Positions 1 through 64,000 of a stretch of 64,000 nucleotides of DNA are shown here, piece after piece. The number at the start of each line of letters is the position of its first letter. Position 1 is the stretch's first letter. The notes beneath the pieces are model-generated. The model saw only the letters and a list, made by a program, of their open reading frames with translations. It did no database searches and was not told the origin of the DNA. Both the position numbers and the translations under genes were made by a program. The DNA comes from Microlunatus antarcticus (lineage in GTDB: Bacteria > Actinomycetota > Actinomycetes > Propionibacteriales > Propionibacteriaceae), in the NCBI RefSeq assembly GCF_014193425.1, contig NZ_JACHZG010000001.1:2108001-2172000 (forward strand). The letters run 5' to 3'.

Positions 1-273
1 CCGTCGCCCGGCTCACGTCGCCGCCCGGCTGAACCACGCGCGGGGTATCGGCGAATGCCCTCGACATCGCGGCGGTCCACCCGGCACATCACGGTCTGTT
101 TCAACGGGCGATGGGGCTGCTGCTGCACCATGGCCGTCGCCCACCAGAAAGGCGGGCAGGAGGTAGCAACGCACGGACAGCTGCGGCGGTCGTCGTCGCC
201 CCGCCGCCGCCACACCAACGCCGGCCGGCGCGCGCGCCGCCGCCGCCGCCGCGCGCGCGCCGACTGCCGCCGC

Positions 274-415
274 CTGTCCGGTCTCACTGATGGTGTCAGC
301 GGTTCCACGCTCCGCTGACAGCTTCTGTGCGACGAACCACGCCTGATCCGTCTCAGTGATCTTGACAGTAGCCGGATCCTGTCTCACTCAAGTTGTCAGT
401 AGCCGGATGATCTTG
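274..415 (+). repeat. Dispersed repeat, copy A1 (142 bp, near-identical to 30588-30729)
   Basis: This 142-bp block matches 30588-30729 with only a few differences. It carries an inverted repeat (GTGTCAGCGG ... CCGCTGACA) and ends in two direct copies of a GTCAGTAGCCGGAT motif, the second running into GATGATCTTG. Related blocks occur at 543-612, 15978-16110, 27979-28152 and 34812-35002. The arrangement looks like the multi-repeat end of an insertion sequence whose transposase is gone, but I cannot assign the family. Confidence 0.7.
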
Positions 416-542
416 AACTTCGGCACGACGCGGCCGGGACATGTTCTCGGCCTGGCACAGCAAGCGCGCTGTCCTGGCTTCTCGTCGGCTGGATCACGAT
501 GGCGAGCGCAGCCTCCCGTGCCTCTCTGCTCAGCTCAAAACT

Positions 543-612
543 GCTCTGTCAGTCGAGCTGTCAGTAGCCGGATTCTGTGTCATGGAAGCTGTCAGCAGGC
601 GATGATCTTGGT
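543..612 (+). repeat. Dispersed repeat, partial copy A2
   Basis: A second, shorter copy contains CTGTCAGTAGCCGGATTCTG followed by a decayed second unit ending in GATGATCTTGG. It lies just downstream of the VIT-like gene, whose stop codon is at 637. Confidence 0.55.
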
Positions 613-636
613 TTAATAGCGCCGTTCGGGACCGGG

Positions 637-1176
637 TCAGGCGATGTCGAGCTCGACGCCGACGAGGGCGACCAGGATGCCCATCAGGGTCATGGAGACG
701 ACCCAGCGCAGGGTGTGGCCGTGCACTGCTCGCGCCAGGCCCGCTCCGAGGCCGCCGAGTCCGGCGACGGAGACGACGAGAGCGGACCACCCGTACGGCC
801 GGGTCAGTGCTCCGACAGCGAGCGGGGTGAATGCTCCGATGAAGCTGACTAGGCATCCGACGGCGGCGGCGACCAGGGCCTCTCGCCGGACCTGACGCCC
901 GAGGTTCCCGGCTGCGAGCCGCCCGGACCGGGTGAGGCTCAGCTCCTTCTCGGCGCGGGTCAGGTCGGCTCGGAGTGCGGCGTATTCGGCTACGAAGATC
1001 GTGAATACTGCCGTGACGAGTGCGACGGCTCCGACCTTCAGGGCGAGGGCGGCGTCGAGCCCGCGTCCGTGCAGGACGGTGGCGGAGGCCAGGGTGAGGG
1101 CGTTGACGATGCCGTCGGCCAGCCCGAGGGTGAGGGGCAGCAGGTTGCGCCGCCAGAGCGCTGCGAGCGAGGTCAC
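637..1176 (-). CDS. VIT1/CCC1-like membrane protein
   Basis: A 179-residue integral membrane protein with about five hydrophobic segments. The N-terminal LGLADGIVNALTLA resembles the first helix of the VIT1/CCC1 family, which moves Fe2+ or Mn2+ and usually starts with a GLxDGxVxxL helix. It is shorter than most family members (about 230 residues), and the charged cytoplasmic metal-binding loop is reduced to a short Arg/Glu stretch around residues 70-90, so transport is not certain. It starts with GTG and overlaps the DUF211 stop by four bases (GTGA), so the pair is translationally coupled. Confidence 0.6.
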   Translation of the reverse strand: MTSLAALWRRNLLPLTLGLADGIVNALTLASATVLHGRGLDAALALKVGAVALVTAVFTIFVAEYAALRADLTRAEKELSLTRSGRLAAGNLGRQVRREALVAAAVGCLVSFIGAFTPLAVGALTRPYGWSALVVSVAGLGGLGAGLARAVHGHTLRWVVSMTLMGILVALVGVELDIA

Positions 1177-1472
1177 GTGCCGGAGGAGCGGCGTACCCGG
1201 GGGACGCGGTCGAGCAGGTGCTGGCCGACGACGATCTCGTCGATGCTGTGCAGCACGGCGCCGACCTCCTCGATGGCGGCGAAGAGTGCGTCGGTGTCGA
1301 TGCCGTCGCCTTCGATCGTGACCTCGGTCCCGACCGTCTCGACGTCGATGTCGGTGACGGTGATGTTGACCGCCTCGACGCCGCGCACCGCTTCCATCGC
1401 CGCTGCCAGTTCGAGCAGCTCGGGCCGGTGCACCGCCTTGTCGACGTCGAGCTGCAGCCTGCGTACGTTCAT
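1173..1472 (-). CDS. DUF211 family protein
   Basis: A 99-residue protein that matches the DUF211 pattern: MNVRRLQLDVDKA at the start, a ferredoxin-like alpha/beta fold by eye, and the middle VEAVNITVTDIDVET. I chose the ATG at 1472 because GGAGGAG lies six bases upstream; longer in-frame starts lack a ribosome site and add an Arg-rich tail. DUF211 proteins are known mainly from archaea and actinobacteria, often beside membrane proteins, and their function is unknown. Here it is coupled to the VIT-like protein, suggesting an accessory or sensor role (inference). Confidence 0.75.
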   Translation of the reverse strand: MNVRRLQLDVDKAVHRPELLELAAAMEAVRGVEAVNITVTDIDVETVGTEVTIEGDGIDTDALFAAIEEVGAVLHSIDEIVVGQHLLDRVPRVRRSSGT

Positions 1473-1647
1473 CCGTGTCTCCTCCGAGGACGGTCGCCTC
1501 GATGACGCCATCCTGCTACCCCGGCACACCGTTGCGGCGCGCTCGTGGGGCGTTACGCTCGTTCTACGGCGGTGGGGCTCGCCGGAACCGAACCGCGACG
1601 CCCGTCGCCAACAGTCCCTACCTCGACGCGAGAGCTGAGGTAGGCGC

Positions 1648-2949
1648 ATGCCCCACGACCCCACCGACGACACCGGCTCCGTCAGCGAGGGGGCCGCTCA
1701 GGAAGCCGGTAGTGGAGCGCGGCGGCCGTCCGTCGGGGTGCTCGGGGTCGGTGCGGCGTCGTTGTTCAGCGACACCAGCCACGAGCTCGTGACCTCGCTG
1801 CTCCCCACCTTCCTGGGCAGCACGCTGCACGCCGGGCCCGGCCTCCTCGGGCTCGTCGAGGGGTCGGCCGACGCGCTGACCGGGCTGTCCAAGCTGGCCG
1901 GCGGACCCCTGGCCGCGGACCCCCAACGACGGGTCCGGCTCGCGTCTTCGGGCTACGTCGGGACGGCGCTTGCGACCGCGGCGATCGGGCTGACGACGGC
2001 GGTCTGGCAGGTCGGGTTGCTGCGGGCGGTGGCGTGGGCCTCACGGGGCTTGCGGTCCCCGGCTCGGGACATGGTCCTCACCACGTTGGCCCGCAAGGAT
2101 CGTTACGGCCGTGCGTTCGCGGTGGAGCGGGCGGGGGACAACCTCGGCGCGGTGCTGGGCCCGCTCGCGGCGGCGCTGCTCGTGGGTGTGGTGGGCACGC
2201 GGCCGGCGATCCTGCTGTCCGTGTTCCCTGGTCTGCTGGCCGCAGTGGCGATCGTCGTCGCCGCCCGACAGGCCCGTACGTCCCTGTCCGAGCCACAGAC
2301 GCGTCACAGGATCGGGCTGAACCTGCGCGCCCTGGTCCAGGCCGGGGTGGTCCGGACCCTGCTGCCCGTCGCGGCCTTCGAGCTGGGCAACGTCGCGACC
2401 ACCCTGCTGATCCTGCGGGCCACCGGGCTGCTGGAGACGTCAGCGTCGGGGGGAACCGCACGTTCGGTCGCGGCGGCTACGAGCCTGGCGGTGCTGCTCT
2501 ACGCGGGGCACAACGTGGTCGCGGCGGGCACCGCGCTCGTGGCGGGTCCGGCGGTGGACCGCGCGGACCCGCGGTGGACGCTGGCCGGCGGGGCTACGGT
2601 GTACGTGCTCGGGTACGGCCTGCTCGCCGTCGGACCGCACGGCTGGCCGACCCTGCTGATTGCCTTCGTCTTCGCCGGTGCCGGCATCGGCCTCGCCGAG
2701 ACTGCCGAGTCGACGCTGCTGGCGCAGTCGCTGCCCGACGACCTGCGCCCGCACGGTTTCGGGCTGCTCGGCTTGGTGCAGGCCTTCGCCGACCTCGGCT
2801 CGACGGTCGTCGTCGGCGCCCTCTGGGCCGCGTTCTCCGCCAGCGTCGGCTTCTCCTACGCAGCCGCGTGGATGCTGCTGTCCGTGGTCCTCTGCCTCGC
2901 GCTGGTGCGGCGACGCGGCGCCGGCGGCGAGACAGAGGCGGCGACGTGA
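1648..2949 (+). CDS. MFS transporter
   Basis: A 433-residue major facilitator protein with about 11-12 hydrophobic segments. The first helix region reads SLFSDTSHELVTSLLPTFL, a pattern seen in one MFS subgroup related to fosmidomycin/drug exporters, and GLRSPARDMVL is the loop 4-5 region. The substrate cannot be told from sequence. An AGGT sequence lies 5 bases before the ATG. The stop codon overlaps the GTG start of the dynamin-like GTPase by four bases, so the two are one operon. It is divergent from DUF211. Confidence 0.8.
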   Translation: MPHDPTDDTGSVSEGAAQEAGSGARRPSVGVLGVGAASLFSDTSHELVTSLLPTFLGSTLHAGPGLLGLVEGSADALTGLSKLAGGPLAADPQRRVRLASSGYVGTALATAAIGLTTAVWQVGLLRAVAWASRGLRSPARDMVLTTLARKDRYGRAFAVERAGDNLGAVLGPLAAALLVGVVGTRPAILLSVFPGLLAAVAIVVAARQARTSLSEPQTRHRIGLNLRALVQAGVVRTLLPVAAFELGNVATTLLILRATGLLETSASGGTARSVAAATSLAVLLYAGHNVVAAGTALVAGPAVDRADPRWTLAGGATVYVLGYGLLAVGPHGWPTLLIAFVFAGAGIGLAETAESTLLAQSLPDDLRPHGFGLLGLVQAFADLGSTVVVGALWAAFSASVGFSYAAAWMLLSVVLCLALVRRRGAGGETEAAT

Positions 2950-4703
2950 CCGGGCTGGACGAGGCGGTCGCGCGCCTGGCTGCGCTCGCCCCGCCGTCGC
3001 GTGCGGCCGCTGCGGCGGCGCTGCAGCGGCGCGTCGCCGTCCCGCGCCTGCGGGTGCTGGTCGCGGGGGAGGCGAAGCGGGGCAAGAGCACGCTGGTCAA
3101 CCGGTTGATCGGGATGGACCTGCTGCCCACCGGGGCCGTTCCCGTCACGGCGGTCGCCACGACCGTGGTCCCCGACGATCGCTCCGCCGCAGGGTTCCTG
3201 GACGTCGAGCTCGTCGACGGGCGACGTGAGCGCCGCCCGGTGAGCGACCTGGCTGGGCTGGTCACCGAGGGCCGCAACCCGGGGAACGTCTTGGGCGTCC
3301 GGGAGGTGCGGGTCGTGGTGGCCTCGACCGGGCTGCCGGGACTGGTCGAGCTCGTGGACACGCCCGGCACCGGCTCGGTCTGGCAGCACAACACCCTGGC
3401 GGCGCGGGCGGCGTACGCGACGCTGGACGCTGTCGTGGTCGTCCTGACCGCCGACCCCCCGGCTTCTGCCGCCGACCGAGAGCTGCTCGAGACCCTCGGG
3501 TCGGTCTCGGTGCGCACGTTCGTCGTCGTCAACAAGCTGGACCAGGTCCGGCCCGAGGACCAGGCCGAGATCGAGGCTTTCACCCGGCGGGTCTGCACCG
3601 CTGCCGGGGTCGGCCTCGAGCAGGTCTGGTTCGGCTCCGCCCGCGAGCAGGACGCCGGGTTTCGCTCCTTCCGCGAGACGTTCGTGCGTTACGTGACGGA
3701 ACGTGCTCGCGCCGATGCCGAGCAGGCTCTGGTCTCGCACGCTCGGCAGCTGCAGCGTGCGCTGGCGGACGACGCACGGCTCGAGCGCGGCGTCCTCGAC
3801 GCGGCGCTGTCCGACGGCGTCGGGCGGGTGCAAGAGCTGGCCACCCGGGTCGACGCCGTCGCGGCCGACGCGACCCGGCTCGACGCGGAGTGCGAGGTCA
3901 CCGAGCGCGGGCTGCGCCACGACCTGGACCAGGCTGCGACGTCGCTGACCGGGTCCTTGGTCGCTGAGCTCACGGCCGCAGTCGCCTCGCTCGGCAGTGC
4001 CGAGGAGGGCCGCCGCCTCGTGGAGGCGCGCACCACTCCTGCCGTGCAGGCCTGGCAGCGGGTGCAGCACGCGTCGATCGAGAACCGCCTGACGGTGCTG
4101 CGACGCACCGTCGCCGAGCGGGTCGCAGCCCAGGTCGGCCAGATGTCGTCCGATGCGCTCGAGCTGCTCGGCGTGCGCCTCGACGCCGTACCGCCGAGCT
4201 TCGCCCTCGCGCCGGCGCCGGAGGCGAGGTTCGACTACGAGCCCGGCGCCCGATGGGAAGGCCCGGCGGCCAGCCTGGTGCGCGAGCACGCGCCCGGCGC
4301 GGCCGGTCGTGCGCACCGGCGCCTGCTCGCCGAGCTGCCCGGGCTCGTCGACCGGCAGGTCGGGCGTACCCGCGGGGATCTGCAACGTGCGCTCTGCGAC
4401 GCCGTGCGCCAGCTGCGTCGCCAGCTGGCGACGGATCACCGCGAGCGGCTCGACGAGCTGACGGCCGTCCTCGTGCGGGCACGCGACACCGAAGTCGGCC
4501 GTGACGAGTCCGGCGCGCCCCGCCGGTCACAGCTGGCTGTACGCCTCGCGGCGCTGTCCGAGGTCGGTGGACGGTTGACCGAGATCGCTCAGGGGCTGAC
4601 CGGTGACGGGTCGTCGGCAGCGCCCGGTCCAGGAGAACCTCCAGCGGGACCTCCAGCGGGACCTCGAGCAGAGTCCTCGGGCCAGGGACCCATCCGCGCG
4701 TAG
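2946..4703 (+). CDS. Dynamin-like GTPase
   Basis: A 585-residue protein with a clear N-terminal G domain: G1 GEAKRGKST at residues 41-49, G3 DTPGTGS near 139, and G4 NKLD near 197. The remaining 350 residues are helical, with heptad-like Leu/Ala/Arg stretches as in the stalk of bacterial dynamin-like proteins. I chose the GTG that overlaps the MFS stop (GTGA). A longer frame extends upstream inside the MFS gene but its residues there are Arg/Gly-rich antisense-type sequence. The 3' end overlaps the opposing MutS-like gene by 115 bp. Bacterial dynamins act on membranes under stress; a link to the MFS partner is inference. Confidence 0.75.
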   Translation: MTGLDEAVARLAALAPPSRAAAAAALQRRVAVPRLRVLVAGEAKRGKSTLVNRLIGMDLLPTGAVPVTAVATTVVPDDRSAAGFLDVELVDGRRERRPVSDLAGLVTEGRNPGNVLGVREVRVVVASTGLPGLVELVDTPGTGSVWQHNTLAARAAYATLDAVVVVLTADPPASAADRELLETLGSVSVRTFVVVNKLDQVRPEDQAEIEAFTRRVCTAAGVGLEQVWFGSAREQDAGFRSFRETFVRYVTERARADAEQALVSHARQLQRALADDARLERGVLDAALSDGVGRVQELATRVDAVAADATRLDAECEVTERGLRHDLDQAATSLTGSLVAELTAAVASLGSAEEGRRLVEARTTPAVQAWQRVQHASIENRLTVLRRTVAERVAAQVGQMSSDALELLGVRLDAVPPSFALAPAPEARFDYEPGARWEGPAASLVREHAPGAAGRAHRRLLAELPGLVDRQVGRTRGDLQRALCDAVRQLRRQLATDHRERLDELTAVLVRARDTEVGRDESGAPRRSQLAVRLAALSEVGGRLTEIAQGLTGDGSSAAPGPGEPPAGPPAGPRAESSGQGPIRA

Positions 4704-6181
4704 AGGTCGTCGGCGAAGCTGGTCCGTAGCGGCGGGCCCGGCAGCAACTGGAACGTCCGCCGACCGTCGTCCGCGCGACCCGCCCGCAGGAAGAGACGGT
4801 CCGGACCCCCGCCCAGCTTCGCGGCGAGGGCGTACTGGTGCGTCACCAGCACCACCTGCACGCCGGCGGCGACCAGGCCGTCGACTGCCTCCACGCCCAG
4901 ATCGGCCGCCTCGGACTCGTTGGTCGACGCGAGGGTCTCGTTGAGCAGCACCAGCCCGTCGGGACGCAGGGCGACGACGATCCTGCGCAGTCGCACGAGC
5001 TCGTCGTCGAGGCGTCCGCTCGCCATCGTCGCGTCCTCCTCCCGGACGAAGTGGGTGAAGATCCCGCTACGCACGCTGCTTGTCCAGTCCGACCCGCAGA
5101 CGAACATCCCGCTCTGGGCCATCAACGTCGCCACCCCGACCGCGCGCAGGAAGGTCGACTTGCCGCCGGAGTTCGCCCCGGTCAGCACCACCGCCGCCCG
5201 GTCGTCGGCCTCGAGGTCGTTGCCGACGGCTGTGGCTGTGGGGTGGCGTAGCAGCAACCCGGGGTCGTAGAGCCCGTGAGCGTTCCACTGGCCCGTGCCG
5301 GGCGGAGCCAGGTCGGGCCTGCACGTCACGCCGCCCGCCTCGGTCAGCTGCCGGCGGAGGTTGAGGCAGCCGAGGTAGAAGGCGAGCTCGGTCCGCAGGC
5401 CGCGGAAGAAGGACTTGACGTCCTCCTGCGCCTGCGAGGCGGCGGGTGCGAGGGGCACCAGGGCCCGGTCACGCAGGTCGCTCAGCAGCTGCGAACCTGC
5501 TTCGTCGCGTGCGGCCAGCTCGAACGACAGCGACGGGTGGTCGCCCAGGCCGAGCCGGTCGACCAGGTGCTGCTTGGCGGGCGGGTGCAGGACGTCGCCG
5601 ACGCCGGCGAGGCCGGTGCCGAGCCGCTTGCCCACCACCATGCCTCCAGGGAAGGCGAGCCGACGCAGCTGGGTGTCGAGGTCGGCGAAGCAGGCGTCGT
5701 CCAGCTCGGTGACGAGATCGGTGAAGAGCCGGTGCAGCCCGCTGCCGTGCCGGCTCTGCGAGGGCAGCGAGCCAGCGAGAGCAGCCGTCGCGACGTCGGC
5801 CACGACCCGTAGGTGCGGCAGCAGCGTCGCGATCACCTCGGTCGAGTCGCGGACGACCATTTCCGGGGTCCGGCGCAGGAACCCGGGGTAGAGGTGGCGC
5901 AGCGACTCCAGCGCCTCGCCGGCCACCACGTAGAGCCGGCGGACCACGTCCTCGCGCTGCTCGCAGTCGGCCGCCACCTCCTGTCGGTAGACGATCGAAC
6001 CCGGTGCGTTCAGCGGTGCCAGCAGGACCTGTGTCGCGACACGGCGGATCAGCGCGTCGCCGTCGGCCATGGCGTCCAGGACCGGATCGAGCTGCAGGTC
6101 GACCACCAGGTCCGGCGCGGGCCAGGGCGGGTCGGCGTCCAGGTCCAGCTGGTGATCGGGGGACAGCAGCCGCACCCTCAT
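4589..6181 (-). CDS. MutS-like ATPase, second of a pair
   Basis: A 530-residue protein of the MutS superfamily. It has a helical core and lever-like middle, then the ATPase domain: Walker A TGANSGGKSTF, the signature-like region TMASGRLDDE, a Walker-B-like LVLLNETLASTNE and the switch histidine in LVTHQYALA. It lacks the MutS mismatch-binding N-terminal domain and is far shorter than MutS (about 850 residues), so mismatch repair is unlikely. The ATG overlaps the upstream MutS-like stop (ATGA). The Gly/Pro-rich C-terminus runs antisense into the end of the dynamin-like gene. MutS-like genes are known companions of fluoride riboswitches. Confidence 0.8.
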   Translation of the reverse strand: MRVRLLSPDHQLDLDADPPWPAPDLVVDLQLDPVLDAMADGDALIRRVATQVLLAPLNAPGSIVYRQEVAADCEQREDVVRRLYVVAGEALESLRHLYPGFLRRTPEMVVRDSTEVIATLLPHLRVVADVATAALAGSLPSQSRHGSGLHRLFTDLVTELDDACFADLDTQLRRLAFPGGMVVGKRLGTGLAGVGDVLHPPAKQHLVDRLGLGDHPSLSFELAARDEAGSQLLSDLRDRALVPLAPAASQAQEDVKSFFRGLRTELAFYLGCLNLRRQLTEAGGVTCRPDLAPPGTGQWNAHGLYDPGLLLRHPTATAVGNDLEADDRAAVVLTGANSGGKSTFLRAVGVATLMAQSGMFVCGSDWTSSVRSGIFTHFVREEDATMASGRLDDELVRLRRIVVALRPDGLVLLNETLASTNESEAADLGVEAVDGLVAAGVQVVLVTHQYALAAKLGGGPDRLFLRAGRADDGRRTFQLLPGPPLRTSFADDLYARMGPWPEDSARGPAGGPAGGSPGPGAADDPSPVSP

Positions 6182-7755
6182 CGTTCCTCCGATCCCTTCC
6201 GCGTGTCCGGGTCGTGCCCGGCGGTGATGCAGGCCAGCACGTCTTGTCGCAGGAGCCCGTGCCGTCGGGCCAGGGCCAGGGCGTAGCTGTGGCCGTCGGG
6301 ACGGCGCCGTCGCACGTGGAAGGTCCGACGCACCTCGGTGTCTTCGCTCACCTCGGCGACGAGGCTGACCATGGCCGGGCCGAGCCGGGCCAGCCGCTCC
6401 ACGAACGTCACCCAGACCGTTAGTGCCCCGGTGCGGGCGAGCTGGTCGACGACCCGCCGGCCGAGGAGCTCGGCGTCTTCGAGGCTGGTCGAGGAGAACA
6501 TCTCGTTGACGAGCACCACCGAACCTGGGCCGCACCGGTCCAGCACGGTACGGATCCGCCGCAGGTCGTCCTCGAGCTGTCCGCCCGGGTCCGCCGCGTC
6601 CTCGGTCCGCTCGAAGTGCGTGTCGATGCTCGTCGCCAGCCGGAGCCGCGCAGCGGTGCCCGGGACCGGGCAACCCAGACCGGTCAGGTGGAACAGCTGT
6701 CCGACGGCGCGGCAGAAGGTGGTCTTGCCGCCCTGGTTCGGTCCCGTGACGACCAGGACGCGCTCGGCCCCGGAACGCGCCACGTCGTTGGGCACCAGCG
6801 CTCCCGGTCCGCTACGCAGAGCCAGGGCCACGTCGACGAAGCCACGTGCCTCCTCCTGGTCGGGATCGACCTCGACCCGGGGGTGGCAGAACGGCACCCC
6901 GTGCGCGCTCAAGGCGGCCATCAGGTCGAGGTGGCGCAGGTAGAACTGGATCTCGGTCGCGAACCGGAGCAGCACGGGGTCGCGGAAGTCGGCGTGCTCG
7001 CTCCGGAACCGTGCGAGCTCGGCGAACGGAGCGGGGTCCAGCCGCGCCACCAGGCCGAGGATCTTCGACTCCACGTGGTTGGCCTGCAGCTGTTGCGGCG
7101 CGGACGCTGCTCGTACCTGGGGTGCAGGGCCCTGGCGCAGCCGGGCGAAGGAGCGCGTCACCTCGGCGCTGAAGTCGTCGTCCCCGGCGTCGTCCAGGCT
7201 CACCGTGACCCGCGCGCCCTGGATCCGCACCTGGTAGCGCACGGTACCGAGCGCCGATCGCGCAGCGTCGGCGTCGGTGTGCAGGCGCCGGTGGGCTGTC
7301 CCGTCGACGAGGGCGACGACGTGCCGGGCGATCGCGCCGAGGGCGGATCTGAGACCTGGGCGGTCACGCAGCAGGCGGTCCAGATCAGCGACGCAGGCCA
7401 GGTCACGCTGGGCCGCCTCGAGGAACCACCCGTCGCGCTCACGCGGGTACGAGGGTCCGGACGCGACCTCGAGGGCCTGCTGCACCGGCTTCTGCGCGTC
7501 GACGAACCGTCGGAGACCGGCCACGAGGTCGGCGTCCCGCTCGAGGTCGGCGAACACGTGGAGTCGAGCCTCGACGGAGGCGACCGTGGTGAGCCGCTGC
7601 CGGAACACCGACCGCAGGTCGACCTGGCCGGCCGGGTTCAGGAAGTCGGCGACCTGGTCGAGGTGCAGGTCGCCGAAGCAGGACGGGTCCTCGACCTGGG
7701 CGGGCTGGTCCGGCTCCTCCTCCCCCGGGAAGAGGACGCTCGGCCCGGGGGTCAC
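6178..7755 (-). CDS. MutS-like ATPase, first of a pair
   Basis: A 525-residue MutS-superfamily protein, similar in plan to its neighbour but divergent. Walker A is TGPNQGGKTTF; Walker B with the catalytic acid is VVLVNEMFSSTSLEDAE; the position of the usual switch histidine reads VTFVERLA, so that His is missing. The N-terminal mismatch-recognition domain is absent. It starts with GTG overlapping the stop of the crcB remnant (GTGA) and ends overlapping the second MutS-like gene (ATGA). With the riboswitch at 7988-8058 this reads as an original operon: riboswitch, crcB, mutS-like, mutS-like. Confidence 0.8.
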   Translation of the reverse strand: MTPGPSVLFPGEEEPDQPAQVEDPSCFGDLHLDQVADFLNPAGQVDLRSVFRQRLTTVASVEARLHVFADLERDADLVAGLRRFVDAQKPVQQALEVASGPSYPRERDGWFLEAAQRDLACVADLDRLLRDRPGLRSALGAIARHVVALVDGTAHRRLHTDADAARSALGTVRYQVRIQGARVTVSLDDAGDDDFSAEVTRSFARLRQGPAPQVRAASAPQQLQANHVESKILGLVARLDPAPFAELARFRSEHADFRDPVLLRFATEIQFYLRHLDLMAALSAHGVPFCHPRVEVDPDQEEARGFVDVALALRSGPGALVPNDVARSGAERVLVVTGPNQGGKTTFCRAVGQLFHLTGLGCPVPGTAARLRLATSIDTHFERTEDAADPGGQLEDDLRRIRTVLDRCGPGSVVLVNEMFSSTSLEDAELLGRRVVDQLARTGALTVWVTFVERLARLGPAMVSLVAEVSEDTEVRRTFHVRRRRPDGHSYALALARRHGLLRQDVLACITAGHDPDTRKGSEER

Positions 7756-7865
7756 CGAGCGACCCCGTGTCCGGTGGCCAGACCGGCCCCGGCGAGGGCA
7801 GCAGACCCGACCACCGTGGCAAGGGCGTGTGCGGTGCCCGCCATCCAGCGCCGCTCCGTCACAAG
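7752..7865 (-). pseudogene. crcB remnant (C-terminal 37 codons)
   Basis: The last 37 codons before 7752 translate to a segment beginning LVTERRWMAGTAHAL. It matches the C-terminus of the intact CrcB at 20237-20623, which reads LVEERRWAAGTTHAL at the same place, and continues as a matching Ala/Gly-rich helix. Nothing upstream resembles the first three helices of CrcB; instead the frame runs through unrelated sequence into the riboswitch. A deletion has removed about 90 codons. The stop still overlaps the GTG of the first MutS-like gene, preserving coupling. Confidence 0.75.
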
Positions 7866-7987
7866 CGGGCCCCGATCAAGTTCCGGTGCCAGCCCTTCCT
7901 GGGGGCAGCGGCAGTTCCGGCCCCGCGTGGGACGGTCAGCGACAGATGCGGCAGGAAGGCGCACGACAGGCTCCAGACGATCGACGT

Positions 7988-8058
7988 CGGGAGGAGTCAT
8001 CAGCCAATCTGGCGGTTCGGAGCGAGAACGCCCCAGGCGGAATCCATCGCCGTCCTTG
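7988..8058 (-). promoter_or_regulatory. Fluoride riboswitch (crcB motif) no. 3
   Basis: On the minus strand this reads GGCGATGGATTCCGCC, a hairpin GGGGCG-TTCT-CGCTCC, then GAACCGCC and GGCTGATGACTCCT. These are the conserved blocks of the fluoride riboswitch in the right order and spacing. The hairpin differs in sequence from those of the other two copies but keeps its pairing. A -10-like TAGCCT lies at 8059-8064. It faces the crcB remnant and the two MutS-like genes. Confidence 0.85.
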
Positions 8059-8210
8059 AGGCTACCCCTGCTCGTGCCGTGGGGCGCGCCGGGCGACGAT
8101 GTCTGCCTCGGAGGCGTGGCACTCCACGGGGACGAGGTACTCACCCCTAGCGACGCCAGCGCGGGAAGTCACCTCAGGCCCCGAGGCAAGACCCCGGCCG
8201 TGAACGTCGT

Positions 8211-9470
8211 TCATCGCCGGTAGGGCAGGTCGGGGTTCTGTGCGGCGATTTCGAGGAGGCGGTTGTACTTGGCCACGCGTTCGCCGCGGGCGGGGGCGCC
8301 GGACTTGATCTGGCCGCAGCCGGAGCCGACGGCGAGGTCGGCGATGAAGCTGTCCTCGGTCTCGCCGGAGCGGTGGGAGATCATCGCGGCGTAGCCGGCG
8401 TCGCGGCAGACGGTGAGCGCTTCGAGGGTCTCGGTGACGGTGCCGATCTGGTTGACCTTGATGAGCGCGGCGTTGGCGACGCCTCGACGGACGGCTTCGG
8501 CGATGATCGTGGGGTTGGTGACGAAGTTGTCGTCGCCGACGAGCTGGATCTTGGCGCCGAGGGTCTGCGTGAGGCGGACCCAGCCGTCGTCGTCATCTTC
8601 GGCCAGTCCGTCCTCGATGCTCCAGATGGGGAACTGGGCGACGACGCTCGCGTAGTAGCCGATCATGTCGTCGCTGCTGAGGGTCTGGCCGGCGACGTGG
8701 TAGCTGCCGTCGCGGTAGAACTCGCTGGCCGCCGGGTCGAGCGCGATGGCGACGCCGTCGGTGCCGGGGGTGTAGCCGGCGTCGGTGATGGCGGCGACGA
8801 TGGTCTCCAGGACCTCCTCGGGCCGGTCGAGGTCGGGTGCGAAGCCGCCCTCGTCGCCGAGCCCAGTCGCGTGGCCGGCCTTGCCGAGCCGCGCTTTCAA
8901 GGCGGCGTAGACCTCGGCGCCGGCGCGGACGGCCTCGGCGTAGCTGGGCAGTCCGAGAGGGGCGAGCATGAACTCTTGGAAGTCGAGCTTGTTCGGGGCG
9001 TGCGCGCCGCCGTTGACCACGTTGAAGTGCGGTGCGGGCAGGGCCGGCGTCACCCCGGCGGGGGTGAGGTACTGCCACAGGGCGAGGTCGGCGGTGGCGG
9101 CGAAGGCGCGGGCGGCGGCCATGGAGACCCCGATGATCGCGTTCGCGCCCAGGGCGGACTTGTTGTCGGTGCCGTCCAGCGCGATCAGTGTCTGGTCGAG
9201 CTGGGCGAGGTCGCTGAACTCCTGCCCGGCGAGGGCGTCGTTGATCGCACCGTTGACGTTGGCGGTGGCGGTGAGGACGCCGGCGCCGCCGTACCGGGCG
9301 GGGTCGCGGTCACGCAGCTCGACGGCCTCGCCCGAGCCGGTCGACGCCCCGGACGGGACTCCCGCGCGGAAGGACGCGCCCTTCGAGGTCGTCACGGTGG
9401 TGGCCAGGGTGGGTCGACCGCGCGAGTCGAGGATCTCGAGGGCCTGCACTGATCGGACGGTGATGCTCAA
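8211..9470 (-). CDS. eno: Enolase (phosphopyruvate hydratase)
   Basis: A 419-residue enolase, which interconverts 2-phosphoglycerate and phosphoenolpyruvate in the cytoplasm using two Mg2+. Visible landmarks are LEILDSRGRPT at the N-terminus, the loop GASTGSGEAVELRD, the catalytic GLGDEGGFAPDL, the metal ligands in SIEDGLAEDD and VGDDNFVTNP, the catalytic Lys in LIKVNQIGT, and SHRSGETED. I chose TTG at 9470 because AGAAGGAGAG precedes it; the upstream GTG has no such site. Fluoride with phosphate and Mg2+ inhibits enolase, and its position between riboswitch operons suggests an extra copy for fluoride stress (inference). No riboswitch is visible before it. Confidence 0.92.
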   Translation of the reverse strand: MSITVRSVQALEILDSRGRPTLATTVTTSKGASFRAGVPSGASTGSGEAVELRDRDPARYGGAGVLTATANVNGAINDALAGQEFSDLAQLDQTLIALDGTDNKSALGANAIIGVSMAAARAFAATADLALWQYLTPAGVTPALPAPHFNVVNGGAHAPNKLDFQEFMLAPLGLPSYAEAVRAGAEVYAALKARLGKAGHATGLGDEGGFAPDLDRPEEVLETIVAAITDAGYTPGTDGVAIALDPAASEFYRDGSYHVAGQTLSSDDMIGYYASVVAQFPIWSIEDGLAEDDDDGWVRLTQTLGAKIQLVGDDNFVTNPTIIAEAVRRGVANAALIKVNQIGTVTETLEALTVCRDAGYAAMISHRSGETEDSFIADLAVGSGCGQIKSGAPARGERVAKYNRLLEIAAQNPDLPYRR

Positions 9471-9777
9471 GGTCTCTCCTTCTGTGATGTGCGGTGTCCT
9501 GCCGTGCACCGCGTCCCGGGCGGCTGCCGCGAAAGCGTCGGATGCCGGCGAAGAGGATCAGACCGAGATTGATGTGAAACTCCGGCCGCTGGCGGGAGCG
9601 CCTCTGACAAGCCCGGGACGCGCTCTCAGCATCCACGGTGCGCAGTCCGTCGAGCCAGTGGGGTTGCCGCGCCGCCTCACCGGTCCTGCTGCATCGAATG
9701 CATCGAAGCATCGCCGGCTGTGCGGGCGAGACCGGGAAAAGGACTTCCGTCGCTGCGGCGGGAATGGGCTACATTGA

Positions 9778-9842
9778 TGGTGGTGATGGATTCCGCCTGA
9801 GGCCTCGGCCTCGAACCGCCGTGTGGCTGATGACTCCTGGGA
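9778..9842 (+). promoter_or_regulatory. Fluoride riboswitch (crcB motif) no. 1
   Basis: Reads GGTGATGGATTCCGCC, hairpin GAGGC-CTCG-GCCTC, GAACCGCC, then GGCTGATGACTCCTGG. All conserved fluoride-riboswitch blocks are present. A -10-like TACATT lies at 9770-9775. CTCCT at 9834-9838, in the 3' end of the aptamer, is complementary to the Shine-Dalgarno AGGAG at 9857-9861 of the next gene, which suggests control of translation initiation. No intrinsic terminator is visible between aptamer and gene. Confidence 0.9.
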
Positions 9843-9867
9843 CGAAGTTCTGTCTTAGGAGCGTGCT

Positions 9868-10515
9868 GTGCTCATCGGCGAGATGTCCGTCCTTTCGATC
9901 CCTCCCACGCACCGGGTGTTCCTGGTACGCCATGGGCGGACGCCGCTGAACGCGGAGGGCCGGCTGCGTGGGCACCTCAACCCGGCCCTCGACGAGGTCG
10001 GCCGCAGCGAGATCCTGGCTCTGGCGGCTGTGCTGGCCGGTCAGCACGTCGTGAAGATCGTGACCAGTCCGCTGTTGCGCGCGCTGCAGACCGCCGAGGC
10101 GGTCGCTGGAGCCACCGGCGCGCCGACCGCGGCGAACGCTGCCCTGGTGGACCGGAACTGGGGCGAGTGGTCCGGGCAGCCGGAAGCGACGGTGGCTGAG
10201 CGGTGGGGGAGCGTCGACCGGGCTCCCGGGGTCGAGAGTGTCGCGTCGGTCCGGCGCCGCAGCCGGACCGTGCTCGACGCCCAGGTGCCGCTGCTCGACG
10301 AGGGCAACGTGGTGATCATCACCCACGACGCCGTCCTGCGGGTGCTGCTCGACGACCTCGGCGTCCCGCTCCCCGACGACGCCAACCGGCTGCCGACAGG
10401 CTCGTGGAGCCTGCTCTCCCGCGGGCGCCGGCACTGGAGCGTGGAGCTGGTCGGCGAGCGACCGACGCCACGACCGTGCATCGACAAGCTGCAGCTCGAA
10501 GGAGATCGATCATGA
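9868..10515 (+). CDS. Histidine phosphatase / phosphoglycerate-mutase-like protein
   Basis: A 215-residue histidine-phosphatase-superfamily protein. The catalytic RHG is in VFLVRHGRTPLN, the arginine loop in SPLLRALQTAE, and the second catalytic His in VVIITHDAVLR. Members include phosphoglycerate mutases and small-molecule phosphatases; sequence alone does not separate these. The GTG at 9868 has AGGAG six bases upstream. It is the first gene after riboswitch no. 1 and overlaps the UspA-like gene (ATGA). With enolase nearby, a role in lower glycolysis under fluoride stress is plausible but inferred. Confidence 0.82.
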   Translation: MLIGEMSVLSIPPTHRVFLVRHGRTPLNAEGRLRGHLNPALDEVGRSEILALAAVLAGQHVVKIVTSPLLRALQTAEAVAGATGAPTAANAALVDRNWGEWSGQPEATVAERWGSVDRAPGVESVASVRRRSRTVLDAQVPLLDEGNVVIITHDAVLRVLLDDLGVPLPDDANRLPTGSWSLLSRGRRHWSVELVGERPTPRPCIDKLQLEGDRS

Positions 10516-11033
10516 ACGACCACCAGCAGGCCCGGTCCATCATCGTGGGGGTGGTGCCGGGCCAGCCCGACGCGGTGCTCTTGCAGGCGGCTCGGTTCGC
10601 CCGCCGGTTCGACGCCACCCTCGTCTGCGCCAACGTCGACCTGATGTGCTACGTCGTCCACGAGCACCCCGACGGGTCGGTCGACGCCAGGCAGATCGAC
10701 CCGGATATGGCCGACATCACCGCGCCCAGCTTCGACAGCGGCCTCGCCGACCACATCCGCCGGGTGCTTCGCGGCGAGCAGGTCGAGGTGACGTTCCGCC
10801 AGCTCGCGGGCGACAGCGCCGATGCGCTCGGGCGGCTGGCGGAGACCCTGCAGGCCGAGATGATCGTGGTCGGCACCCGAAAGCAGGGCATCGGCGCAAG
10901 TGTCCGGGAGTACTTCGGCGGTTCGGTGGCGGTGCACCTGGTGCACCGGCAGAACCGGTGCGTGGTGGTGGTCCCGATCGCCCCGGTCCCGGCCGGTCAG
11001 CGGCTTCCGTGGGAAGAGGTGGGCGTCTCGTGA
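10512..11033 (+). CDS. UspA-like stress protein
   Basis: A 173-residue protein with the universal-stress-protein fold. It has an N-terminal beta strand IIVGVVPGQPD, a middle AETLQAEMIVVGTR and a C-terminal GGSVAVHLVHRQNRCVVVVP, corresponding to the Usp VGxxG-x9-GS(V)xxxxxxxxxxxVxVV pattern. It is 48% or so identical by eye to the protein at 21168-21689, including a shared insert near HEHPDGSV. It overlaps both neighbours by four bases. Usp genes are among those known downstream of fluoride riboswitches. Confidence 0.8.
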   Translation: MNDHQQARSIIVGVVPGQPDAVLLQAARFARRFDATLVCANVDLMCYVVHEHPDGSVDARQIDPDMADITAPSFDSGLADHIRRVLRGEQVEVTFRQLAGDSADALGRLAETLQAEMIVVGTRKQGIGASVREYFGGSVAVHLVHRQNRCVVVVPIAPVPAGQRLPWEEVGVS

Positions 11034-11557
11034 GACCGGAGCGCGACGTCGTCGACAGGCCAGAAGCCCGTTCGCCCGATCGGCAGCTGGGCGTCGACAG
11101 CGACATCGAGACCAGCGAGGACCGTTCGGGTGCGGCGAGACCGGTGCACCTCAGCTGGACCAACATCGGTCTCGTCGCCGCAGGCGGGGCCGTCGGCACC
11201 GGCGTGCGGTACCTCATCAGCGCAGCCTTCCCCCAGGTCCACGGCATACCGGTGGCCACGCTGGGTATCAACGTCGTGGGTGCCTTCCTGCTCGGGGCGC
11301 TGCTCGAGGCCGTGGCGATGCGCGGCGTGGACGCGGGCCGCCGCCGCGCGGTCCGGCTGCTCGCCGGCACCGGCGCCCTCGGCGGCTTCACCACCTACAG
11401 CACCCTGGCCAACGACACCGCCACCCTGATGGTCGTCGCACCGGTCCACGCGGTCGGCTACGCCCTCGCCACCGTTGTCGGCGGGGCCGCCGCCGCGCTT
11501 GCCGGCATCGTGCTGGCCCGGCGCCTCTCGACCGCCGACGGCAAGGACGGTGCCTGA
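11030..11557 (+). CDS. crcB: Fluoride channel subunit CrcB (long form)
   Basis: A 175-residue protein with a soluble N-terminal tail of about 45 residues, then four transmembrane helices. The CrcB/Fluc signature is present: GGAVGTGVRYLIS in helix 1, TLGINVVGAFLLG with the conserved Asn in helix 2, and GGFTTYSTLAND with the Phe-box and Thr/Ser track in helix 3. Fluc channels export F- passively as dual-topology dimers. Here two crcB genes sit in tandem, as in Gram-positives that form heterodimers. It starts with GTG overlapping the Usp stop. Confidence 0.92.
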   Translation: MRPERDVVDRPEARSPDRQLGVDSDIETSEDRSGAARPVHLSWTNIGLVAAGGAVGTGVRYLISAAFPQVHGIPVATLGINVVGAFLLGALLEAVAMRGVDAGRRRAVRLLAGTGALGGFTTYSTLANDTATLMVVAPVHAVGYALATVVGGAAAALAGIVLARRLSTADGKDGA

Positions 11558-11937
11558 TGGATGCTGCCGTGACCCTCGTCCTGGTCTGCGCGGCCGGCGC
11601 CGTCGGCGCGGCTCTCCGGTTCGTGGTCGACGGGACCATCCGAGCCCGGGCCAAGATGAGGTTCCCGCTCGCGACCACCGTGATCAACGTGACCGGGTCG
11701 CTGCTCCTCGGCGCGCTGACCGGGCTCGCCCTCGGCCACGGCGTCCCGCAGCTGTGGCACGCCGTCGTAGGAACCGGGTTGCTCGGCGGCTACACCACGT
11801 TCAGCACCGCCAGCTTCGAGACCATCCGGCTCGCCGAAGACCGCCGCTACGTGGCCGCCCTCCTCAACGGGGCCGGGATGCTCGTCCTCGCCGTGGCCGC
11901 CGCAGCCGCCGGCGTCGCCATCGGGCTCCGGGTATGA
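11557..11937 (+). CDS. crcB: Fluoride channel subunit CrcB (short form)
   Basis: A 126-residue CrcB with four membrane helices and no N-terminal tail. Motifs are GAVGAALRFVVDG, TVINVTGSLLLG and GGYTTFSTASFE. The ATG shares its first base with the TGA of the upstream crcB. It probably pairs with the long form as a heterodimer. It closes the riboswitch no. 1 operon; 98 bp separate it from the next gene. Confidence 0.92.
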   Translation: MDAAVTLVLVCAAGAVGAALRFVVDGTIRARAKMRFPLATTVINVTGSLLLGALTGLALGHGVPQLWHAVVGTGLLGGYTTFSTASFETIRLAEDRRYVAALLNGAGMLVLAVAAAAAGVAIGLRV

Positions 11938-12035
11938 GCACCGTGCCGAACCGGGATCGAGCCGCTGCGTCGACGTCCGTCCGCACCAGGCGGGATCGAC
12001 GTGGCAGCAACCGACCGAGCACGTGACCGACCGTC

Positions 12036-12710
12036 GTGCGCTTCTACCGAAAAGTCTGGACCTGGACGGCCTGCCTGCTGGGCGCCCTCGGAGCCCTCGT
12101 CGGACTCTTGAACGCTCACACCCCCGATGTTGCTGGGGTGATCGGCGTCGCGGTAGCCGCCGGCTGCGTCGCCGCCCTGATCGGTCGCCCCGAATCGTCA
12201 CGCTGGGGCGAGGCCCGACGCACGGTCACGACGGGTGCGGTGACAGCAGCGTCCGGGGTGTCCCTTCTCGGTCTGCTGCAGATGTTCAGCCCCGGAGCCC
12301 TCGCGGCAGTCGTCGCGCTGGCCGCGGCGTCGTCACCGGCCCTGCACCAGTACCTGGCGACGTCGCTTCGGTACCGACGGTGGCGGCTCCCTGAGATCGA
12401 GCCGCACAACTCGCCTGAGGGCGACGGGCTGGAGCGGCCGCAGCCGTCCCTACCGTCCGCGCCCGTACGGTCGCTCAGCACTGCAGAGCTCTGCCTGGCC
12501 TGGCGGACCAGCCACCCCGCGTTGTGCCGCGCGAGGCGCCGCGGCGACCTTCCGGCGCAGGCTCGACTCGTCGCCCTCAGGCAGGCCTACCTCGACGAGC
12601 TCGAACGCCGCGACCCAGCCGGCTTCGCCGAGTGGCTGGCACACGACGCCCGACCGACCGGCGACCCCCGCAGCTACCTCAACAATCCCTCAGATCGGTC
12701 TTCGGACTGA
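12036..12710 (+). CDS. Conserved membrane protein of unknown function
   Basis: A 224-residue protein that I do not recognise. The first 110 residues hold about four hydrophobic segments (LLGALGALVGLL, IGVAVAAGCVAALIG, ASGVSLLGLLQMF, LAAVVALAAASSPAL). The C-terminal half is soluble and charged, with LSTAELCLAWRTSHPAL and a helical LRQAYLDELERRDPAG ending in Pro/Asp-rich sequence. The GTG start has no strong ribosome site. It follows the crcB pair in the same direction but with a 98-bp gap, so operon membership is open. Confidence 0.55.
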   Translation: MRFYRKVWTWTACLLGALGALVGLLNAHTPDVAGVIGVAVAAGCVAALIGRPESSRWGEARRTVTTGAVTAASGVSLLGLLQMFSPGALAAVVALAAASSPALHQYLATSLRYRRWRLPEIEPHNSPEGDGLERPQPSLPSAPVRSLSTAELCLAWRTSHPALCRARRRGDLPAQARLVALRQAYLDELERRDPAGFAEWLAHDARPTGDPRSYLNNPSDRSSD

Positions 12711-12822
12711 CGTCGCGACCCGGAGCCCAAGACCTCAGCCCAAGACCCCAGCCCTGCCGCGACGAGCGTGGTCGAACCGCGCCCCCGTCAGATCTCCAGC
12801 TGGGCGGGCGTCGTGCCTGCGG

Positions 12823-13656
12823 CTACCGGCAGGACTTCGGGGACAGCCGGTCGAGGCGTGCCACGGTGGCTGAGCTGGTCGGGGTGTAGACGACCACGAA
12901 CAGGTCGCGTTGGTCGGCGGCGGCGAGCCGGTGGTGCTCGAACTCCAGCTCGCCCTCGGCGGTCAGGAAGCTGCGCCGTCGGGAGGTGAAGCCCTCGATG
13001 TTGTGCTGTGACCAGGCCTCGCGGAACGGCGCGCTGTGCTGCTGCAGCCGGGCGACCAGTCGTAGGCAGTCGGGCTGGTTGAGCCGCGGACCGGCTTCTG
13101 CACGGAACTCGGCCAGGAACCGCCGGCTGGTGACCTCCCAGTCCGGCAGCAGCCCCTGGACGAAGGGGTCGGTGAACACGACCCAGAGCAGGTTGCGGTC
13201 CTGCTCGGGCAGTGTCGCGACGGGCGGGTAGAGGGCGGCGTAGGCGGCGTTCCAGCCGCTGATCGTCCAGTCTGCGCCGATCGCGAAGGCCGGCGAGCCG
13301 ACCAACGCGTCGAGCAGGTGCTGGATGTGCTGAACACCCGGAGCGGGCGTCGGTCCCACTACCGGACCGGGAGCGAAGCCCGCGACGGACAGTAGGTACG
13401 TGCGTTCCGCCGTGGTCAGCCGCAAGGCGTTGGCCAGCGCCTCGAGGACCTGCCGGGAGGGTTGCACGTCTCGGGCTTGCTCGAGCCAGGTGTACCAGGT
13501 GACGCTCACGCCGGACAGCGCCGCGACCTCCTCGCGCCGCAGGCCCGCGGTCCGGCGCCGACCGCCCTCGGGCAGGCCGAGCGAGACCCGGTCGAGCTGG
13601 GTCCGACGGGCCCGCAGGAAGGCCGCCAGCTCCGTCCGTGCGCCGGGATCCGCCAC
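12823..13656 (-). CDS. MmyB-type XRE-family transcription regulator
   Basis: A 277-residue regulator. The N-terminal helix-turn-helix (residues 40-60) is the typical LRREEVAALSGVSVTWYTWLE, and residues 95-270 form the MmyB-like ligand-binding domain, with SGWNAAYAALYP and the basic FTSRRRSFLTAEGELEFEHHRL. Such proteins usually repress a divergent gene, most often a short-chain dehydrogenase; here the divergent gene is ilvD. GTG start at 13656. A perfect palindrome at 13666-13684 lies just upstream of the start and is the likely operator. Confidence 0.88.
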   Translation of the reverse strand: MADPGARTELAAFLRARRTQLDRVSLGLPEGGRRRTAGLRREEVAALSGVSVTWYTWLEQARDVQPSRQVLEALANALRLTTAERTYLLSVAGFAPGPVVGPTPAPGVQHIQHLLDALVGSPAFAIGADWTISGWNAAYAALYPPVATLPEQDRNLLWVVFTDPFVQGLLPDWEVTSRRFLAEFRAEAGPRLNQPDCLRLVARLQQHSAPFREAWSQHNIEGFTSRRRSFLTAEGELEFEHHRLAAADQRDLFVVVYTPTSSATVARLDRLSPKSCR

Positions 13657-13665
13657 GCTCGAATC

Positions 13666-13684
13666 CTAGTAGTCCCACTACTAG
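13666..13684. promoter_or_regulatory. Palindromic operator candidate between mmyB-type gene and ilvD
   Basis: CTAGTAGTCCCACTACTAG: perfect 8-bp arms around a CCC centre. It lies 10 bp from the regulator start and 49 bp from the ilvD start, the position expected for an auto-repressing divergent regulator. It also includes the only AT-rich tract in the intergenic region. Confidence 0.7.
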
Positions 13685-13732
13685 CATCAACGCCGTCTTC
13701 CTCGTAGCGGTGGCACCGCCGAGGATCGGGAC

Positions 13733-15568
13733 ATGCCTGCTCTGCGTTCCCGCACCGTCACCCACGGCCGCAACATGGCCGGCGCCCGAGCCCTGATGCG
13801 CGCCTCGGGCGTCGCAGGCGCCGACATCGGCAAGCCGGTGATCGCCGTGGCCAACTCCTTCACCGAGTTCGTCCCCGGCCACACCCATCTGCAGCCGGTC
13901 GGACGCATCGTCTCCGCTGCCATCGCCGAGGCGGGCGCCATCCCGCGCGAGTTCAACACCATCGCCGTCGACGACGGCATCGCCATGGGCCACGGCGGGA
14001 TGCTCTACAGCCTGCCCTCGCGGGAGCTGATCGCGGACTCGGTGGAGTACATGGTGCAGGCGCACTGCGCCGACGCCCTGGTCTGCATCTCCAACTGCGA
14101 CAAGATCACCCCGGGCATGCTGATGGCCGCGCTGCGCCTGAACATCCCGACCGTCTTCGTCTCCGGCGGCCCGATGGAGGGTGGCACGGCCACGCTCGTC
14201 GACGGCACCGTCCGTACCGGCCTCAACCTCGTGACAGCGATCGCGGACGCGGTGGCCGACGACGTCTCCGACGTCGACCTCGCACGGATCGAGGAGGCCG
14301 CCTGCCCGACCTGCGGCTCGTGCTCGGGCATGTTCACGGCGAACTCCATGAACTGCCTGGTAGAGGCGATGGGCCTTGCGCTGCCCGGCAACGGTTCCGT
14401 GCTTGCCACCCACACCGCCCGCCGGGCGCTGTACGAGCGGGCCGGGCGGACCGTCGTCGACCTGGTCCGGCGCTGCTACGACGAGGACGACGCCTCGGTG
14501 TTGCCTCGCTCGATCGCCGGCCACCCAGCCTTCGACAACGCCATGGCGCTGGACGTGGCCATGGGCGGCTCGACGAACACGATCCTGCACCTGCTGGCCG
14601 CCGCGCACGAGGCCGAGCTCGACTACGGGCTGCCCGACATCGAGGCGTTGTCCGCGCGGATTCCCTACCTGGCCAAGGTGGCCCCGAACGGGCGGCACCT
14701 GATGGAGGACGTGCACCGGGCGGGTGGGGTCCCGGCGATCCTCGGTGAGCTCTACCGAGCCGGTTTGTTGCACGACGACGTGCACGCCGTACACGCGCCG
14801 AGCATCAAGGCCTGGCTGGAGGACTGGGACGTCCGGGGCGGGTCCGTCACCGGGGAGGCGCTCGAGCTCTGGCACGCCGCACCCAGCGGGCGGCGCTCTG
14901 CCCAAGCCTGCTCCCAGTCCGCGCGGTGGGCCGAGCTCGACACCGACGCGGCCGGCGGCTGCATCCGCGATGTCGACCACGCCTATAGCCGCGACGGTGG
15001 CCTCGCCGTGCTGCGGGGCAACCTCGCTCCCGACGGCGGCATCGTCAAGACCGCCGGGGTCGACGAGTCAATCTGGACGTTCGAGGGGCCGGCCGTGGTC
15101 TGCGAGTCGCAAGACGACGCGGTCGAGGCCATCCTCAGCGGCCGGGTCCGGCCCAGCGACGTCGTGGTGATCCGGTACGAGGGACCGCGCGGCGGACCTG
15201 GCATGCAGGAGATGCTCTACCCGACCTCGTACCTCAAGGGTCGCGGCCTGGGAACCGTGTGCGCGCTGGTCACCGACGGACGGTTCTCGGGCGGCACGTC
15301 CGGGCTGTCGGTCGGGCACGTCTCACCGGAGGCCGCCGCAGGCGGCACGATCGCCCTAGTCGCTGACGGCGACCTCATCCGCATCGACATCGCCACCCGG
15401 ACGTTGCAGCTGCTGGTCCCCGACGACGTGCTCCGCGACCGGCGGCGGGCGCTCGGCGGCAGGTACGCCCCCGCTGCTCGGACCCGGGTCGTCTCCGGTG
15501 CCCTCCGGGCGTACGCCTCGACGACCAGCAGTGCCGACCGTGGAGCGGTGCGGATCCTGCCCGAGTGA
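13733..15568 (+). CDS. ilvD: Dihydroxy-acid dehydratase
   Basis: A 611-residue IlvD, which dehydrates 2,3-dihydroxy-isovalerate and -methylvalerate in valine/isoleucine synthesis using an Fe-S cluster and Mg2+. Cluster ligands are visible at C122 ([11 protein letters not shown]) and C194 ([15 protein letters not shown]); the C-terminus ends in [18 protein letters not shown], as in the long Escherichia coli-type enzymes. Length is normal. No other ilv gene is nearby, so this may be a second copy under control of the divergent MmyB-type regulator rather than amino-acid attenuation (inference). Confidence 0.93.
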
Positions 15569-15623
15569 GGCTGAGTGAAATGTCCTCGAGGCTGAAACGC
15601 CCGAATCTGAAGTGCTTGCCGCA

Positions 15624-15641
15624 TTGCGCCGCGTGGCGCAA
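15624..15641 (+). terminator. Hairpin downstream of ilvD
   Basis: TTGCGCC-GCGT-GGCGCAA forms a perfect 7-bp stem with a 4-base loop, 55 bp after the ilvD stop. There is no clear U tract, so it is a weak terminator candidate. Confidence 0.35.
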
Positions 15642-15977
15642 GTGTTCGTGATGAGAGTCGGGTCGATCAGCTCGGCAAGGAGCTCGCGTGCTTGCGCACA
15701 AGACCGGGATGCGGTGAACCCGAATCCGCCCGTCGACTCCGACGCCGCCTGGTCATTCATCAAGTGCGCGGCTCCCCAACGTCGCATATACGTCGAGCAC
15801 GACCGTCGCGCAGAGGTCTCCCTGCGGCGGGCCACACTGGATCCCGTCGTTCCTGAGCCTGTCCGACGTCATGGTTGTCTCGGGAGCGGCTGCTGCTGGG
15901 GGGAGGAGGAGACGCTGAGGAGAAGACCATGGAGGGTGCGGCGACGACAACGAGGCGGTAGGTAGTCCCACGCGCCG

Positions 15978-16110
15978 CCGCTGTCCGGTATCACCGAACT
16001 TGGCAGTGCCCCGACGCTCGGATGACAAGTTGCTGGCGATCCCGAGGGCCGATCTGCGCCAATGATCTTGGCAGTAGCCGGATTCTGTGTCACTCGAGTT
16101 GTTGCTCCTA
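15978..16110 (+). repeat. Dispersed repeat, copy B
   Basis: Shares an ordered set of blocks with copy E: CTGTCCGG, CGAACTTGGCAGT, GATGACA, CTGCGCCAATGATCTTGGC and CAGTAGCCGGATTCTGTGTC. The second terminal unit is interrupted after GAGTTGTT, close to the IS110 end, suggesting that IS110 inserted in the repeat. Confidence 0.6.
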
Positions 16111-16158
16111 TCGTTTGTAAAGCCCCTTCTTGAGCTGATTGGGGGAGCGGCGGCTGGG

Positions 16159-17364
16159 TCAGGCGGCTTGGAGCCAGTCGCGGTAGTGGGTGGTGAGGTC
16201 GTGGTCGCGGCGCAGTCCGCGTTCGAGGTTGGACAGGACCGAGGGCCAGGTCCCGAGCTGGCGGGCGGCGTCGCGCAGGGTGATGTTCTTGGCCTGTCGG
16301 GCGGGGCGGAGGTCGTTGAAGACGGCGACCGGGCAGTCGCGGACGAGCAGGCGGTAGACCTCGCGGGCGACGGCACGTTTCAGCATCCGACGGATCTCGC
16401 GGGGGGTGCGGCCGCGTTCGGTTTGACGCGCGACGTAGGCCTTCGTCGGCGCGTGGTGCTGGCCACGGTTGAGCACGATGCGGTGCAGGGCGGCGTTGGC
16501 CTGGCGGTCGCCACCACGAGAGAGCCGGTGACGGTGGGTCTTGCCTGACGACGCTGGGACCGGTGCGACGCCGCAGAGTGCCGCGAATGAGGCTTCCGAA
16601 GACAGCCGTTCGGGGTTGTTCCCGGCGGTGATCAGCAGCTGCGCGGCGACGTCGGGACCGACGCCGTAAGCCTCTCGCAGGGCAGGCCTGGCGGCGGTGA
16701 CGAGGGTGTCGAGGTGGGCGGTCAGCGCAGCGATCTCCTCGGTGAGGTCGCGGTGGCGCCGGGCGAGTGACTTCAGCGCGGTGAGCACGGCGGTGCTGGT
16801 GGGGTCGCTGACCAGGTCGGGGCGGACGCGGCGCAGGGCGTCGACGAGCCGGTCGGTGTTCAGCCCGCGGTAGCGGCTGCGCACGTCGTCGGGCGCCATC
16901 ACCAGAACGGCCTTGAGCTGGTTGCCGGCGGCGGTGCGGGCCTTGACCGCGGAGCGTCGGGCCAGGTTCAGCGCCCGCAGCGCGTCGACCTCGGTGCCCT
17001 TGATCGGGCTCGTCCGACCGGCCAGCACGGACCGGGCTGCGTGGTAGGCGTCCATCTGGTCGGTCTTCCCGGCTCGGCGCCGGTCTGAGCGGGTGGGGCG
17101 TTCGACCTCGACGACGTCCAGGCCGGCAACGGCCAGGGCGCGGGTGATCCCGGCACCGTAACCAGCGGCGCCCTCGACGCCGACCCGCTCGATCGTGCCG
17201 CTCGAGGTGAGGAACGCGATCGCTGCCTGGTAGCCGTCGGGATCGGTGCGGAACTCGGCGTCACCCACCGGTTTCCCGAGGGTTGTGACGACGGCGACGT
17301 GGATGGTGTCAGCGTGCGGGTCGATACCGCCGACCAGACGGGTAGAAGGGTTTCCTGCTGCCAT
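16159..17364 (-). CDS. IS110-family transposase
   Basis: About 401 residues. The N-terminal RuvC-like DEDD domain shows GGIDPHADTIHVAVV (first Asp), GVEGAAGYGAG (Glu) and KTDQMDAYHAAR (Asp). The C-terminal Transposase_20 domain has VGPDVAAQLL and the serine region in VAPVPASSGKTHRHRLSRGG. I chose the ATG at 17364; the 84 bp upstream could be read but likely belong to the non-coding end that in IS110 elements encodes the bridge RNA. The last 45 residues (ITLRDAARQLGTWPSVLSNLERG) look like an added helix-turn-helix tail. Confidence 0.9.
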   Translation of the reverse strand: MAAGNPSTRLVGGIDPHADTIHVAVVTTLGKPVGDAEFRTDPDGYQAAIAFLTSSGTIERVGVEGAAGYGAGITRALAVAGLDVVEVERPTRSDRRRAGKTDQMDAYHAARSVLAGRTSPIKGTEVDALRALNLARRSAVKARTAAGNQLKAVLVMAPDDVRSRYRGLNTDRLVDALRRVRPDLVSDPTSTAVLTALKSLARRHRDLTEEIAALTAHLDTLVTAARPALREAYGVGPDVAAQLLITAGNNPERLSSEASFAALCGVAPVPASSGKTHRHRLSRGGDRQANAALHRIVLNRGQHHAPTKAYVARQTERGRTPREIRRMLKRAVAREVYRLLVRDCPVAVFNDLRPARQAKNITLRDAARQLGTWPSVLSNLERGLRRDHDLTTHYRDWLQAA

Positions 17365-17678
17365 GCTGGAGCCAGCCTCTCTGCTGAACCGGACAGGTGA
17401 AGCGTCGGCCGATCCCGGGCAGACAAGACATTGATGGGGCTCTGCCAAGCTCCTGACTTGTTCTGATGGGTCTAGGCACCCTCGACTCGTCGTGGTGTGC
17501 TGAGGGTGTCGGCGGGACTGGCTCGCAGTGCTCCTTGCCGCCTCTTGGGGTTGGCTCTCTAATAGCCTGCCGATCCCGCTGACACCCGGCCGTGGTGTGG
17601 CTCAGCAGAGGCATGAGACGTCTTGAAGTCAGGTTGCCCATCGCGGACTCCCACACCCCGCGACCTGGAAGGCCCGAC
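17365..17678. other. Divergent non-coding ends of two IS110 elements
   Basis: Intergenic stretch between the start codons of the two IS110-type transposases. In the IS110 group the guide (bridge) RNA is encoded in the non-coding end upstream of the transposase, so both RNAs, one per strand, would lie here. Hairpin-forming sequence such as ACACCCGGCCGTGGTGT (about 17583-17599) is present. I cannot define the RNA boundaries. Confidence 0.4.
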
Positions 17679-18714
17679 GTGATCACGATCGGCATCGACC
17701 CTCACAAGTCCACCCTCACCGCGGGTCGGACTCGGCCCCGACGGTGACGCATTGACCAACGTCCGGCTGCCGGTGAACACGGCCACCCTTGAGGAGCTGC
17801 TGGTCTTCGCCCGGGCCTGGCCGGACCGACGGTGGGCGGTCGAGGGGGCCACTGGTCTCGGCTTGGGGATCGCGCAGCGGCTGCTGGCCCACGGTGAGGA
17901 CGTCGTCGACGTGCCCGCGACCCTGGCCGCTCGGGCCCGGGTGCTCTCGACCGGGCACGGCCGTAAGACCGACGTGCACGACGCCATCGCGGTCGCGCTC
18001 GTCGCGCAGCACCACCGCCGGCTGCGCCCCGTGCAGCCCGAGGACCTGAGCAGCGTGATCCGCCTGGTCAGCGACCACCGCGACGACCTGGTCCACGAGC
18101 ACACCAGCGGACTGAACCGGCTGCACCGGCTGCTCCGCGAGCTGATCCCCGGCGGCGCCCCCACCGGCACGTCCAGCCACCAAGCCGCCGCGCTGCTCGG
18201 CAAGGTCCGGCCCACCACCGCGACCGACACCGCCCGCAAGCAGCTCGCCCGAGATCTGCTCGGCGGCCTGCAGGGCCTGGAGGCCCGGATCAAGACCTTG
18301 ACCGACCAGATCGCCACGCTGGTCGCTCAGTCCGGCACCAGCCTGACCGAAATCTCCGGCGTCGGCTCGGTCGTGGCCGCCAAGATCATCGGCCACACCG
18401 GCGACGTGGCCCGGTTCCCCGACACTCACCACTACGCCAGCTTCAACGGCACCGCACCCATCGACGCCTCCAGCGGCGACCACAGCCGGCACCGGCTCAG
18501 CCGCCGCGGCGACCGCCAGCTCAACGCCGCGATCCACGTCATCGCGATCTACCAGATCAGCCATCCCGGACCCGGTCGGGAGTACTACCTGAAGAAGCTG
18601 GCCCAGTCCAAGACCCCGAAAGAGGCCCGGCGAGCCCTGAAGCGTCGGCTCTCCGACACCGTCTACCGCCGCCTGAGCAACGACCACGAAGCGTCCCAAG
18701 CGGGCGCTGCTTGA
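17679..18714 (+). pseudogene. IS110-family transposase, frameshifted
   Basis: A second, different IS110 transposase. Translation from GTG 17679 gives VITIGIDPHKSTLTA with the first catalytic Asp, then meets a stop. The rest, from about 17726, is in another frame and gives GLGPDGDALTNVRLPV, AVEGATGLGLG (Glu), KTDVHDAIAVA (Asp) and the C-terminal ASSGDHSRHRLSRRGDRQLN. Removing one G from the GGG at 17723-17725 joins the frames into 344 codons, normal for the family. Either the copy is dead, the base is a sequencing error, or slippage occurs. Confidence 0.8.
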
Positions 18715-19059
18715 CACAGAGGCGCTATGAGGTCATCCCCGAGATCGGCCGGCGCAGTCCCCGCAGGCCGGACTGAACAACTTGAAGACAGCTCCGAGGA
18801 GCGTCAATCAGCGCCTGGGTCACGACCTGCGGGGACGCGTTCCAGTATCAATGTCAGCGCCCGGGTGATCTTCGCGTCCGATACTTGCCACCGCTGTGAT
18901 CCCGTCCGACGCAGCCCAGGCGGAACGCTCCAGGACACGTCGAGCTGCTTGTGCAGACGGTGGTCGGCAGTTTCGCCGCGGAGTGTGATCGGTCATTGGC
19001 GTCGAGCTAAGGAGTCTGGTCACTTTCGAGGACGGCGCAGCTGGGTGCCGTCGGCTGCC
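18715..19059. other. Non-coding stretch after second IS110
   Basis: I see no gene. It should contain the right end of the second IS110 element; no perfect terminal repeat or tRNA was recognised. The following antiporter gene ends at 19060 on the other strand. Confidence 0.5.
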
Positions 19060-20115
19060 TCAGGCGATCGCGACGAGACCGGCGACGCCGAGGGCGTAAA
19101 GGACCAGGACGACAAGGGAGTCGACGCCCATCCCGAGGACTCGGCGGCGGGGCCGGAAGAGCAAGCCGAGGAGGTAGACGAGGGTGAGCAGGAGGGCGAG
19201 GGCAGTGAGGTAGGTGTCGGCGGCGCTGGCCCGTGGCAGCACGGCTTGCCCGGAGATGACGGTGGCGACGAGGAAGAGCACGGGGAGGAAGGCGTTGCCG
19301 CCGAAGATGTCGCTGATGGCGAGGCTGTCGTCGCCCTGCTTGATCGACTGCAGTCCGGTGGCGATCTCGGGCAGCGAGGTGGCGAGGGCGAGGACGGTGG
19401 CGCCGAACAGGACGCCGCCGAGCCCGATCTTCGATGCGGCGGCGTCGCCGGCCAGCTCGAGGACCGCGCCGGCGACCAGCGTCGCGAGGGCGGAGACGGC
19501 GAACACGACGAGGGCTTTCCTGGTGCTCGAGCGGTGCTGGGGCGGGTTGCGGTGGTGGCCCTTGCTCGGCGGCGGGGAGGTGTCCGGGGCGTGCCCGTCC
19601 TCGTGCCAGGGCAGGCCTCGTCCGGCGCGGCGGACCAGCAGCAGCCCGACCAGCCAGATCACCACGATGAGGACGCTGCCCGGGGTGAGCCGGGCGATCA
19701 GGAGGCCTTTGGGTAGCTGGGTGCCGGCGACCACGACGGCCAGGACCGCGACCACGACCGCGGCCTCGACGACGAGGGTCAAGGACGCGGCCCGGTAGGT
19801 GAGGGGTCGTACGCCTTTGCCGCGTCGGCCGAAGACGTCGAGGACGACGAGGACGACGGTCTGCAGGGCGATCCCGCCCAGGATGTTGCCGACCGCGACC
19901 GAGACGTCGCCGGAGGCGGCGGCGCTGACGGTGATGGCGATCTCGGGCAGGTTCGTGGCGACGGCGAGGATGATCAGCCCGCCCAGGGCGCTGCCGAGGT
20001 GGAAGTGCGCATCGATGACGTCGGTGCTCTTCGACAGCCGGACGCCGGCGACCCACACGACCACCCCGGCGGCGACGAAGATCGCGACGAGGAGCCACAG
20101 CGGTAACGAGTCCAT
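19060..20115 (-). CDS. Sodium/calcium-exchanger-family antiporter
   Basis: A 351-residue membrane protein with about ten helices in two homologous halves. Each half has an NCX alpha repeat: AVATNLPEIAITVSAAASGD ... VGNILGG near residues 52-82, and ALATSLPEIATGLQSIKQGD ... DIFGGNAF near 245-278. The halves are separated by a His/Pro-rich cytoplasmic loop (residues 175-200). The ion cannot be told from sequence. It lies 121 bp downstream of the crcB pair on the same strand and may be the last gene of the riboswitch no. 2 operon. Confidence 0.85.
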   Translation of the reverse strand: MDSLPLWLLVAIFVAAGVVVWVAGVRLSKSTDVIDAHFHLGSALGGLIILAVATNLPEIAITVSAAASGDVSVAVGNILGGIALQTVVLVVLDVFGRRGKGVRPLTYRAASLTLVVEAAVVVAVLAVVVAGTQLPKGLLIARLTPGSVLIVVIWLVGLLLVRRAGRGLPWHEDGHAPDTSPPPSKGHHRNPPQHRSSTRKALVVFAVSALATLVAGAVLELAGDAAASKIGLGGVLFGATVLALATSLPEIATGLQSIKQGDDSLAISDIFGGNAFLPVLFLVATVISGQAVLPRASAADTYLTALALLLTLVYLLGLLFRPRRRVLGMGVDSLVVLVLYALGVAGLVAIA

Positions 20116-20236
20116 CAGTGCTTCACCTGTCGTCGGGGTTGTTTCGCGCCTCCGGTGCGAAGTCGGAGGTCGGAGCCGGTCGGTGCTCGCGGTCGCCTGC
20201 GCCGTCGGGGTGGACGAGCACGGGAAGGGTGCGCGC

Positions 20237-20623
20237 TCACCGGCTGAGCACCAGTCCGAGCGCGAGGCCGCCGCCGGCGAGACCGACCGCGGTGACGGCC
20301 GTGCCCAGCGCGTGCGTCGTGCCCGCGGCCCAGCGTCGTTCCTCCACCAGTCGCGCCACTTCGAAGCTCGCGGTGCTGAAGGTCGTGTAGCCGCCCATCA
20401 GCCCGGTGCCGAGGACCAGCTGCCAGCGCGGGTCGACCAGGTGTCCCAGGGTGAGACCGGTGAGCAGGCCGAGCAGCAGCGACCCGGACAGGTTGATGAT
20501 GGTTGTCGACAGGGGATACGCCGAGCTGAGCCGTTGCCGGAGCACCCCGTCGAGGACGAACCGGGCGGCGGCGCCGACACCTCCGGCAACACAGACGAGT
20601 GCGGCGGCCAGGAGCCCGCTCAC
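20237..20623 (-). CDS. crcB: Fluoride channel subunit CrcB (short form)
   Basis: A 128-residue CrcB with four helices: GGVGAAARFVLDG, TIINLSGSLLLG, GGYTTFSTASFEVAR, and a final GTAVTAVGLAGGGLALG helix. It starts with GTG overlapping the upstream crcB stop (GTGA). Its C-terminus is the best match in the window to the remnant at 7752-7865. Confidence 0.92.
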   Translation of the reverse strand: MSGLLAAALVCVAGGVGAAARFVLDGVLRQRLSSAYPLSTTIINLSGSLLLGLLTGLTLGHLVDPRWQLVLGTGLMGGYTTFSTASFEVARLVEERRWAAGTTHALGTAVTAVGLAGGGLALGLVLSR

Positions 20624-21171
20624 GCGCCGGTCGCCTGACCGTCGTCCGCCGTGCGCCGTAGTGCGCGGGCCAGCGTGATCCCGCCGATCGAGGCGAGCAG
20701 TCCGGCGACGACCGTGCCTCCGGCGTACGCGGCCGCCAGACCGGGACGCCCGTGGCCGAGCAGGGCGGTGTCGGTGGCCAGCGCGCTGTAGGTCGTGAAG
20801 CCGCCGAGACCGCCGGTGCCCAGTCCGAGCCGCGCGCGGCGGCTCCAGCGTTCGTCCAGCGCAGGGTCGGCGACCTTCTCCAGCAGCAGGCCGAGCAGGA
20901 ACGCGCCGACGACGTTGATCGCGAGCGTCACCACCGGGACTCCGCCCCAACGCGGCACCAGGTCCTCGAGCAGCAGCCGCAGGCCGGTGCCTACGGCTCC
21001 GCCCATGGCGACGAGGGCGATGTTGCGCGGCGCGAGGTGGACCGGGCGGGCACGTCTCACGCCGCTCTCGGTCGTGGTCTCGGCTGCTTCGACGTCCGGG
21101 TCGACCGGGAGCTCGGGGAACGGGTCGACGACGGCCTGCTCGGCTGGGCTGAGCTCGGGGGTCTCGTTCAC
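20620..21171 (-). CDS. crcB: Fluoride channel subunit CrcB (long form)
   Basis: A 183-residue CrcB with an acidic N-terminal tail of about 55 residues (ELSPAEQAVVDPFPELPVDP) followed by four helices: GGAVGTGLRLLLE, TLAINVVGAFLLG and GGFTTYSALATD. The tail parallels that of the long CrcB at 11030-11557. GTG at 21171 overlaps the Usp stop. It likely pairs with the short form encoded next. Confidence 0.9.
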   Translation of the reverse strand: MNETPELSPAEQAVVDPFPELPVDPDVEAAETTTESGVRRARPVHLAPRNIALVAMGGAVGTGLRLLLEDLVPRWGGVPVVTLAINVVGAFLLGLLLEKVADPALDERWSRRARLGLGTGGLGGFTTYSALATDTALLGHGRPGLAAAYAGGTVVAGLLASIGGITLARALRRTADDGQATGA

Positions 21172-21689
21172 GGGGCGGGCTCCTCCCACGGTGCTGCGGT
21201 GCCGACCGGGGTGGGGTTGACCGGCACCACGACGACCGGGCGGGACTGGCGGTGGGTCAGGTGCGCGGCCACCGACCCGTTGAAGAAGTCGTGCATGCTC
21301 GCCCGGACCCCGCCCTCGCGGCTGCCCACCACGATCATCTCGGCTCCGAGGACCTCCGCGAGCCTGGCCAGTGCGGCTCCGACGTCACCGGCGAGGCTGC
21401 GGAAGGTGACCTGCACTCCGGCCGCCCGCGCTGCGGTCTGGATCCGGACGGTCAGGTCGTGGTCGAACGATGCGCTGTTCCAGTCGGCACGGTCGGGGTC
21501 GACGGGCCGTGACTCCACGGAGCCGTCCGGGTGCTCCTCGACGACGTAGGCCATCGGGTCGACCTGGGCGCACACCAGGAGAGTGCCGGATCGTCGCGCG
21601 AGGGACAGGGCGACCTCGAGCACCTCAGGCGGTTGCTGCGGCGTCGTCCCGAGCAGGATCGGGGATACGGGTGGCGCTTCGGCGGTCAT
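21168..21689 (-). CDS. UspA-like stress protein
   Basis: A 173-residue paralogue of the protein at 10512-11033: same length, same VEEHPDGSV segment, LGAEMIVVGSREGG and NGSVAAHLTHRQSRPVVVVP. First gene after riboswitch no. 2; GGAGG lies eight bases before its ATG. It overlaps the long crcB by four bases. Confidence 0.8.
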   Translation of the reverse strand: MTAEAPPVSPILLGTTPQQPPEVLEVALSLARRSGTLLVCAQVDPMAYVVEEHPDGSVESRPVDPDRADWNSASFDHDLTVRIQTAARAAGVQVTFRSLAGDVGAALARLAEVLGAEMIVVGSREGGVRASMHDFFNGSVAAHLTHRQSRPVVVVPVNPTPVGTAAPWEEPAP

Positions 21690-21715
21690 CGCGCGTGCCT
21701 CCAGACGGGTGAGCG

Positions 21716-21780
21716 TCCAGGAGTCATCAGCCGTGCGGCGGTTCGAGGTCGCGACCTCCGGCGGAATCCATCGCCGCTGG
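21716..21780 (-). promoter_or_regulatory. Fluoride riboswitch (crcB motif) no. 2
   Basis: On the minus strand: GGCGATGGATTCCGCC, hairpin GAGGT-CGCG-ACCTC, GAACCGCC, GGCTGATGACTCCTGG. A -10-like TACGGT lies at 21783-21788. The 3' ACTCC can pair with the GGAGG ribosome site of the Usp gene, as in copy no. 1. The hairpin arms differ from copy no. 1 (GAGGC/GCCTC) by a compensated pair. Confidence 0.9.
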
Positions 21781-21825
21781 TGACCGTACTCCGGTCGGTG
21801 TGCTCGGGCGACGAGGCCCGGCCGG

Positions 21826-22989
21826 TCATGCTGCCCGCAGCAGGCGGCCGCGGTAGACCCCTCGGGCCGTACGGACGGCGACGACCAGCCAGGCGGCGAC
21901 GAGAGCGGTGTAGAAGACGACCGCCAGCACGACGAACAGGTGCAGACCGGTCGCGGCGGCGAGCCCGGAGGTACCGGTGACGACGGTGCCGACGGGGAAC
22001 GTGAAGGACCACCAGGTGAGGCTGAACGGCAGCCCGGTGCGGGCGGTGCGGACGGTGACGGCGAGGGCGAGGGCGGCCCACAGCATGGCGAAGCCCCACA
22101 CGGGCAGGCCGTAGACGAGGCCGAGGGCGTGGAACGCGGTCCCGTACGGCGCGGGCAGCAGCTGGGGTGCGGCCTCGCCGAGGTTGTGGCTGGCGGTGAT
22201 GGACTGGCCGAGGGGGCCGAGGACGATCCACAGGGTCGGGACGGCGGCGGCGGCGCCGATCTTGTGCTGGACGAGGCGGTTCCAGATCAGGGTGATCATG
22301 ACGAGGCTGGCGATCAGGGTGAGCCCGAACATCGCGTAGCAGGCGACCAGGAGCGTGGCGCGTGCCTGCCCGGCGGGCAGGTGCGGCAGCAGCAGGGTGC
22401 CGGTGGCGGCGCTGACCATCGGGGGGACGACGGGCATCAGCCAGCCGCCGAAGGCGGAGTCGGGCTTGACGTCGTGGTCGGTGAAGGCGCGGTAGGGGAC
22501 CGCGACCGCGGTCCAGAGACCGAGCAGCGTCCCGGCCGTCCAGAGCACGGCGTCGAGGGCGAGTGCGGGCCCGTCGCCGATGACCGGGCGGCCGACGAGC
22601 ATCGCGCCCGCGCCGACCGTCATCAGGGCCATGGCCGGGGCGCCGTAGAAGTGCGACATCACCGGGTTGGCCAGGTGCGCGCGGGCCCGGTCGGGGTGGC
22701 GGACCCAGTGCACCACGGTGGCCGCGGTGACGACGAGCAGGAGCAGCAGGTCGAGCAGCCACACCACGCGGGCGGCCTCGATCAGACCCGGCACGTGGAC
22801 CGGCAGGGTGGCGGCGGCGTTGGCGACGATCCCGGTCCCCATCACCGACGCGAACCAGTTCGGGGTGATGTGGCCGAAGGTGGGCTGGCCCTCGAGCTCG
22901 GCGAGGAACCCCGAGCGGCGCCCGGGGTGGGTCGCGTCCACGGCGATCGGGGCGATCGGGGAGGGGCTGCGCGTCGGTGTCAGGGCCAT
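21826..22989 (-). CDS. TDT-family (TehA/SLAC1-like) transporter
   Basis: A 387-residue membrane protein with ten hydrophobic segments. ITPNWFASVMGTGIVANA in helix 1 and NPVMSHFYGAPAMALM before helix 3 are typical of the tellurite-resistance/dicarboxylate transporter family, which includes Mae1, TehA, Ssu1 and SLAC1. Substrate is unknown (sulfite, organic acids or anions are possible). Divergent from a LysR regulator with a palindrome between them, a common pairing. Confidence 0.82.
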   Translation of the reverse strand: MALTPTRSPSPIAPIAVDATHPGRRSGFLAELEGQPTFGHITPNWFASVMGTGIVANAAATLPVHVPGLIEAARVVWLLDLLLLLVVTAATVVHWVRHPDRARAHLANPVMSHFYGAPAMALMTVGAGAMLVGRPVIGDGPALALDAVLWTAGTLLGLWTAVAVPYRAFTDHDVKPDSAFGGWLMPVVPPMVSAATGTLLLPHLPAGQARATLLVACYAMFGLTLIASLVMITLIWNRLVQHKIGAAAAVPTLWIVLGPLGQSITASHNLGEAAPQLLPAPYGTAFHALGLVYGLPVWGFAMLWAALALAVTVRTARTGLPFSLTWWSFTFPVGTVVTGTSGLAAATGLHLFVVLAVVFYTALVAAWLVVAVRTARGVYRGRLLRAA

Positions 22990-23045
22990 GGCTCCAGCGT
23001 GCTCGGGTCCGGTCGGTCGCAGTAGGGTGCCGTTCCCTGCTGATG

Positions 23046-23062
23046 CACAGGCGCTGCCTGTG
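23046..23062. promoter_or_regulatory. Palindrome between TDT transporter and LysR gene
   Basis: CACAGGC-GCT-GCCTGTG: perfect 7-bp arms, 57 bp from the transporter start and 21 bp before the LysR start. A likely LysR-type operator controlling both divergent genes. Confidence 0.6.
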
Positions 23063-23082
23063 ACCGAGGGTAGGGTTCCCCT

Positions 23083-24015
23083 GTGGCACTGAGCGGGCAT
23101 CTGCCGGACCTGGACTCGCTGGCCCTGCTGCTGGAGGTGGCGAGGTCGGGCAGCATCGGCGCGGCCGCCCGGGTGCAGGGGGTGAGTCAGCAGTCCGCGT
23201 CGGAGCGGCTGACGACCACGGAGCGCCAGGTCGGGGTGCCGCTGCTGAGTCGTGGTGCCCGCGGCACGACCCTGACCGCGTCGGGGACGTTGATGGTGGA
23301 GTGGGCCGCCCGGATGCTGCAGGTCGCCGAGGAGGTCGACGCCTCGATCGCGGCGCTGCGCGGCGCGCGTGACCGGGAGCTGAGGATCGTCGCGAGCATG
23401 ACCGTCGCGGAGCACCTGCTGCCGCGTTGGCTGGTGGCTCTGCGGCAGCAGCAGGCGCACCCCGAGACGCGTGACGGCGCGACCTCGGTGAGCCTGCGGG
23501 CCGCGAACTCCGCGGAGGTGCTTCGCGCCGTCGCGGCAGGGGAGGCCGACCTCGGCTTCGTCGAGGGCGCCGAGCGCCCGGCGGGCCTGACCTCGACCGA
23601 GATCGGGCGCGACGAGCTGGTGCTGGTCGCTGCCGCCTCGGACCGGTTGGCCCGCCGCCGCACACCGCTGACCCCGGCCCAGGTCGCCGGGCTGGCGCTG
23701 ACGTCGCGAGAACGCGGGTCCGGCACCCGCGAGGTCGTCGAGCAGGCTCTGGCCACGCACGGGCTGACGACCGCACCACCGGCCGTCGAGGTCACCACCT
23801 CCACCGCGGTCCGGGAGACCGTACGAGCCGGCGGTGCACCCGCTTTCCTCAGCCGCCACGCGGCCGAGGCCGACCTCCGCGCCGGCACGCTCGTCCTCGT
23901 CAGGACCCGCGACCTCACCGTCAGCCGCCTGCTCCGCGCAGTCTGGGTCGGTGGCGCCGATCCGCCCGCCGGCCCTGTCCGCGACCTGCTCGCCCTGGTG
24001 GCGCGCACGCCGTGA
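23083..24015 (+). CDS. LysR-family transcription regulator
   Basis: A 310-residue LysR regulator. The N-terminal winged helix-turn-helix has LALLLEVARSGSIGAAARVQ and SQQSASERLTTTERQVGVPL (residues 9-60); residues 95-300 form the substrate-binding domain with RIVASMTVAEHLLPRWL. GTG start, with no strong ribosome site. It probably controls the divergent TDT transporter. Confidence 0.88.
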   Translation: MALSGHLPDLDSLALLLEVARSGSIGAAARVQGVSQQSASERLTTTERQVGVPLLSRGARGTTLTASGTLMVEWAARMLQVAEEVDASIAALRGARDRELRIVASMTVAEHLLPRWLVALRQQQAHPETRDGATSVSLRAANSAEVLRAVAAGEADLGFVEGAERPAGLTSTEIGRDELVLVAAASDRLARRRTPLTPAQVAGLALTSRERGSGTREVVEQALATHGLTTAPPAVEVTTSTAVRETVRAGGAPAFLSRHAAEADLRAGTLVLVRTRDLTVSRLLRAVWVGGADPPAGPVRDLLALVARTP

Positions 24016-24089
24016 TCCCCGCCCCAGGCTCGAGCCGCGTGCGGTGCCACAGTGGGAGCCCCGACAGTCAGAGGAGACGGAGTGGTCCG

Positions 24090-24428
24090 GTGAGCGACGA
24101 GCACCTGGGCACGCTGACGCGTGACCTGCTGGCCAACGAACGGACCTATCTGGCGTGGCTGCGGACCGCGGTCAGCCTGATGGTCGTCGGTCTCGCGGTG
24201 GCCCGGCTACTCGACCCCGGACACCTCGGGCCGCTGGTCGCCGGGGTGCTGCTCGCGGTCGTGGGCGCGGTCGGGGTGTTCTACGGGACGTGGCGGTTCC
24301 GGACGGCCGCGGCGCTGATCGAGCAGGGCGACATCGCCGGTCGCGACAGCAGCCGGGCGATGATGGTCGTGTCGACGGTCCTCGTGGTCTCCGTGGCCGC
24401 CGCGCTGGTGCTGCTGATCGCCCTGTGA
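24090..24428 (+). CDS. DUF202 membrane protein
   Basis: A 112-residue protein with the DUF202 signature LLANERTYLAWLRTAVSLM followed by three transmembrane helices. Function unknown; the family is widespread. GTG at 24090, with GAGGAGACGG about ten bases upstream. The stop overlaps a GTG (24425) in the frame of the next gene, so the two are co-transcribed. Confidence 0.82.
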   Translation: MSDEHLGTLTRDLLANERTYLAWLRTAVSLMVVGLAVARLLDPGHLGPLVAGVLLAVVGAVGVFYGTWRFRTAAALIEQGDIAGRDSSRAMMVVSTVLVVSVAAALVLLIAL

Positions 24429-24487
24429 CGAAGGACCAGGAGGACCAGGTACGAGTCGATGGCCAGGACGAGGAGAGGAATCAGCCG

Positions 24488-25585
24488 ATGACCAGCTGGG
24501 GCAAGCGCGACGAGATGATCGTGCACGAACGGGACCCGTTCAACGCCGAAGCACCACCGGGGGTGCTGGTCGAGGAGTTCGTGACGCCGGTGAGCACCTT
24601 CTACAGCCGCAACCACGGCCCGATCCCCGAGCTCGACCCCGACGCCTGGTCGCTGCGGGTCGACGGTGCGGTGTCGCGGCCGCTGACGCTGACCCTGGCC
24701 CAGCTGCAGGCCTTCGACCATGTGACCGTGACCGCGACCCTGCAGTGCGCCGGCAACCGGCGGGCAGACCTGATCAAGGTCCAAGACATCCCGGGTGAGG
24801 ACCCCTGGGGCCGGGGGGCGACATCGACCGCCGAGTGGACCGGAGCGCGGCTCGGCGACGTCCTCGACGCGGCCGGGCTCGACCCGGCTCCGGGAGCCGG
24901 ACACGTGGCGTTCGACGCCCCCGACGTGTCCCAGCTCGCGGACCCGCCGCAGCCGTACGGCGGGTCGGTCCCGCTGGCCAAGGCGCGAGGCCCGGAGGTG
25001 CTCCTCGCCTGGGCGATGAACGGTGCACCGCTCACGCAGGCCCACGGCGCCCCGGTCCGGGTCGTCGTCCCCGGCTACATCGGCGCTCGCAGCGTGAAGT
25101 GGGTTCAACGACTCACGGTCCAGCCCGAGCCGTCCGACAACTACTTCCAAGCCACGGCCTACCGCATCGTTCCGCCCGACGTCGACCCGACGCAGGCCGG
25201 TCCCGGCGACGGCATCTCCCTCGGCCCGGTCGTCGTGAACGCCGCCATCCTCGCCCCCTTCGACGGCAGCCGGCTGCCCGCAGGCCGCACCGACATCTCG
25301 GGCTACGCCTACGTGGGCGGAGACCGGACCGTCGCCCGGGTCGACCTGTCGACCGACGGCGGCAGCACGTGGGTGCAGGCCGACCTCGGCCGCCGCACCG
25401 ACCGCTGGGCCTGGACGCTGTGGAGCACCAGCGTCGACCTGGCCGGCGGCCCGCACACCCTCCTCGTCCGGGCCTGGGACGACGCCGGCGCCCAGCAGCC
25501 CGAGTCACCCGCGTCGCTGTGGAACCCGAAGGGATATGCCAACACGTCGTGGGACCGCGTCGAGATCGTCGTCGACGCGGCCTGA
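24488..25585 (+). CDS. Sulfite-oxidase-like molybdopterin oxidoreductase
   Basis: A 365-residue molybdenum-cofactor enzyme of the sulfite oxidase family. The catalytic domain has the Mo-ligand Cys in TLQCAGNRRAD and the cofactor-binding GAPVRVVVPGYIGARSVKW; residues 240-365 are the dimerisation domain (DISGYAYVGGDRTVARVDLS, WDRVEIVV). There is no haem domain and no signal peptide, so it is soluble and the electron acceptor is unknown. I chose the ATG at 24488 behind a GAGGAGAGGAA stretch; GTG 24425, overlapping DUF202, is an alternative adding 21 residues. Confidence 0.85.
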   Translation: MTSWGKRDEMIVHERDPFNAEAPPGVLVEEFVTPVSTFYSRNHGPIPELDPDAWSLRVDGAVSRPLTLTLAQLQAFDHVTVTATLQCAGNRRADLIKVQDIPGEDPWGRGATSTAEWTGARLGDVLDAAGLDPAPGAGHVAFDAPDVSQLADPPQPYGGSVPLAKARGPEVLLAWAMNGAPLTQAHGAPVRVVVPGYIGARSVKWVQRLTVQPEPSDNYFQATAYRIVPPDVDPTQAGPGDGISLGPVVVNAAILAPFDGSRLPAGRTDISGYAYVGGDRTVARVDLSTDGGSTWVQADLGRRTDRWAWTLWSTSVDLAGGPHTLLVRAWDDAGAQQPESPASLWNPKGYANTSWDRVEIVVDAA

Positions 25586-25591
25586 CACGTC

Positions 25592-26224
25592 TCAGCCGCC
25601 GAGGAGCCCGTTCATCTCGGTGATCTCGGCCTTCTGGGTCATGACGATGCTCTGCGCGAGCTTCTTCGCGTCCGGGTTCTGGCCCTGGGCGAGCTCGGTC
25701 TGAGCCATGGTGACCGCACCCTGATGGTGCTTGATCATGCCCGTCAGGTAGAGCCTGGCGGCGTCGTCGCCGCTGGCCTGACCGAGGGCGTCCATGTCGG
25801 CCTGGCTCATCAGGCCGTCACCGGCGCCCATCCCGCCCATGCCCCCCATCGAGGACGGGCTGGGGTCCTGCCCCCAGCCGGCCAGCCAGCCACTCATCTG
25901 GATGATCTCCGGTGCCTGCTCGGCCTTGATCCGGGTGGCCAGCGCGGTGACCTTCGCGTCCACGCCCTGCTTGCTCAGCAGCGTGTCGCTCATCGCGACA
26001 GCCTGCGTGTGGTGCGGGATCATCATCGTCGCGAACTGGATGTCCGCGGCACCGTGCTGGCCGACGGCGGGCGTACCCGGACCGGCGGCAGGCGAGGCGG
26101 GCGCGCTCGCCGACCCGGTGGGTGCCGCGCTGGCGCCGCCCGGCGCGGTGGCCCCCGTCGAGCAGCCCGCGAGGACCAGGGCGACCAGGGCGCCGGCGAG
26201 GGCGAGCTGCGTGCGAGACGTCAT
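25592..26224 (-). CDS. DUF305 lipoprotein
   Basis: A 210-residue exported lipoprotein. Residues 1-21 are a signal peptide with lipobox LAGC, followed by an Ala/Ser/Pro linker. Two DUF305 halves follow, each a ferritin-like helical pair with His motifs: FATMMIPHHTQAVAM and YLTGMIKHHQGAVTM, plus the Met-rich linker MGGMGGMGAG. His and Met richness suggest copper binding (inference). ATG overlaps the permease stop (ATGA). Convergent with the sulfite-oxidase-like gene, 6 bp apart. Confidence 0.88.
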   Translation of the reverse strand: MTSRTQLALAGALVALVLAGCSTGATAPGGASAAPTGSASAPASPAAGPGTPAVGQHGAADIQFATMMIPHHTQAVAMSDTLLSKQGVDAKVTALATRIKAEQAPEIIQMSGWLAGWGQDPSPSSMGGMGGMGAGDGLMSQADMDALGQASGDDAARLYLTGMIKHHQGAVTMAQTELAQGQNPDAKKLAQSIVMTQKAEITEMNGLLGG

Positions 26225-27465
26225 GAGGAGCCTTCTTCTGCGGTCGGAGTCGAGTGCGCGCTGTGGTCGTGGGCGCCGTGGTCGTGGGAGCTGTGGTCGT
26301 GGTCGGTCATGTCGTCGGGGCCGCCGCCCATCCCCCGCAGCATGGCGGGCCCACCCGTCCGGACGAACCGGACGACCAGGGCGGCGGCGAGGAGCAGGAA
26401 GGCGATGTTGAGGTAGGTCGTGTAGTTCCAGGACAGGTGCGTCGTCTCGACCCGCGCAATCCGTTGGCCGGGGACGAGTCCGGTGGACCCGAAGACGATC
26501 TCGACGACATAGCCGGCCACGACGCTGGCCACGTAGAGGACGCCCGCGAGCAGGGCAGCCGTCCTGAGGCCGTAGTACTTCCGGTAGATGATCAGCACGG
26601 GCAGGATCAGCAGGTCGGCGAAGATGAAGCTGACGACGCCGCCGAAGCTGATGCCGCCGTTCCACAGCACCGCCGCGAGCGGGACGTTGCCGATCGAGCA
26701 GACGAAGCTCAGCACGGCGACGACCGGGCCGACGATCGGACCCCACACCTTCGCGAGGAACGGGTGGTCGACGAGGAAGAACGCCCGCCAGAAGCTGTCG
26801 GGCACCCAGGCCGCGACGGCGCCGGCGATCAGCAGACCGATGACGATGTCGCGCAGGACGGCCGCCCACTCCATCACGAAGATGTGGCTGACCGACGTGA
26901 TGCCCCGGGCGGACGTCAGTCGGCGGACCAGCGACCCGTCGCCCTGGACGCTCATGTCCATCGCCGCGTGACCCTCCATCGAACCAGCCAGCCCGCGGTC
27001 GGCCTGCCGGCGCGCGGCCTCGAGCAGGCGCGGTCGAAGGAAGAACTTGAGCAGCAGCGCGACCACGATGATCATGATCGGTCCGCCGACGAACTCGGCG
27101 GCGGCGAACTCCCAGCCCATCAGCAGGATCAAGATGATGCCGAGCTCGACGACCAGGTTGGTCGACGCGATCTGGAAGGCGATCGCCGCCGCGAAGCTCG
27201 CGCCCTTGCGGAACAGCGAACGTGCCAGTGCCACGGCCGCGTACGAGCAGGACGAGGACGCCGCACCCAGCCCGGTGGCGACGGCCAGGGACCGGGGACC
27301 ATTCCCGCCGAGCAGGCGGGTGATCGACTCCCGCCGGACGACGGCCTGCACCGCCGCCGACAGCGTGAAGCCGAGGACGAGCGCCCAGGTGATCTCCCAG
27401 GTCATCGAGCCGGTCCGCTCGAGCGCGCGGAGAAGCTGGTGCCAGGCGGCGCCGAGCAGGCTCAC
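26221..27465 (-). CDS. YraQ/DUF318-type permease
   Basis: A 414-residue membrane protein with about nine helices. GAASSSCSYAAVALARSLF and its second-half counterpart SIGNVPLAAVLWNGGISFGG are the paired repeats of the DUF318/YraQ permease family, some members of which (ArsP) move organoarsenicals. The C-terminus is a His/Asp metal-binding tail (DHDHSSHDHGAHDHSAH). GTG start overlaps the ArsR stop. With the DUF305 lipoprotein this looks like metal handling; the metal is not shown by sequence. Confidence 0.82.
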   Translation of the reverse strand: MSLLGAAWHQLLRALERTGSMTWEITWALVLGFTLSAAVQAVVRRESITRLLGGNGPRSLAVATGLGAASSSCSYAAVALARSLFRKGASFAAAIAFQIASTNLVVELGIILILLMGWEFAAAEFVGGPIMIIVVALLLKFFLRPRLLEAARRQADRGLAGSMEGHAAMDMSVQGDGSLVRRLTSARGITSVSHIFVMEWAAVLRDIVIGLLIAGAVAAWVPDSFWRAFFLVDHPFLAKVWGPIVGPVVAVLSFVCSIGNVPLAAVLWNGGISFGGVVSFIFADLLILPVLIIYRKYYGLRTAALLAGVLYVASVVAGYVVEIVFGSTGLVPGQRIARVETTHLSWNYTTYLNIAFLLLAAALVVRFVRTGGPAMLRGMGGGPDDMTDHDHSSHDHGAHDHSAHSTPTAEEGSS

Positions 27466-27878
27466 CGGTCGTCCTCCTCGGCCGCTCGGGTCATCGAGAC
27501 CAGCTCGCGGAAGCAGTGGTGGCGCAGCGGCTCGGGAAAGCCCGGAGCGAGCCGGTAGAACACGACCCGGCCCTGCTTGCGGGTCGCGACCAGACCGGCG
27601 GTCCGCAGGATCTTGAGGCCATAGCCTACGGAGTCCTCCGTCGACTCCAGGGCGAGGGCGAGGTCGCCGACGCAGAGCTCCTCCACCTCGTCGAGGGCGT
27701 ACAGGATCCGGGACCGGACGGGGTCGGCCAGCAGGGACAGCAGCGCAGCCAGCCGCCCGGCGTCGTCGGCGGACAACCCGCGTGCCCGTGCGTGGGCGAC
27801 CCGTTCCGGGTCGACCGGATGGTCGTGGGGCTCGGCCAAGCCGGTCACGCCGGGCTCTGCACCTCGGGGCTGCGCCAT
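27462..27878 (-). CDS. ArsR/SmtB-family metal-responsive regulator
   Basis: A 138-residue winged-helix repressor. LLADPVRSRILYAL leads into the DNA-binding region; ELCVGDLALALESTED resembles the alpha-3 metal site ELCVCDLA but with one Cys replaced by Gly. Further potential ligands are His-His-Cys in PLRHHCFREL near residue 120. ATG 27878 has GAGAGGTGG upstream. It heads the permease-DUF305 operon and probably represses it until metal binds. Confidence 0.85.
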   Translation of the reverse strand: MAQPRGAEPGVTGLAEPHDHPVDPERVAHARARGLSADDAGRLAALLSLLADPVRSRILYALDEVEELCVGDLALALESTEDSVGYGLKILRTAGLVATRKQGRVVFYRLAPGFPEPLRHHCFRELVSMTRAAEEDDR

Positions 27879-28234
27879 GTCGCACCACCTCTCGTCTCGT
27901 TTGCTCAGAGTATGACCGCTAACCCGTGCGATCACACGGATGTGCGGGAACCGAGGGGTTAGCTGCGGTCGCGCCTGAAACAGTCAGCCCGAATCTCTCC
28001 CGTGATTGGAGGTGTCCGTTGCCGTGGAACTTGTCAGCGAACTCCCGCTCACGCTGACAAGTTCAGGTGTGGCTTCGGGCTGGTTCCGCGACAGGCAAGA
28101 TGTCAGCGCCCGGATTCTGTGACAGGCAACTTGTCACTCGCCGGATGATCACGGTCTCCGAAGGTTCACCGTCGTAGGCAAGAAGACGCTTCTTCCACTA
28201 GCCCTCTGAGTCCAGAGCTCTAGGGTGGGGTGTC
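27879..28234. other. Non-coding stretch with repeat copy C
   Basis: Holds the promoter region of the arsR operon on the left and repeat copy C on the right; no gene is seen. Confidence 0.5.
27979..28152 (+). repeat. Dispersed repeat, copy C, with 13-bp stem
   Basis: Begins with CAGTCAGCCCGAATCTCTCC (shared with copy E) and contains a perfect inverted repeat GAACTTGTCAGCG (28027-28039) / CGCTGACAAGTTC (28052-28064). It ends in two tandem units, GGCAAGATGTCAGCGCCCGG and GGCAACTTGTCACTCGCCGG followed by ATGATC. It bounds the left of the 28-30.5 kb module; copy D bounds the right. Confidence 0.65.
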
Positions 28235-29239
28235 GTGGAGATCCGTGAGCAGCACCAGCTCAGCCCGGTGGCGGACGAGGTGTCCGCGATCACCGCGGTG
28301 GTCGGGCCGATCCTCACTGGTGTCCTCTACTCGCTCAAGGGCGACGTCGCGGCCCAGCTCGGGGGCTACGAGAACGTTCCGCTCTTCATGCTCGCTCGGA
28401 ACCACCGGCCTGGTGATGGCGACACCGGTATCTGCTTCGAGTACGCGGTGCACGACGCCGTTACTCGAGGTGAGTCATCCGTGCAGGAGCGGATCGCTGA
28501 CGCGCTCAAGCTGTGCAAGGTCACGGGTAGCCAGCAAGCGTCGATCCTCTTCGGGGTCGAGAAGGCCGGGAACCAGCAGCTCATCGACACCGCCAAGGAC
28601 CTGCTGACCTGGGACTCAAAGCTGGTCACGGCGAAGGTCGGCCGGCCGCCGTTGCTGCGCCGCCACATCGCGTCGGCCGCCGCCGCCTTTCGGACGCGTG
28701 GCAACAAGTCGCGGTTGCCCCAGAGCATCGACGGGTTGTGGAAAGCAGATCTGTTCTTGGGCAACTCGGACTCGGACGGGTGGGTCGGAACCACAGTCAA
28801 GATCAACCCTTCGGCGCTGACGGGTGCTCGGGGTCTGCGGATGGGTCTGGTGCCCGCGAGCCAGGGCAAGTCCGACGTCGTCTATCTCGACGACAAGAGG
28901 AACCTGGTGGTGTGCCCGGTCCCCTACGACGGTGCCTTCGTCGAGGTGTTCTACATGGCGTGGGAGGTGGTGACCTCCTTCATCGCGGCGGATGCGCAGG
29001 TCCCGAAGGAGGTCGCCCTGCCGAGGCCTGCGGCGCGTCAGGTGGCGCGTTACCTGGCGGACCGGCGCTCATACCCCGTTCTCGACGTGGTCGAGGCGCT
29101 GACGTCGTTGGCGCAGCCGGAGCTGCTGGTGTCGGAAACCACTCAGGCCGGCATCATCCAGTCGGGTGGGAGCCAGACCGATCCCACTATCGCGACGGTT
29201 CTTGCCCCCACACCCGCCGGCCTTGCGGCTGCGAAGTAG
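28235..29239 (+). CDS. Uncharacterised protein, possible PD-(D/E)XK nuclease
   Basis: A 334-residue protein I do not recognise. It is soluble. E69 in GICFEYAVHDAV, D172 in WKADLFLG and K189 in WVGTTVKIN are spaced like the E ... D ... (E/T)xK catalytic set of PD-(D/E)XK nucleases, with hydrophobic strands around D172 and K189. That is inference from a short pattern. The C-terminal 100 residues are helical. GTG start. It lies with the RHH-YfbU gene between repeat copies C and D, apart from the metabolic genes around it. A restriction- or defence-like role is possible but unproven. Confidence 0.45.
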   Translation: MEIREQHQLSPVADEVSAITAVVGPILTGVLYSLKGDVAAQLGGYENVPLFMLARNHRPGDGDTGICFEYAVHDAVTRGESSVQERIADALKLCKVTGSQQASILFGVEKAGNQQLIDTAKDLLTWDSKLVTAKVGRPPLLRRHIASAAAAFRTRGNKSRLPQSIDGLWKADLFLGNSDSDGWVGTTVKINPSALTGARGLRMGLVPASQGKSDVVYLDDKRNLVVCPVPYDGAFVEVFYMAWEVVTSFIAADAQVPKEVALPRPAARQVARYLADRRSYPVLDVVEALTSLAQPELLVSETTQAGIIQSGGSQTDPTIATVLAPTPAGLAAAK

Positions 29240-29590
29240 GTCCTCGGAGGGCCTCAGAGGCGCAGGAGGCTTGCCAGCCCGGCGGGAGTGAGGTGGACCA
29301 GGTCGAGACGGACACGATCAGCGGGAGTCACCACGCACACCAGATCCTGTTCGGCGAGCTCGACTGATGCGGCGTGCAGCGCGAGTTGACGTTCCGTCGA
29401 GGCCTGGTGCTACGCGGGTGGTCCTTGTCGAAGTCGGACGGGTGGGGTTGAGGAGCACGAAGTGGTCAGACATTGCAAGCGTGCTGGGACTGCCCGACGT
29501 GCTGGAGGAAGTAGTCCACTTTCTCGTTACGGTGCTACCGTATTGGCGTACTACGCAAACACACTCTTGTAGGACGTCAGGAGCCACGCA
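29240..29590. other. Intergenic region with probable promoter for RHH-YfbU gene
   Basis: No gene is seen in the first 250 bp. Just before the next gene, the only AT-rich tract reads GTGCTACCGTATTGGCGTACTAC (in parts: GTGCTAC at about 29530 and GTACTAC at about 29546), a pair of near-identical 7-mers 16 bp apart centre to centre. Ribbon-helix-helix proteins often bind such repeats in their own promoter, so this may be an auto-regulatory site. Confidence 0.4.
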
Positions 29591-30355
29591 ATGCCTACCA
29601 TCACCGTTCGGCTCGACGACGAGACTCGCGACGCGCTGCAGCAGCGAGCGGGCGAGGACGGCGTCACGATCAGCGACTTCGTCCGAGACCTGATCCACGA
29701 GCGGGTCGTCAGCGTGCGGTCCGACGACGACCGTCCCGACGGGTACGCCCCGGACTCTCTCACCCCCAAGGACCGCCACGTCCTCTCTCTGCTGCACCGC
29801 ATCCTCGCCAGGGTGCTTCCCGAGGATGCGAACGACGTCGACGGCGACCCTGACTACCAGCTCGAGCGCGCTCAGGTGCTCGAGGCGGGGTACACCGAGG
29901 AGTACGGGGTCGAGTTCGCCGGCATCTCGCCCGAGCTCAGCAAGCGCGACTCCCAGCGGGTCGTCGACATTCTCCAGATGTTCCGGATCGCGCACTACAG
30001 CTTGCTGCACCTCGAGAAGAGCGGGACGCCGGTCAGCGAGGGGTTGGCCAGCGCGCTGCGCTACCGGGGGTTCGACCACAACCGTGCCCTCGAGCACAAG
30101 ATGTCCGCCTACGTGAAGCACCTCGTCGACGACGATCGCTGGGCCGAGCAGGTTGACGTCGTTCACGGGCCTAGCGGAGGGAACTCGCACTCCCCGACGC
30201 TCGACGTCTACATGCGGATGCTTGCCGAGTACCGGCGCATCGTGGCGGGCCGGGGCCCCGCAATCGGCCGGAACGACTACCTGCTGAGCGAGGACCAACT
30301 GCAGGCGATCGCCGCTGAACGGATCCATCCCGAGAACAGGACGGCCGGCCGATGA
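29591..30355 (+). CDS. Ribbon-helix-helix / YfbU fusion protein
   Basis: A 254-residue protein. Residues 1-40 (MPTITVRLDDETRDALQQRA, then SDFVRDLI) form a ribbon-helix-helix DNA-binding domain. Residues 90-250 match the YfbU family: LERAQVLEAGYTEEYGVEF, RVVDILQMFRIAHYSLLHLE, LRYRGFDHNRALEHKMSAYV and LSEDQLQAI line up with Escherichia coli YfbU, which is about 164 residues and has no DNA-binding domain. YfbU is of unknown function, though it has been linked to cell death phenotypes. AGGAG lies 9 bases before the ATG. A fusion to RHH suggests an antitoxin-like or self-regulating protein (inference). Confidence 0.8.
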   Translation: MPTITVRLDDETRDALQQRAGEDGVTISDFVRDLIHERVVSVRSDDDRPDGYAPDSLTPKDRHVLSLLHRILARVLPEDANDVDGDPDYQLERAQVLEAGYTEEYGVEFAGISPELSKRDSQRVVDILQMFRIAHYSLLHLEKSGTPVSEGLASALRYRGFDHNRALEHKMSAYVKHLVDDDRWAEQVDVVHGPSGGNSHSPTLDVYMRMLAEYRRIVAGRGPAIGRNDYLLSEDQLQAIAAERIHPENRTAGR

Positions 30356-30444
30356 GCGAACCCGTTGACGATGTCGCCACGTACTCGTCGCTGCTGGGGC
30401 GACACGATTCGCACTCCATTCGGCCGTCCCTGGTGTACCGCTAG
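30352..30444 (+). CDS. Short ORF overlapping the YfbU fusion gene
   Basis: A 30-codon frame whose ATG overlaps the upstream stop (ATGA): MSEPVDDVATYSSLLGRHD and so on to TAG. The coupling suggests the start of a third gene in the module, now cut short; sequence after it is non-coding up to repeat copy D. No homologue recognised. Confidence 0.35.
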   Translation: MSEPVDDVATYSSLLGRHDSHSIRPSLVYR

Positions 30445-30993
30445 ACCCTCAGTCGCCGCGACGCCTCACTGAACCGACATGCGGACACCCGCTCACGCTC
30501 AGTGCGGTACGCCACGACGTCGACCAGGTGTCGTCACGCTCAACGCCCGCCGGAGGACAACCACGCCCCCCGCGGCGGCGGCGGGCGCTGTCCGGTCTCA
30601 CTGATGGTGTCAGCGGTTCCACGCTCCGCTGACACCTTCTGTGCGACGAACCACGACTGATCCGTCTCAGTGATCTTGGCAGTAGGCGGATTCTGTCTCA
30701 CTCAAGTTGTCATCGGCCGGATGATCTTGCTTGGCACGCGGCAAGCCATGCACTGCGTGGGGTCGCATCGGGTCCCGCGCCTCGCCATGGTGTCTCCGGG
30801 TGACGCCCATTCATCGAGACTTCTTCCCGGGCGGGGATTACGAAGATAAGGCCGCTCTGTGGCGCGCGGCCTGGGAGGGGACAGGTTGGTGCCACCGCTG
30901 GACGGACGTCTTTCGGTGAGGGTTGGTGACGCGCCCTTGCCACCCGTACACCGTGGTCAAACTTGTCGGGAAGCTTCGATCAGGTGCGCGGTG
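30445..30993. other. Non-coding stretch with repeat copy D
   Basis: Contains a GC-simple run (about 30566-30587), repeat copy D, and about 260 bp with no supportable gene. A frame at 30731-30919 has no ribosome site or recognisable motif and I do not count it. Confidence 0.5.
30588..30729 (+). repeat. Dispersed repeat, copy D
   Basis: Near-identical to 274-415. Carries a perfect 11-bp stem GGTGTCAGCGG / CCGCTGACACC with a 9-base loop (about 30611-30641), then two units TTGGCAGTAGGCGGATTCTG and GTCATCGGCCGGATGATCTT. Marks the right border of the 28-30.5 kb module. Confidence 0.7.
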
Positions 30994-31896
30994 TCAAAGT
31001 CGGGCTCGGAAGAACTTGGTGATCTCGATCAGTAGGTTGCGAACGTTGTCGACGGGTTCGCGTGAGTAGAAGTCGTGGTCGGCCCGCGGGTAGACGCGGT
31101 GCTTCGTCTCGACGCCGGCTGCTGCGAGGGTTTTGGCAAGCTCTGCTCCTTCGGCGGCGAGTGTGTCGAGCTCGCCGGTTTGGACGAGCGTGGGTGGCAT
31201 GGCGTCCGCGAGTGTCGGGTCGTAGCGCGGCGCGGCTAGCTTTTCGCGTCGCCGTTCGATGTCGGGGAAGTAGGCCCAGGCCACCCACCGCTGGACGAAG
31301 GGGCTGATGACGGCTTTCGGGTTGGACGAGGTGCGATCGGTTCGGGTGGGGTCCGTGAAGGGCACCGTGAGCGCGACGGCGAGGGGAGCTGCCTCGCTGG
31401 CGTCGTGCAGCTGCTGGCAGACGTTGATGGCGAGCTTCGCTCCGGCGCTCACTCCGGAGAGCAGCAGCCGGTCGCCGTCCCAGCCGTGCTCCTGTCCTGA
31501 CCTTCGGAGCCAGCGGGCGACGTCGAACGCCTCCTCCTCCGCGACGGGGTAGCGCACCTTCGGGGCGGTGTCGTAGTCGGGCAGCACGACGACGGCGTGC
31601 AGGCTGGCGGCGAGGTATCGCGCGAGGTGGAGGTCTTGCTCGGGGTGCCGGTTGACGAAGCCGCCACCGTGCAGCTGCATGATGATCGGCGATCTGGTGC
31701 CGGGGTTGGCGCCCTGCTGGGTGGGTCGGAGCACGAGGACGCGTACGTGGCCGTGCCTGGTCGGCACGGACAGCGTGGTCGGTGCCATGACGGCTACGGC
31801 GGCGGTGAGCTCGTTTGCGACCTGGGGGTTGGACTGGACCCGGGACCCGATTTGGGCCAGCAGCCAGTACAGCGGGTTGAGCGGTCGGCGCGTCAC
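30994..31896 (-). CDS. Alpha/beta hydrolase (hormone-sensitive-lipase-type esterase)
   Basis: A 300-residue esterase. The oxyanion-hole motif is MQLHGGGF, the nucleophile is in SGVSAGAKLA (GxSxG), and the acid and base are in TGELDTLA and PRADHDFYS. This order fits the HSL/acetyl-esterase family. GTG at 31896 overlaps the VOC-protein stop (GTGA). Likely one operon with the VOC protein and perhaps the MFS exporter. Confidence 0.85.
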   Translation of the reverse strand: MTRRPLNPLYWLLAQIGSRVQSNPQVANELTAAVAVMAPTTLSVPTRHGHVRVLVLRPTQQGANPGTRSPIIMQLHGGGFVNRHPEQDLHLARYLAASLHAVVVLPDYDTAPKVRYPVAEEEAFDVARWLRRSGQEHGWDGDRLLLSGVSAGAKLAINVCQQLHDASEAAPLAVALTVPFTDPTRTDRTSSNPKAVISPFVQRWVAWAYFPDIERRREKLAAPRYDPTLADAMPPTLVQTGELDTLAAEGAELAKTLAAAGVETKHRVYPRADHDFYSREPVDNVRNLLIEITKFFRARL

Positions 31897-32354
31897 GAGG
31901 GCTGGCCCTCGGGCTGTTGTGCGCCCGCGTGGTCGAGCAGATCCGAGTCGGTGCGGTGGTTGATCTCGATCTCGAGTCCGTCGCCCAGCGGGCAGTAGAA
32001 CGCCGTCCACGTAGCCCCGAGCACCTCGAAGACGCTGATCGTGCCGGGCTCGTACCCTGCTGTGGTCAGCTCGGCGTGGAGTGAGTGCACGGCTTGGGCG
32101 GTGTCCTGGATGAGCCCGAAGTGGAACTGCGGCGGGTATGCCGACTCCCCGTCTGAAGGCGGGTCGATCTGGGTGATGACGATGTCGGAGCCGTCGTCGC
32201 CGATGAGCATCGCGTACTCGGTGCCGGGGTTCGGCACGCCGGGGTAGTTGGGCACGGTGCCGCTCTGGACGGTGCTGTAGCTGAAGTGCGCTTCGAGCGT
32301 GCGCGTCAGCGCGTTGACGTCGCTGGCGCAGAGGTTGACGTGGTTGAGCCGCAT
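31893..32354 (-). CDS. VOC/glyoxalase-family protein
   Basis: A 153-residue protein of the vicinal-oxygen-chelate fold: MRLNHVNLCASDV with the first ligand His, a second repeat with QFHFGLIQDTAQAV, and a C-terminal ATWTAFYCPLGDGLEIEI with the final Glu. The substrate is unknown; members include glyoxalases, dioxygenases and drug-binding resistance proteins. Coupled to the esterase. Confidence 0.78.
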   Translation of the reverse strand: MRLNHVNLCASDVNALTRTLEAHFSYSTVQSGTVPNYPGVPNPGTEYAMLIGDDGSDIVITQIDPPSDGESAYPPQFHFGLIQDTAQAVHSLHAELTTAGYEPGTISVFEVLGATWTAFYCPLGDGLEIEINHRTDSDLLDHAGAQQPEGQPS

Positions 32355-32409
32355 GACAGATCTCTTTCGTTCTGGCGGTCTGCTGACCGCGGGGCTGGGT
32401 GGGTCGGGG

Positions 32410-33912
32410 TCATTGGTTGGTGCGCGCCGACGGTCGGCGCTCGGACTTCAGGAGGAACACGGTCGTGGCGGCGAGGACGGTCAGGATGGCCACCGAGGTG
32501 AGATAGGCGGCGTAGTAGCTGGCCAGCTGAGCGGCGGCCTGCGCGGCAGCGCCGGTGCCGTGATCGCGGAGGTAGACGGTCACAGTGCTGGCGGCGATCG
32601 CGGACAGGAATGCGGTTCCGACGGCGCCGCCGACCTGCTGGGAGGTGTTCACCATCGCGGAGCCGACGCCGAGGTCGCGGGGGTCGAGGCTCGAGGTGGC
32701 GATGTTCGGCGCGGCCGAGAAGACGTGCCCGAGGCCGAGACCCAGGACGAGCAGGGCGGGGACGATGGTCAGCCAGTAGCTGCTGGTGAGGCTGATCGTG
32801 TTCAGCAGCAGCAGCCCTGCGGCGGCGACGAGGGGGCCTCCCACCAGGAGGGCCTTCGCGCCGAGACGCGGGAGGGTCCGAGGGGCGATGACGACCGAGG
32901 TGATCGCGATGCTGATCGGGAGCGGGAGGAAGGCCAGCCCGGTCTGGAGCGGGGTATAGCCGCGGAGGAGCTGCAGGTAGTAGGTGAGGAAGAGGAACAC
33001 GCTGAAGAGGGCGAGCGACACCAGGCCGGCGGTGAGGTACGCGGCTCCGCGGTTCCGGTCGGCCAGCACACGGGGCGGGAGCAACGGGTCGGCGACCCGG
33101 GCCTCCACGACCAGGAACACGACGAGCAGGACGGCGCCGACGCCGAGGGTGACGATAGTGACGGGGTCGTCCCACCCGCTGATGGCCGCGGTCGACAACC
33201 CGTAGACCAGGCCGACGAGGCCGAGAGACACCAGGACGGCACCCGCGGCGTCGAGCTTCGGCTTGGCACCCAGGACCCGATCCGCAGGGATGGTCGCCAC
33301 GGCGCCGATGGCGGCCGCGGCCGCGAAGAACAGGTTGATGTAGAGGGTCCAGCGCCACGACGTGTACTCAGTGAGGACGCCGCCGAGGACCAGTCCGATC
33401 GCGGCGCCACCGCCAGCCACGGCTCCGAAGACGCCGAAGGCGCGCGCCCGTTCCTGAGGGCTGGTGAACATCGACGACAGCAGCGACAGCGCGGCGGGGG
33501 CGAGGAGCGCCCCGAATGCGCCCTGCGCGGCGCGGCCGGCGACGAGCATCCCGAAGCTCACGGCGGCGCCCCCGACCGCGGAGGACACGGCGAACCCGAG
33601 CAGGCCGGCGATGAAGACGGTCCGGCGCCCCCATACGTCGGCCAGTCGGCCGCCGAGCAGCAGCAGGCTTCCGAACGCGAGCGCGTAAGCGGTCACGACC
33701 CACTGCCGCTGGTCGGTGTCGAAGCCGAGGTCGAGCTGTGCCGTCGGCAGCGCGACGTTCACGACCGTGCCGTCGAGCACGATCATCAGCTGCGACACGG
33801 CGAGCACCAGCAGAACCCAGCCGAGGCGCTGCGGCTTGCCGGGCCCGGCCTCCGACGTCGAGCTCGGCGACGACCGGTCGGCTGCCGGGATGTGGGTCCT
33901 GTTCATGATCAT
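32410..33912 (-). CDS. DHA2-type MFS drug exporter
   Basis: A 500-residue major facilitator with 14 predicted helices, the DHA2 drug:H+ antiporter plan (EmrB/QacA type). LDGTVVNVALPTAQ is motif D1 in helix 1, and GRLADVWGRRTVF is motif A. ATG with a weak ribosome site. It is divergent from a MarR regulator and 55 bp upstream of the VOC-esterase pair, so the three may share one transcript. Confidence 0.88.
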   Translation of the reverse strand: MIMNRTHIPAADRSSPSSTSEAGPGKPQRLGWVLLVLAVSQLMIVLDGTVVNVALPTAQLDLGFDTDQRQWVVTAYALAFGSLLLLGGRLADVWGRRTVFIAGLLGFAVSSAVGGAAVSFGMLVAGRAAQGAFGALLAPAALSLLSSMFTSPQERARAFGVFGAVAGGGAAIGLVLGGVLTEYTSWRWTLYINLFFAAAAAIGAVATIPADRVLGAKPKLDAAGAVLVSLGLVGLVYGLSTAAISGWDDPVTIVTLGVGAVLLVVFLVVEARVADPLLPPRVLADRNRGAAYLTAGLVSLALFSVFLFLTYYLQLLRGYTPLQTGLAFLPLPISIAITSVVIAPRTLPRLGAKALLVGGPLVAAAGLLLLNTISLTSSYWLTIVPALLVLGLGLGHVFSAAPNIATSSLDPRDLGVGSAMVNTSQQVGGAVGTAFLSAIAASTVTVYLRDHGTGAAAQAAAQLASYYAAYLTSVAILTVLAATTVFLLKSERRPSARTNQ

Positions 33913-34034
33913 TCTCGCCCTCGTCGTGAGGCAGCCAGCCTCCAGGCTCCCTCGTAAAGTAGTTACGCGGTGAAGATACTCCGTGTCGTGCTAGTTTTCA
34001 ATTCGCTCGTCACGACGGCAGGAGAGGATCAGGT

Positions 34035-34514
34035 ATGGACGAAGGGCAAGAGCAGGAGGAGCAGCGCGCGCAGCTCGTGCAGGACCTTCGCGCCTTCGCC
34101 ACGACCCAGACCGAGATGGGGCGGATGTTTGCCCGGACCAGGCACATGCACACCACAGACGCCGCCGCCGTCGTCGAGATCCTCACCGCCGAAGATCGTG
34201 CACTTCCGCTGACACCCGCACGTCTGGCCGAGCGGATCGGTCTGAGCACCGGAGCCACGTCGACCCTGCTGAACCGTCTCGAGGCGGCCGGGCATGTCCA
34301 GCGAACACGTGAGCACAGTGACCGCCGCGTCGTCACGCTGCACTCCACGCCAGCCATCCACCAAGCAGCCGACGACTTCTTCGCCCCTCTTGCCGACCAG
34401 CTCCACACGGCACTAAGCCACTACTCGATGGATGAGCTCCGTCTCGCCGGCGACATCGTCAACCGGCTCCAGGCAACGATGTCTGCCTACCTGATCGACG
34501 GCGCCACCTTTTAA
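34035..34514 (+). CDS. MarR-family transcription regulator
   Basis: A 159-residue winged-helix protein. LTPARLAERIGLSTGATSTL is the recognition helix region, followed by LEAAGHVQRTREHSDRRVV, the MarR wing with the conserved D-x-R. GGAGAGGATCAGGT precedes the ATG. It presumably represses the divergent MFS exporter; the 122-bp intergenic region has AT-rich sequence around 33955-34008 but no clean palindrome. Confidence 0.88.
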   Translation: MDEGQEQEEQRAQLVQDLRAFATTQTEMGRMFARTRHMHTTDAAAVVEILTAEDRALPLTPARLAERIGLSTGATSTLLNRLEAAGHVQRTREHSDRRVVTLHSTPAIHQAADDFFAPLADQLHTALSHYSMDELRLAGDIVNRLQATMSAYLIDGATF

Positions 34515-35321
34515 TAGTCGCCGACCAGGACCCTTCAGCGCCGGTCATCATCACAGCGCCTTATTCGCCTCAGTACTCCGCCCGACAGTCCTCTTACGGG
34601 ACGGGTTGGCGGCGCCTCACCGTGCTTCATCGAGTACTGGGCCACTGACAAGATAAGTGAGAAACGCGGCCAGATCCGGACTGCTGACAAGATGCGTGAG
34701 AAAACTGACAACTTGCATGCGACAGGACAGCCGCTAGCGGGCCGCCCCGCCGGCGCCTCCTCGCCGCCGCCGCCGTCACGGGGGGGCGGGGGGGGCGGCG
34801 ACGAGCCTAAAAGAGTCAGCCCGGACCTCTATCGTGATTGGCTAGAGAGGACAGAAGTGTCCGGCGTCATCGAACTTGGCAGTAGCTCCACGCTTAGATG
34901 ACAGTCCTGCGTGTGCCGGAAAGGGGGCCGTCTGTGCCAATGCTCTTGTCAGTACCCGGATTTTGTGTCACTTAAGTTGTCAGTACCCGGATGATCTTGG
35001 TTCGCAGCCTCAACGCCCTTTTTCGATCACGACCTCGACCCCATTCAGGATGTCGTCCCAGATCCCGCGGGTCGCGCGCACGAACTCGGACTCTGAGTCG
35101 ATTCGTCTCGACCAAAGCTGGTTCGGCTGGGCCACGAGACGCATTGTTTCACTCGCTCTGCGCCGGCGATTGACGTCTGATCGTTCGCCAGGGCAGCTCG
35201 TGAGCATCACCAGCGCCGGACCCCGCCGGGTGCGTCAGCCCGGCCTCAGAGGTGGCGAACGCGCGAACGATGCATGGTGATGGTCCGTTCCAGGCGCTGG
35301 ATCTGTCCCCCCGGCTGCCGG
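34515..35321. other. Non-coding stretch with repeat copy E and G-runs
   Basis: No gene is supportable. Contains short direct repeats GACAAGATAAGTGAGAAA and GACAAGATGCGTGAGAAA (about 34647-34704), a GC-simple block with long G runs (34780-34797), repeat copy E and about 300 bp of featureless sequence before the ankyrin gene stop. Confidence 0.5.
34812..35002 (+). repeat. Dispersed repeat, copy E (fullest copy)
   Basis: The most complete copy: GAGTCAGCCCGGACCTCTAT, CGTGATTGG, GTGTCCGGCGTCATCGAAC, GATGACA, CTGTGCCAATGCTCTTGTC, then the paired terminal units CAGTACCCGGATTTTGTGTC and CAGTACCCGGATGATCTTGG. Shares its first part with copy C, its middle with copy B and its end with A and D, which ties all copies into one family. 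Confidence 0.7.
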
Positions 35322-36617
35322 TCATCCCTGGAGCAGGTCCGCGACGGCCTCGTGTCCGCGTCGTTGGGCGTGCTGCAGAGCGGTGACACCGTCGCGGTCG
35401 GGCAGCTGCCGGTCCGCTCCGGCGGCGAGGAGGGCCGAGACGATCTGCTGGTACCGCCGGGTTCCGTCACCGAGGATGACTGCTTCGAGCAGCGCCGTCC
35501 AACCGAGGTCATTGACGTGGTTCACGTCGATGTCGGTCTTCACGACGCGCTGCACGTAGTCGAGGTGGCCGCGTTCGCTGGCCGGGATGAGGGCGACGCC
35601 GCCGAAGCGGTTGCGAATGCGCAGGTCGGGGTGGGCGGGCAGCAGCACGTCAGCCATCGCGACGCTGCCGGTGACCCCGGTAACAAGCCAGGGCGTGTCG
35701 TGCCGGTCGTCGAGCGCGTCAGGATCCGCGCCGAGGTGCACTAGCAGCCGCGCGACCGCCAGCTCGTTCGCGGTGACGGCGACGAGCAACGGGGTACGGC
35801 CCCGGTTGTCCCGGGTCTCCAGCTTCGCGCCCGCACGTACTGCAAGGGCGGCGCGGGTGGCGTCGCCGGTTGCTGCGGCGGCGAGCAGGCGCCGGTTGGC
35901 CTCCCGCTTGGAGGGGTCGTCGGCGTCGAGTGCGGCATCCAGCTCCCTGGCGATGGCGCCGAAGCCTTTGGACCGGGCATGGGCCAGGGGGGTGAACTGG
36001 TCGCGTTGTGAGCGGAGCCGGACATCGGCTCCGGCGGCGAGGAGCACCCTTACGGTGTCGACGTAGCGGGCTGATCCGTCGCCGAGGATCACGGCTTCGT
36101 GGAGAGCCGCCCAGCCGAGGTTGTTGACGTGGTCGAGCTCGACTCCGGCCCGTACCAGTCGCCCGGCGACGTCGGCGTGACCGCGGTCGGCAGCGCGGAT
36201 CAGCCCGGTGCCGTTGAAGGAGTCCTTGGCGTCGACGTCGGCGCCGTGCTCCAGGGTGAGGTTGAGCAGTTCGAGGTGACCTTCGCTGGCGGCGATGAGA
36301 TAGGCGCTCTGCTGGCTGTCGTCTTGGGCGTTGACGTCGGCGCCACGACGGATCAGGGTGCGCGCGCGTAGTACGTCGTTGTCCGTCGCGGCTGCGATCA
36401 GCGACTCGTCGAGGTTCTGCTGTTCTGAGGCGGTGCGCGGGGCGCGCGGTGACGACACGGCTGGACTCGATGCGCAAGGCGTCGGCGAACCGGTGCCGGG
36501 GGGCCCGGGCTGTGTGGCGGCCGGCGTGGGATCGGCGGCCGGCGTGACCTTCCCTCCGCTGCAGGCGCTGGCGAGGACCAGTACGGCCAGGGCGGCCGTC
36601 AGGACGCGGCCACTCAT
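35322..36617 (-). CDS. Ankyrin-repeat lipoprotein
   Basis: A 431-residue exported protein: signal peptide with lipobox SAC (residues 1-19), an Ala/Pro/Thr linker to about 60, then about ten ankyrin repeats. The two halves are duplicated: NNLGWAALHEAVILGDGSAR at about 165 and NDLGWTALLEAVILGDGTRR at about 365. ATG overlaps the stop of the beta-propeller gene (ATGA), so both are made together outside the membrane. Function unknown; ankyrin arrays mediate protein contacts. Confidence 0.85.
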   Translation of the reverse strand: MSGRVLTAALAVLVLASACSGGKVTPAADPTPAATQPGPPGTGSPTPCASSPAVSSPRAPRTASEQQNLDESLIAAATDNDVLRARTLIRRGADVNAQDDSQQSAYLIAASEGHLELLNLTLEHGADVDAKDSFNGTGLIRAADRGHADVAGRLVRAGVELDHVNNLGWAALHEAVILGDGSARYVDTVRVLLAAGADVRLRSQRDQFTPLAHARSKGFGAIARELDAALDADDPSKREANRRLLAAAATGDATRAALAVRAGAKLETRDNRGRTPLLVAVTANELAVARLLVHLGADPDALDDRHDTPWLVTGVTGSVAMADVLLPAHPDLRIRNRFGGVALIPASERGHLDYVQRVVKTDIDVNHVNDLGWTALLEAVILGDGTRRYQQIVSALLAAGADRQLPDRDGVTALQHAQRRGHEAVADLLQG

Positions 36618-37573
36618 CGGTGCAGCCGCAGAGCGACCACCTCGTACGGCGGCGCCGCGACGGGCTCGTCGAACTTGCTGTCGACCAGCAGCAGCTGGCC
36701 GCGGGCGATCTTGGCGGTGGTGAAGACCCGGGTCGGGTCGGTGTCGCGTTCCGCGACCAGCCGGGCCGCCCGGCCGCTGTCGTCAAGTCTTAGGGTGCTG
36801 AGCTTGCGGTCGAAGTTGCGCACCACCCGCAGGGTGTGGCCGCGCAGCACCAGCCCGTCGGCGTTGAGCAGATTCGCGTCTGCGATGTCGATCGGCCTCG
36901 TGCGGCCGGAGCGCAGGCTGAACCGCCAGAGCTGGCCGGTGTTGCCCTGGGCGACGACCAGGGCGCGCCGGTCGGGGGAGACGACGATCCCGCCGAGGTT
37001 GAAGCCGCTCTGGGTAGGGATGACGTCGGTGGCGTCGGCCCAGGTGCGGACCTGCCACCGCCCGTCCTGGAAGGCGACACGGAAGATCTGGGGAGCGTTG
37101 GAGTTGGTGAAGTAGGCGGCACCGTCCGGGCCGATGGTGACGTCGTTGAGGAACGGGTTCGAGACGTCGACCCGCAGCGCGGCGAGCAGACGGCCGTCGG
37201 GCGCGTAGACCCACAGGTCCGGCCCGCCGGACTGGGTGGAGTTCGGCCCGCCGGCGACGTACACGCGTCCTTGACGGTCGACGGTGACGCCACGGGCCGT
37301 CGAGCGGCCGTCTGCTCCCTCCCGCAGCCACACCTCGGTCCGGCCGGTGCGGACGTCGCCGCGGTGGATCTCCCCGCCGGTGGTCTCGCTGACGTAGAAC
37401 GTCCGCTCGCGTCGGTCGACGCCGATGCCTTCGAACTTCGAGCCCTGAGGGTCGCTCGGATCACCCTGGAGGACGTAGGTGGTGGGGCGCTGGTGGGCTT
37501 CGGCGGCCGTGGTGGGAACGATCAGCAGGCAGCCGGCGGACAGGGCCGCGGCGACAAGGGCAGCACACTTCAT
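36614..37573 (-). CDS. Secreted SMP-30/NHL-like beta-propeller protein
   Basis: A 319-residue protein with a signal peptide (residues 1-25, ending TTAAEAHQ) and repeated propeller blades such as GVTVDRQGRVYVAGG, DVTIGPDGAAYFTNS and GIVVSPDRRALVVAQG. This resembles the SMP-30/gluconolactonase and NHL groups; no catalytic set could be confirmed. I chose ATG 37573, which has TTGGAG nine bases upstream, over an upstream frame that lacks a signal peptide. Coupled to the ankyrin lipoprotein. Confidence 0.82.
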   Translation of the reverse strand: MKCAALVAAALSAGCLLIVPTTAAEAHQRPTTYVLQGDPSDPQGSKFEGIGVDRRERTFYVSETTGGEIHRGDVRTGRTEVWLREGADGRSTARGVTVDRQGRVYVAGGPNSTQSGGPDLWVYAPDGRLLAALRVDVSNPFLNDVTIGPDGAAYFTNSNAPQIFRVAFQDGRWQVRTWADATDVIPTQSGFNLGGIVVSPDRRALVVAQGNTGQLWRFSLRSGRTRPIDIADANLLNADGLVLRGHTLRVVRNFDRKLSTLRLDDSGRAARLVAERDTDPTRVFTTAKIARGQLLLVDSKFDEPVAAPPYEVVALRLHR

Positions 37574-37710
37574 CTGGGTCTCCAAGAAGGTCGAGGGCGA
37601 GCCTTCACCGTGACCTGCCACCAGCCTGGTGCGCGTCCGGCGCCTGGGTAGGAATCGGTAGCCGAATGGGCGATGTCCCGCTACCGAACAGCCTCTAGCC
37701 TGGCCCAGCT

Positions 37711-38484
37711 ATGACCGCGTCCGCACCAGGTCTTCCCGACCTGACCGCCCAACCGAGGAGCACGACCGGTTCGACCAGTGGCCCTCAGGGCATCCTGGCC
37801 GGCGTGAGTCAGCTGGGGCGCTGGCTGCACGTCAGCCTTGCGGTGCTGACGCTGACGTCGGTGGTGCGGTACCTGCAGAATCACCGGTTCGACGACCGAG
37901 CCGGGTGGGTGCTTGCCGGCGCGGGTCTGCTGCTGGCCGGCTACGTCGTCTACGGCTGGGTGCCCTGGCGCCGGAGCCGGTGGTGGCCGGCGGGGTGGTG
38001 CGGGGTGCTGGTGCTGGCCTGGGCTGCCCTGGTCGTCATCGCTCCGTCCTTCGCCTGGTGCGCGGTCCCGCTGGCCTTCGTCGCGCTCCGGGTGCTGCCG
38101 TTCCCGGTCGCGGCGGGAGTCGTCGCCGTCATGGTCCTCACCGTGGCGGCGGCGTGGACCTCGATGCGGAGCGCCTTCGACCCGACCGTGCTGGCCGGTC
38201 CGGCCTGCGTCGCGGTGCTGGCGGTGACCGCGTACCGGGCGTTGGAGAAGCAGGCGCAGATCCGGCAGCAGCTGCTGGAGGAACTGCGCGACGCCCAGGA
38301 TGCGCCAGCCGGCTCGTGCGTCACGTCCTCGACGGTGGCTCGGCCCGTCCACGCGTCAGGTCGGTGCGGTCTCGCCGCGCTCGCTCAGGTCGATGCGAGC
38401 GCGACGAGCGCCTCAAGCACCGAAGGTGGCCGTTTTCGCCTCGCCGTTCGTCTCCCGCTTCTCGATGAGCCGTTCGTCTCCTAG
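37711..38484 (+). pseudogene. Truncated sensor histidine kinase (N-terminal membrane part)
   Basis: The first 200 residues contain five or six membrane helices followed by EKQAQIRQQLLEELRDAQDA, the coiled linker that precedes the dimerisation/His domain in NarL-partner kinases. The expected continuation with the phospho-acceptor His and ATPase is missing. Instead a Ser/Ala-rich tail follows, ending GGRFRLAVRLPLLDE, which resembles the last strand of a kinase domain. An internal deletion of some 150-200 codons explains this best. Confidence 0.6.
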
Positions 38485-38721
38485 CGGGATCGGCTTACGG
38501 GCCGTGAGTCACGGCAGCACCCACCTAAAGTTGAAACCGCCACGGAGCATCCACAGCACCCCGCCACTTAACGGCGAAAGCCACAAACTACGACTCTTTT
38601 CGCGTCCACAACGCGTCTCAGAATTAATCGCGCGTCCGCAGGTTCTGCGACCCTTTCTGACACACCGGATCGTGCGTTACTCCATACCGTCTAGGCGCCG
38701 CGTTCCCCGGTGCACCGTCGT

Positions 38722-39558
38722 TCAGGCAGGGTTGCCTCCACTGGCGGCGAGTGCGGCCAGTTCGCTGCGGCGAGACGCACCGAGGTGCCGCATGGCCTGC
38801 CGCACGTGGAACTTCACCGTGTTGGCACTGATCCCGAGATGATCGGCGACCTCAGGGTTCGTCATGCCTTGGGCGATCAGGACGACGACCTGCCGCTGCC
38901 GGGGGGTGAGATCCTCGAGAGCGGTCCCGGTCGCCGGCGCGGGCGGGTCTAGGGGGAAGACGATCTGCAGGTGCGATCCCCAGCCGGGCGTGGAGTCGAG
39001 ATCCCAGGTGCCGCCGGCGGACTCGACGTGCTCGGCGACGGGTCGTAGCGCGTCATCCTCGCGCCGCACCTGCCCGGGACCGTCGTCGTGCATATTGACC
39101 AGCAGGTTGGTGCCGTCGCAGGCCCACTCGATGCGCTCACGTGTGACGTCGCCGGCGTCGAGCTGTACCAGCAGCGCGTTCCGGACCGCCGCCCGGGCGG
39201 CGCGCGCGGTCGGGGCCGGGACCGCGCGGCCCGTGGCGGGCGGTGGGAAGAACTCAATCGCCATGTCGCCGAACCGGTTCAGCGGGGCCAGCTCGTCCTT
39301 CAGCTTCTCGAACGCGCCGACCGCCGGCTCGAACGCCTCGGCCTGCTCCGCCTCGACCGTCTCGCGCAGCGCGATCATCGTTCGGGTCGCCAGCTGCTCG
39401 GCCTCGACACGGGCCACGCGGTCGGTCAGCCTTTCGGAGCGCAGGATCGCGAGCAGGGACCGGAGCGCGACGGCGAACCGGTCCGGATCCCTTCCGGTCT
39501 CGGAACGGTCACTCTGGGGCGCCTCCATCCGCCCGAGCCTACCCGGACGGGTGGGCAC
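38722..39558 (-). CDS. HATPase-LuxR hybrid regulator
   Basis: A 278-residue protein. Residues 20-105 are helical. Residues 115-205 resemble a histidine-kinase-type ATPase domain: ALLVQLDAGDVTRERIEWAC, the G1-like MHDDGPGQ and the G2-like STPGWGSHLQIVFPL. The C-terminus (residues 213-275) is a LuxR helix-turn-helix: LTPRQRQVVVLIAQGMTNPE and SANTVKFHVRQAMRHLG. There is no receiver domain. I chose the GTG at 39558 with GGAGGCGGAGG upstream. It diverges from hxlB with 53 bp between, so it probably controls the hxl genes (inference). Confidence 0.72.
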   Translation of the reverse strand: MPTRPGRLGRMEAPQSDRSETGRDPDRFAVALRSLLAILRSERLTDRVARVEAEQLATRTMIALRETVEAEQAEAFEPAVGAFEKLKDELAPLNRFGDMAIEFFPPPATGRAVPAPTARAARAAVRNALLVQLDAGDVTRERIEWACDGTNLLVNMHDDGPGQVRREDDALRPVAEHVESAGGTWDLDSTPGWGSHLQIVFPLDPPAPATGTALEDLTPRQRQVVVLIAQGMTNPEVADHLGISANTVKFHVRQAMRHLGASRRSELAALAASGGNPA

Positions 39559-39611
39559 CCTCCGCCTCCGGGTAGAGGTGCGGACCGCCCCGCGCTCCTA
39601 CCGTGAAGGAC

Positions 39612-40208
39612 ATGAGCACCACAGTTCAAACCGCCCCCTCTGCGTCATCGAGCACCTCCACAGTTGTGCAGATCGCCGAGGAGATCAGCGGCGTCGCGGC
39701 TCGGATCCAGCACGACGAGACAGCCGCCCTGGAAGCTGCCGCGGACCGCATCCGCGGTGCCCGGCGCGTCTTCGTACACGGCGCCGGACGCTCCGGCATC
39801 GCGCTGCGGATGGTCGCGATGCGGTTGATGCACCTGGGCCTCGAGGCCCACGTGGTCGGTGAGGCGACCGCCCCCGCCCTCGGCGAGGGCGACCTGCTGA
39901 TCGCCGCCAGCGGCTCCGGCACCACCGGCTCCGTGGTGCGCGTCGCCGAGGCAACACGCTCGGCCGGAGGTGAGGTCCTGGCGCTGACCACGGACGACGC
40001 CTCCCCGCTGGCCGCGCTCGCCACGACCACGGTCGTCGTCCCGGCGGCCGCCAAGTCCGACCGCAGCAGCCGCGTCACCGCCCAGTACGCCGGCTCGCTG
40101 TTCGAGCAGAGCGTGCTGGTCGTCGGCGACGCACTCTTCGCCGTCTTGTGGCACCGCTCGGGGCAGGACCGCGACCAGCTCAAGGCCCGCCACGCGAACC
40201 TCGAGTGA
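39612..40208 (+). CDS. hxlB: 6-phospho-3-hexuloisomerase
   Basis: A 198-residue SIS-domain protein. VFVHGAGRSGIALRMVAMRL and LIAASGSGTTGSVVRVAE are the two SIS sugar-phosphate loops; length and neighbour identify the isomerase that converts 3-hexulose-6-phosphate to fructose-6-phosphate in the ribulose monophosphate route. ATG 39612 with GAAGGA just upstream. 43 bp before hxlA. Confidence 0.9.
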   Translation: MSTTVQTAPSASSSTSTVVQIAEEISGVAARIQHDETAALEAAADRIRGARRVFVHGAGRSGIALRMVAMRLMHLGLEAHVVGEATAPALGEGDLLIAASGSGTTGSVVRVAEATRSAGGEVLALTTDDASPLAALATTTVVVPAAAKSDRSSRVTAQYAGSLFEQSVLVVGDALFAVLWHRSGQDRDQLKARHANLE

Positions 40209-40251
40209 TGCTCCACCGCCGACTTCTCACACTCCACCGAAAGGAATCCCC

Positions 40252-40878
40252 ATGAAGATCCAGTTCGCCATCGACACCACCACTACCCAGAAGGCGCTGG
40301 AGCTTGCGGCCGCCGCAGCCCCCAGCGTCGACATCCTGGAGCTGGGCACCCCCCTGATCAAGTCCGAGGGCACCGCCGCGATCACCGCGCTGAAGAACGC
40401 GCACCCGGACAAGCAGATCTTCGCCGACCTGAAGATCATGGACACCGGCTACCTCGAGGCCAACCTCGCGTTCGAGGCCGGCGCCGACCTGGTCACCGTC
40501 CTCGGAGTCGCCGACAACAGCACCATCAAGGGCGCCGTCGGCGCCGGGCGCGCCCACGGCAAGAGCGTCGTGGTCGACCTCATCGGCGTCAAGGACAAGG
40601 TGACCCGCGCCCGCGAGGTCACCGAGCTGGGCGCGACCTTCGTCGAGATCCACGCCGGGCTGGACGAACAGGCCCAGGACGGGTACTCCCTGGACACCCT
40701 GCTGACCGCGGGCAAGGAGGCCGGCGTCCCGTTCTCGGTCGCCGGAGGCGTCTCACCCAGCACGATCGGCGCCGTCCAGTCCGCCGGTGCGCAGGTCGCC
40801 GTCGTCGGCAGCGCAATCTACTCCGCCGAGGACCCGGCGTCCGCCGCCGCAGCCGTGCGCCAGGCAGTCACCGCCTGA
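40252..40878 (+). CDS. hxlA: 3-hexulose-6-phosphate synthase
   Basis: A 208-residue (beta/alpha)8 enzyme of the OMP-decarboxylase group. It condenses formaldehyde with ribulose 5-phosphate. The metal/catalytic motif is IFADLKIMDTG; the phosphate-binding loop is SVAGGVSPSTI and VVGSAIY. GAAAGGA precedes the ATG. With hxlB it gives formaldehyde fixation or detoxification. Confidence 0.92.
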   Translation: MKIQFAIDTTTTQKALELAAAAAPSVDILELGTPLIKSEGTAAITALKNAHPDKQIFADLKIMDTGYLEANLAFEAGADLVTVLGVADNSTIKGAVGAGRAHGKSVVVDLIGVKDKVTRAREVTELGATFVEIHAGLDEQAQDGYSLDTLLTAGKEAGVPFSVAGGVSPSTIGAVQSAGAQVAVVGSAIYSAEDPASAAAAVRQAVTA

Positions 40879-41338
40879 GGAAGTCTCCGACCCGCTGACC
40901 TGTGGGTCGAACTCCCACCTGAAGGACGATTCTGCGAGGTTCGTGGTGATCTTGCCGGTCGCGTCGTGACGCATGAGGGCTCGTGGCCCGGCTGAGACTT
41001 GCGTCCTAAGACATTCAGAATCAGAGGGCCACGAGCCCAGTGCGGAGCCAAGGTGCTGCCCACGAAAACTCGTGTCGACACCCCCCCGGGACATGTAGGA
41101 ACTCGATCATCTTGTCGCTGTGATCTTGCTCTGACCAGGGCGACGACAAGATGTCCAAGCGTCTCGGTTCTCGTTATCTTGTTGATTTCCTAGACGGGGC
41201 AGCCCGAGGTGTTCAGATTCAGGCGAGCCGCCGCAAGCCGAATCGTCCTGCGGGGACGCACCAGGTAGGCCGTGGGCCTCGACTTCACCACTCGTTCCGA
41301 GGTTCCCCAGGGCTTCGTCGAAACGGGGCCTGCTTCCC
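40879..41338. other. Non-coding stretch after hxlA
   Basis: I see no gene. There is a small hairpin GTGGG-TCGAACT-CCCAC at 40902-40918 that may help end the hxl transcript, and a short direct repeat ATCTTGTCG/ACAAGATG around 41110-41150. The rest is featureless. Confidence 0.45.
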
Positions 41339-41884
41339 TTAGCGCCAGAGCGGCGCCCACCGCGCCAGAAGCGCCCAGTGATCGGCCGGCAGGAGCACGC
41401 GCAGACCGGTCTTCCGCACGAGGATCGGCGCTTGGCTGGCGAGTGGCCGATCCGCAGTCAGGAAACCGTCGCACGACGTCGTGAGCGCGTCGTGCACGAG
41501 GAGCCAGTCCTTACTGCTGACGCTGCCGAGCCGCTCCATCGCGACCGGCTCATGGACGACGCCCTCCGATTGGACGAGCCAGGTGTCCTCGACGTCGCGC
41601 ACCCACCGGGTGTAGCCCGCTTGCCCGCGGGCCTCGACCTCGCGCAGGCTCGCCTCGGTCACGACGAACTCGAACCCGGCCCGGTCGTTGACCTCGAAGA
41701 TGCGACGCAACGCCTCCAGGTCATCGGCCAGGTGCGGGACCCTCGCCGCCCTCGCTGACGGCTCGAACGGCTCGTCCTCCCAGACGACCCCACCGAAGTC
41801 CCAGAGCCGCTGCAGAACGCCAGTGTCGAGGTACAGGCGCGTCGGTAGGCCGGTGAAGACGGCGGCCGGGTCGTTGGGGTCCAC
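41339..41884 (-). CDS. PIN-like domain protein
   Basis: A 181-residue protein with PIN-domain acidic positions: LYLDTGVLQRL (first Asp), a Glu in VTEASLREVEARG, KDWLLVHDAL (Asp) and CDGFLTADRPL (Asp). PIN domains are metal-dependent RNases, often toxins, but no antitoxin gene is adjacent, and the protein is longer than the usual 130-residue VapC. It stands alone. Confidence 0.65.
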   Translation of the reverse strand: MDPNDPAAVFTGLPTRLYLDTGVLQRLWDFGGVVWEDEPFEPSARAARVPHLADDLEALRRIFEVNDRAGFEFVVTEASLREVEARGQAGYTRWVRDVEDTWLVQSEGVVHEPVAMERLGSVSSKDWLLVHDALTTSCDGFLTADRPLASQAPILVRKTGLRVLLPADHWALLARWAPLWR

Positions 41885-42206
41885 GCTCCATCATCAGACC
41901 CGCCCTCACTGCTAGGCAGACGTACACGTCGGGTTCCTCGAAGCTCGAGTGGCTGGGGCTGTTCGATTACGTCCTGGTCGAGGGCCTGTCCCGTAAGGGG
42001 ACCGTCTTACCGGGCACCTCAGCGAAACGACCACTCAGGCGGCGGGGGCGGTGAGACGGTCGCCGTCATGGATCAGGTCTGCTGCAGCTATGCGCAGTGA
42101 GTCTGCCGCTCCCGCTGTGGTGGCCGTCTGGTGGGACGATGGCGCGAAAGCGGTGTTTTCAGGCCGCGGAGACTTCCCAACGCGTGCTGGAGGAGAGTGG
42201 TCGCCC

Positions 42207-43040
42207 GTGCGGCGGATCGTGCTGGCGGGTGGGGCCTACGTTCCTGTGCTGGGCTTGGGTACCTGGGGCTGGGGTGAGGACTCTGGTCGGCGTAGCGACG
42301 AGGTCGCAGCGTTGCGTTGCAGCCTGGATCTGGGCCTGAGCCTGGTCGACACGGCCGAGATGTACGCCGACGGTGGCGCGGAGGAGGTGGTCGGTGAGGC
42401 ACTGGCCGGTCGTCGCGATGAGGCGTTCGTGGTGAGCAAGGTGTTGCCGTCGCACGCGTCGCGTTCCGGCACCGTGGCGGCCTGCGAGCGCAGTCTCCGG
42501 CGCCTGGGCACTGACCGGATCGATCTGTACCTGCTGCACTGGCAGGGCGGGCACCCGCTGGAGGACACGATCGCGGCGTTCGGGTCGCTGGTCGACGTCG
42601 GGAAGATCCGCTTCTGGGGCGTCAGCAACTTCGACCACCGGGCCCTCGCCGACCTCGGGCAGCTGCCGGGCAGTGGCGGGCTGGCTACGGACCAGGTGCT
42701 GTACAACCTGTCGCGGGGGGGGCCGGAGTACGACCTGCTGCCGTGGTGCGTCGAGAACGAGCTGCCGGTGATGGCGTACTCACCGATCGAGCAGGGCCGC
42801 ATCCTGGCTGACGCGACGCTGGGCGACGTCGCGGCGGGGCACGGGGTCAGTCCTGCGGCGGCGGCCCTGGCGTGGGTGCTGCGCCGCGACTCGCTCTGCA
42901 CGATCCCGAAGGCGAGCAGCCCGCAGCACGTGCGCGACAACGCCACGGCACTGGACGTCGAGCTGACGTGGGACGACCTGGAAGCTCTCGACCGTGCCTT
43001 CCCGCCACCCAACGGACCTCGAGCTCTGGAAGTGCTCTGA
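42207..43040 (+). CDS. Aldo/keto reductase
   Basis: A 277-residue NADPH-dependent reductase. The catalytic tetrad is visible: Asp and Tyr in LVDTAEMYADGGAE, Lys in VVSKVLPSHA and His in LLHWQGGHPL. The cofactor loop is SPIEQGRIL and IPKASSPQHVRDN. GTG 42207 with GGAGGAG about ten bases upstream; longer frames lack family sequence. A C-terminal fragment of a close relative lies at 61296-61565. Confidence 0.88.
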   Translation: MRRIVLAGGAYVPVLGLGTWGWGEDSGRRSDEVAALRCSLDLGLSLVDTAEMYADGGAEEVVGEALAGRRDEAFVVSKVLPSHASRSGTVAACERSLRRLGTDRIDLYLLHWQGGHPLEDTIAAFGSLVDVGKIRFWGVSNFDHRALADLGQLPGSGGLATDQVLYNLSRGGPEYDLLPWCVENELPVMAYSPIEQGRILADATLGDVAAGHGVSPAAAALAWVLRRDSLCTIPKASSPQHVRDNATALDVELTWDDLEALDRAFPPPNGPRALEVL

Positions 43041-43270
43041 TCGTAGTGGAGGCTGCGGGCCTTTCCGCGTAGGAAGCCTGTGGTGGTCGGGCTCCGGTGC
43101 GGAGATCAGGCCGAGCGAGATCGTCTTCACGACGTAGCCGGTACATCGACCCCAAGAGCGCGTTTCTCCCGGCTGCGGCAGCCGCGCTCGGTCGAACCGG
43201 TGCACGCATCGACCTGGGTCCACCGCACACTGCCGTCGGGTGCGACGGCGGTTCGAGCGGATGCGAGAGC

Positions 43271-44260
43271 ATGTCGGGCGTGTCAGAGGATCCTGAGTCG
43301 GACGGCGAGCCGGACGCCCGCGACGACGGCGACGCGTCGGTGGGCCACCTGGAGCTGTTCTTCGACCTCGTCTTCGTCTACGCGATGTCGCAGGTCACCG
43401 AGCTGGTGAGCGCCGACGTCTCGTGGCAGGGGTTCGCGCATGGTGCGCTCGGCTTGCTGGCGGTGTGGTGGGCCTGGGTCTGCTACGCCTGGCTCACCAA
43501 CTCCTTCACCACGGCTCGGGTGGCGTACCGCTGCATGATCGTCGTCGCCATGGCGATGATGCTGCTGGCAGCGAGCGCGCTGCCGACCGCGTTCAGTACG
43601 GGGGCACTCGTCTTCGGGCTGGCCCTGCTCGGCGTCCGCGTCCTGCACCTGGTGATGTTCGCGGTGGCGGCCTCCCACGACGATCGACGACTCCGTGCGG
43701 CTTTGTTGCGGCTGGCCCCGGGCCTGCTCACCGGACCGGTACTGGTCGCCGTGGCCGCCGCGTTCTCGTCTCCGTATCGGGAGCTGCTCTGGGTCGGCGC
43801 AGCCGTCGTCGACTTCGGTGGACCTCTGGCGTTCGGGGTGAGGGGCTTCCGGGTGGTCCCCTCCTACTTCGTTGAGCGACACGGCCTGGTCGTCATCATC
43901 GTGCTCGGTGAGGCCGTCGTCGGGCTGGGCGGCGGCGCCGCGGAGCACCTCCGGCGGCCGGCCGTGCTCGTTGCCGCGGCCCTCGGGGTCCTGATCGCCG
44001 CCTCGTTGTGGTGGACCTACTTCGGTCTCTCCGCTGGCGCCGAGCAACGCCTGCAACGGGCGCAGGGGGACGAACGCGCCCGGCTGGCCCGCGACGCCTA
44101 CAGCTACCTGCACCTGTTCCTCGTCGCCGGGATCGGCTTCTTCGCCTTCGGCGCCCGCGAGGCGCTTCGCGGTGTCGCCGACCCGCTGCCGCTGCTCCTG
44201 GCGATCGCGCTCAGCGGTGGGGTCGGGCTGTTCTACGCGGCCGATGTCGCCTACCGGTAG
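43271..44260 (+). pseudogene. ltrA: LtrA-like membrane protein, in-frame stop
   Basis: The N-terminal HLELFFDLVFVYAMSQVTEL is the hallmark of low-temperature-requirement protein A, followed by about ten membrane helices. Translation stops at TAG 44258-44260 after DVAYR. The same frame continues without further stops to 44452 as REHHQLVPDRVLAAIACLL and a last membrane helix. Reading the TAG as Trp (TGG) would give 393 residues, the normal LtrA length. So this is a nonsense mutation or a recent truncation; the 329-residue product may still insert in the membrane. Confidence 0.8.
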
Positions 44261-44654
44261 CGTGAGCACCACCAGCTCGTGCCGGACCGCGTCCTCGCCG
44301 CGATCGCGTGCTTGCTCATCATCCCGGTCGCGACGTCCGTGCCCGCATGGGTTGCGCTCGTTGCGCTCACAGCCGTGGGCGCGGTGCGTCTGACGTGGGA
44401 ACTCGTGCGACGACCCCGGATAGGACCGGTCGCCGCCGGCCAAGTGCACTAGCCCACAGGACGTCGCGCAGCGCGACCGAAGCCCTCTGCCTGACCACCC
44501 TCTGCCTGGTTACCGCGGTCGTTCTGGTCACAGGCGCAACGTGTCCACGGCCCTCCGGCTGAGTAAGCCCGGGAGGACTGGGTTGCCGGACGGGCAGCTC
44601 GGGCGCCTAGGTGTCCCGAGGCCGCCACCGCGGCAACGGCCGGTCGGGGCTGGG

Positions 44655-45632
44655 TCATTTCGTCGATTCGGTAGCCCCGTTGGGCTGGAAGACGGCGCGC
44701 ACGCGACCGTCTTGCTTGTTCTTGAACATCTGGTAGCCCTGGGGACCTTGGTCGAGGGGCATCACGTGGGTGGCGAGGTGTTCGGTGTTGAGCTCACCGT
44801 CGGCGATGTGCTGCAGAATCCGGGGAATGTAGCGCTGGCCGTGCTGCTGAGCGCCGCGCACGGTCAGAGCCTTGTTCATCAGCGCGCCCATCGGGAACTT
44901 GTCGATGAACCCGCCGAAGACCCCAAGGACGAACAGGCCGCCCCCTTTGCGGCAGGCGTAGACCGCCTCCCGCAGGGCGGTGGGCCGGTCGGACTGCAGC
45001 CGCAGCTGCTGCTTGACCTGGTCGTACAGGTACGCAGGGCCGGTGCCGTGGGCCTCCATCCCGACGGCCTCGATGCACACGTCGGGACCGCGGCCGCCGG
45101 TACGTTCCTTGAGCTCGGCGATGACGCTGTCCTGGGTGTAGTCGAGCGTTTCGGCGCCGATGTGCTGGCGCACCTGCTGGAGGCGTTCGGGGAGCCGGTC
45201 GATGACGATGACCTGCTCGGCGCCATCAGCATCGCGGCGCGGGCGGCCATCTGCCCGACGCCGCCGGCGCCCCACACGGCGACGGTGTCGCCGGGGGTGA
45301 TGTCGGCGCCGTCGGCGCCGGTCCAGGCGGTCGGGGCGGCGTCGGAGGCGAACAGCGCGGCCAGGTCCGACACCCCGTCGGGGACGGTGAAGGCGCCCTG
45401 GTCGGCGTAGGGGACCCGGACGTATTCGGCGTGACTGCCGGCGAACCCGCCGAGCATGTGGCTGTAGGCGAAGCAGCCCCCGACGCTCGAGCCCCACAGC
45501 GTCTCGGTGAGCGCCGGGTTCGGGTTGCCGTTGTCGCACAGCGAGTACAACTGCTGCGAGCAGTACCAGCACTGCCCGCAGGCGATGAACGAGCAGACGG
45601 TGACGCGGTCCCCGACCTGGTGGTTGCGCACG
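44655..45632 (-). pseudogene. Zinc-dependent dehydrogenase, C-terminal part (split by transposon)
   Basis: This is the C-terminal three quarters of a medium-chain zinc dehydrogenase of the formaldehyde/alcohol group. It holds the structural zinc cysteines (CGQCWYCSQQLYSLC), the Rossmann loop AVWGAGGVGQMAARAAML and DVCIEAVGMEAHG. The N-terminal part is at 58320-58534 beyond the composite transposon. A second lesion is present: near 45221-45226 the frame shifts; adding one base restores MLMGAEQVIVIDRLPERL. Joining both parts at the target duplication plus this base gives exactly 398 codons. Confidence 0.88.
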
Positions 45633-45640
45633 GCTTTACC
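45633..45640. repeat. Target-site duplication, left (GCTTTACC)
   Basis: GCTTTACC lies directly left of the first ISL3 copy and recurs directly right of the second copy at 58320-58327. Eight bases is the usual duplication length for ISL3-family elements. Confidence 0.9.
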
Positions 45641-47112
45641 GGCTCTTCGTACCTGCGGTGGGGCGGGCGTGACACGCCGGTGAGGGCGGATGCGCTGAGG
45701 TGAGGGTCGGGGTCCTCAAGATCAGAGGCGACCAAGCTTCCGTTCCACAAGGACCCCGACGATGAGCGAGCCTACGGGCTGCGCTGGCGGCTGCCTGCGC
45801 ATCGACACCCACCACGACTACTGCGACCGTTGCGATCTGCTGGTCGGGCTACCCGGCTTGCGGGTGATCAAGGTCCACACCGAGCACCGACGGCTGGTGG
45901 TGACGGTGGAGTCGCCCCGGGCCGAGCAGGGCTGCCGGGCGTGTGGGGTGATCGCGGGCAGCCACGGTCGGCGGACCGTCCGGCTCGTCGACGCCCCCTG
46001 CTTCGGCCGACCGGTGCGCGTCGTGTGGCGCAAGCGGACCTGGGAGTGCGAGGAGCCGGCGTGCCCGGCCAGGGTGTTCACCGAGCAGCACGACGACGTC
46101 GCCCGGCCGCGGGCGTTGTTGACGGTGCGGGCGTGCTGGTGGGCGATTCGCCAGCTCCGCTTCGAGCACGCCTCGGTCCTCGGCCTGGCCCGTCAGCTCG
46201 GCACGTCGTGCGCACGCTGTGGCGCTCGATCGAGCCCTTGCTGCAGGACATGGCCGACGACCCGGACCGGTTCGACAACGTCACCAGCCTCGGCGTCGAC
46301 GAACACATCTGGCACCACGTCGACGAACGCCGGCGCGGGCCGAAGGCGTTGACCGGGATGGTCGATTTCAGCCCTGACCAGGCCGGACGCACCCGGGCCC
46401 GGCTGCTCGACCTCGTTCCCGGCCGGTCCGGAAAGGCGTACGCCGACTGGCTCGCGGCGCGTGGCGACGGATTCCGCCGCCGGGTCGCAGTGGCGACGTT
46501 GGACCCGTTCCACGGCTACAAGAACGCCATCGACGACCAACTCGCCGACGCGGTATCGGTGCTCGACGCGTTCCACGTCGTCAAGCTCGGCAGCCAGGTC
46601 GTCGACGAGGTCCGCCGCCGGGTCCAGCAGAGCATCCACGGCCACCGGGGCCGACGCGACGATCCGCTCTACAAGATCAGGAACGTGCTGCGCTGCGCCG
46701 AGGAACGCCTCACCGAACGACAGCAGGCGCGCCTCGCCGCGGCCATGGACGCCGACACCGCTCACCTCGAAGTGTTCGTGGCCTGGCAGTGCGCCCAACA
46801 ACTCCGGCGGGTCTACCACCAGCCCGACCCAGCCGCTGGCCGACGGCTTGCAGAGAACATCGTGACGACGTTCGCATCGTGCCCGATCCCTGAGGTCGCC
46901 CGCCTCGGACGGACCCTCAAGAAGTGGCGCCGAGAGTTCCTCGCCTACTTCGACACCGCCGGCGCCTCCAACGGCGGCACCGAAGCAGTGAACGGCCTCA
47001 TCGAGCTCCACCGGCGCGTCGCCCGCGGCTTCCGCAACCGCGAAAACTACCGCCTACGGATGCTGCTCATCGGCGGCGGACTGGTCAGCCCCCACCTCAA
47101 GTAAGAAGAGCC
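45641..47112 (+). mobile_element. ISL3-family insertion sequence, left copy
   Basis: Ends are imperfect inverted repeats: left GGCTCTTCGTACCTGCGG, right (reverse complement) GGCTCTTCTTACTTGAGG. The element carries one transposase frame. Every derived frame matches that in the right copy at an offset of 11,207 bp, so the copies appear identical. Confidence 0.92.
45762..47104 (+). pseudogene. ISL3 transposase, frameshifted (left copy)
   Basis: N-terminal part (to about 46210) has the zinc-ribbon cysteines GCRACGV and CEEPACPAR and helix-turn-helix FEHASVLGLARQLGTS. The C-terminal DDE domain continues in another frame: LGVDEHIWHHVD (Asp), VLDAFHVVKLG (Asp), GGTEAVNGLI (Glu). Adding one G between 46210 and 46211 reads GTSWRTLWRSIEP and gives 448 codons, normal for ISL3. 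The right copy has the same lesion. Whether it is inactivating, slippage or a systematic base-calling error is open. Confidence 0.85.
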
Positions 47113-47173
47113 CTCATACGGACCGGTCGACAGGTGATCTGCGTGACGCGGGGGACAGCGCCCGGAGCGCCAG

Positions 47174-48346
47174 TCAGACTGCTTCCAGGACCAGCGCGGC
47201 CCCCTGGCCGCCACCGCCGCAGATGCCGGCTGCGCCGACCGTCCCCGGACCCAGCGCGACGAGCCGGCGGGCGAGGTGGCCGACGATCCGGGCGCCCGAG
47301 GCACCGATGGGATGTCCGAGGGCTATCGCTCCACCGTGGGCGTTGACGAGACGGGGATCGAGCCCCAGCCGACGGGTGGAGTAGACCGCGACCGCGGCGA
47401 AGGCCTCGTTGATCTCGACGGCGCCGAGATCGCCAGGTCCCCACGACGTCTGACGCAGGGCGTCGGTAATGGCGTTGGCGGGTTGCGCCTGCAGGCCGAC
47501 GTCCGGGCCGCTGACGAGGCCGTGGGCCCGGACGTAGGCGAGCGGTCGTGTACCTCGTCGGTCGGCCGCCGCCTCGGACATCAGGACGAGAGCGGCTGCG
47601 CCGTCGGTGATCTGGGACGACGTCCCGGCGGTGATGGTCCCGTCGTCGCCGAACGCGGGCCTCAGCCGGGCCAGGGACTCCACGGTGGTGCCGGGTCGGA
47701 GGCCGTCGTCCTGGTCGACCCGCTGGTCGCCGCGTCGAGAGGTGAGCACGTACGGCTCGATCTCGGTGGCCTGGACCTCCGCGGACGCGGCCAGCCGCTG
47801 GTGCGACGCCGCGGCCCAGGAGTCCTGGTCCTCGCGCGTGATGCCGAGGTCGCGGTTGTGGTCCTCGGTCGAGGCCCCCATCGACCGGTGCTCGAACGCG
47901 TCGGTTAGGCCGTCGTGCTCCAGGGTGTCGAGCAGCTCCACCGCACCGTACCGACGACCGGTGCGGGACCCGGGCCACACGTGCGGCGCCAGGCTCATGG
48001 ACTCCTGGCCGACGGCGGCGACGATGTCGGCGTGGCCGGCCTCGATTAGACTGATAGCCTGGGCGACGGCCTCCATGCCCGACAGGCAGACCGCATTGAG
48101 TGTGATTGACGGGACCGTCAGCGGGATGCCGGCGGCGACCGCGGTCTGTCGAGCGGGGTTTTGGCCTGCGCCACCCTGAAGCACTTGGCCGCCGAAGACG
48201 CGCTCCACGGCGCCCGGCTCGGTGCCGGAGCGCAACAGGGCGGCCCGCAGGGCGTGCCCGCCGAGCCGGGTGGCGGGCACGTCAGCGAACAAGCCGGTGT
48301 AGCGGACGAACGCAGTGCGGGCGTAGCCCACGATCAGGGCCCTCAC
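47174..48346 (-). CDS. Thiolase (acetyl-CoA C-acyltransferase)
   Basis: A 390-residue thiolase. The acyl-carrying Cys is C87 in [36 protein letters not shown] and the second Cys in [12 protein letters not shown] complete the active site. It cleaves 3-oxoacyl-CoA. Last gene of the P450-reductase-CoA-transferase-thiolase operon, coupled to the CoA-transferase (GTGA). In the beta-ketoadipate route this pair gives succinyl-CoA and acetyl-CoA; the exact substrate is unknown. Confidence 0.9.
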
Positions 48347-49026
48347 GAGGTCCGGCCCTGGTCGGTCGGGTGCGGGTCCTCGGGGTCCACCATGAGCCTC
48401 ACGTCGAACGCGGCGCCGGTCTTCGTGCGGACCTCGTCGAGCCGGACCTGCGGGCCGAGCGCCCGCAGGACGAGCCCGGCGGGCCCGACGTCGAAGACGG
48501 CGAGATCAGTGATGATGCGCTGCACGACGCGGGCACCGGTAAGCGGCAGGTCGCAACGCTTCACGATCTTAGGGGTGCCGTCCTTGGCGACGTGGTCGGT
48601 GACGACCACGACCCGGGGGGTCCCAGCTACCAGGTCCATCGCCCCGCCCATCCCCTTGACGAACTTCCCCGGAATCGTCCAGTTCGCGAGGTCGCCGTGC
48701 TCGGAGACCTGCAGGGCGCCGAGGATGGCGATTTGGACGTGGCCGCCCCGGATCATGGCGAACGACGTCGCCGAGTCGAAGATGCTGGCTCCCGGGAGCA
48801 GCGTCACGGTCTGCTTGCCGGCGTTGATAAGGTCGGCGTCCTCGGTCCCCTCCTCGGGGAAGGGACCCATGCCGAGAATGCCGTTCTCGCTCTGGAGGGT
48901 GACTCTGACGCCGGGCGGCAGGTGGTTGGCGACGAGGGTGGGGATCCCGATCCCGAGGTTGGCGTACTCCCCGTCGCGCAGCTCGCGGGCGGCGATGGCG
49001 GCCATGTCGTCGCGGGTCCACGCCAT
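48343..49026 (-). CDS. 3-oxoacid CoA-transferase, subunit B
   Basis: A 227-residue family I CoA-transferase beta subunit. The catalytic Glu lies in the [11 protein letters not shown] motif; [13 protein letters not shown] and [12 protein letters not shown] are also typical. ATG shares a base with the subunit A stop. Likely PcaJ- or ScoB-like. Confidence 0.9.
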
Positions 49027-49775
49027 CAGGCTGCTCCGCCCGGTCCAGCGGCGGCCCGGGTCGCCCGGGTGGCGGCGGTCCTGGGTCGCACGGTCCGGTT
49101 CTCGATCGGCTTCGAGCGCGCGGTGCACGGCACGAGTCGTTGGACGAAGATCCCCGGGGTCACCACCTGGTCGGGGTCGAGGTACGTCTCGTCGAGGATG
49201 AGCTCGGCCTCGGCGATGCACACCCGCCCGCAGGTGGCGACGAGCGGGTTGAAGTTGCGGGCCGTCAGGCGGTAGCCGAGGTTGCCCTCAGCGTCCGCGA
49301 CGTGGGCGTGCACGAGGGCGACGTCGGCGACGATCCCACGCTCGAGCAGGTAGTCCTCGCCGTCGAACCGCTGCACCTGCTTGCCCTCGGCGACGGGGGT
49401 GCCCACGCCCGTCCGGGTGAAGAAGCCGGCGATGCCCGCCCCACCCGCCCGCATCCGCTCGGCCAGGGTGCCCTGGGGGGTGAACTCGACCTCGAGCACT
49501 CCATCGAGGTACTGCCGTGCGAACAGCCGGTTCTCCCCGACGTAGGAGGCGATAACCTTCGCGACCTGGCGGTTCTCGAGCAGGAGCCCGAGCCCCTGAC
49601 CGTCGACCCCCATGTTGTTCGACACGACCGTCAGGTCCTGCACCCCGGAGTCGCGGACCGCCTCGATCAGGTCGCTGGGGTTGCCGCTGAGACCGAACCC
49701 GCCGACCGCCACCGTCTGGCCGTCGGCCAGCACATCGCGCAACGCCTCGACGGCCGTGGACCAACGCTTCGTCAC
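49026..49775 (-). CDS. 3-oxoacid CoA-transferase, subunit A
   Basis: A 249-residue alpha subunit: [58 protein letters not shown] chose the GTG at 49775 behind GGAGG; a longer upstream frame is Arg-rich and lacks family sequence. The C-terminal 30 residues (Arg/Thr/Ala-rich) extend beyond the family core. Confidence 0.9.
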
Positions 49776-49889
49776 CGACCCTGCCTCCGTGCGCCCCCGG
49801 CGCCTCGATTGCCTGTCCTGGCCGTACCGGGTCCAGGAGTGGGCTCGCCGACCGCGCCCGGCCGGGTTTGACACCTAAGGGTCACAGCC

Positions 49890-50912
49890 CTAGGCGCTGA
49901 CGTCGAGGCCGACCGGCAGGGGGGCCGGGGTGAACTCCTCGCGGAAGATCCGCGCGGGCCGCATCCGCCGCTTCTTGAAGGTGTGCACCGCGGCTGCCAC
50001 CATCGGCGGCGGGCCGCAGATGTAGCCGCTCATCCCGCGGCAGGTCAGGAAGTCGGCGGCGACGGCGTCGGTTACCATGCCGGTCGCACCGACCCACCGC
50101 TGCTCGCTCAGGACCGGGACGTACCGGAAGCCCGGCCCCTCCAGCGACCGGAACAGCTCCTGGTCGTACAGGTCCTCGTCCCGGCGTCCTCCGTGGTACA
50201 GATGGATGTCGTCGGCCAGGTCGTGCTCGATCGCATGGAGCACCATGGCCTTTAACGGCGCCAGCCCGGTCCCGCCCGCCACCAGCACGACGGGTCCCTC
50301 CTCGGGCTCGGTCAGGCGGAACGACCCGAGCGGGCCCTGCATGCGCACCCGCTCGCCCACCGCGAGGGACGCGAAGATCCACCTCTCGGTGGCCAGGCCG
50401 CCCGGCGTCAGCCGGACATGCAGCTCGATCGAGCCGTCCTGCGAGGGTGGGTTGGCGATCGAGTAGGCGCGTCGCAGGGGTGAGCCAGGGATGTGCAGCT
50501 CGACGTACTGGCCCGCGTCGAAGTCGAGCGGCTCGTCGAGGTCGATGACCAGACGCAGGGTCTCGCGGGCCACCAGCTCCCGATGTGAGACGCGTCCCTC
50601 GAGGTCGCGGAGCCGGTGACGTGGCGTTGTCGTGGCCACGGTGCCCAGCAGCTCGCCGCGCACGTCGGTGAGCGGCGTCGACCGGCACGCGAGCGCGAAG
50701 CCGGTCGCGCGGTCGGCTTGGGGCAGCACGTCCTCGAGCGAGTCACGATGGTCGACGAAGCCCTCGAGCACCCTGAACCGGCAGGTGCCGCACGTGCCCT
50801 GGGAGCAGTTGTGCGGGATCCAGCGGTTGGCGCGCAGCGCCGCGTCCAGGATGCTCTGGCCGTCCGCGGTGGTGAACTCGGCGACTCCGGCCAGCGTGAC
50901 GCGGTGGCTCAC
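49890..50912 (-). CDS. Ferredoxin-FAD-NADH reductase (P450 partner)
   Basis: A 340-residue three-part electron transferase. Residues 1-95 are a plant-type [2Fe-2S] ferredoxin (HNCSQGTCGTC with the fourth ligand in FALAC); then the FAD domain with RRAYSIANP; then the NAD domain with GGTGLAPLKAM and YICGPPPM. This is the plan of BenC and of GcoB, the single-component reductase of the guaiacol O-demethylase P450 system. GTG 50912 lies three bases after the P450 stop, so it is the dedicated partner. Confidence 0.9.
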   Translation of the reverse strand: MSHRVTLAGVAEFTTADGQSILDAALRANRWIPHNCSQGTCGTCRFRVLEGFVDHRDSLEDVLPQADRATGFALACRSTPLTDVRGELLGTVATTTPRHRLRDLEGRVSHRELVARETLRLVIDLDEPLDFDAGQYVELHIPGSPLRRAYSIANPPSQDGSIELHVRLTPGGLATERWIFASLAVGERVRMQGPLGSFRLTEPEEGPVVLVAGGTGLAPLKAMVLHAIEHDLADDIHLYHGGRRDEDLYDQELFRSLEGPGFRYVPVLSEQRWVGATGMVTDAVAADFLTCRGMSGYICGPPPMVAAAVHTFKKRRMRPARIFREEFTPAPLPVGLDVSA

Positions 50913-50914
50913 CG

Positions 50915-52120
50915 TTACACGTCCCAGCGGACGCGGACGTGCTCCGGTCCGCGGAACGCCCAGCCGTGGAACGTGACGTCCTCGGTCAGCTCCATGGTCG
51001 GGATCGACTGGAACAGCTCCTCGAGCGCCACGCGAACGATCTGGGTGCCCAGGTACGCGCCGGCGCACGCGTGGGAACCCGCCCCGAACCCCAGGTGCGG
51101 CTGCAGCGGACGGTCGAGGTCGAACCGGTCGGGGGCGGTCCAGATCTTCTCGTCCCAGTTGGCGGCGCCGTAGGCCATCAGGACCGCGGTACCCGCGGGC
51201 AGGTCGAGGCCCCCGACGTGCACGTCACGCGTCGCCACCTTGGCGGCGGCGGCGAAGATCGGGGCGACCCAGCGCAGGCTCTCCGACACTGCGCGGGGGA
51301 TGAGCGTCGCGTCGTCGACCACGCGGTCGAACTGGTCGGGCGAGCGGAGCAGACCCACCAGGGTGGTCGCCATCAGGTGGCCGGGCTCCTGGAGGGCGCC
51401 GAGCAGGTACACGTTGATGTTCGAGTAGATGATCTCGCGGTCGCGGGTGCTCCCCTCGGTCAGGCCGTCGTGCAGCCAGTGCGAGATGAGGGTGTGCCCG
51501 GGCCGCTCGGCCCACTGGTCGAGCAGCGGGTCGACGATCTCGCGCACCTCGCGCTTGGCCCGGTCCGCTGCGGCGAAGCCGTCGGGGTCGGCCCAAGTAC
51601 CGTCCGGTCCGACGGCGACGTTACGCGCACCCTCGGCCAGCGCCTTGAACCACTCGGCCAGCTTGTCCTCGCTGACCTGGTCCAGCCCCATCACGTCGCC
51701 GACCGCCCGGACGCTGACCGGCACGAAGTACTCCGCCTGCAGGTCGGCGGTGCCGTTGTCCTCGATCCGCTCGAGGAGGCGTCGGGCGTACGGCCGCACC
51801 AGCGAGTCGATGTACTCGTCGACCGCGGACGGTCGCAGGTAGGGGTCCATCATCGCGCGCAGACCCCGGTGGTCCTCGCCGTTCGCGCTGAGCACGGTGC
51901 CCTCGCCGTGCGTCCGGTGGCCCGAGGGGGAGATCACCCCGTGCCAGGTCTCGGGGTCCTCGGTCAGCTGCCGGTTAATCTCGTAGCTTGAGGCGACGTA
52001 CATGCCGACCTCGGGTACCCAGGAGATGGGCGCCTCCGCCCGGAGCCGCGCGTGGATCGGCTGCGGGTCGTCCTCCAGCTGCGCGGCGGTGACGTCGTCG
52101 ATCCAGGTGCTCGTGCTCAC
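50915..52120 (-). CDS. Cytochrome P450
   Basis: A 401-residue soluble bacterial P450. The haem-binding loop is GFGAGSHACAGAYLG with the Cys ligand; the K-helix ExxR is ESLRW. The I-helix reads NVYLLGALQEPGHLM: the usual acid-Thr pair is replaced by Glu-Pro, so oxygen activation may differ from the norm. GTG 52120 with GAGGAGAAG upstream. Adjacent to a GcoB-type reductase; this resembles the CYP255 (GcoA) arrangement, but substrate and family need comparison. First gene of the five-gene operon. Confidence 0.9.
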   Translation of the reverse strand: MSTSTWIDDVTAAQLEDDPQPIHARLRAEAPISWVPEVGMYVASSYEINRQLTEDPETWHGVISPSGHRTHGEGTVLSANGEDHRGLRAMMDPYLRPSAVDEYIDSLVRPYARRLLERIEDNGTADLQAEYFVPVSVRAVGDVMGLDQVSEDKLAEWFKALAEGARNVAVGPDGTWADPDGFAAADRAKREVREIVDPLLDQWAERPGHTLISHWLHDGLTEGSTRDREIIYSNINVYLLGALQEPGHLMATTLVGLLRSPDQFDRVVDDATLIPRAVSESLRWVAPIFAAAAKVATRDVHVGGLDLPAGTAVLMAYGAANWDEKIWTAPDRFDLDRPLQPHLGFGAGSHACAGAYLGTQIVRVALEELFQSIPTMELTEDVTFHGWAFRGPEHVRVRWDV

Positions 52121-52330
52121 GGGTCTTCTCCTCGACGTTGGGGGCTCCGGTCGACCGGGCTGCACGATCGCTCCGTGGGTCCGAGCGGCAGCCAGGCGGT
52201 GGTCCGATTCTGGGCGCGCGCCCTCGTCCCGATCAATCCCGGGTTCCTGAAGTCAACCTTCGGAGATGCCGAACGATCCGTGGTAGAACAGTGCGGCCGA
52301 CGCCAGCTGGGTACGAGCGTGGAGGGCGAG

Positions 52331-53233
52331 ATGAACCTGCGCCAGATGGAGTGCTTCCTCACCGTGTGCGAGGAGCTCCACTTCCGACGAGCAGCCGACC
52401 GGTTGCACCTCGCGCCGGCGAGCGTGAGTGAGGCGGTCGGCGCCCTCGAGCGCAGCCTGGGTGTCCAGCTGCTGCAGCGCACGAGCCGACGAGTCCGCCT
52501 CACCCCGCAGGGTGAGGAGTTCGCTGCGGCGATCCGGCAGCCGATCGAGGATCTCCGGCGGGCCCATCGGGCGGCGCGGCGGCACTCGGCCTCCGCTCGC
52601 GAGCTGGTCATCGGGCACACGCCGGAGCTGGGCCAGCTGCTGCTGGGACGGCTGGTCGAAGCCAGCTCGGGGGCCGACGCCCTGCCGTCGTGGCGGCCGC
52701 TGCCGATGCACACCCCGCAACAGCTGACCGCCCTCACCGACGGCGCGATCGACATCGGGCTGTGCTGGTCGGTCCCGTCCCGGCCGGGCGTGGAGAGCCG
52801 TGTTCTCGGCGAGGTGCCCCTCGTTGTCGTCCTGCGTGCGGACGACCCCCTCGTGTCCCGGCGGGTCGTCCCGCTGGTCGAGCTGCGGTCCCGGCGGATC
52901 CTGGTGACGCCGCGGACGAACAACCCCTACCTGGAGCGGCAGCTGCGGGCGGGGCTCACCATGGCCGGCATCTCCGACTCTCTGGTCGAGGAGGTGGAGC
53001 GCTACGACGAGCTCGTGATGCACGTCGCGACCCGCGGCCACGTCGGCCTGCACCCCGGAGCCATCGCACTGACGAGCACGCTGTCCACCGTGGTGTTCCG
53101 ACCGGTCGCCGACGCGGACCCGATCCAGGTCTGCGCCATCACGCGGACCGAGGCGCGACCCGACCGGACCGCGGTCGTCGACGCCATCGCCGAGATCTTC
53201 GCCTCGATGACGACCGCGGCCGGGTGGGGCTGA
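52331..53233 (+). CDS. LysR-family regulator of the catabolic cargo
   Basis: A 300-residue LysR protein: MNLRQMECFLTVCEELHF and SVSEAVGALERSLGVQLLQR form the winged helix; residues 90-295 the effector domain. GGAGGGCGAG precedes the ATG. It lies between the two cargo operons, divergent from the P450 operon, and convergent with DUF3500 (6 bp apart). It probably controls the P450 operon. Confidence 0.88.
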   Translation: MNLRQMECFLTVCEELHFRRAADRLHLAPASVSEAVGALERSLGVQLLQRTSRRVRLTPQGEEFAAAIRQPIEDLRRAHRAARRHSASARELVIGHTPELGQLLLGRLVEASSGADALPSWRPLPMHTPQQLTALTDGAIDIGLCWSVPSRPGVESRVLGEVPLVVVLRADDPLVSRRVVPLVELRSRRILVTPRTNNPYLERQLRAGLTMAGISDSLVEEVERYDELVMHVATRGHVGLHPGAIALTSTLSTVVFRPVADADPIQVCAITRTEARPDRTAVVDAIAEIFASMTTAAGWG

Positions 53234-53239
53234 CGCCAG

Positions 53240-54478
53240 TCAGGCGTGGTGGTGCGCGGCGTAGTGCTGGGCGAGCAGGTTCTTGCCGTAGTCGTTGCCG
53301 TGCGGCTCCCGCACGATCGTGTGGACGTGGAACCGCGCCGGTTCGGGGTTGGCCAGGAACACCCCGGGATGGTTGTCGTACTCCACGAGGAGGACCGGGG
53401 AGTGGATGCGGTAGTAGAAGGCGGACTCGTCGTCCTGGCCGCCGCGCCAGAGGAACCGGGTCTCGTCCAGGTGGCCGAGGACCTGGGCCAGCTTCCGCTC
53501 GGCGTGCTGCTCGGGGAGACGTCCGAGGTAGACCCTGAGCAGGTCGACCAGGCCGTCCTGCTGGTCCCTGCTCAGCGACGACGCGACGATGCCTTCGGGT
53601 CGGAGCACGAGGTTGTCACGTCCGGCCCCGCCCACGTGCCGGCCGTTCCAGGGTCCCGCGAGCTCTGGCGGCAGGTCCGCCGCGCGGATCGACGCACTGA
53701 GGACGAACTCGTGCTCCCGCTCCGCCCCGAGAGCGCGGCGGAACGCCAGCCCGGTCTCGGTCTCCTCGTCGAGAGCAGCCACGCCTTCGAACCGTCCGCT
53801 GCCGGAGGTGGGTTCGGCGCCGAGGAACGAGGGTGCGAAGACCATCTGCCCGCCCACGAAGACGCAGTGCAGGTCGATGTGGTGGCCCATTAGCTGCCAG
53901 CCCCACGGCTCGACCGACGACGGTTCACCGAAGACCGTGAACCAGTAGGCGAACTCCGTGAGCGTGTCCTGGTAGTCGCCGATCAGCTCGCCGAGGTTGG
54001 CGTTCAGTCTCATCGCCGAGCGCACCGACGTGTACCCGGCGCTGCTCAGGCTGGCCTCGATCACGGCCAGGGCACGCTCGCGGTCGGCGGCGCCCAGCCG
54101 TTCAAGGCGCATGCCCTTCGGGATCCAGGTGGGGATGGCGTTCGTCCACAGCCGCCACTCCGGCGCGTCCATGGGCAGCGCACCGACGACACGTTGGTAG
54201 GGAGCGAGCCCACTGAGGTAGCGACGGGCCGCGTCCGCCGCGCGGCTCGGGCGGACCTCGACCTGGTCGAGCTGGTAGAGCCCGGGACGGGGCGTCCCGT
54301 CTTCGGTGATACCGACGAAGGGTTCGAGGTAGTGGCGGAACCCGGCCGAGAGCTCGTGGGCGGGGACCTCGGGCAGCAGGTCGGCGAACAGCAGCGAGTC
54401 GACGATCGGCAGGGTGCCGCGTGCGGCGGGCACGGGGAACGGCGGCCGGGTCACTCCGGAGCCGCGGGGGTGGGTCAT
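53240..54478 (-). CDS. DUF3500 family protein
   Basis: A 412-residue protein. FAYWFTVFGEPSSVEPWGW followed by LMGHHIDLHCVFVGGQMVF, FLGAEPTSG, HSPVLLVEYDNHPGVFL and the end HTIVREPHGNDYGKNLL match the DUF3500 family. The many conserved His, Glu and Asp suggest metal binding, but no activity is known. I chose ATG 54478 with GAGGAG upstream; ATG 54493, overlapping the NTF2-like stop, is an alternative. Last gene of the cupin operon. Confidence 0.82.
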   Translation of the reverse strand: MTHPRGSGVTRPPFPVPAARGTLPIVDSLLFADLLPEVPAHELSAGFRHYLEPFVGITEDGTPRPGLYQLDQVEVRPSRAADAARRYLSGLAPYQRVVGALPMDAPEWRLWTNAIPTWIPKGMRLERLGAADRERALAVIEASLSSAGYTSVRSAMRLNANLGELIGDYQDTLTEFAYWFTVFGEPSSVEPWGWQLMGHHIDLHCVFVGGQMVFAPSFLGAEPTSGSGRFEGVAALDEETETGLAFRRALGAEREHEFVLSASIRAADLPPELAGPWNGRHVGGAGRDNLVLRPEGIVASSLSRDQQDGLVDLLRVYLGRLPEQHAERKLAQVLGHLDETRFLWRGGQDDESAFYYRIHSPVLLVEYDNHPGVFLANPEPARFHVHTIVREPHGNDYGKNLLAQHYAAHHHA

Positions 54479-54489
54479 CGAGGCACTCC

Positions 54490-54963
54490 TCATTCGGTGG
54501 GGACGGCGAGCACGCCGCCGGGGGCGAGGAACCTGGTCTCGATCCGGCGCGCGGCGATCAGCCAAACCGGGCGGCCGTCCCCGTCGCGGTCGGCCGCGCG
54601 GACGAAGGTGTCGTAGACGTCCGCCACCAGGACCGGGACGGTCGTGGGGACCGGTGGTTCTCCGTCCTGGGCGTACAGGGTCAGGATCGACACGGCCTCG
54701 ATGGCGGCGGGCGCACGGACGGTGAGGTGCAGGTTGGTCGTCACGTGGCGCGACACGCGCGGACCGCGCGCTGCGCGGGTGCGGTAGACCCCGTCGATCT
54801 CAGCGGTCCCGACGAAGGTTCGCCGCGAGAACGTGAGGCTGGCGTCCGGGGTGAAGAAGGTCGAGGCCAGGGTCCCGTCGCCGTGGTCGATGTCGAACCA
54901 CAGCGCGGACATCAGCAGGGACAGCTCGCCGTGCACGAGCGCTGCCGGGAGTGCCTCACCCAA
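54490..54963 (-). CDS. NTF2/SnoaL-like protein
   Basis: A 157-residue protein with an NTF2-like cone fold: helices at the start (LVHGELSLLMSALWFDIDHG), TFFTPDASLTF, the strand pair VSRHVTTNLHLTV and a C-terminal LIAARRIETRF. Such proteins include polyketide cyclases, isomerases, hydratases and small dioxygenase subunits. TTG 54963 is chosen because GGAGGAGG lies about seven bases upstream; it overlaps the aldolase stop by eight bases. Confidence 0.72.
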   Translation of the reverse strand: MGEALPAALVHGELSLLMSALWFDIDHGDGTLASTFFTPDASLTFSRRTFVGTAEIDGVYRTRAARGPRVSRHVTTNLHLTVRAPAAIEAVSILTLYAQDGEPPVPTTVPVLVADVYDTFVRAADRDGDGRPVWLIAARRIETRFLAPGGVLAVPTE

Positions 54964-55699
54964 CGTCGGCCTCCTCCGACCGGGCCCGGGCTCGCGCGAC
55001 CGCAGCGGAGGCGCCCGACCGGAGGAGCCCGGCGTCGGTACCGAGGACGAGGAACCGGTAGCCGCGTCCGACCAGGTCGACGGCGTCGTCGGCGGCCGTC
55101 GTGCCGACCGGGATGTCGTGGATGGCGCAGCTCTGCTCGGCCGCGACGATCAGCGCCCGCGCAGCCGGGTCGCCGAGCTCCACGCCCATCGATACGGCGA
55201 GGTCGGACGGCCCGATGAACACCCCGTCGACCCCAGGAGTTTGCGCGATGGCGACGATGGCGGCTAGCGCGCCGGGCGTCTCGGTCTGCAGGATCAGCTT
55301 GACGTCGCTCCCCGCTTCGATGTACTCAGCCAGGCTCTGCACACCCCAGTGGCCGGCGCGTCCGGAATTGCTGGCCCCTCGGCGCCCAAGCGGTGGGAAG
55401 CGGGTGGCGTTGACGGCGCGTTGCGCGTCGGACGCGTCGCCGACCTGGGGGACGAACAGGCCGTGGGCGCCGGCGTCCAGTGCGGGCTGGACGTCGCGGG
55501 GGGAGACCCCGGCCACTCTGACGTAGGGCTCGATGCCGCAGCCCAGAGCGGTCGAGATCATCGTGGAGATCGTCCGGATGTCGATGGTCGCGTGCTCGTC
55601 GTCGACGACGACAAAGTCGAGTCCGGCGACGGCGAGAAGCTCAACGGTCTCGGGCGTCGGCAGCTTCACCCACGCCCCGAGACGTGGCCCCGGCGTCAC
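54956..55699 (-). CDS. HpcH/HpaI-type aldolase
   Basis: A 247-residue (beta/alpha)8 class II aldolase: LDFVVVDDEHATID (catalytic His/metal region), GAHGLFVPQVGDA, LILQTETPGAL with the metal Glu, and GVDGVFIGPSDLAVSMG with the metal Asp. These cleave 4-hydroxy-2-oxoacids to pyruvate or oxaloacetate-like products. GTG 55699 overlaps the cupin stop. It suggests the pathway includes a retro-aldol step. Confidence 0.9.
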   Translation of the reverse strand: MTPGPRLGAWVKLPTPETVELLAVAGLDFVVVDDEHATIDIRTISTMISTALGCGIEPYVRVAGVSPRDVQPALDAGAHGLFVPQVGDASDAQRAVNATRFPPLGRRGASNSGRAGHWGVQSLAEYIEAGSDVKLILQTETPGALAAIVAIAQTPGVDGVFIGPSDLAVSMGVELGDPAARALIVAAEQSCAIHDIPVGTTAADDAVDLVGRGYRFLVLGTDAGLLRSGASAAVARARARSEEADVG

Positions 55700-56535
55700 G
55701 CGCTCGTGCCCGCGTACTCGTCGGCGTTGATGACCCAGCCCTCGGCGAGAAAGTCCTCGCGCGGCGGGGCGAAGACGTCGACGAGGACGTGCGCCCCCTC
55801 GCCCGTCCAGCTGGTGGTGTGGATGAGGTTGGGCGGGATCAGCACCATCGAGGGGCTGTCGACGCTCACGTGGTCGTCGTCGCGCCACTCGCTCATCCGG
55901 GTGGTCCAGGGGGTTCGGAAGTGGTGGACGAACGCACCCTGCAGCGTCACCGACATCTGCTCGAAGTCGTCGTGCGCGTGGGGTGAGAGGGCTTCCGGGT
56001 CCCGGGCGCCGATCTTGGTCGGGAACCAGTTGATCATCAGCGAGCTGGTGCAGAAGATCCGCCCGAGCCGTCCCGGCTGGTCGGGGATCTGCGACATGCG
56101 GTGCACCCGCAAGCGGCCGCCGCTGCGGATGGCGTCGGTCAGGAGCGGTGCGACGGCGGGATCGTCGTGCGGCCCGTCGTTCACCGCGAGGCGCATGAGC
56201 TCGGCGTCGTGGGCGGCGAACACGCGGAGGACGACGGTGTCCCTGGCGGCCTCGATCGTGCTCCGCCCGGCCGGGACGACCACCAGCGAGGGCTCGGTCA
56301 GTCTCTCGGATCGTCCTGCAGAGTCCGTGACGACGGCTCCCGCGTCGTCGGCGACGATCAAGATGTGTTCGTCGACCGCGTGGGGTTCGACCAGAGGGAT
56401 GCCGGCCACCAGCTCGGTGACGGCGACCGCGAAGTTCTTGCCGCGCAGGGACCAGGTCCGGCTTCCCCCGACCGCGACGCTGTCGGGAGGACGTCGACGC
56501 GTCTCGTCGACGACGGGGGTACGAACAGGGGTCAC
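55696..56535 (-). CDS. Bicupin protein
   Basis: A 279-residue protein with two cupin barrels. The C-terminal one has a full metal set: SPHAHDDFEQMSVTLQGAF (His, His, Glu) and VLIPPNLIHTT (His). The N-terminal one (HAVDEHILIVADDAG) is degenerate. Cupins of this size include ring-cleaving dioxygenases and isomerases; I cannot tell which. GTG 56535 has GGAGGA six bases upstream. First gene of the four-gene operon, 72 bp from tandem palindromes. Confidence 0.78.
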   Translation of the reverse strand: MTPVRTPVVDETRRRPPDSVAVGGSRTWSLRGKNFAVAVTELVAGIPLVEPHAVDEHILIVADDAGAVVTDSAGRSERLTEPSLVVVPAGRSTIEAARDTVVLRVFAAHDAELMRLAVNDGPHDDPAVAPLLTDAIRSGGRLRVHRMSQIPDQPGRLGRIFCTSSLMINWFPTKIGARDPEALSPHAHDDFEQMSVTLQGAFVHHFRTPWTTRMSEWRDDDHVSVDSPSMVLIPPNLIHTTSWTGEGAHVLVDVFAPPREDFLAEGWVINADEYAGTSA

Positions 56536-56606
56536 GAAGATTCCTCCACTGGGTGGGTGTGTGCCTGGCAAGACTCCCGTTTCAATTGGGACGGATCAAT
56601 CGTCAA

Positions 56607-56637
56607 GTTCCGACCGGAACGTTCGGTAGAACCGAAC
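56607..56637. promoter_or_regulatory. Tandem palindromes upstream of the cupin operon
   Basis: Two abutting palindromes: GTTCCG-AC-CGGAAC (56607-56620) and GTTCGGT-AGA-ACCGAAC (56621-56637). The second resembles IclR-family operators, which centre on GTTCG...CGAAC. No IclR gene is in the window, so the regulator is unknown. Confidence 0.65.
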
Positions 56638-56847
56638 CAGTGGGCGGAATGACGGATCAGAGCCGTGCCCCACCAGAAGAGGCGCACGAACGGCCCCACC
56701 GAAGAAGTCGGCGAGCGTGGAAGCGACCGCGACGTCGGCGGGACCCACGGTGCCAATCGGCCGAGCTCGTCGGCGAGTGCCGCGTGAAAGAGGTCGAGAT
56801 GCGTCGCGACGCTCTTGGCAAGAACGACCACTTCGGCGGGCAAATCC
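56638..56847. other. Cargo edge next to right ISL3 copy
   Basis: 210 bp between the palindromes and the right ISL3. A minus-strand frame entering from the IS (AEVVVLAKSVATHLDLFHAA) could be the tail of a gene cut by the IS, but I cannot identify it. Confidence 0.4.
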
Positions 56848-58319
56848 GGCTCTTCGTACCTGCGGTGGGGCGGGCGTGACACGCCGGTGAGGGCGGATGC
56901 GCTGAGGTGAGGGTCGGGGTCCTCAAGATCAGAGGCGACCAAGCTTCCGTTCCACAAGGACCCCGACGATGAGCGAGCCTACGGGCTGCGCTGGCGGCTG
57001 CCTGCGCATCGACACCCACCACGACTACTGCGACCGTTGCGATCTGCTGGTCGGGCTACCCGGCTTGCGGGTGATCAAGGTCCACACCGAGCACCGACGG
57101 CTGGTGGTGACGGTGGAGTCGCCCCGGGCCGAGCAGGGCTGCCGGGCGTGTGGGGTGATCGCGGGCAGCCACGGTCGGCGGACCGTCCGGCTCGTCGACG
57201 CCCCCTGCTTCGGCCGACCGGTGCGCGTCGTGTGGCGCAAGCGGACCTGGGAGTGCGAGGAGCCGGCGTGCCCGGCCAGGGTGTTCACCGAGCAGCACGA
57301 CGACGTCGCCCGGCCGCGGGCGTTGTTGACGGTGCGGGCGTGCTGGTGGGCGATTCGCCAGCTCCGCTTCGAGCACGCCTCGGTCCTCGGCCTGGCCCGT
57401 CAGCTCGGCACGTCGTGCGCACGCTGTGGCGCTCGATCGAGCCCTTGCTGCAGGACATGGCCGACGACCCGGACCGGTTCGACAACGTCACCAGCCTCGG
57501 CGTCGACGAACACATCTGGCACCACGTCGACGAACGCCGGCGCGGGCCGAAGGCGTTGACCGGGATGGTCGATTTCAGCCCTGACCAGGCCGGACGCACC
57601 CGGGCCCGGCTGCTCGACCTCGTTCCCGGCCGGTCCGGAAAGGCGTACGCCGACTGGCTCGCGGCGCGTGGCGACGGATTCCGCCGCCGGGTCGCAGTGG
57701 CGACGTTGGACCCGTTCCACGGCTACAAGAACGCCATCGACGACCAACTCGCCGACGCGGTATCGGTGCTCGACGCGTTCCACGTCGTCAAGCTCGGCAG
57801 CCAGGTCGTCGACGAGGTCCGCCGCCGGGTCCAGCAGAGCATCCACGGCCACCGGGGCCGACGCGACGATCCGCTCTACAAGATCAGGAACGTGCTGCGC
57901 TGCGCCGAGGAACGCCTCACCGAACGACAGCAGGCGCGCCTCGCCGCGGCCATGGACGCCGACACCGCTCACCTCGAAGTGTTCGTGGCCTGGCAGTGCG
58001 CCCAACAACTCCGGCGGGTCTACCACCAGCCCGACCCAGCCGCTGGCCGACGGCTTGCAGAGAACATCGTGACGACGTTCGCATCGTGCCCGATCCCTGA
58101 GGTCGCCCGCCTCGGACGGACCCTCAAGAAGTGGCGCCGAGAGTTCCTCGCCTACTTCGACACCGCCGGCGCCTCCAACGGCGGCACCGAAGCAGTGAAC
58201 GGCCTCATCGAGCTCCACCGGCGCGTCGCCCGCGGCTTCCGCAACCGCGAAAACTACCGCCTACGGATGCTGCTCATCGGCGGCGGACTGGTCAGCCCCC
58301 ACCTCAAGTAAGAAGAGCC
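56848..58319 (+). mobile_element. ISL3-family insertion sequence, right copy
   Basis: 1,472 bp, same ends and same orientation as the left copy. Its right end supplies the outer border of the composite transposon. Confidence 0.92.
56969..58311 (+). pseudogene. ISL3 transposase, frameshifted (right copy)
   Basis: Same reading frames and same missing base (between 57417 and 57418) as in the left copy. Identical lesions mean that the base was absent before the copies formed, that the copies were homogenised, or that the base is miscalled in both. Confidence 0.85.
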
Positions 58320-58327
58320 GCTTTACC
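58320..58327. repeat. Target-site duplication, right (GCTTTACC)
   Basis: Matches 45633-45640 exactly and directly abuts the right end of the composite transposon. Confidence 0.9.
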
Positions 58328-58534
58328 GACCTCGACCACCTCGCCCATGAACTCGTGACCGAGGACGTCGCCGGCGCGCATGGCCGGGATGTAGCCGCCG
58401 AGCAGGTGCAGATCGGAGCCGCACGTGGTGGTCAGTCGTACCTTGAGGATGATGTCGCGGTCATTGAGGATCTTGGGGTCGTCGACCGTCTCCACGGCGG
58501 TCTCGTTGACGCCTCTCCAGGTGAGAGCCTTCAC
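58320..58534 (-). pseudogene. Zinc-dependent dehydrogenase, N-terminal part
   Basis: Encodes MKALTWRGVNETAVETV through VLGHEFMGEVVEVGKA, the first 71 residues of the split dehydrogenase, with the catalytic zinc ligands in TTCGSDLH and GHEFMGE. It then runs into the transposon and stops after LLT. The ATG overlaps the stop of the upstream gene (ATGA). See 44655-45632 for the remainder. Confidence 0.9.
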
Positions 58535-59025
58535 AGCACTCCTTCCCCGGAGGCGCGGTCGGTTGCCAGGTCCACCAGCGCGCCGCCCGGTGTGGACGTC
58601 CGGCGGCCGTGGGGCGCCGGGTCGACGCGCAGCACCTCACCGACCTCGATCAGCTGCTTGGCCTCGCGCAGCGCGGCCCGAACTCGTTGCCGCGGGTCGT
58701 GGCCCGAGATGCGGGCAGCCGCTGATGCGGCCCCGCTCGGTTCGGGGGTTTGAAGTCGGGCGCGAAGCTCGCTGCCCTTGCCGCCCGGGGCGGGACGGAC
58801 CTCGACCTCGACGAGGTCGCCGAGCTCGGCCAATGGGCCGGGCAGGTGGTCTTCGACGAGGACGTCGCCGGGGCTGCGGTTGATGGTGACGGCCCGCCAG
58901 CGCGACCGCGCCTCGGCGTCCTTGCTCGCTCCTGCTGCCACGCGTCGCTGCAGCTGTCGGACCAGCGCGACAACGGCACCCCCCACGGCCAGCGCCGCCG
59001 CCACGCTGGTCCCGCGGGAAGTCAT
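58531..59025 (-). CDS. Conserved protein of unknown function
   Basis: A 164-residue protein with an N-terminal hydrophobic anchor (AAALAVGGAVVALVR), then RAVTINRSPGDVLVEDHLPG resembling the first strand of SRPBCC-type proteins, and a C-terminal ALREAKQLIEVGEVLRVDP. It overlaps both neighbours by four bases, placing it in the pfpI-dehydrogenase operon. Function unknown. Confidence 0.65.
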   Translation of the reverse strand: MTSRGTSVAAALAVGGAVVALVRQLQRRVAAGASKDAEARSRWRAVTINRSPGDVLVEDHLPGPLAELGDLVEVEVRPAPGGKGSELRARLQTPEPSGAASAAARISGHDPRQRVRAALREAKQLIEVGEVLRVDPAPHGRRTSTPGGALVDLATDRASGEGVL

Positions 59026-59591
59026 CGGGCACCCTCAGCGGCGACGCCGGCGCCGCCGAACGTCTTCACGATCGCCTCGCAGAACGCGGGCAGGTCGTCG
59101 GGGGACCTGCTGGTGACGAGGTTGCCGTCGATGGCGATCTCCTGGTCGACCACGGTGGCGCCGGCGTTGCGCAGGTCGGTGCGGATGCTGGGGAACGAGG
59201 TCAGGGTCCGACCGGACACGACGCCGGCCTCGAGCAGCGTCCACGGCCCGTGGCAGATCGACGCGACCGGCTTCCCGCTCTCCATGAAGTCCCGGACGAA
59301 GCTGACCGCGGCCTGGTCGATGCGCAGCTTGTCGGGGTTGACCGTGCCTCCAGGCAGTAGCAACGCGTCGTAGTCCTCGACCGCCGCGGACCGCACGAGC
59401 GCGTCGACGTCGAAGGTGCCGGCGTCGTCGAGGTCGTTGTTACGTGCCGCGATCTGCCCGTCGTGCAGGGACAGCAGCTCGGTGCGCGCCCCCGCCTGGT
59501 CCAGCGCCTGGCGGGGCTGCTCCAGCTCGACCCGTTCCACGCCGTCGGCGGCGAGGATCGCCACCCGCTTGCCGTTCAGTTCGCCTGCCAT
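59022..59591 (-). CDS. DJ-1/PfpI-family protein
   Basis: A 189-residue class I glutamine-amidotransferase-like protein. The nucleophile is in SICHGPWTLLEAG, and LLLPGGTVNPDKLR is the acidic loop. The family includes PfpI proteases and YhbO-type glyoxalase/deglycases, which act on reactive carbonyls, fitting the aldehyde dehydrogenases in this operon. Confidence 0.88.
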   Translation of the reverse strand: MAGELNGKRVAILAADGVERVELEQPRQALDQAGARTELLSLHDGQIAARNNDLDDAGTFDVDALVRSAAVEDYDALLLPGGTVNPDKLRIDQAAVSFVRDFMESGKPVASICHGPWTLLEAGVVSGRTLTSFPSIRTDLRNAGATVVDQEIAIDGNLVTSRSPDDLPAFCEAIVKTFGGAGVAAEGAR

Positions 59592-59764
59592 GACTTCTCC
59601 TTTGCCTGCTGTGATCTGTCGGTTGTGTTCATGGGGGCGACCGCAGCTGAGCGCGGCCGACTGACTTGGGTCAGGCGGCCGGCGAAGTGACCGGAGTTCA
59701 CCGCTTCGCCGAACGCCGTCTGTGCTTTCTCGTTGGCGTCACGGATGGGATGGAGGATGCTCAC
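59576..59764 (-). CDS. Small protein (62 aa), unknown
   Basis: GTG 59764 has AGAGGA six bases upstream. The product begins VSILHPIRDANEKAQTAF and is soluble and polar. It ends 16 bases inside the PfpI gene. Position and ribosome site support it; no family is recognised. Confidence 0.45.
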   Translation of the reverse strand: MSILHPIRDANEKAQTAFGEAVNSGHFAGRLTQVSRPRSAAVAPMNTTDRSQQAKEKSWQAN

Positions 59765-59814
59765 GCAGGTCCTCTCATGGCGGTCGAGCCTTCGGGTCGG
59801 ACGGCGGGCGGACT

Positions 59815-60948
59815 TCAGGGGTGCAGGACGACCTTGGTCCAGCCGTCGAGGCGGTCGTCGAAGTTCTTGTAGCCCTCGACGGCCTGGTCGAGGTCCATCT
59901 CCTGCGACACGATCTGGCCGGGGTGGACCTTCCCGGCGTGGATGAGGTTCCGCAGGCCGCGGTTGTACTGCTTGACGTTCGCCTGACCGGTGCCCATCGC
60001 CTGGCCCTTGAAGAAGAACGTCCCGAAGTCGAACGCGAACTGCCCCTTCTTCGCCAGGTCGGTGGCGGCGTTCGGGTCCTCGGGCACGAACACCCCGACC
60101 ACGCCGATCCGGCCGGTCGGTCGGACGGCGGCGATGAGGCTGTTGATCGTCAGGCCCGGCTCCTCCTTGCCGGAGGCGTCGTGGGCCTGGTAGCCGACGG
60201 CCTCTACGCCCTTGTCGGCGCCCTCGCCGCGGGTCGCCTCGAGAACCTGGTCGACGCCGTCGCCCTGCGAATCGTCGACCGGGGTGGCCCCGAGCTTCGC
60301 GGCCAGCGCCAGCCGATCGGGCTGGTGGTCGACGACGAACACCTGGTCGGCGCCCTTGACCTGCGCCGACAGGGCCGCCATCAGACCGACCGGGCCAGCG
60401 CCGTACACGACGACCGAGTCGCCTGGGCTCACCGCGGCCAGCTCTGTGCCGTGCCAGCCCGTCGGCAAGATGTCGGACAGCATCACGTAGTCGAGCTGCT
60501 TCTCCTCCGCGTCGTCGGGCAGCACGAGCGCGTTCCAGTCCGCCCACGGCACCCGCAGCAGCTCGGCCTGGCCGCCCGCGTACGGGCCCATGTCGGCGTA
60601 GCCGTACGCCGCGCCCGCGCTGCCCGGGTTGGCCGTCAGGCAGAAGCCGGTGTGGCCGGACTCGCAGTTCTTGCAGAAGCCGCAGCCGATGTTGAACGGC
60701 AGCACGACCCAGTCACCGACCTTGACGCGGTCGACCGCCGAGCCGACCTCGATGACCTGGCCCATGTTCTCGTGGCCGAGGACCTTGCCCTGCTCGACGT
60801 CGGTGCGTCCTTCGTACATGTGTAGGTCGCTGCCGCAGATGTTCGTGGCGGTGACCTTGACCAGGGCGTCGGTCGGACGCTCGATCCGGGCGTCCGGGAC
60901 GTCCTCGACCGCCACGTCCTTCGGTCCGCGGTACACGAGTGCGCGCAT
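59815..60948 (-). CDS. Glutathione-independent formaldehyde-dehydrogenase-like enzyme
   Basis: A 377-residue medium-chain zinc dehydrogenase. Catalytic zinc: ICGSDLHMYEG and GHENMGQV; structural zinc: CGFCKNCESGHTGFC; NAD fold: VVVYGAGPVGLMAA with acceptor Asp in VFVVDHQPDR. The long C-terminal insert DFGTFFFKGQAMGTGQANVK is typical of the FdhA group. GAAGGAGAA precedes the ATG. It is the first gene of the operon whose last gene is split by the transposon. Confidence 0.9.
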   Translation of the reverse strand: MRALVYRGPKDVAVEDVPDARIERPTDALVKVTATNICGSDLHMYEGRTDVEQGKVLGHENMGQVIEVGSAVDRVKVGDWVVLPFNIGCGFCKNCESGHTGFCLTANPGSAGAAYGYADMGPYAGGQAELLRVPWADWNALVLPDDAEEKQLDYVMLSDILPTGWHGTELAAVSPGDSVVVYGAGPVGLMAALSAQVKGADQVFVVDHQPDRLALAAKLGATPVDDSQGDGVDQVLEATRGEGADKGVEAVGYQAHDASGKEEPGLTINSLIAAVRPTGRIGVVGVFVPEDPNAATDLAKKGQFAFDFGTFFFKGQAMGTGQANVKQYNRGLRNLIHAGKVHPGQIVSQEMDLDQAVEGYKNFDDRLDGWTKVVLHP

Positions 60949-61295
60949 GGGTGTTCTCCTTCGATCGGCGAGTTGCTACTCACCGATTACCCACGTGCCG
61001 GCAGCGGTAACGCCCGGTCCATCGCGCACAACACGCGAGACTTCCTACAGACCTCGGGGTCGAACCGGGTCCCGGCGATCCACCCGAGCACGCCCCGGTA
61101 CGCCCCGGCATCGCGCGGACGGGCAGGTCGGGCAGCCGCGCGGTGCGCCAGCCCAATGAGCACCCGCAGCCGTCGGCCCTCGACCCCGCGCAGGAGCACG
61201 GCGGCTCCCGCTCTTGCCGGATCACGAGGAGCCGGACGCGACGCCCACCATCAACTCGAACGTGGCCGGTATCCGGCCGGCGCGCTGCAGTAGCT
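60949..61295. other. Intergenic stretch upstream of the dehydrogenase
   Basis: Contains the promoter side of the dehydrogenase operon; no gene is recognised. Frames on both strands are Arg/Pro-rich without motifs. Confidence 0.45.
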
Positions 61296-61565
61296 CGTCG
61301 AGAATCGTCGGTGCTGGCGTGCTCGCCGATCGAGCAGGGCCGCATCCTCGACTACGCGACATTGGGCGACGTCGCGACCAGGCACGGCATCAGCCTCGTA
61401 GCGGCCGCTCTGGCATGGGTGCTGCGTCGCGACTTTCTATGCATTGTCCCCGAGGCGAGCAGCCCGGAGCACGTGCAAGACGACGCCACGGCACTGGAAG
61501 TGGAGCTGACCGACGAGGACCTGAATGCTCTCGACCGTACGTTCCGGCCGCCAACTGAACCGTGA
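61296..61565 (+). pseudogene. Aldo/keto reductase remnant (C-terminal third)
   Basis: ACSPIEQGRILDYATLGDVA and AWVLRRDFLCIVPEASSPEH closely match the aldo/keto reductase at 42207-43040 (SPIEQGRILADATLGDVA). About 84 codons of the C-terminus remain; the catalytic tetrad is gone. It lies on the far side of the composite transposon from the intact relative. Confidence 0.82.
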
Positions 61566-61715
61566 CCCTTGGAGATCCTTTAGTTCCGTGGCTAGGCGTG
61601 GCACATCCGCGCAAACACGCCTCCAAGTCCCCGCGGGGGGTGTACCTCGGCCGCAAGATCGGGCCGCGACGGTTCTTCACCGCAGGAACGTCACCAACGT
61701 CCTGGTCTGGCACAG

Positions 61716-61979
61716 CTAGGCCGGGATTTTGTCAGCGAGGATGTCAATCTTTTCGATCACTGGTTCGGAGAAAAGTACGCCGGTGTTAGATCCGAGCGCC
61801 TGGCCCACGCCGCCCGCCAGATGGGCGTCTCGTGCCTCGTCATCGGGGAACACGTCGTACACGCCGAACGTGGACGGCCCGAATTGGATGGCAAACCAGG
61901 CGATCGTGCCCGGCTCCTCCATCACAATGGATCGAGCTTGGCCGAGGAAGTCTGCTAGTTCCGTCTCCTTGCCTGGCAA
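61716..61979 (-). pseudogene. Antibiotic-biosynthesis-monooxygenase-like protein, truncated by ISL3
   Basis: Residues read PGKETELADFLGQARSI, EPGTIAWFAIQFGP and VYDVFPDDEARDAHLAG, the ABM dimeric ferredoxin-like fold. The first strand of the domain is missing: the element at 61983 begins four bases before the readable start (TTG). About 12-15 residues are lost, so the fold is probably unstable. Confidence 0.75.
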
Positions 61980-61982
61980 GGC

Positions 61983-63409
61983 GGCTCATCCCAATCGGGG
62001 GTGTAGAAGTTGGGGTCTGAAGCCGCCGGTCTCGAGCAGGCTTCGGGCGATGTAGTTGGTCAGGTTGCGGAACCCGAGTGCGGAGCCGCGCAGGTGTTCG
62101 AGCCGTCCGTTGAGCGCCTCGGTCGGCCCGTTGCTGGTGCCGGGTCGTTCGAAGTAGGCGAGCACGTCAGCGGCTCGCTTCTTCAGGGTCCGGCCCAGGG
62201 TGGTGAGCTCGGTGAGCACCTTGGGGACGCCGGCGCTGAGGTCGGTGATCAGCTTCTCCATGAGCTCGCGGCCACGTTGCCGGTCCTCGTGGCGATAGGC
62301 GGCGATCATGCGCTGGTAGACACCCCAGGTCGCCTCGACCTCGACGTGAGCGTCATCAACGAACAGCGCGCGTAGCTTGTCGGTGAGCAGGTCCGCGCCG
62401 GTGTGCAGCGTGCGCCGCGACTTGTAGAGCGGGTCGTCCCTGAACCCACGGTGCCCGTGGATCGCGAGTTGGACCCGGCGCCGGCACCTGTCGAGGGCGT
62501 CACCGGCCAAGCGCACGACGTGGAAGGGATCCATCACCGTGACCGCGTCCGGGATCTCCTCTGCAGCGGCGGTCTTGAACCCGGTGAAGCCGTCCATCGC
62601 GACCACCTCGACCGCGTCACGGAAGGCGTCGTCGCGGTCGGCGAGCCAGGTCTTGAACGCCGCCTTCGACCGGCCCTCGACCATGTCCAGCAGCCTTGCT
62701 GGGCCGGCGCCATCGCGGACCGGGGTGAGGTCGATGATCACGGTGACGTACTTGTCGCCACGCCTGGTGTGGCGCCAGACGTGCTCATCGACGCCAATGA
62801 CCTTCACGCCCTCGAACCGCGTGGGGTCGTTGATCAGCAGCCGCTTGCCTTCGGCCAGGACCGCGTTGTTGGCGGTGTCCCACGCGACCCCGAGTCCCTC
62901 GGCGACACGGGCGACGGTGAGGTGTGCGACCACGATCCCTTCCAGCGCCCACCGCAGCCCGGTGCGCGAGAGCTTCGCGCGTGGCTCCGCCGCGGCGCTG
63001 GTGTCTTGGCGCCACACGTGTCCGCAGTCGGCACAGCGGTAGCGGCGCACTACAACTTCCAGCACGGTGGGTCGCCAGCCCAGCGGCTCGTGGGCCAACC
63101 GCCGGATCACGGTGTCACGAGCAGCGCCTTCGCTGCCGCACCGTCGGCACCACTGATCTGGTTCCACCACGCGGCACGCGAGGACCGCACGATCCGGTTC
63201 AAGTCGTTGCCCGGTCACGCTCAGACCGAGGCCGTCGAGTCGAGCGAAGGCGGTCAGGTCAGGGCGGCCGAAGCCGGCCGGCGGGGTAGCGTCGGACACG
63301 TCGAGGTCTTTCGGATGGATGGCGTAGGAACCTCCGTCGTCGGGAGACCTCGACGTCTATCTGCGGACCGACGCGCCCGGCCGACCTACACCGTCATCTG
63401 GGAAGACCC
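61983..63409 (-). mobile_element. ISL3-family insertion sequence, third element
   Basis: Ends are imperfect 24-bp inverted repeats: left GGCTCATCCCAATCGGGGGT, right (reverse complement) GGGTCTTCCCAGATGACGGT, each followed by GTAG. About 1,427 bp. Flanking 8-mers (GGCAAGGC and CTGAAACG) do not match, so no target duplication remains; adjacent DNA was probably deleted or rearranged. Confidence 0.82.
61986..63299 (-). CDS. ISL3-family transposase (intact)
   Basis: A 437-residue transposase with zinc-ribbon cysteines (CRRCG, CADCGHVW), a helix-turn-helix (LTVARVAEGLGVAWDTANNA) and the DDE set: IGVDEHVWRH, VMDPFHVVRLAG and SNGPTEALNGRLEHL. Full length and free of lesions, and clearly divergent from the frameshifted pair. 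It might act on its own ends only. Confidence 0.92.
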   Translation of the reverse strand: MSDATPPAGFGRPDLTAFARLDGLGLSVTGQRLEPDRAVLACRVVEPDQWCRRCGSEGAARDTVIRRLAHEPLGWRPTVLEVVVRRYRCADCGHVWRQDTSAAAEPRAKLSRTGLRWALEGIVVAHLTVARVAEGLGVAWDTANNAVLAEGKRLLINDPTRFEGVKVIGVDEHVWRHTRRGDKYVTVIIDLTPVRDGAGPARLLDMVEGRSKAAFKTWLADRDDAFRDAVEVVAMDGFTGFKTAAAEEIPDAVTVMDPFHVVRLAGDALDRCRRRVQLAIHGHRGFRDDPLYKSRRTLHTGADLLTDKLRALFVDDAHVEVEATWGVYQRMIAAYRHEDRQRGRELMEKLITDLSAGVPKVLTELTTLGRTLKKRAADVLAYFERPGTSNGPTEALNGRLEHLRGSALGFRNLTNYIARSLLETGGFRPQLLHPRLG

Positions 63410-64000
63410 CTGAAACGTCTTCGACGACGACGGGACCGGCTAGGAGGAGGGCGCGGTGAGCTAAAAGAATGGAGCTTGCTCGGCTTCGACGCCGCCGCAA
63501 GCTCCGGTGAAACGGTCGGTACTGGTCGGTCGTCGTCGGTCACCACCGGATGGCGGCGCCCCCCACTCTCGGCGTTTGCGCAGGTCAGCGGCTCGTTCGC
63601 CCAGTGGGCGCATCAAGCGATAGACGCAAAGCCGACGTGATTAGGTCGTCGGTTCGATTCCGACAGGCGGCTCTGGCGAACAGCCCCTGACCTGCGGAAA
63701 CGCAGGGCAGGGGCGGTTCGGTTCTGGTGGTCGCGCGATGCGCTGGCCTCACGGCTCTGCCCGACACCGACGTCGCTCTCCTCTGCGACGGACCCCTCGC
63801 CGGCTGAGCGCTCGCAGCCCGCATCCTGTCCGTGTGCCGATAGGCCTCGCTCCGCTCGGCAACGCGGCGTGGCGTTGTGTCGCGACCTGGACGTGCGAGG
63901 TGTCAACGGTGCGTCGGCGCAGCGATCGTTGTGTGCGCAGCGAGATGTTCCATGCCGCACGGGCGACGCGCACGAACGCAACGCCCCGGAACGCCAACGA
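63410..64000. other. Non-coding right edge with hairpin and tRNA fragment
   Basis: No gene is supportable. A 9-bp stem GGAGCTTGC (63471-63479) / GCAAGCTCC (63497-63505) and the tRNA 3' fragment at 63648-63672 are the only structures. Minus-strand frames reading NRTDDLITSALRL here are the familiar false translations of tRNA sequence. Confidence 0.5.
63648..63672 (+). other. tRNA 3'-end fragment (Thr-like), possible attachment site
   Basis: GTCGG-TTCGATT-CCGAC is a perfect T arm, followed by AGGCGGC and T, like the acceptor strand and discriminator of actinobacterial tRNA-Thr. The preceding AGGTC fits a variable loop, but no anticodon stem, D arm or 5' acceptor strand (GCCGCCT) is present at tRNA distance. 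Fragments like this are often left by integration into tRNA genes. Confidence 0.55.

Follow-up and report, generated by a model that had tools for sequence, protein, structure and literature searches.

A likely composite transposon of the ISL3 type carrying a predicted aromatic-degradation gene set in Microlunatus antarcticus

Introduction

Tn14751 of Corynebacterium glutamicum is built on IS31831, has ISL3-like ends and carries 17.4 kb of chromosomal cargo (PMC1590026, PMC8058222). As described there, it is a composite transposon native to an actinobacterium, with ends of the ISL3 type; it resembles in this the Microlunatus antarcticus unit reported here but differs from it in both its insertion sequence (IS) and its cargo. 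Transposition of Tn14751 has reportedly been studied experimentally, whereas the present unit is known from sequence alone.

The second closely related system is the iron-uptake unit of Brevibacterium and Glutamicibacter, an 11.8-kb region shared by different actinobacteria that lies between the ISL3 elements ISAar39 and ISAar42 and that, in the words of its authors, could be a composite transposon (PMC6579920). Here too, a metabolic gene cluster is flanked by ISL3 elements. However, the two elements of the iron-uptake unit are unlike, with transposases of 65% amino-acid identity, whereas the copies described below are 100% identical, and the section of PMC6579920 on the iron-uptake unit reports neither a target duplication nor an empty site, both of which are present in our case. 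A first-pass annotation of the M. antarcticus DNA had called the unit new and ISL3-based composites with aromatic or other catabolic genes uncommon; the latter may be fair, but on the accounts cited above the kind was already known.

Anatomy of the unit

The unit occupies positions 45641-58319 (12,679 bp) of the window, by which we mean the whole 64-kb stretch of DNA that was analysed. It consists of 9,735 bp of cargo between two IS copies in direct orientation on the plus strand, copy 1 at 45641-47112 and copy 2 at 56848-58319, each 1,472 bp long and 100% identical in a sequence comparison. The identity extends two bases (CC) further on the left side, which we take to be a coincidence. On the outside, the unit is bracketed by an 8-bp target duplication, GCTTTACC, at 45633-45640 and 58320-58327; this octamer has no further occurrence on either strand of the window, and the probability that two given 8-mers match by chance at the window's composition is 5e-5. 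The inner flanks of the IS copies, CTCATACG and GCAAATCC, are unequal, which means that there is no separate duplication around either IS. The locus hence has the build of a composite transposon: one IS, present in two copies, surrounds genes that do not serve transposition, and a duplication is found around the entire unit and none at the inner IS ends. The first-pass description of two direct 1,472-bp ISL3 copies with outer 8-bp duplications is borne out in its coordinates, identity and repeats.

Members of the ISL3 family have terminal inverted repeats that begin with GG and typically generate 8-bp target duplications. The transposase encoded here matches DDE_Tnp_ISL3 (PF01610, 4.5e-53), with a zinc-ribbon match that stays under its cut-off, and the 23-nt terminal inverted repeats of the IS (GGCTCTTC, 87%) start with GG. 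An 8-bp duplication is formed by the outer pair in M. antarcticus and, in perfect form, by five of the six complete relatives of the IS, the sixth (L037) having unequal flanks. The inner flanks of both copies have an A/T centre, as do most targets of the IS relatives. Full copies of the IS number two in the genome, both in this unit.

An interrupted dehydrogenase gene and its unoccupied form

The unit lies within a minus-strand gene for a zinc-type alcohol dehydrogenase, the 5' part of which is found at 58320-58534 (ADH_N, 6.6e-9; inferred start) and the 3' part at 44655-45640 (ADH_zinc_N, 3.9e-14). When the unit and one duplication are excised in silico, ...GEVVEVGKA joins VRNHQVGDRVTV... in frame, as in the unsplit proteins of relatives. 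The earlier notion that the gene is thereby repaired is correct for the junction but not for the gene as a whole: 0.4 kb further on, near 45,222, there is a second lesion that the first pass had missed, a frameshift of one nucleotide.

An empty site had been proposed as a check, and the unoccupied form does occur in relatives. A search of 56 other genomes led to six relatives that were inspected, in all of which the dehydrogenase gene runs uninterrupted across the junction, although three of the six (L011, L014 and L015) demonstrate the unsplit gene only and not the same chromosomal place. Two genomes of the same genus, G011 and G017, can be aligned with both flanks (83-89%) and have a single copy of the 8-bp position.

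Origin of the unit

Overall, 45641-58319 is likely to be a class I composite transposon in which two direct copies of an ISL3-family element surround a set of catabolic genes. Two IS copies would first have inserted on either side of these genes in a donor, as suggested by the resemblance of the inner flanks to A/T-centred 8-bp targets; the transposase would then have cut the outermost two ends, and the unit would have moved into the dehydrogenase gene, duplicating 8 bp. The entry into this target is documented by the outer duplications and the unoccupied form in relatives, and we infer that it took place by transposition in one step. Either later or while still in the donor, one transposase gene may have lost a nucleotide, and both IS copies would have become identical.

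From the outer duplications alone, transposition in one step cannot be told apart from recombination into an IS that was already resident. A lone IS could have inserted into the dehydrogenase gene, giving rise to the 8-bp duplication, and a circle bearing the cargo and one IS could have joined it later by homologous recombination between IS copies. The structure predicted from such a history is identical to that observed, the complete identity of the two copies fits homologous exchange, and circle formation is reported for ISL3-family elements (PMC3812183). Yet two separate arrivals would be needed in a genome where full copies of the IS occur in this unit only, and a single IS at the dehydrogenase site is found in none of the six relatives inspected, so that we regard this course of events as unlikely. 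Because it would yield the same anatomy, and because the dehydrogenase has its second lesion, the first-pass claim that duplication and gene repair proved the composite transposon was too strong; the composite build, the ISL3 assignment and the catabolic cargo are all supported, and are strengthened by the unoccupied relatives.

A shared frameshift in both transposase genes

Both transposase genes, on the plus strand, are split by a one-nucleotide frameshift, which the first pass had likewise missed. Copy 1 (45762-47104) is read in two frames, 45762 to about 46208 and about 46211 to 47104, and copy 2 (56969-58311) shares the lesion, which is located near 46,209 in the former and near 57,416 in the latter. 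Ten IS relatives can be aligned over the site: the gap opens in the window copy for nine of them, and the remaining one, L141, itself carries a larger deletion. Programmed frameshifting was considered and rejected, as no slippery heptamer is seen at the site by eye and the gap lies in the window copy against nine of the ten relatives; a single lost base is the simpler explanation. With both transposase genes frameshifted, the unit is now probably immobile by itself and would, judging from these reading frames, depend on a transposase from elsewhere in order to move. For the same reason, the hunt for circular intermediates that had been suggested is less promising.

Alternatively, the frameshift could be a sequencing error made twice, at the corresponding position of each copy, in which case the unit would still be active; this is compatible with transposition as the origin of the unit and would change one step only. 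Each break does resemble a single missing base in a G-rich context. However, a codon-usage scan of the window yielded 23 same-strand frame switches with gaps of up to 40 nt, all of which were checked, and the frames remain open far past the switch in only three (152, 152 and 345 nt). These are the two copies of the transposase and the interrupted dehydrogenase; the other 20 close after 1-63 nt, as expected of separate genes. Random error would not be so confined, which makes this alternative quite improbable.

It is highly improbable that the cargo really resides elsewhere and was joined to this place by misassembly through the IS copies, which are identical 1.5-kb repeats, since the 3.8-Mb contig indicates that the assembly ran on through them, the cargo with one IS is without a replication gene (nine of its ten ORFs being identified) and would be no replicon by itself, and in relatives the two outer flanks form one continuous sequence.

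The cargo genes and their distribution

The composite transposon, as we interpret it, carries ten reading frames, all open. Nine of these are on the minus strand, opposite to the transposases, beginning with a thiolase of the acetyl-CoA C-acyltransferase family (47174-48346) and the 3-oxoacid CoA-transferase subunits B (PcaJ/ScoB family, 48343-49020) and A (PcaI/ScoA family, 49026-49772), all three assigned by Pfam and NCBIfam and the two subunits with approximate starts. Next to them are a GcoB-like reductase (49890-51020, start approximate) and a GcoA-like cytochrome P450 (50915-52165). The cargo brings its own regulator, of the LysR type (52349-53233, start approximate; Pfam/NCBIfam), which is divergent from the P450 gene on the plus strand. 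The minus strand continues with a DUF3500 protein, a putative ring-opening enzyme (53240-54487; PF12006, 5.7e-89), a SnoaL_4-domain protein (54490-54963; Pfam), an HpcH/HpaI aldolase (54956-55705; Pfam and NCBIfam) and a protein without a Pfam match (55696-56571). The latter may be cupin-like, as an Embleya protein with 58% identity to it has a PCO_ADO match below threshold as its sole hint from Pfam. Among the nine cargo proteins with Pfam matches, none has a transposase or replication domain; there is no Rfam match in 43,000-60,500 and no tRNA in the window. Expression of the cargo from the IS was rejected, given that the transposases read the plus strand and nine of the ten cargo genes the minus strand.

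Among 197 other family genomes, three have a homologue of the P450 at E<=1e-80, at 44-50% identity, and none of these three is among the 19 that belong to the same genus; a single-sequence search found no relatives of it in named genomes or viral contigs. Neither a donor copy of the unit nor a second location was found. The cargo has a GC content of 71.1% vs 70.2% outside the unit, and its tetranucleotide distance (0.134) lies towards the upper end of the range of 11 host slices (0.087-0.164); foreign composition as evidence of transfer is not supported by either measure. A possible classical catechol pathway of the host is represented by a weak intradiol match of 32 bits and a LigB-type match of 77 bits.

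Predicted function of the cargo

The ten genes probably serve the breakdown of plant-type aromatic compounds, as judged from their domains. A GcoA-type P450, which we take to be a CYP255, is encoded adjacent to a single reductase with 2Fe-2S, FAD and NAD domains, as in GcoAB. GcoA structures align with almost the full length of the P450 (5ncb, 2e-143), the top match of which is another P450, 9ia1, and the best match of the reductase is 5ogx (2.2e-90), entitled 'Cytochrome P450 reductase' and presumably GcoB. Unlike GcoAB, the pair is located between a 3-oxoacid CoA-transferase/thiolase set and a DUF3500/HpcH block, on a likely composite transposon. The DUF3500 protein has the Pfam family name in common with AN10530 of Aspergillus nidulans, a proposed ring-opening enzyme of a gallate pathway (PMC12388069). 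AN10530 is fungal and its role is, in that account, only proposed, whereas the bacterial block, a recurrent one, adds HpcH aldolase, SnoaL_4 and cupin-like partners.

The cargo would thus probably add O-demethylation of a methoxylated aromatic, ring processing by the DUF3500 protein and the aldolase, and CoA-dependent thiolysis. More tentatively, it may amount to a self-contained mobile pathway, in which the GcoA-type O-demethylase would deliver a polyhydroxylated ring, the DUF3500 enzyme rather than a classical dioxygenase would open it, and the aldolase, CoA-transferase and thiolase would lead the products into central metabolism; the DUF3500 block might then be a module that recurs in partnership with oxygenases of several types (flavin, Rieske, P450) and that was captured here on a composite transposon.

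Implications

The locus is likely a well-preserved composite transposon, with an unoccupied form in relatives, by which an actinobacterium would have gained genes predicted to degrade aromatics, carried on ISL3 elements. It places the little-studied DUF3500 family beside a predicted P450 O-demethylase and genes for CoA-dependent thiolysis in one mobile unit, which makes for a compact test system for the role of DUF3500 proteins. If the pathway is indeed self-contained, a single insertion could enable its host to grow on a methoxylated aromatic.

Structure of the unit

The 12,679-bp unit at 45641–58319 is probably a composite transposon, in which two copies of an ISL3-family insertion sequence (IS) enclose a ten-gene cargo. 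As the first-pass annotation described, the copies are 1,472 bp each (copy 1, 45641–47112; copy 2, 56848–58319) and in direct orientation; they are identical at every base. The IS has 23-bp terminal inverted repeats (87% matched) and its transposase matches DDE_Tnp_ISL3 (4.5e-53). The proposed target duplication is likewise borne out: the 8-mer GCTTTACC abuts the outer ends of the pair on both sides (45633–45640 and 58320–58327) and occurs nowhere else in the window, while the inner 8-mers beside the copies are unlike each other (CTCATACG versus GCAAATCC). These are the only full IS copies in the genome (18 contigs, 4.37 Mb, 95% complete); two further matches are weak (67–69%) and come from a divergent ISL3 element at ~62–63 kb of the window. 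The ISL3-family transposase at 62013–63149 (minus strand; DDE_Tnp_ISL3, 1.8e-52) has a single uninterrupted frame, lies 3.7 kb away from the unit and shows ~40% amino-acid identity to a Microbacterium element; given that divergence, it does not suggest itself as a helper.

Target site and history of the insertion

The insertion interrupts a minus-strand gene for a zinc-type alcohol dehydrogenase, leaving a 5′ piece with the ADH_N domain (58320–58534) and a 3′ piece with ADH_zinc_N (44655–45640); both Pfam domains are present in L006, a relative from the same genus. The first-pass annotation suggested looking for an empty site. A search with the right flank covered 57 genomes, own included, and in all six returned loci that were compared (L006, L007, L008, L011, L014 and L015, the last three of which may lie at other chromosomal places) the left flank continues into the right with nothing in between. 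L006 and L007, both of the same genus, are 83–89% identical on both flanks, and in each the two flank alignments share the bases of the duplication and so overlap (window 45641 corresponds to base 1509, window 58320 to base 1501). Given this continuity and overlap, the insertion is the derived state.

In the simplest history, two single IS insertions would have occurred beside the cargo genes in a donor, and the whole unit would then have moved into the dehydrogenase gene. Alternatively, a lone IS in the dehydrogenase gene could have recombined with an IS-bearing circle; circles formed by ISL3-like elements are discussed in PMC3812183. This route ends in the same structure, so that 'proven', the first-pass wording, is too strong, but it requires two arrivals and no positive evidence for it was found. 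The observation stands, and the composite-transposon reading is probably right. Misassembly is unlikely, since the contig is 3.8 Mb long and the cargo plus one IS shows no replication gene.

Frameshifts in the dehydrogenase and transposase

When the flanks are joined and a single 8-mer is kept, the reading frame runs on across the junction as ...GEVVEVGKAVRNHQVGDRV.... The repair of the gene claimed on this basis holds at the junction but not for the whole frame: the dehydrogenase is broken a second time ~0.4 kb further downstream, where one nucleotide is missing near 45,222, and removal of the transposon therefore yields no complete frame. The gene is one open frame in four relatives (L006, L007, L008 and L011), and the frameshift fits the decay of a gene already disrupted.

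Compared with an intact Microbacterium paraoxydans element, the two transposase copies are shifted by one nucleotide at the same point, near 46,209 in one and 57,416 in the other. Where the alignment of a relative's copy covers the site, the gap lies in the window copy for nine out of ten, and the tenth, L141, has a larger deletion of its own there. The shared frameshift, if real, would go back to one event, with one IS copy made from the other or corrected to match it. For control, codon usage was scanned over the whole window, which gave 23 switches of frame on the same strand with at most 40 nt between the frames. In 20 of these the upstream frame reaches a stop within 1–63 nt, the usual pattern where one gene gives way to the next; in the dehydrogenase and both transposase copies it stays open for 345, 152 and 152 nt, respectively. 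Because long open overruns are confined to these genes, the frameshifts are probably genuine rather than a product of general sequencing error, in which case a full transposase would be beyond the unit's present capacity.

Related insertion sequences

A scan for both IS ends, each required to match in 18 or more of 23 bases, covered all collected loci except 12 from the own genome and returned six complete relatives, with DNA 65–74% identical in matched parts. Perfect 8-bp duplications flank five (L080, CGTTATCG; L133, CCCAATCT; L136; L137; L138) and are absent from the sixth, L037. The latter (genome G032, 1501–2967) has unequal flanking 8-mers (GGTTAACC and GGGAAACC) and is possibly a recombination product or a piece of a larger unit. 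Most targets have G/C ends and an A/T centre, and both inner flanks of the unit agree; as the motif was spotted on the same set, it serves as support and not as a formal test. An IS query (E<=1e-60) matched 7 of 393 other genomes of the class, at best 74%. A lone right end of an IS relative in the same genus (L036, genome G010, 1501–1800; 82% over ~300 bp), with a 23/23 terminal repeat followed by CCTTTACG, suggests that this IS group was active in the genus at an earlier time.

Cargo and its distribution

The cargo comprises ten open frames without internal stops. Set 1, all on one strand, encodes a P450, a reductase, CoA-transferase A and B and a thiolase; a divergent LysR regulator separates it from Set 2, an unnamed cupin-like protein, HpcH/HpaI aldolase, SnoaL_4 and DUF3500. 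Among structures, the P450, presumably CYP255, matches GcoA at ~1e-143 over nearly its whole length, its top match (9ia1, 3.5e-145) being labelled just 'Cytochrome P450'. The best match of the reductase, well ahead of all others, is 5ogx (2.2e-90), which we take to be GcoB.

Queried against the genus, the cargo DNA has partial matches only, and the long ones among them (64–76% identity) cover mostly thiolase and CoA-transferase genes. At E<=1e-80, P450 homologues are absent from the genus's 19 other genomes, several of them incomplete, and occur in 3 of 197 others in the family (44–50% identity); a class sample has them in 2 of 393 others (E<=1e-120; 52–54%). DUF3500 has no match at E<=1e-100 among 395 other genomes of a phylum sample.

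An alignment of three DUF3500 sequences, scanned against named genomes, found 38 loci (flanks <=10 kb, some loci short). The four Set 2 genes occur together in 13 (L096, L098–L104, L106, L107, L109–L111), seven labelled Streptomyces and the others Embleya, Catenulispora, Nonomuraea, Umezawaea, Kitasatospora and one Marmoricola MAG; they are also on an Embleya plasmid locus (L082). Within these short-flanked 38 loci, a CoA-transferase pair lies inside three, LysR at 62–63% in two and P450 matches of just 24–29% in two, and the unit's transposase in none (E<=1e-12). In the few loci viewed, the block adjoins differing candidate oxygenases: Acyl-CoA_dh_2-type partners, putatively flavin oxygenases, in L096 and L103, and a Rieske protein in a Streptomyces chartreusis plasmid. 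One DUF3500-like chain has been solved (9x86 'Amc20', 4.4e-29), and for the breakdown of gallate in fungi DUF3500 has been proposed to open the ring (PMC12388069).

The transposon, announced as new, is not a new kind: Tn14751 with IS31831 is an earlier ISL3 composite transposon (cited in PMC1590026 and PMC8058222), and an iron-uptake region is flanked by ISL3 elements (PMC6579920). Among mainly open-access papers on ISL3, composite and catabolic transposons (PMC4133298 is one of them), judged mostly by title and abstract opening, nothing appears to deal with this cargo. The unit adds a further example to a known kind and has an interesting cargo.
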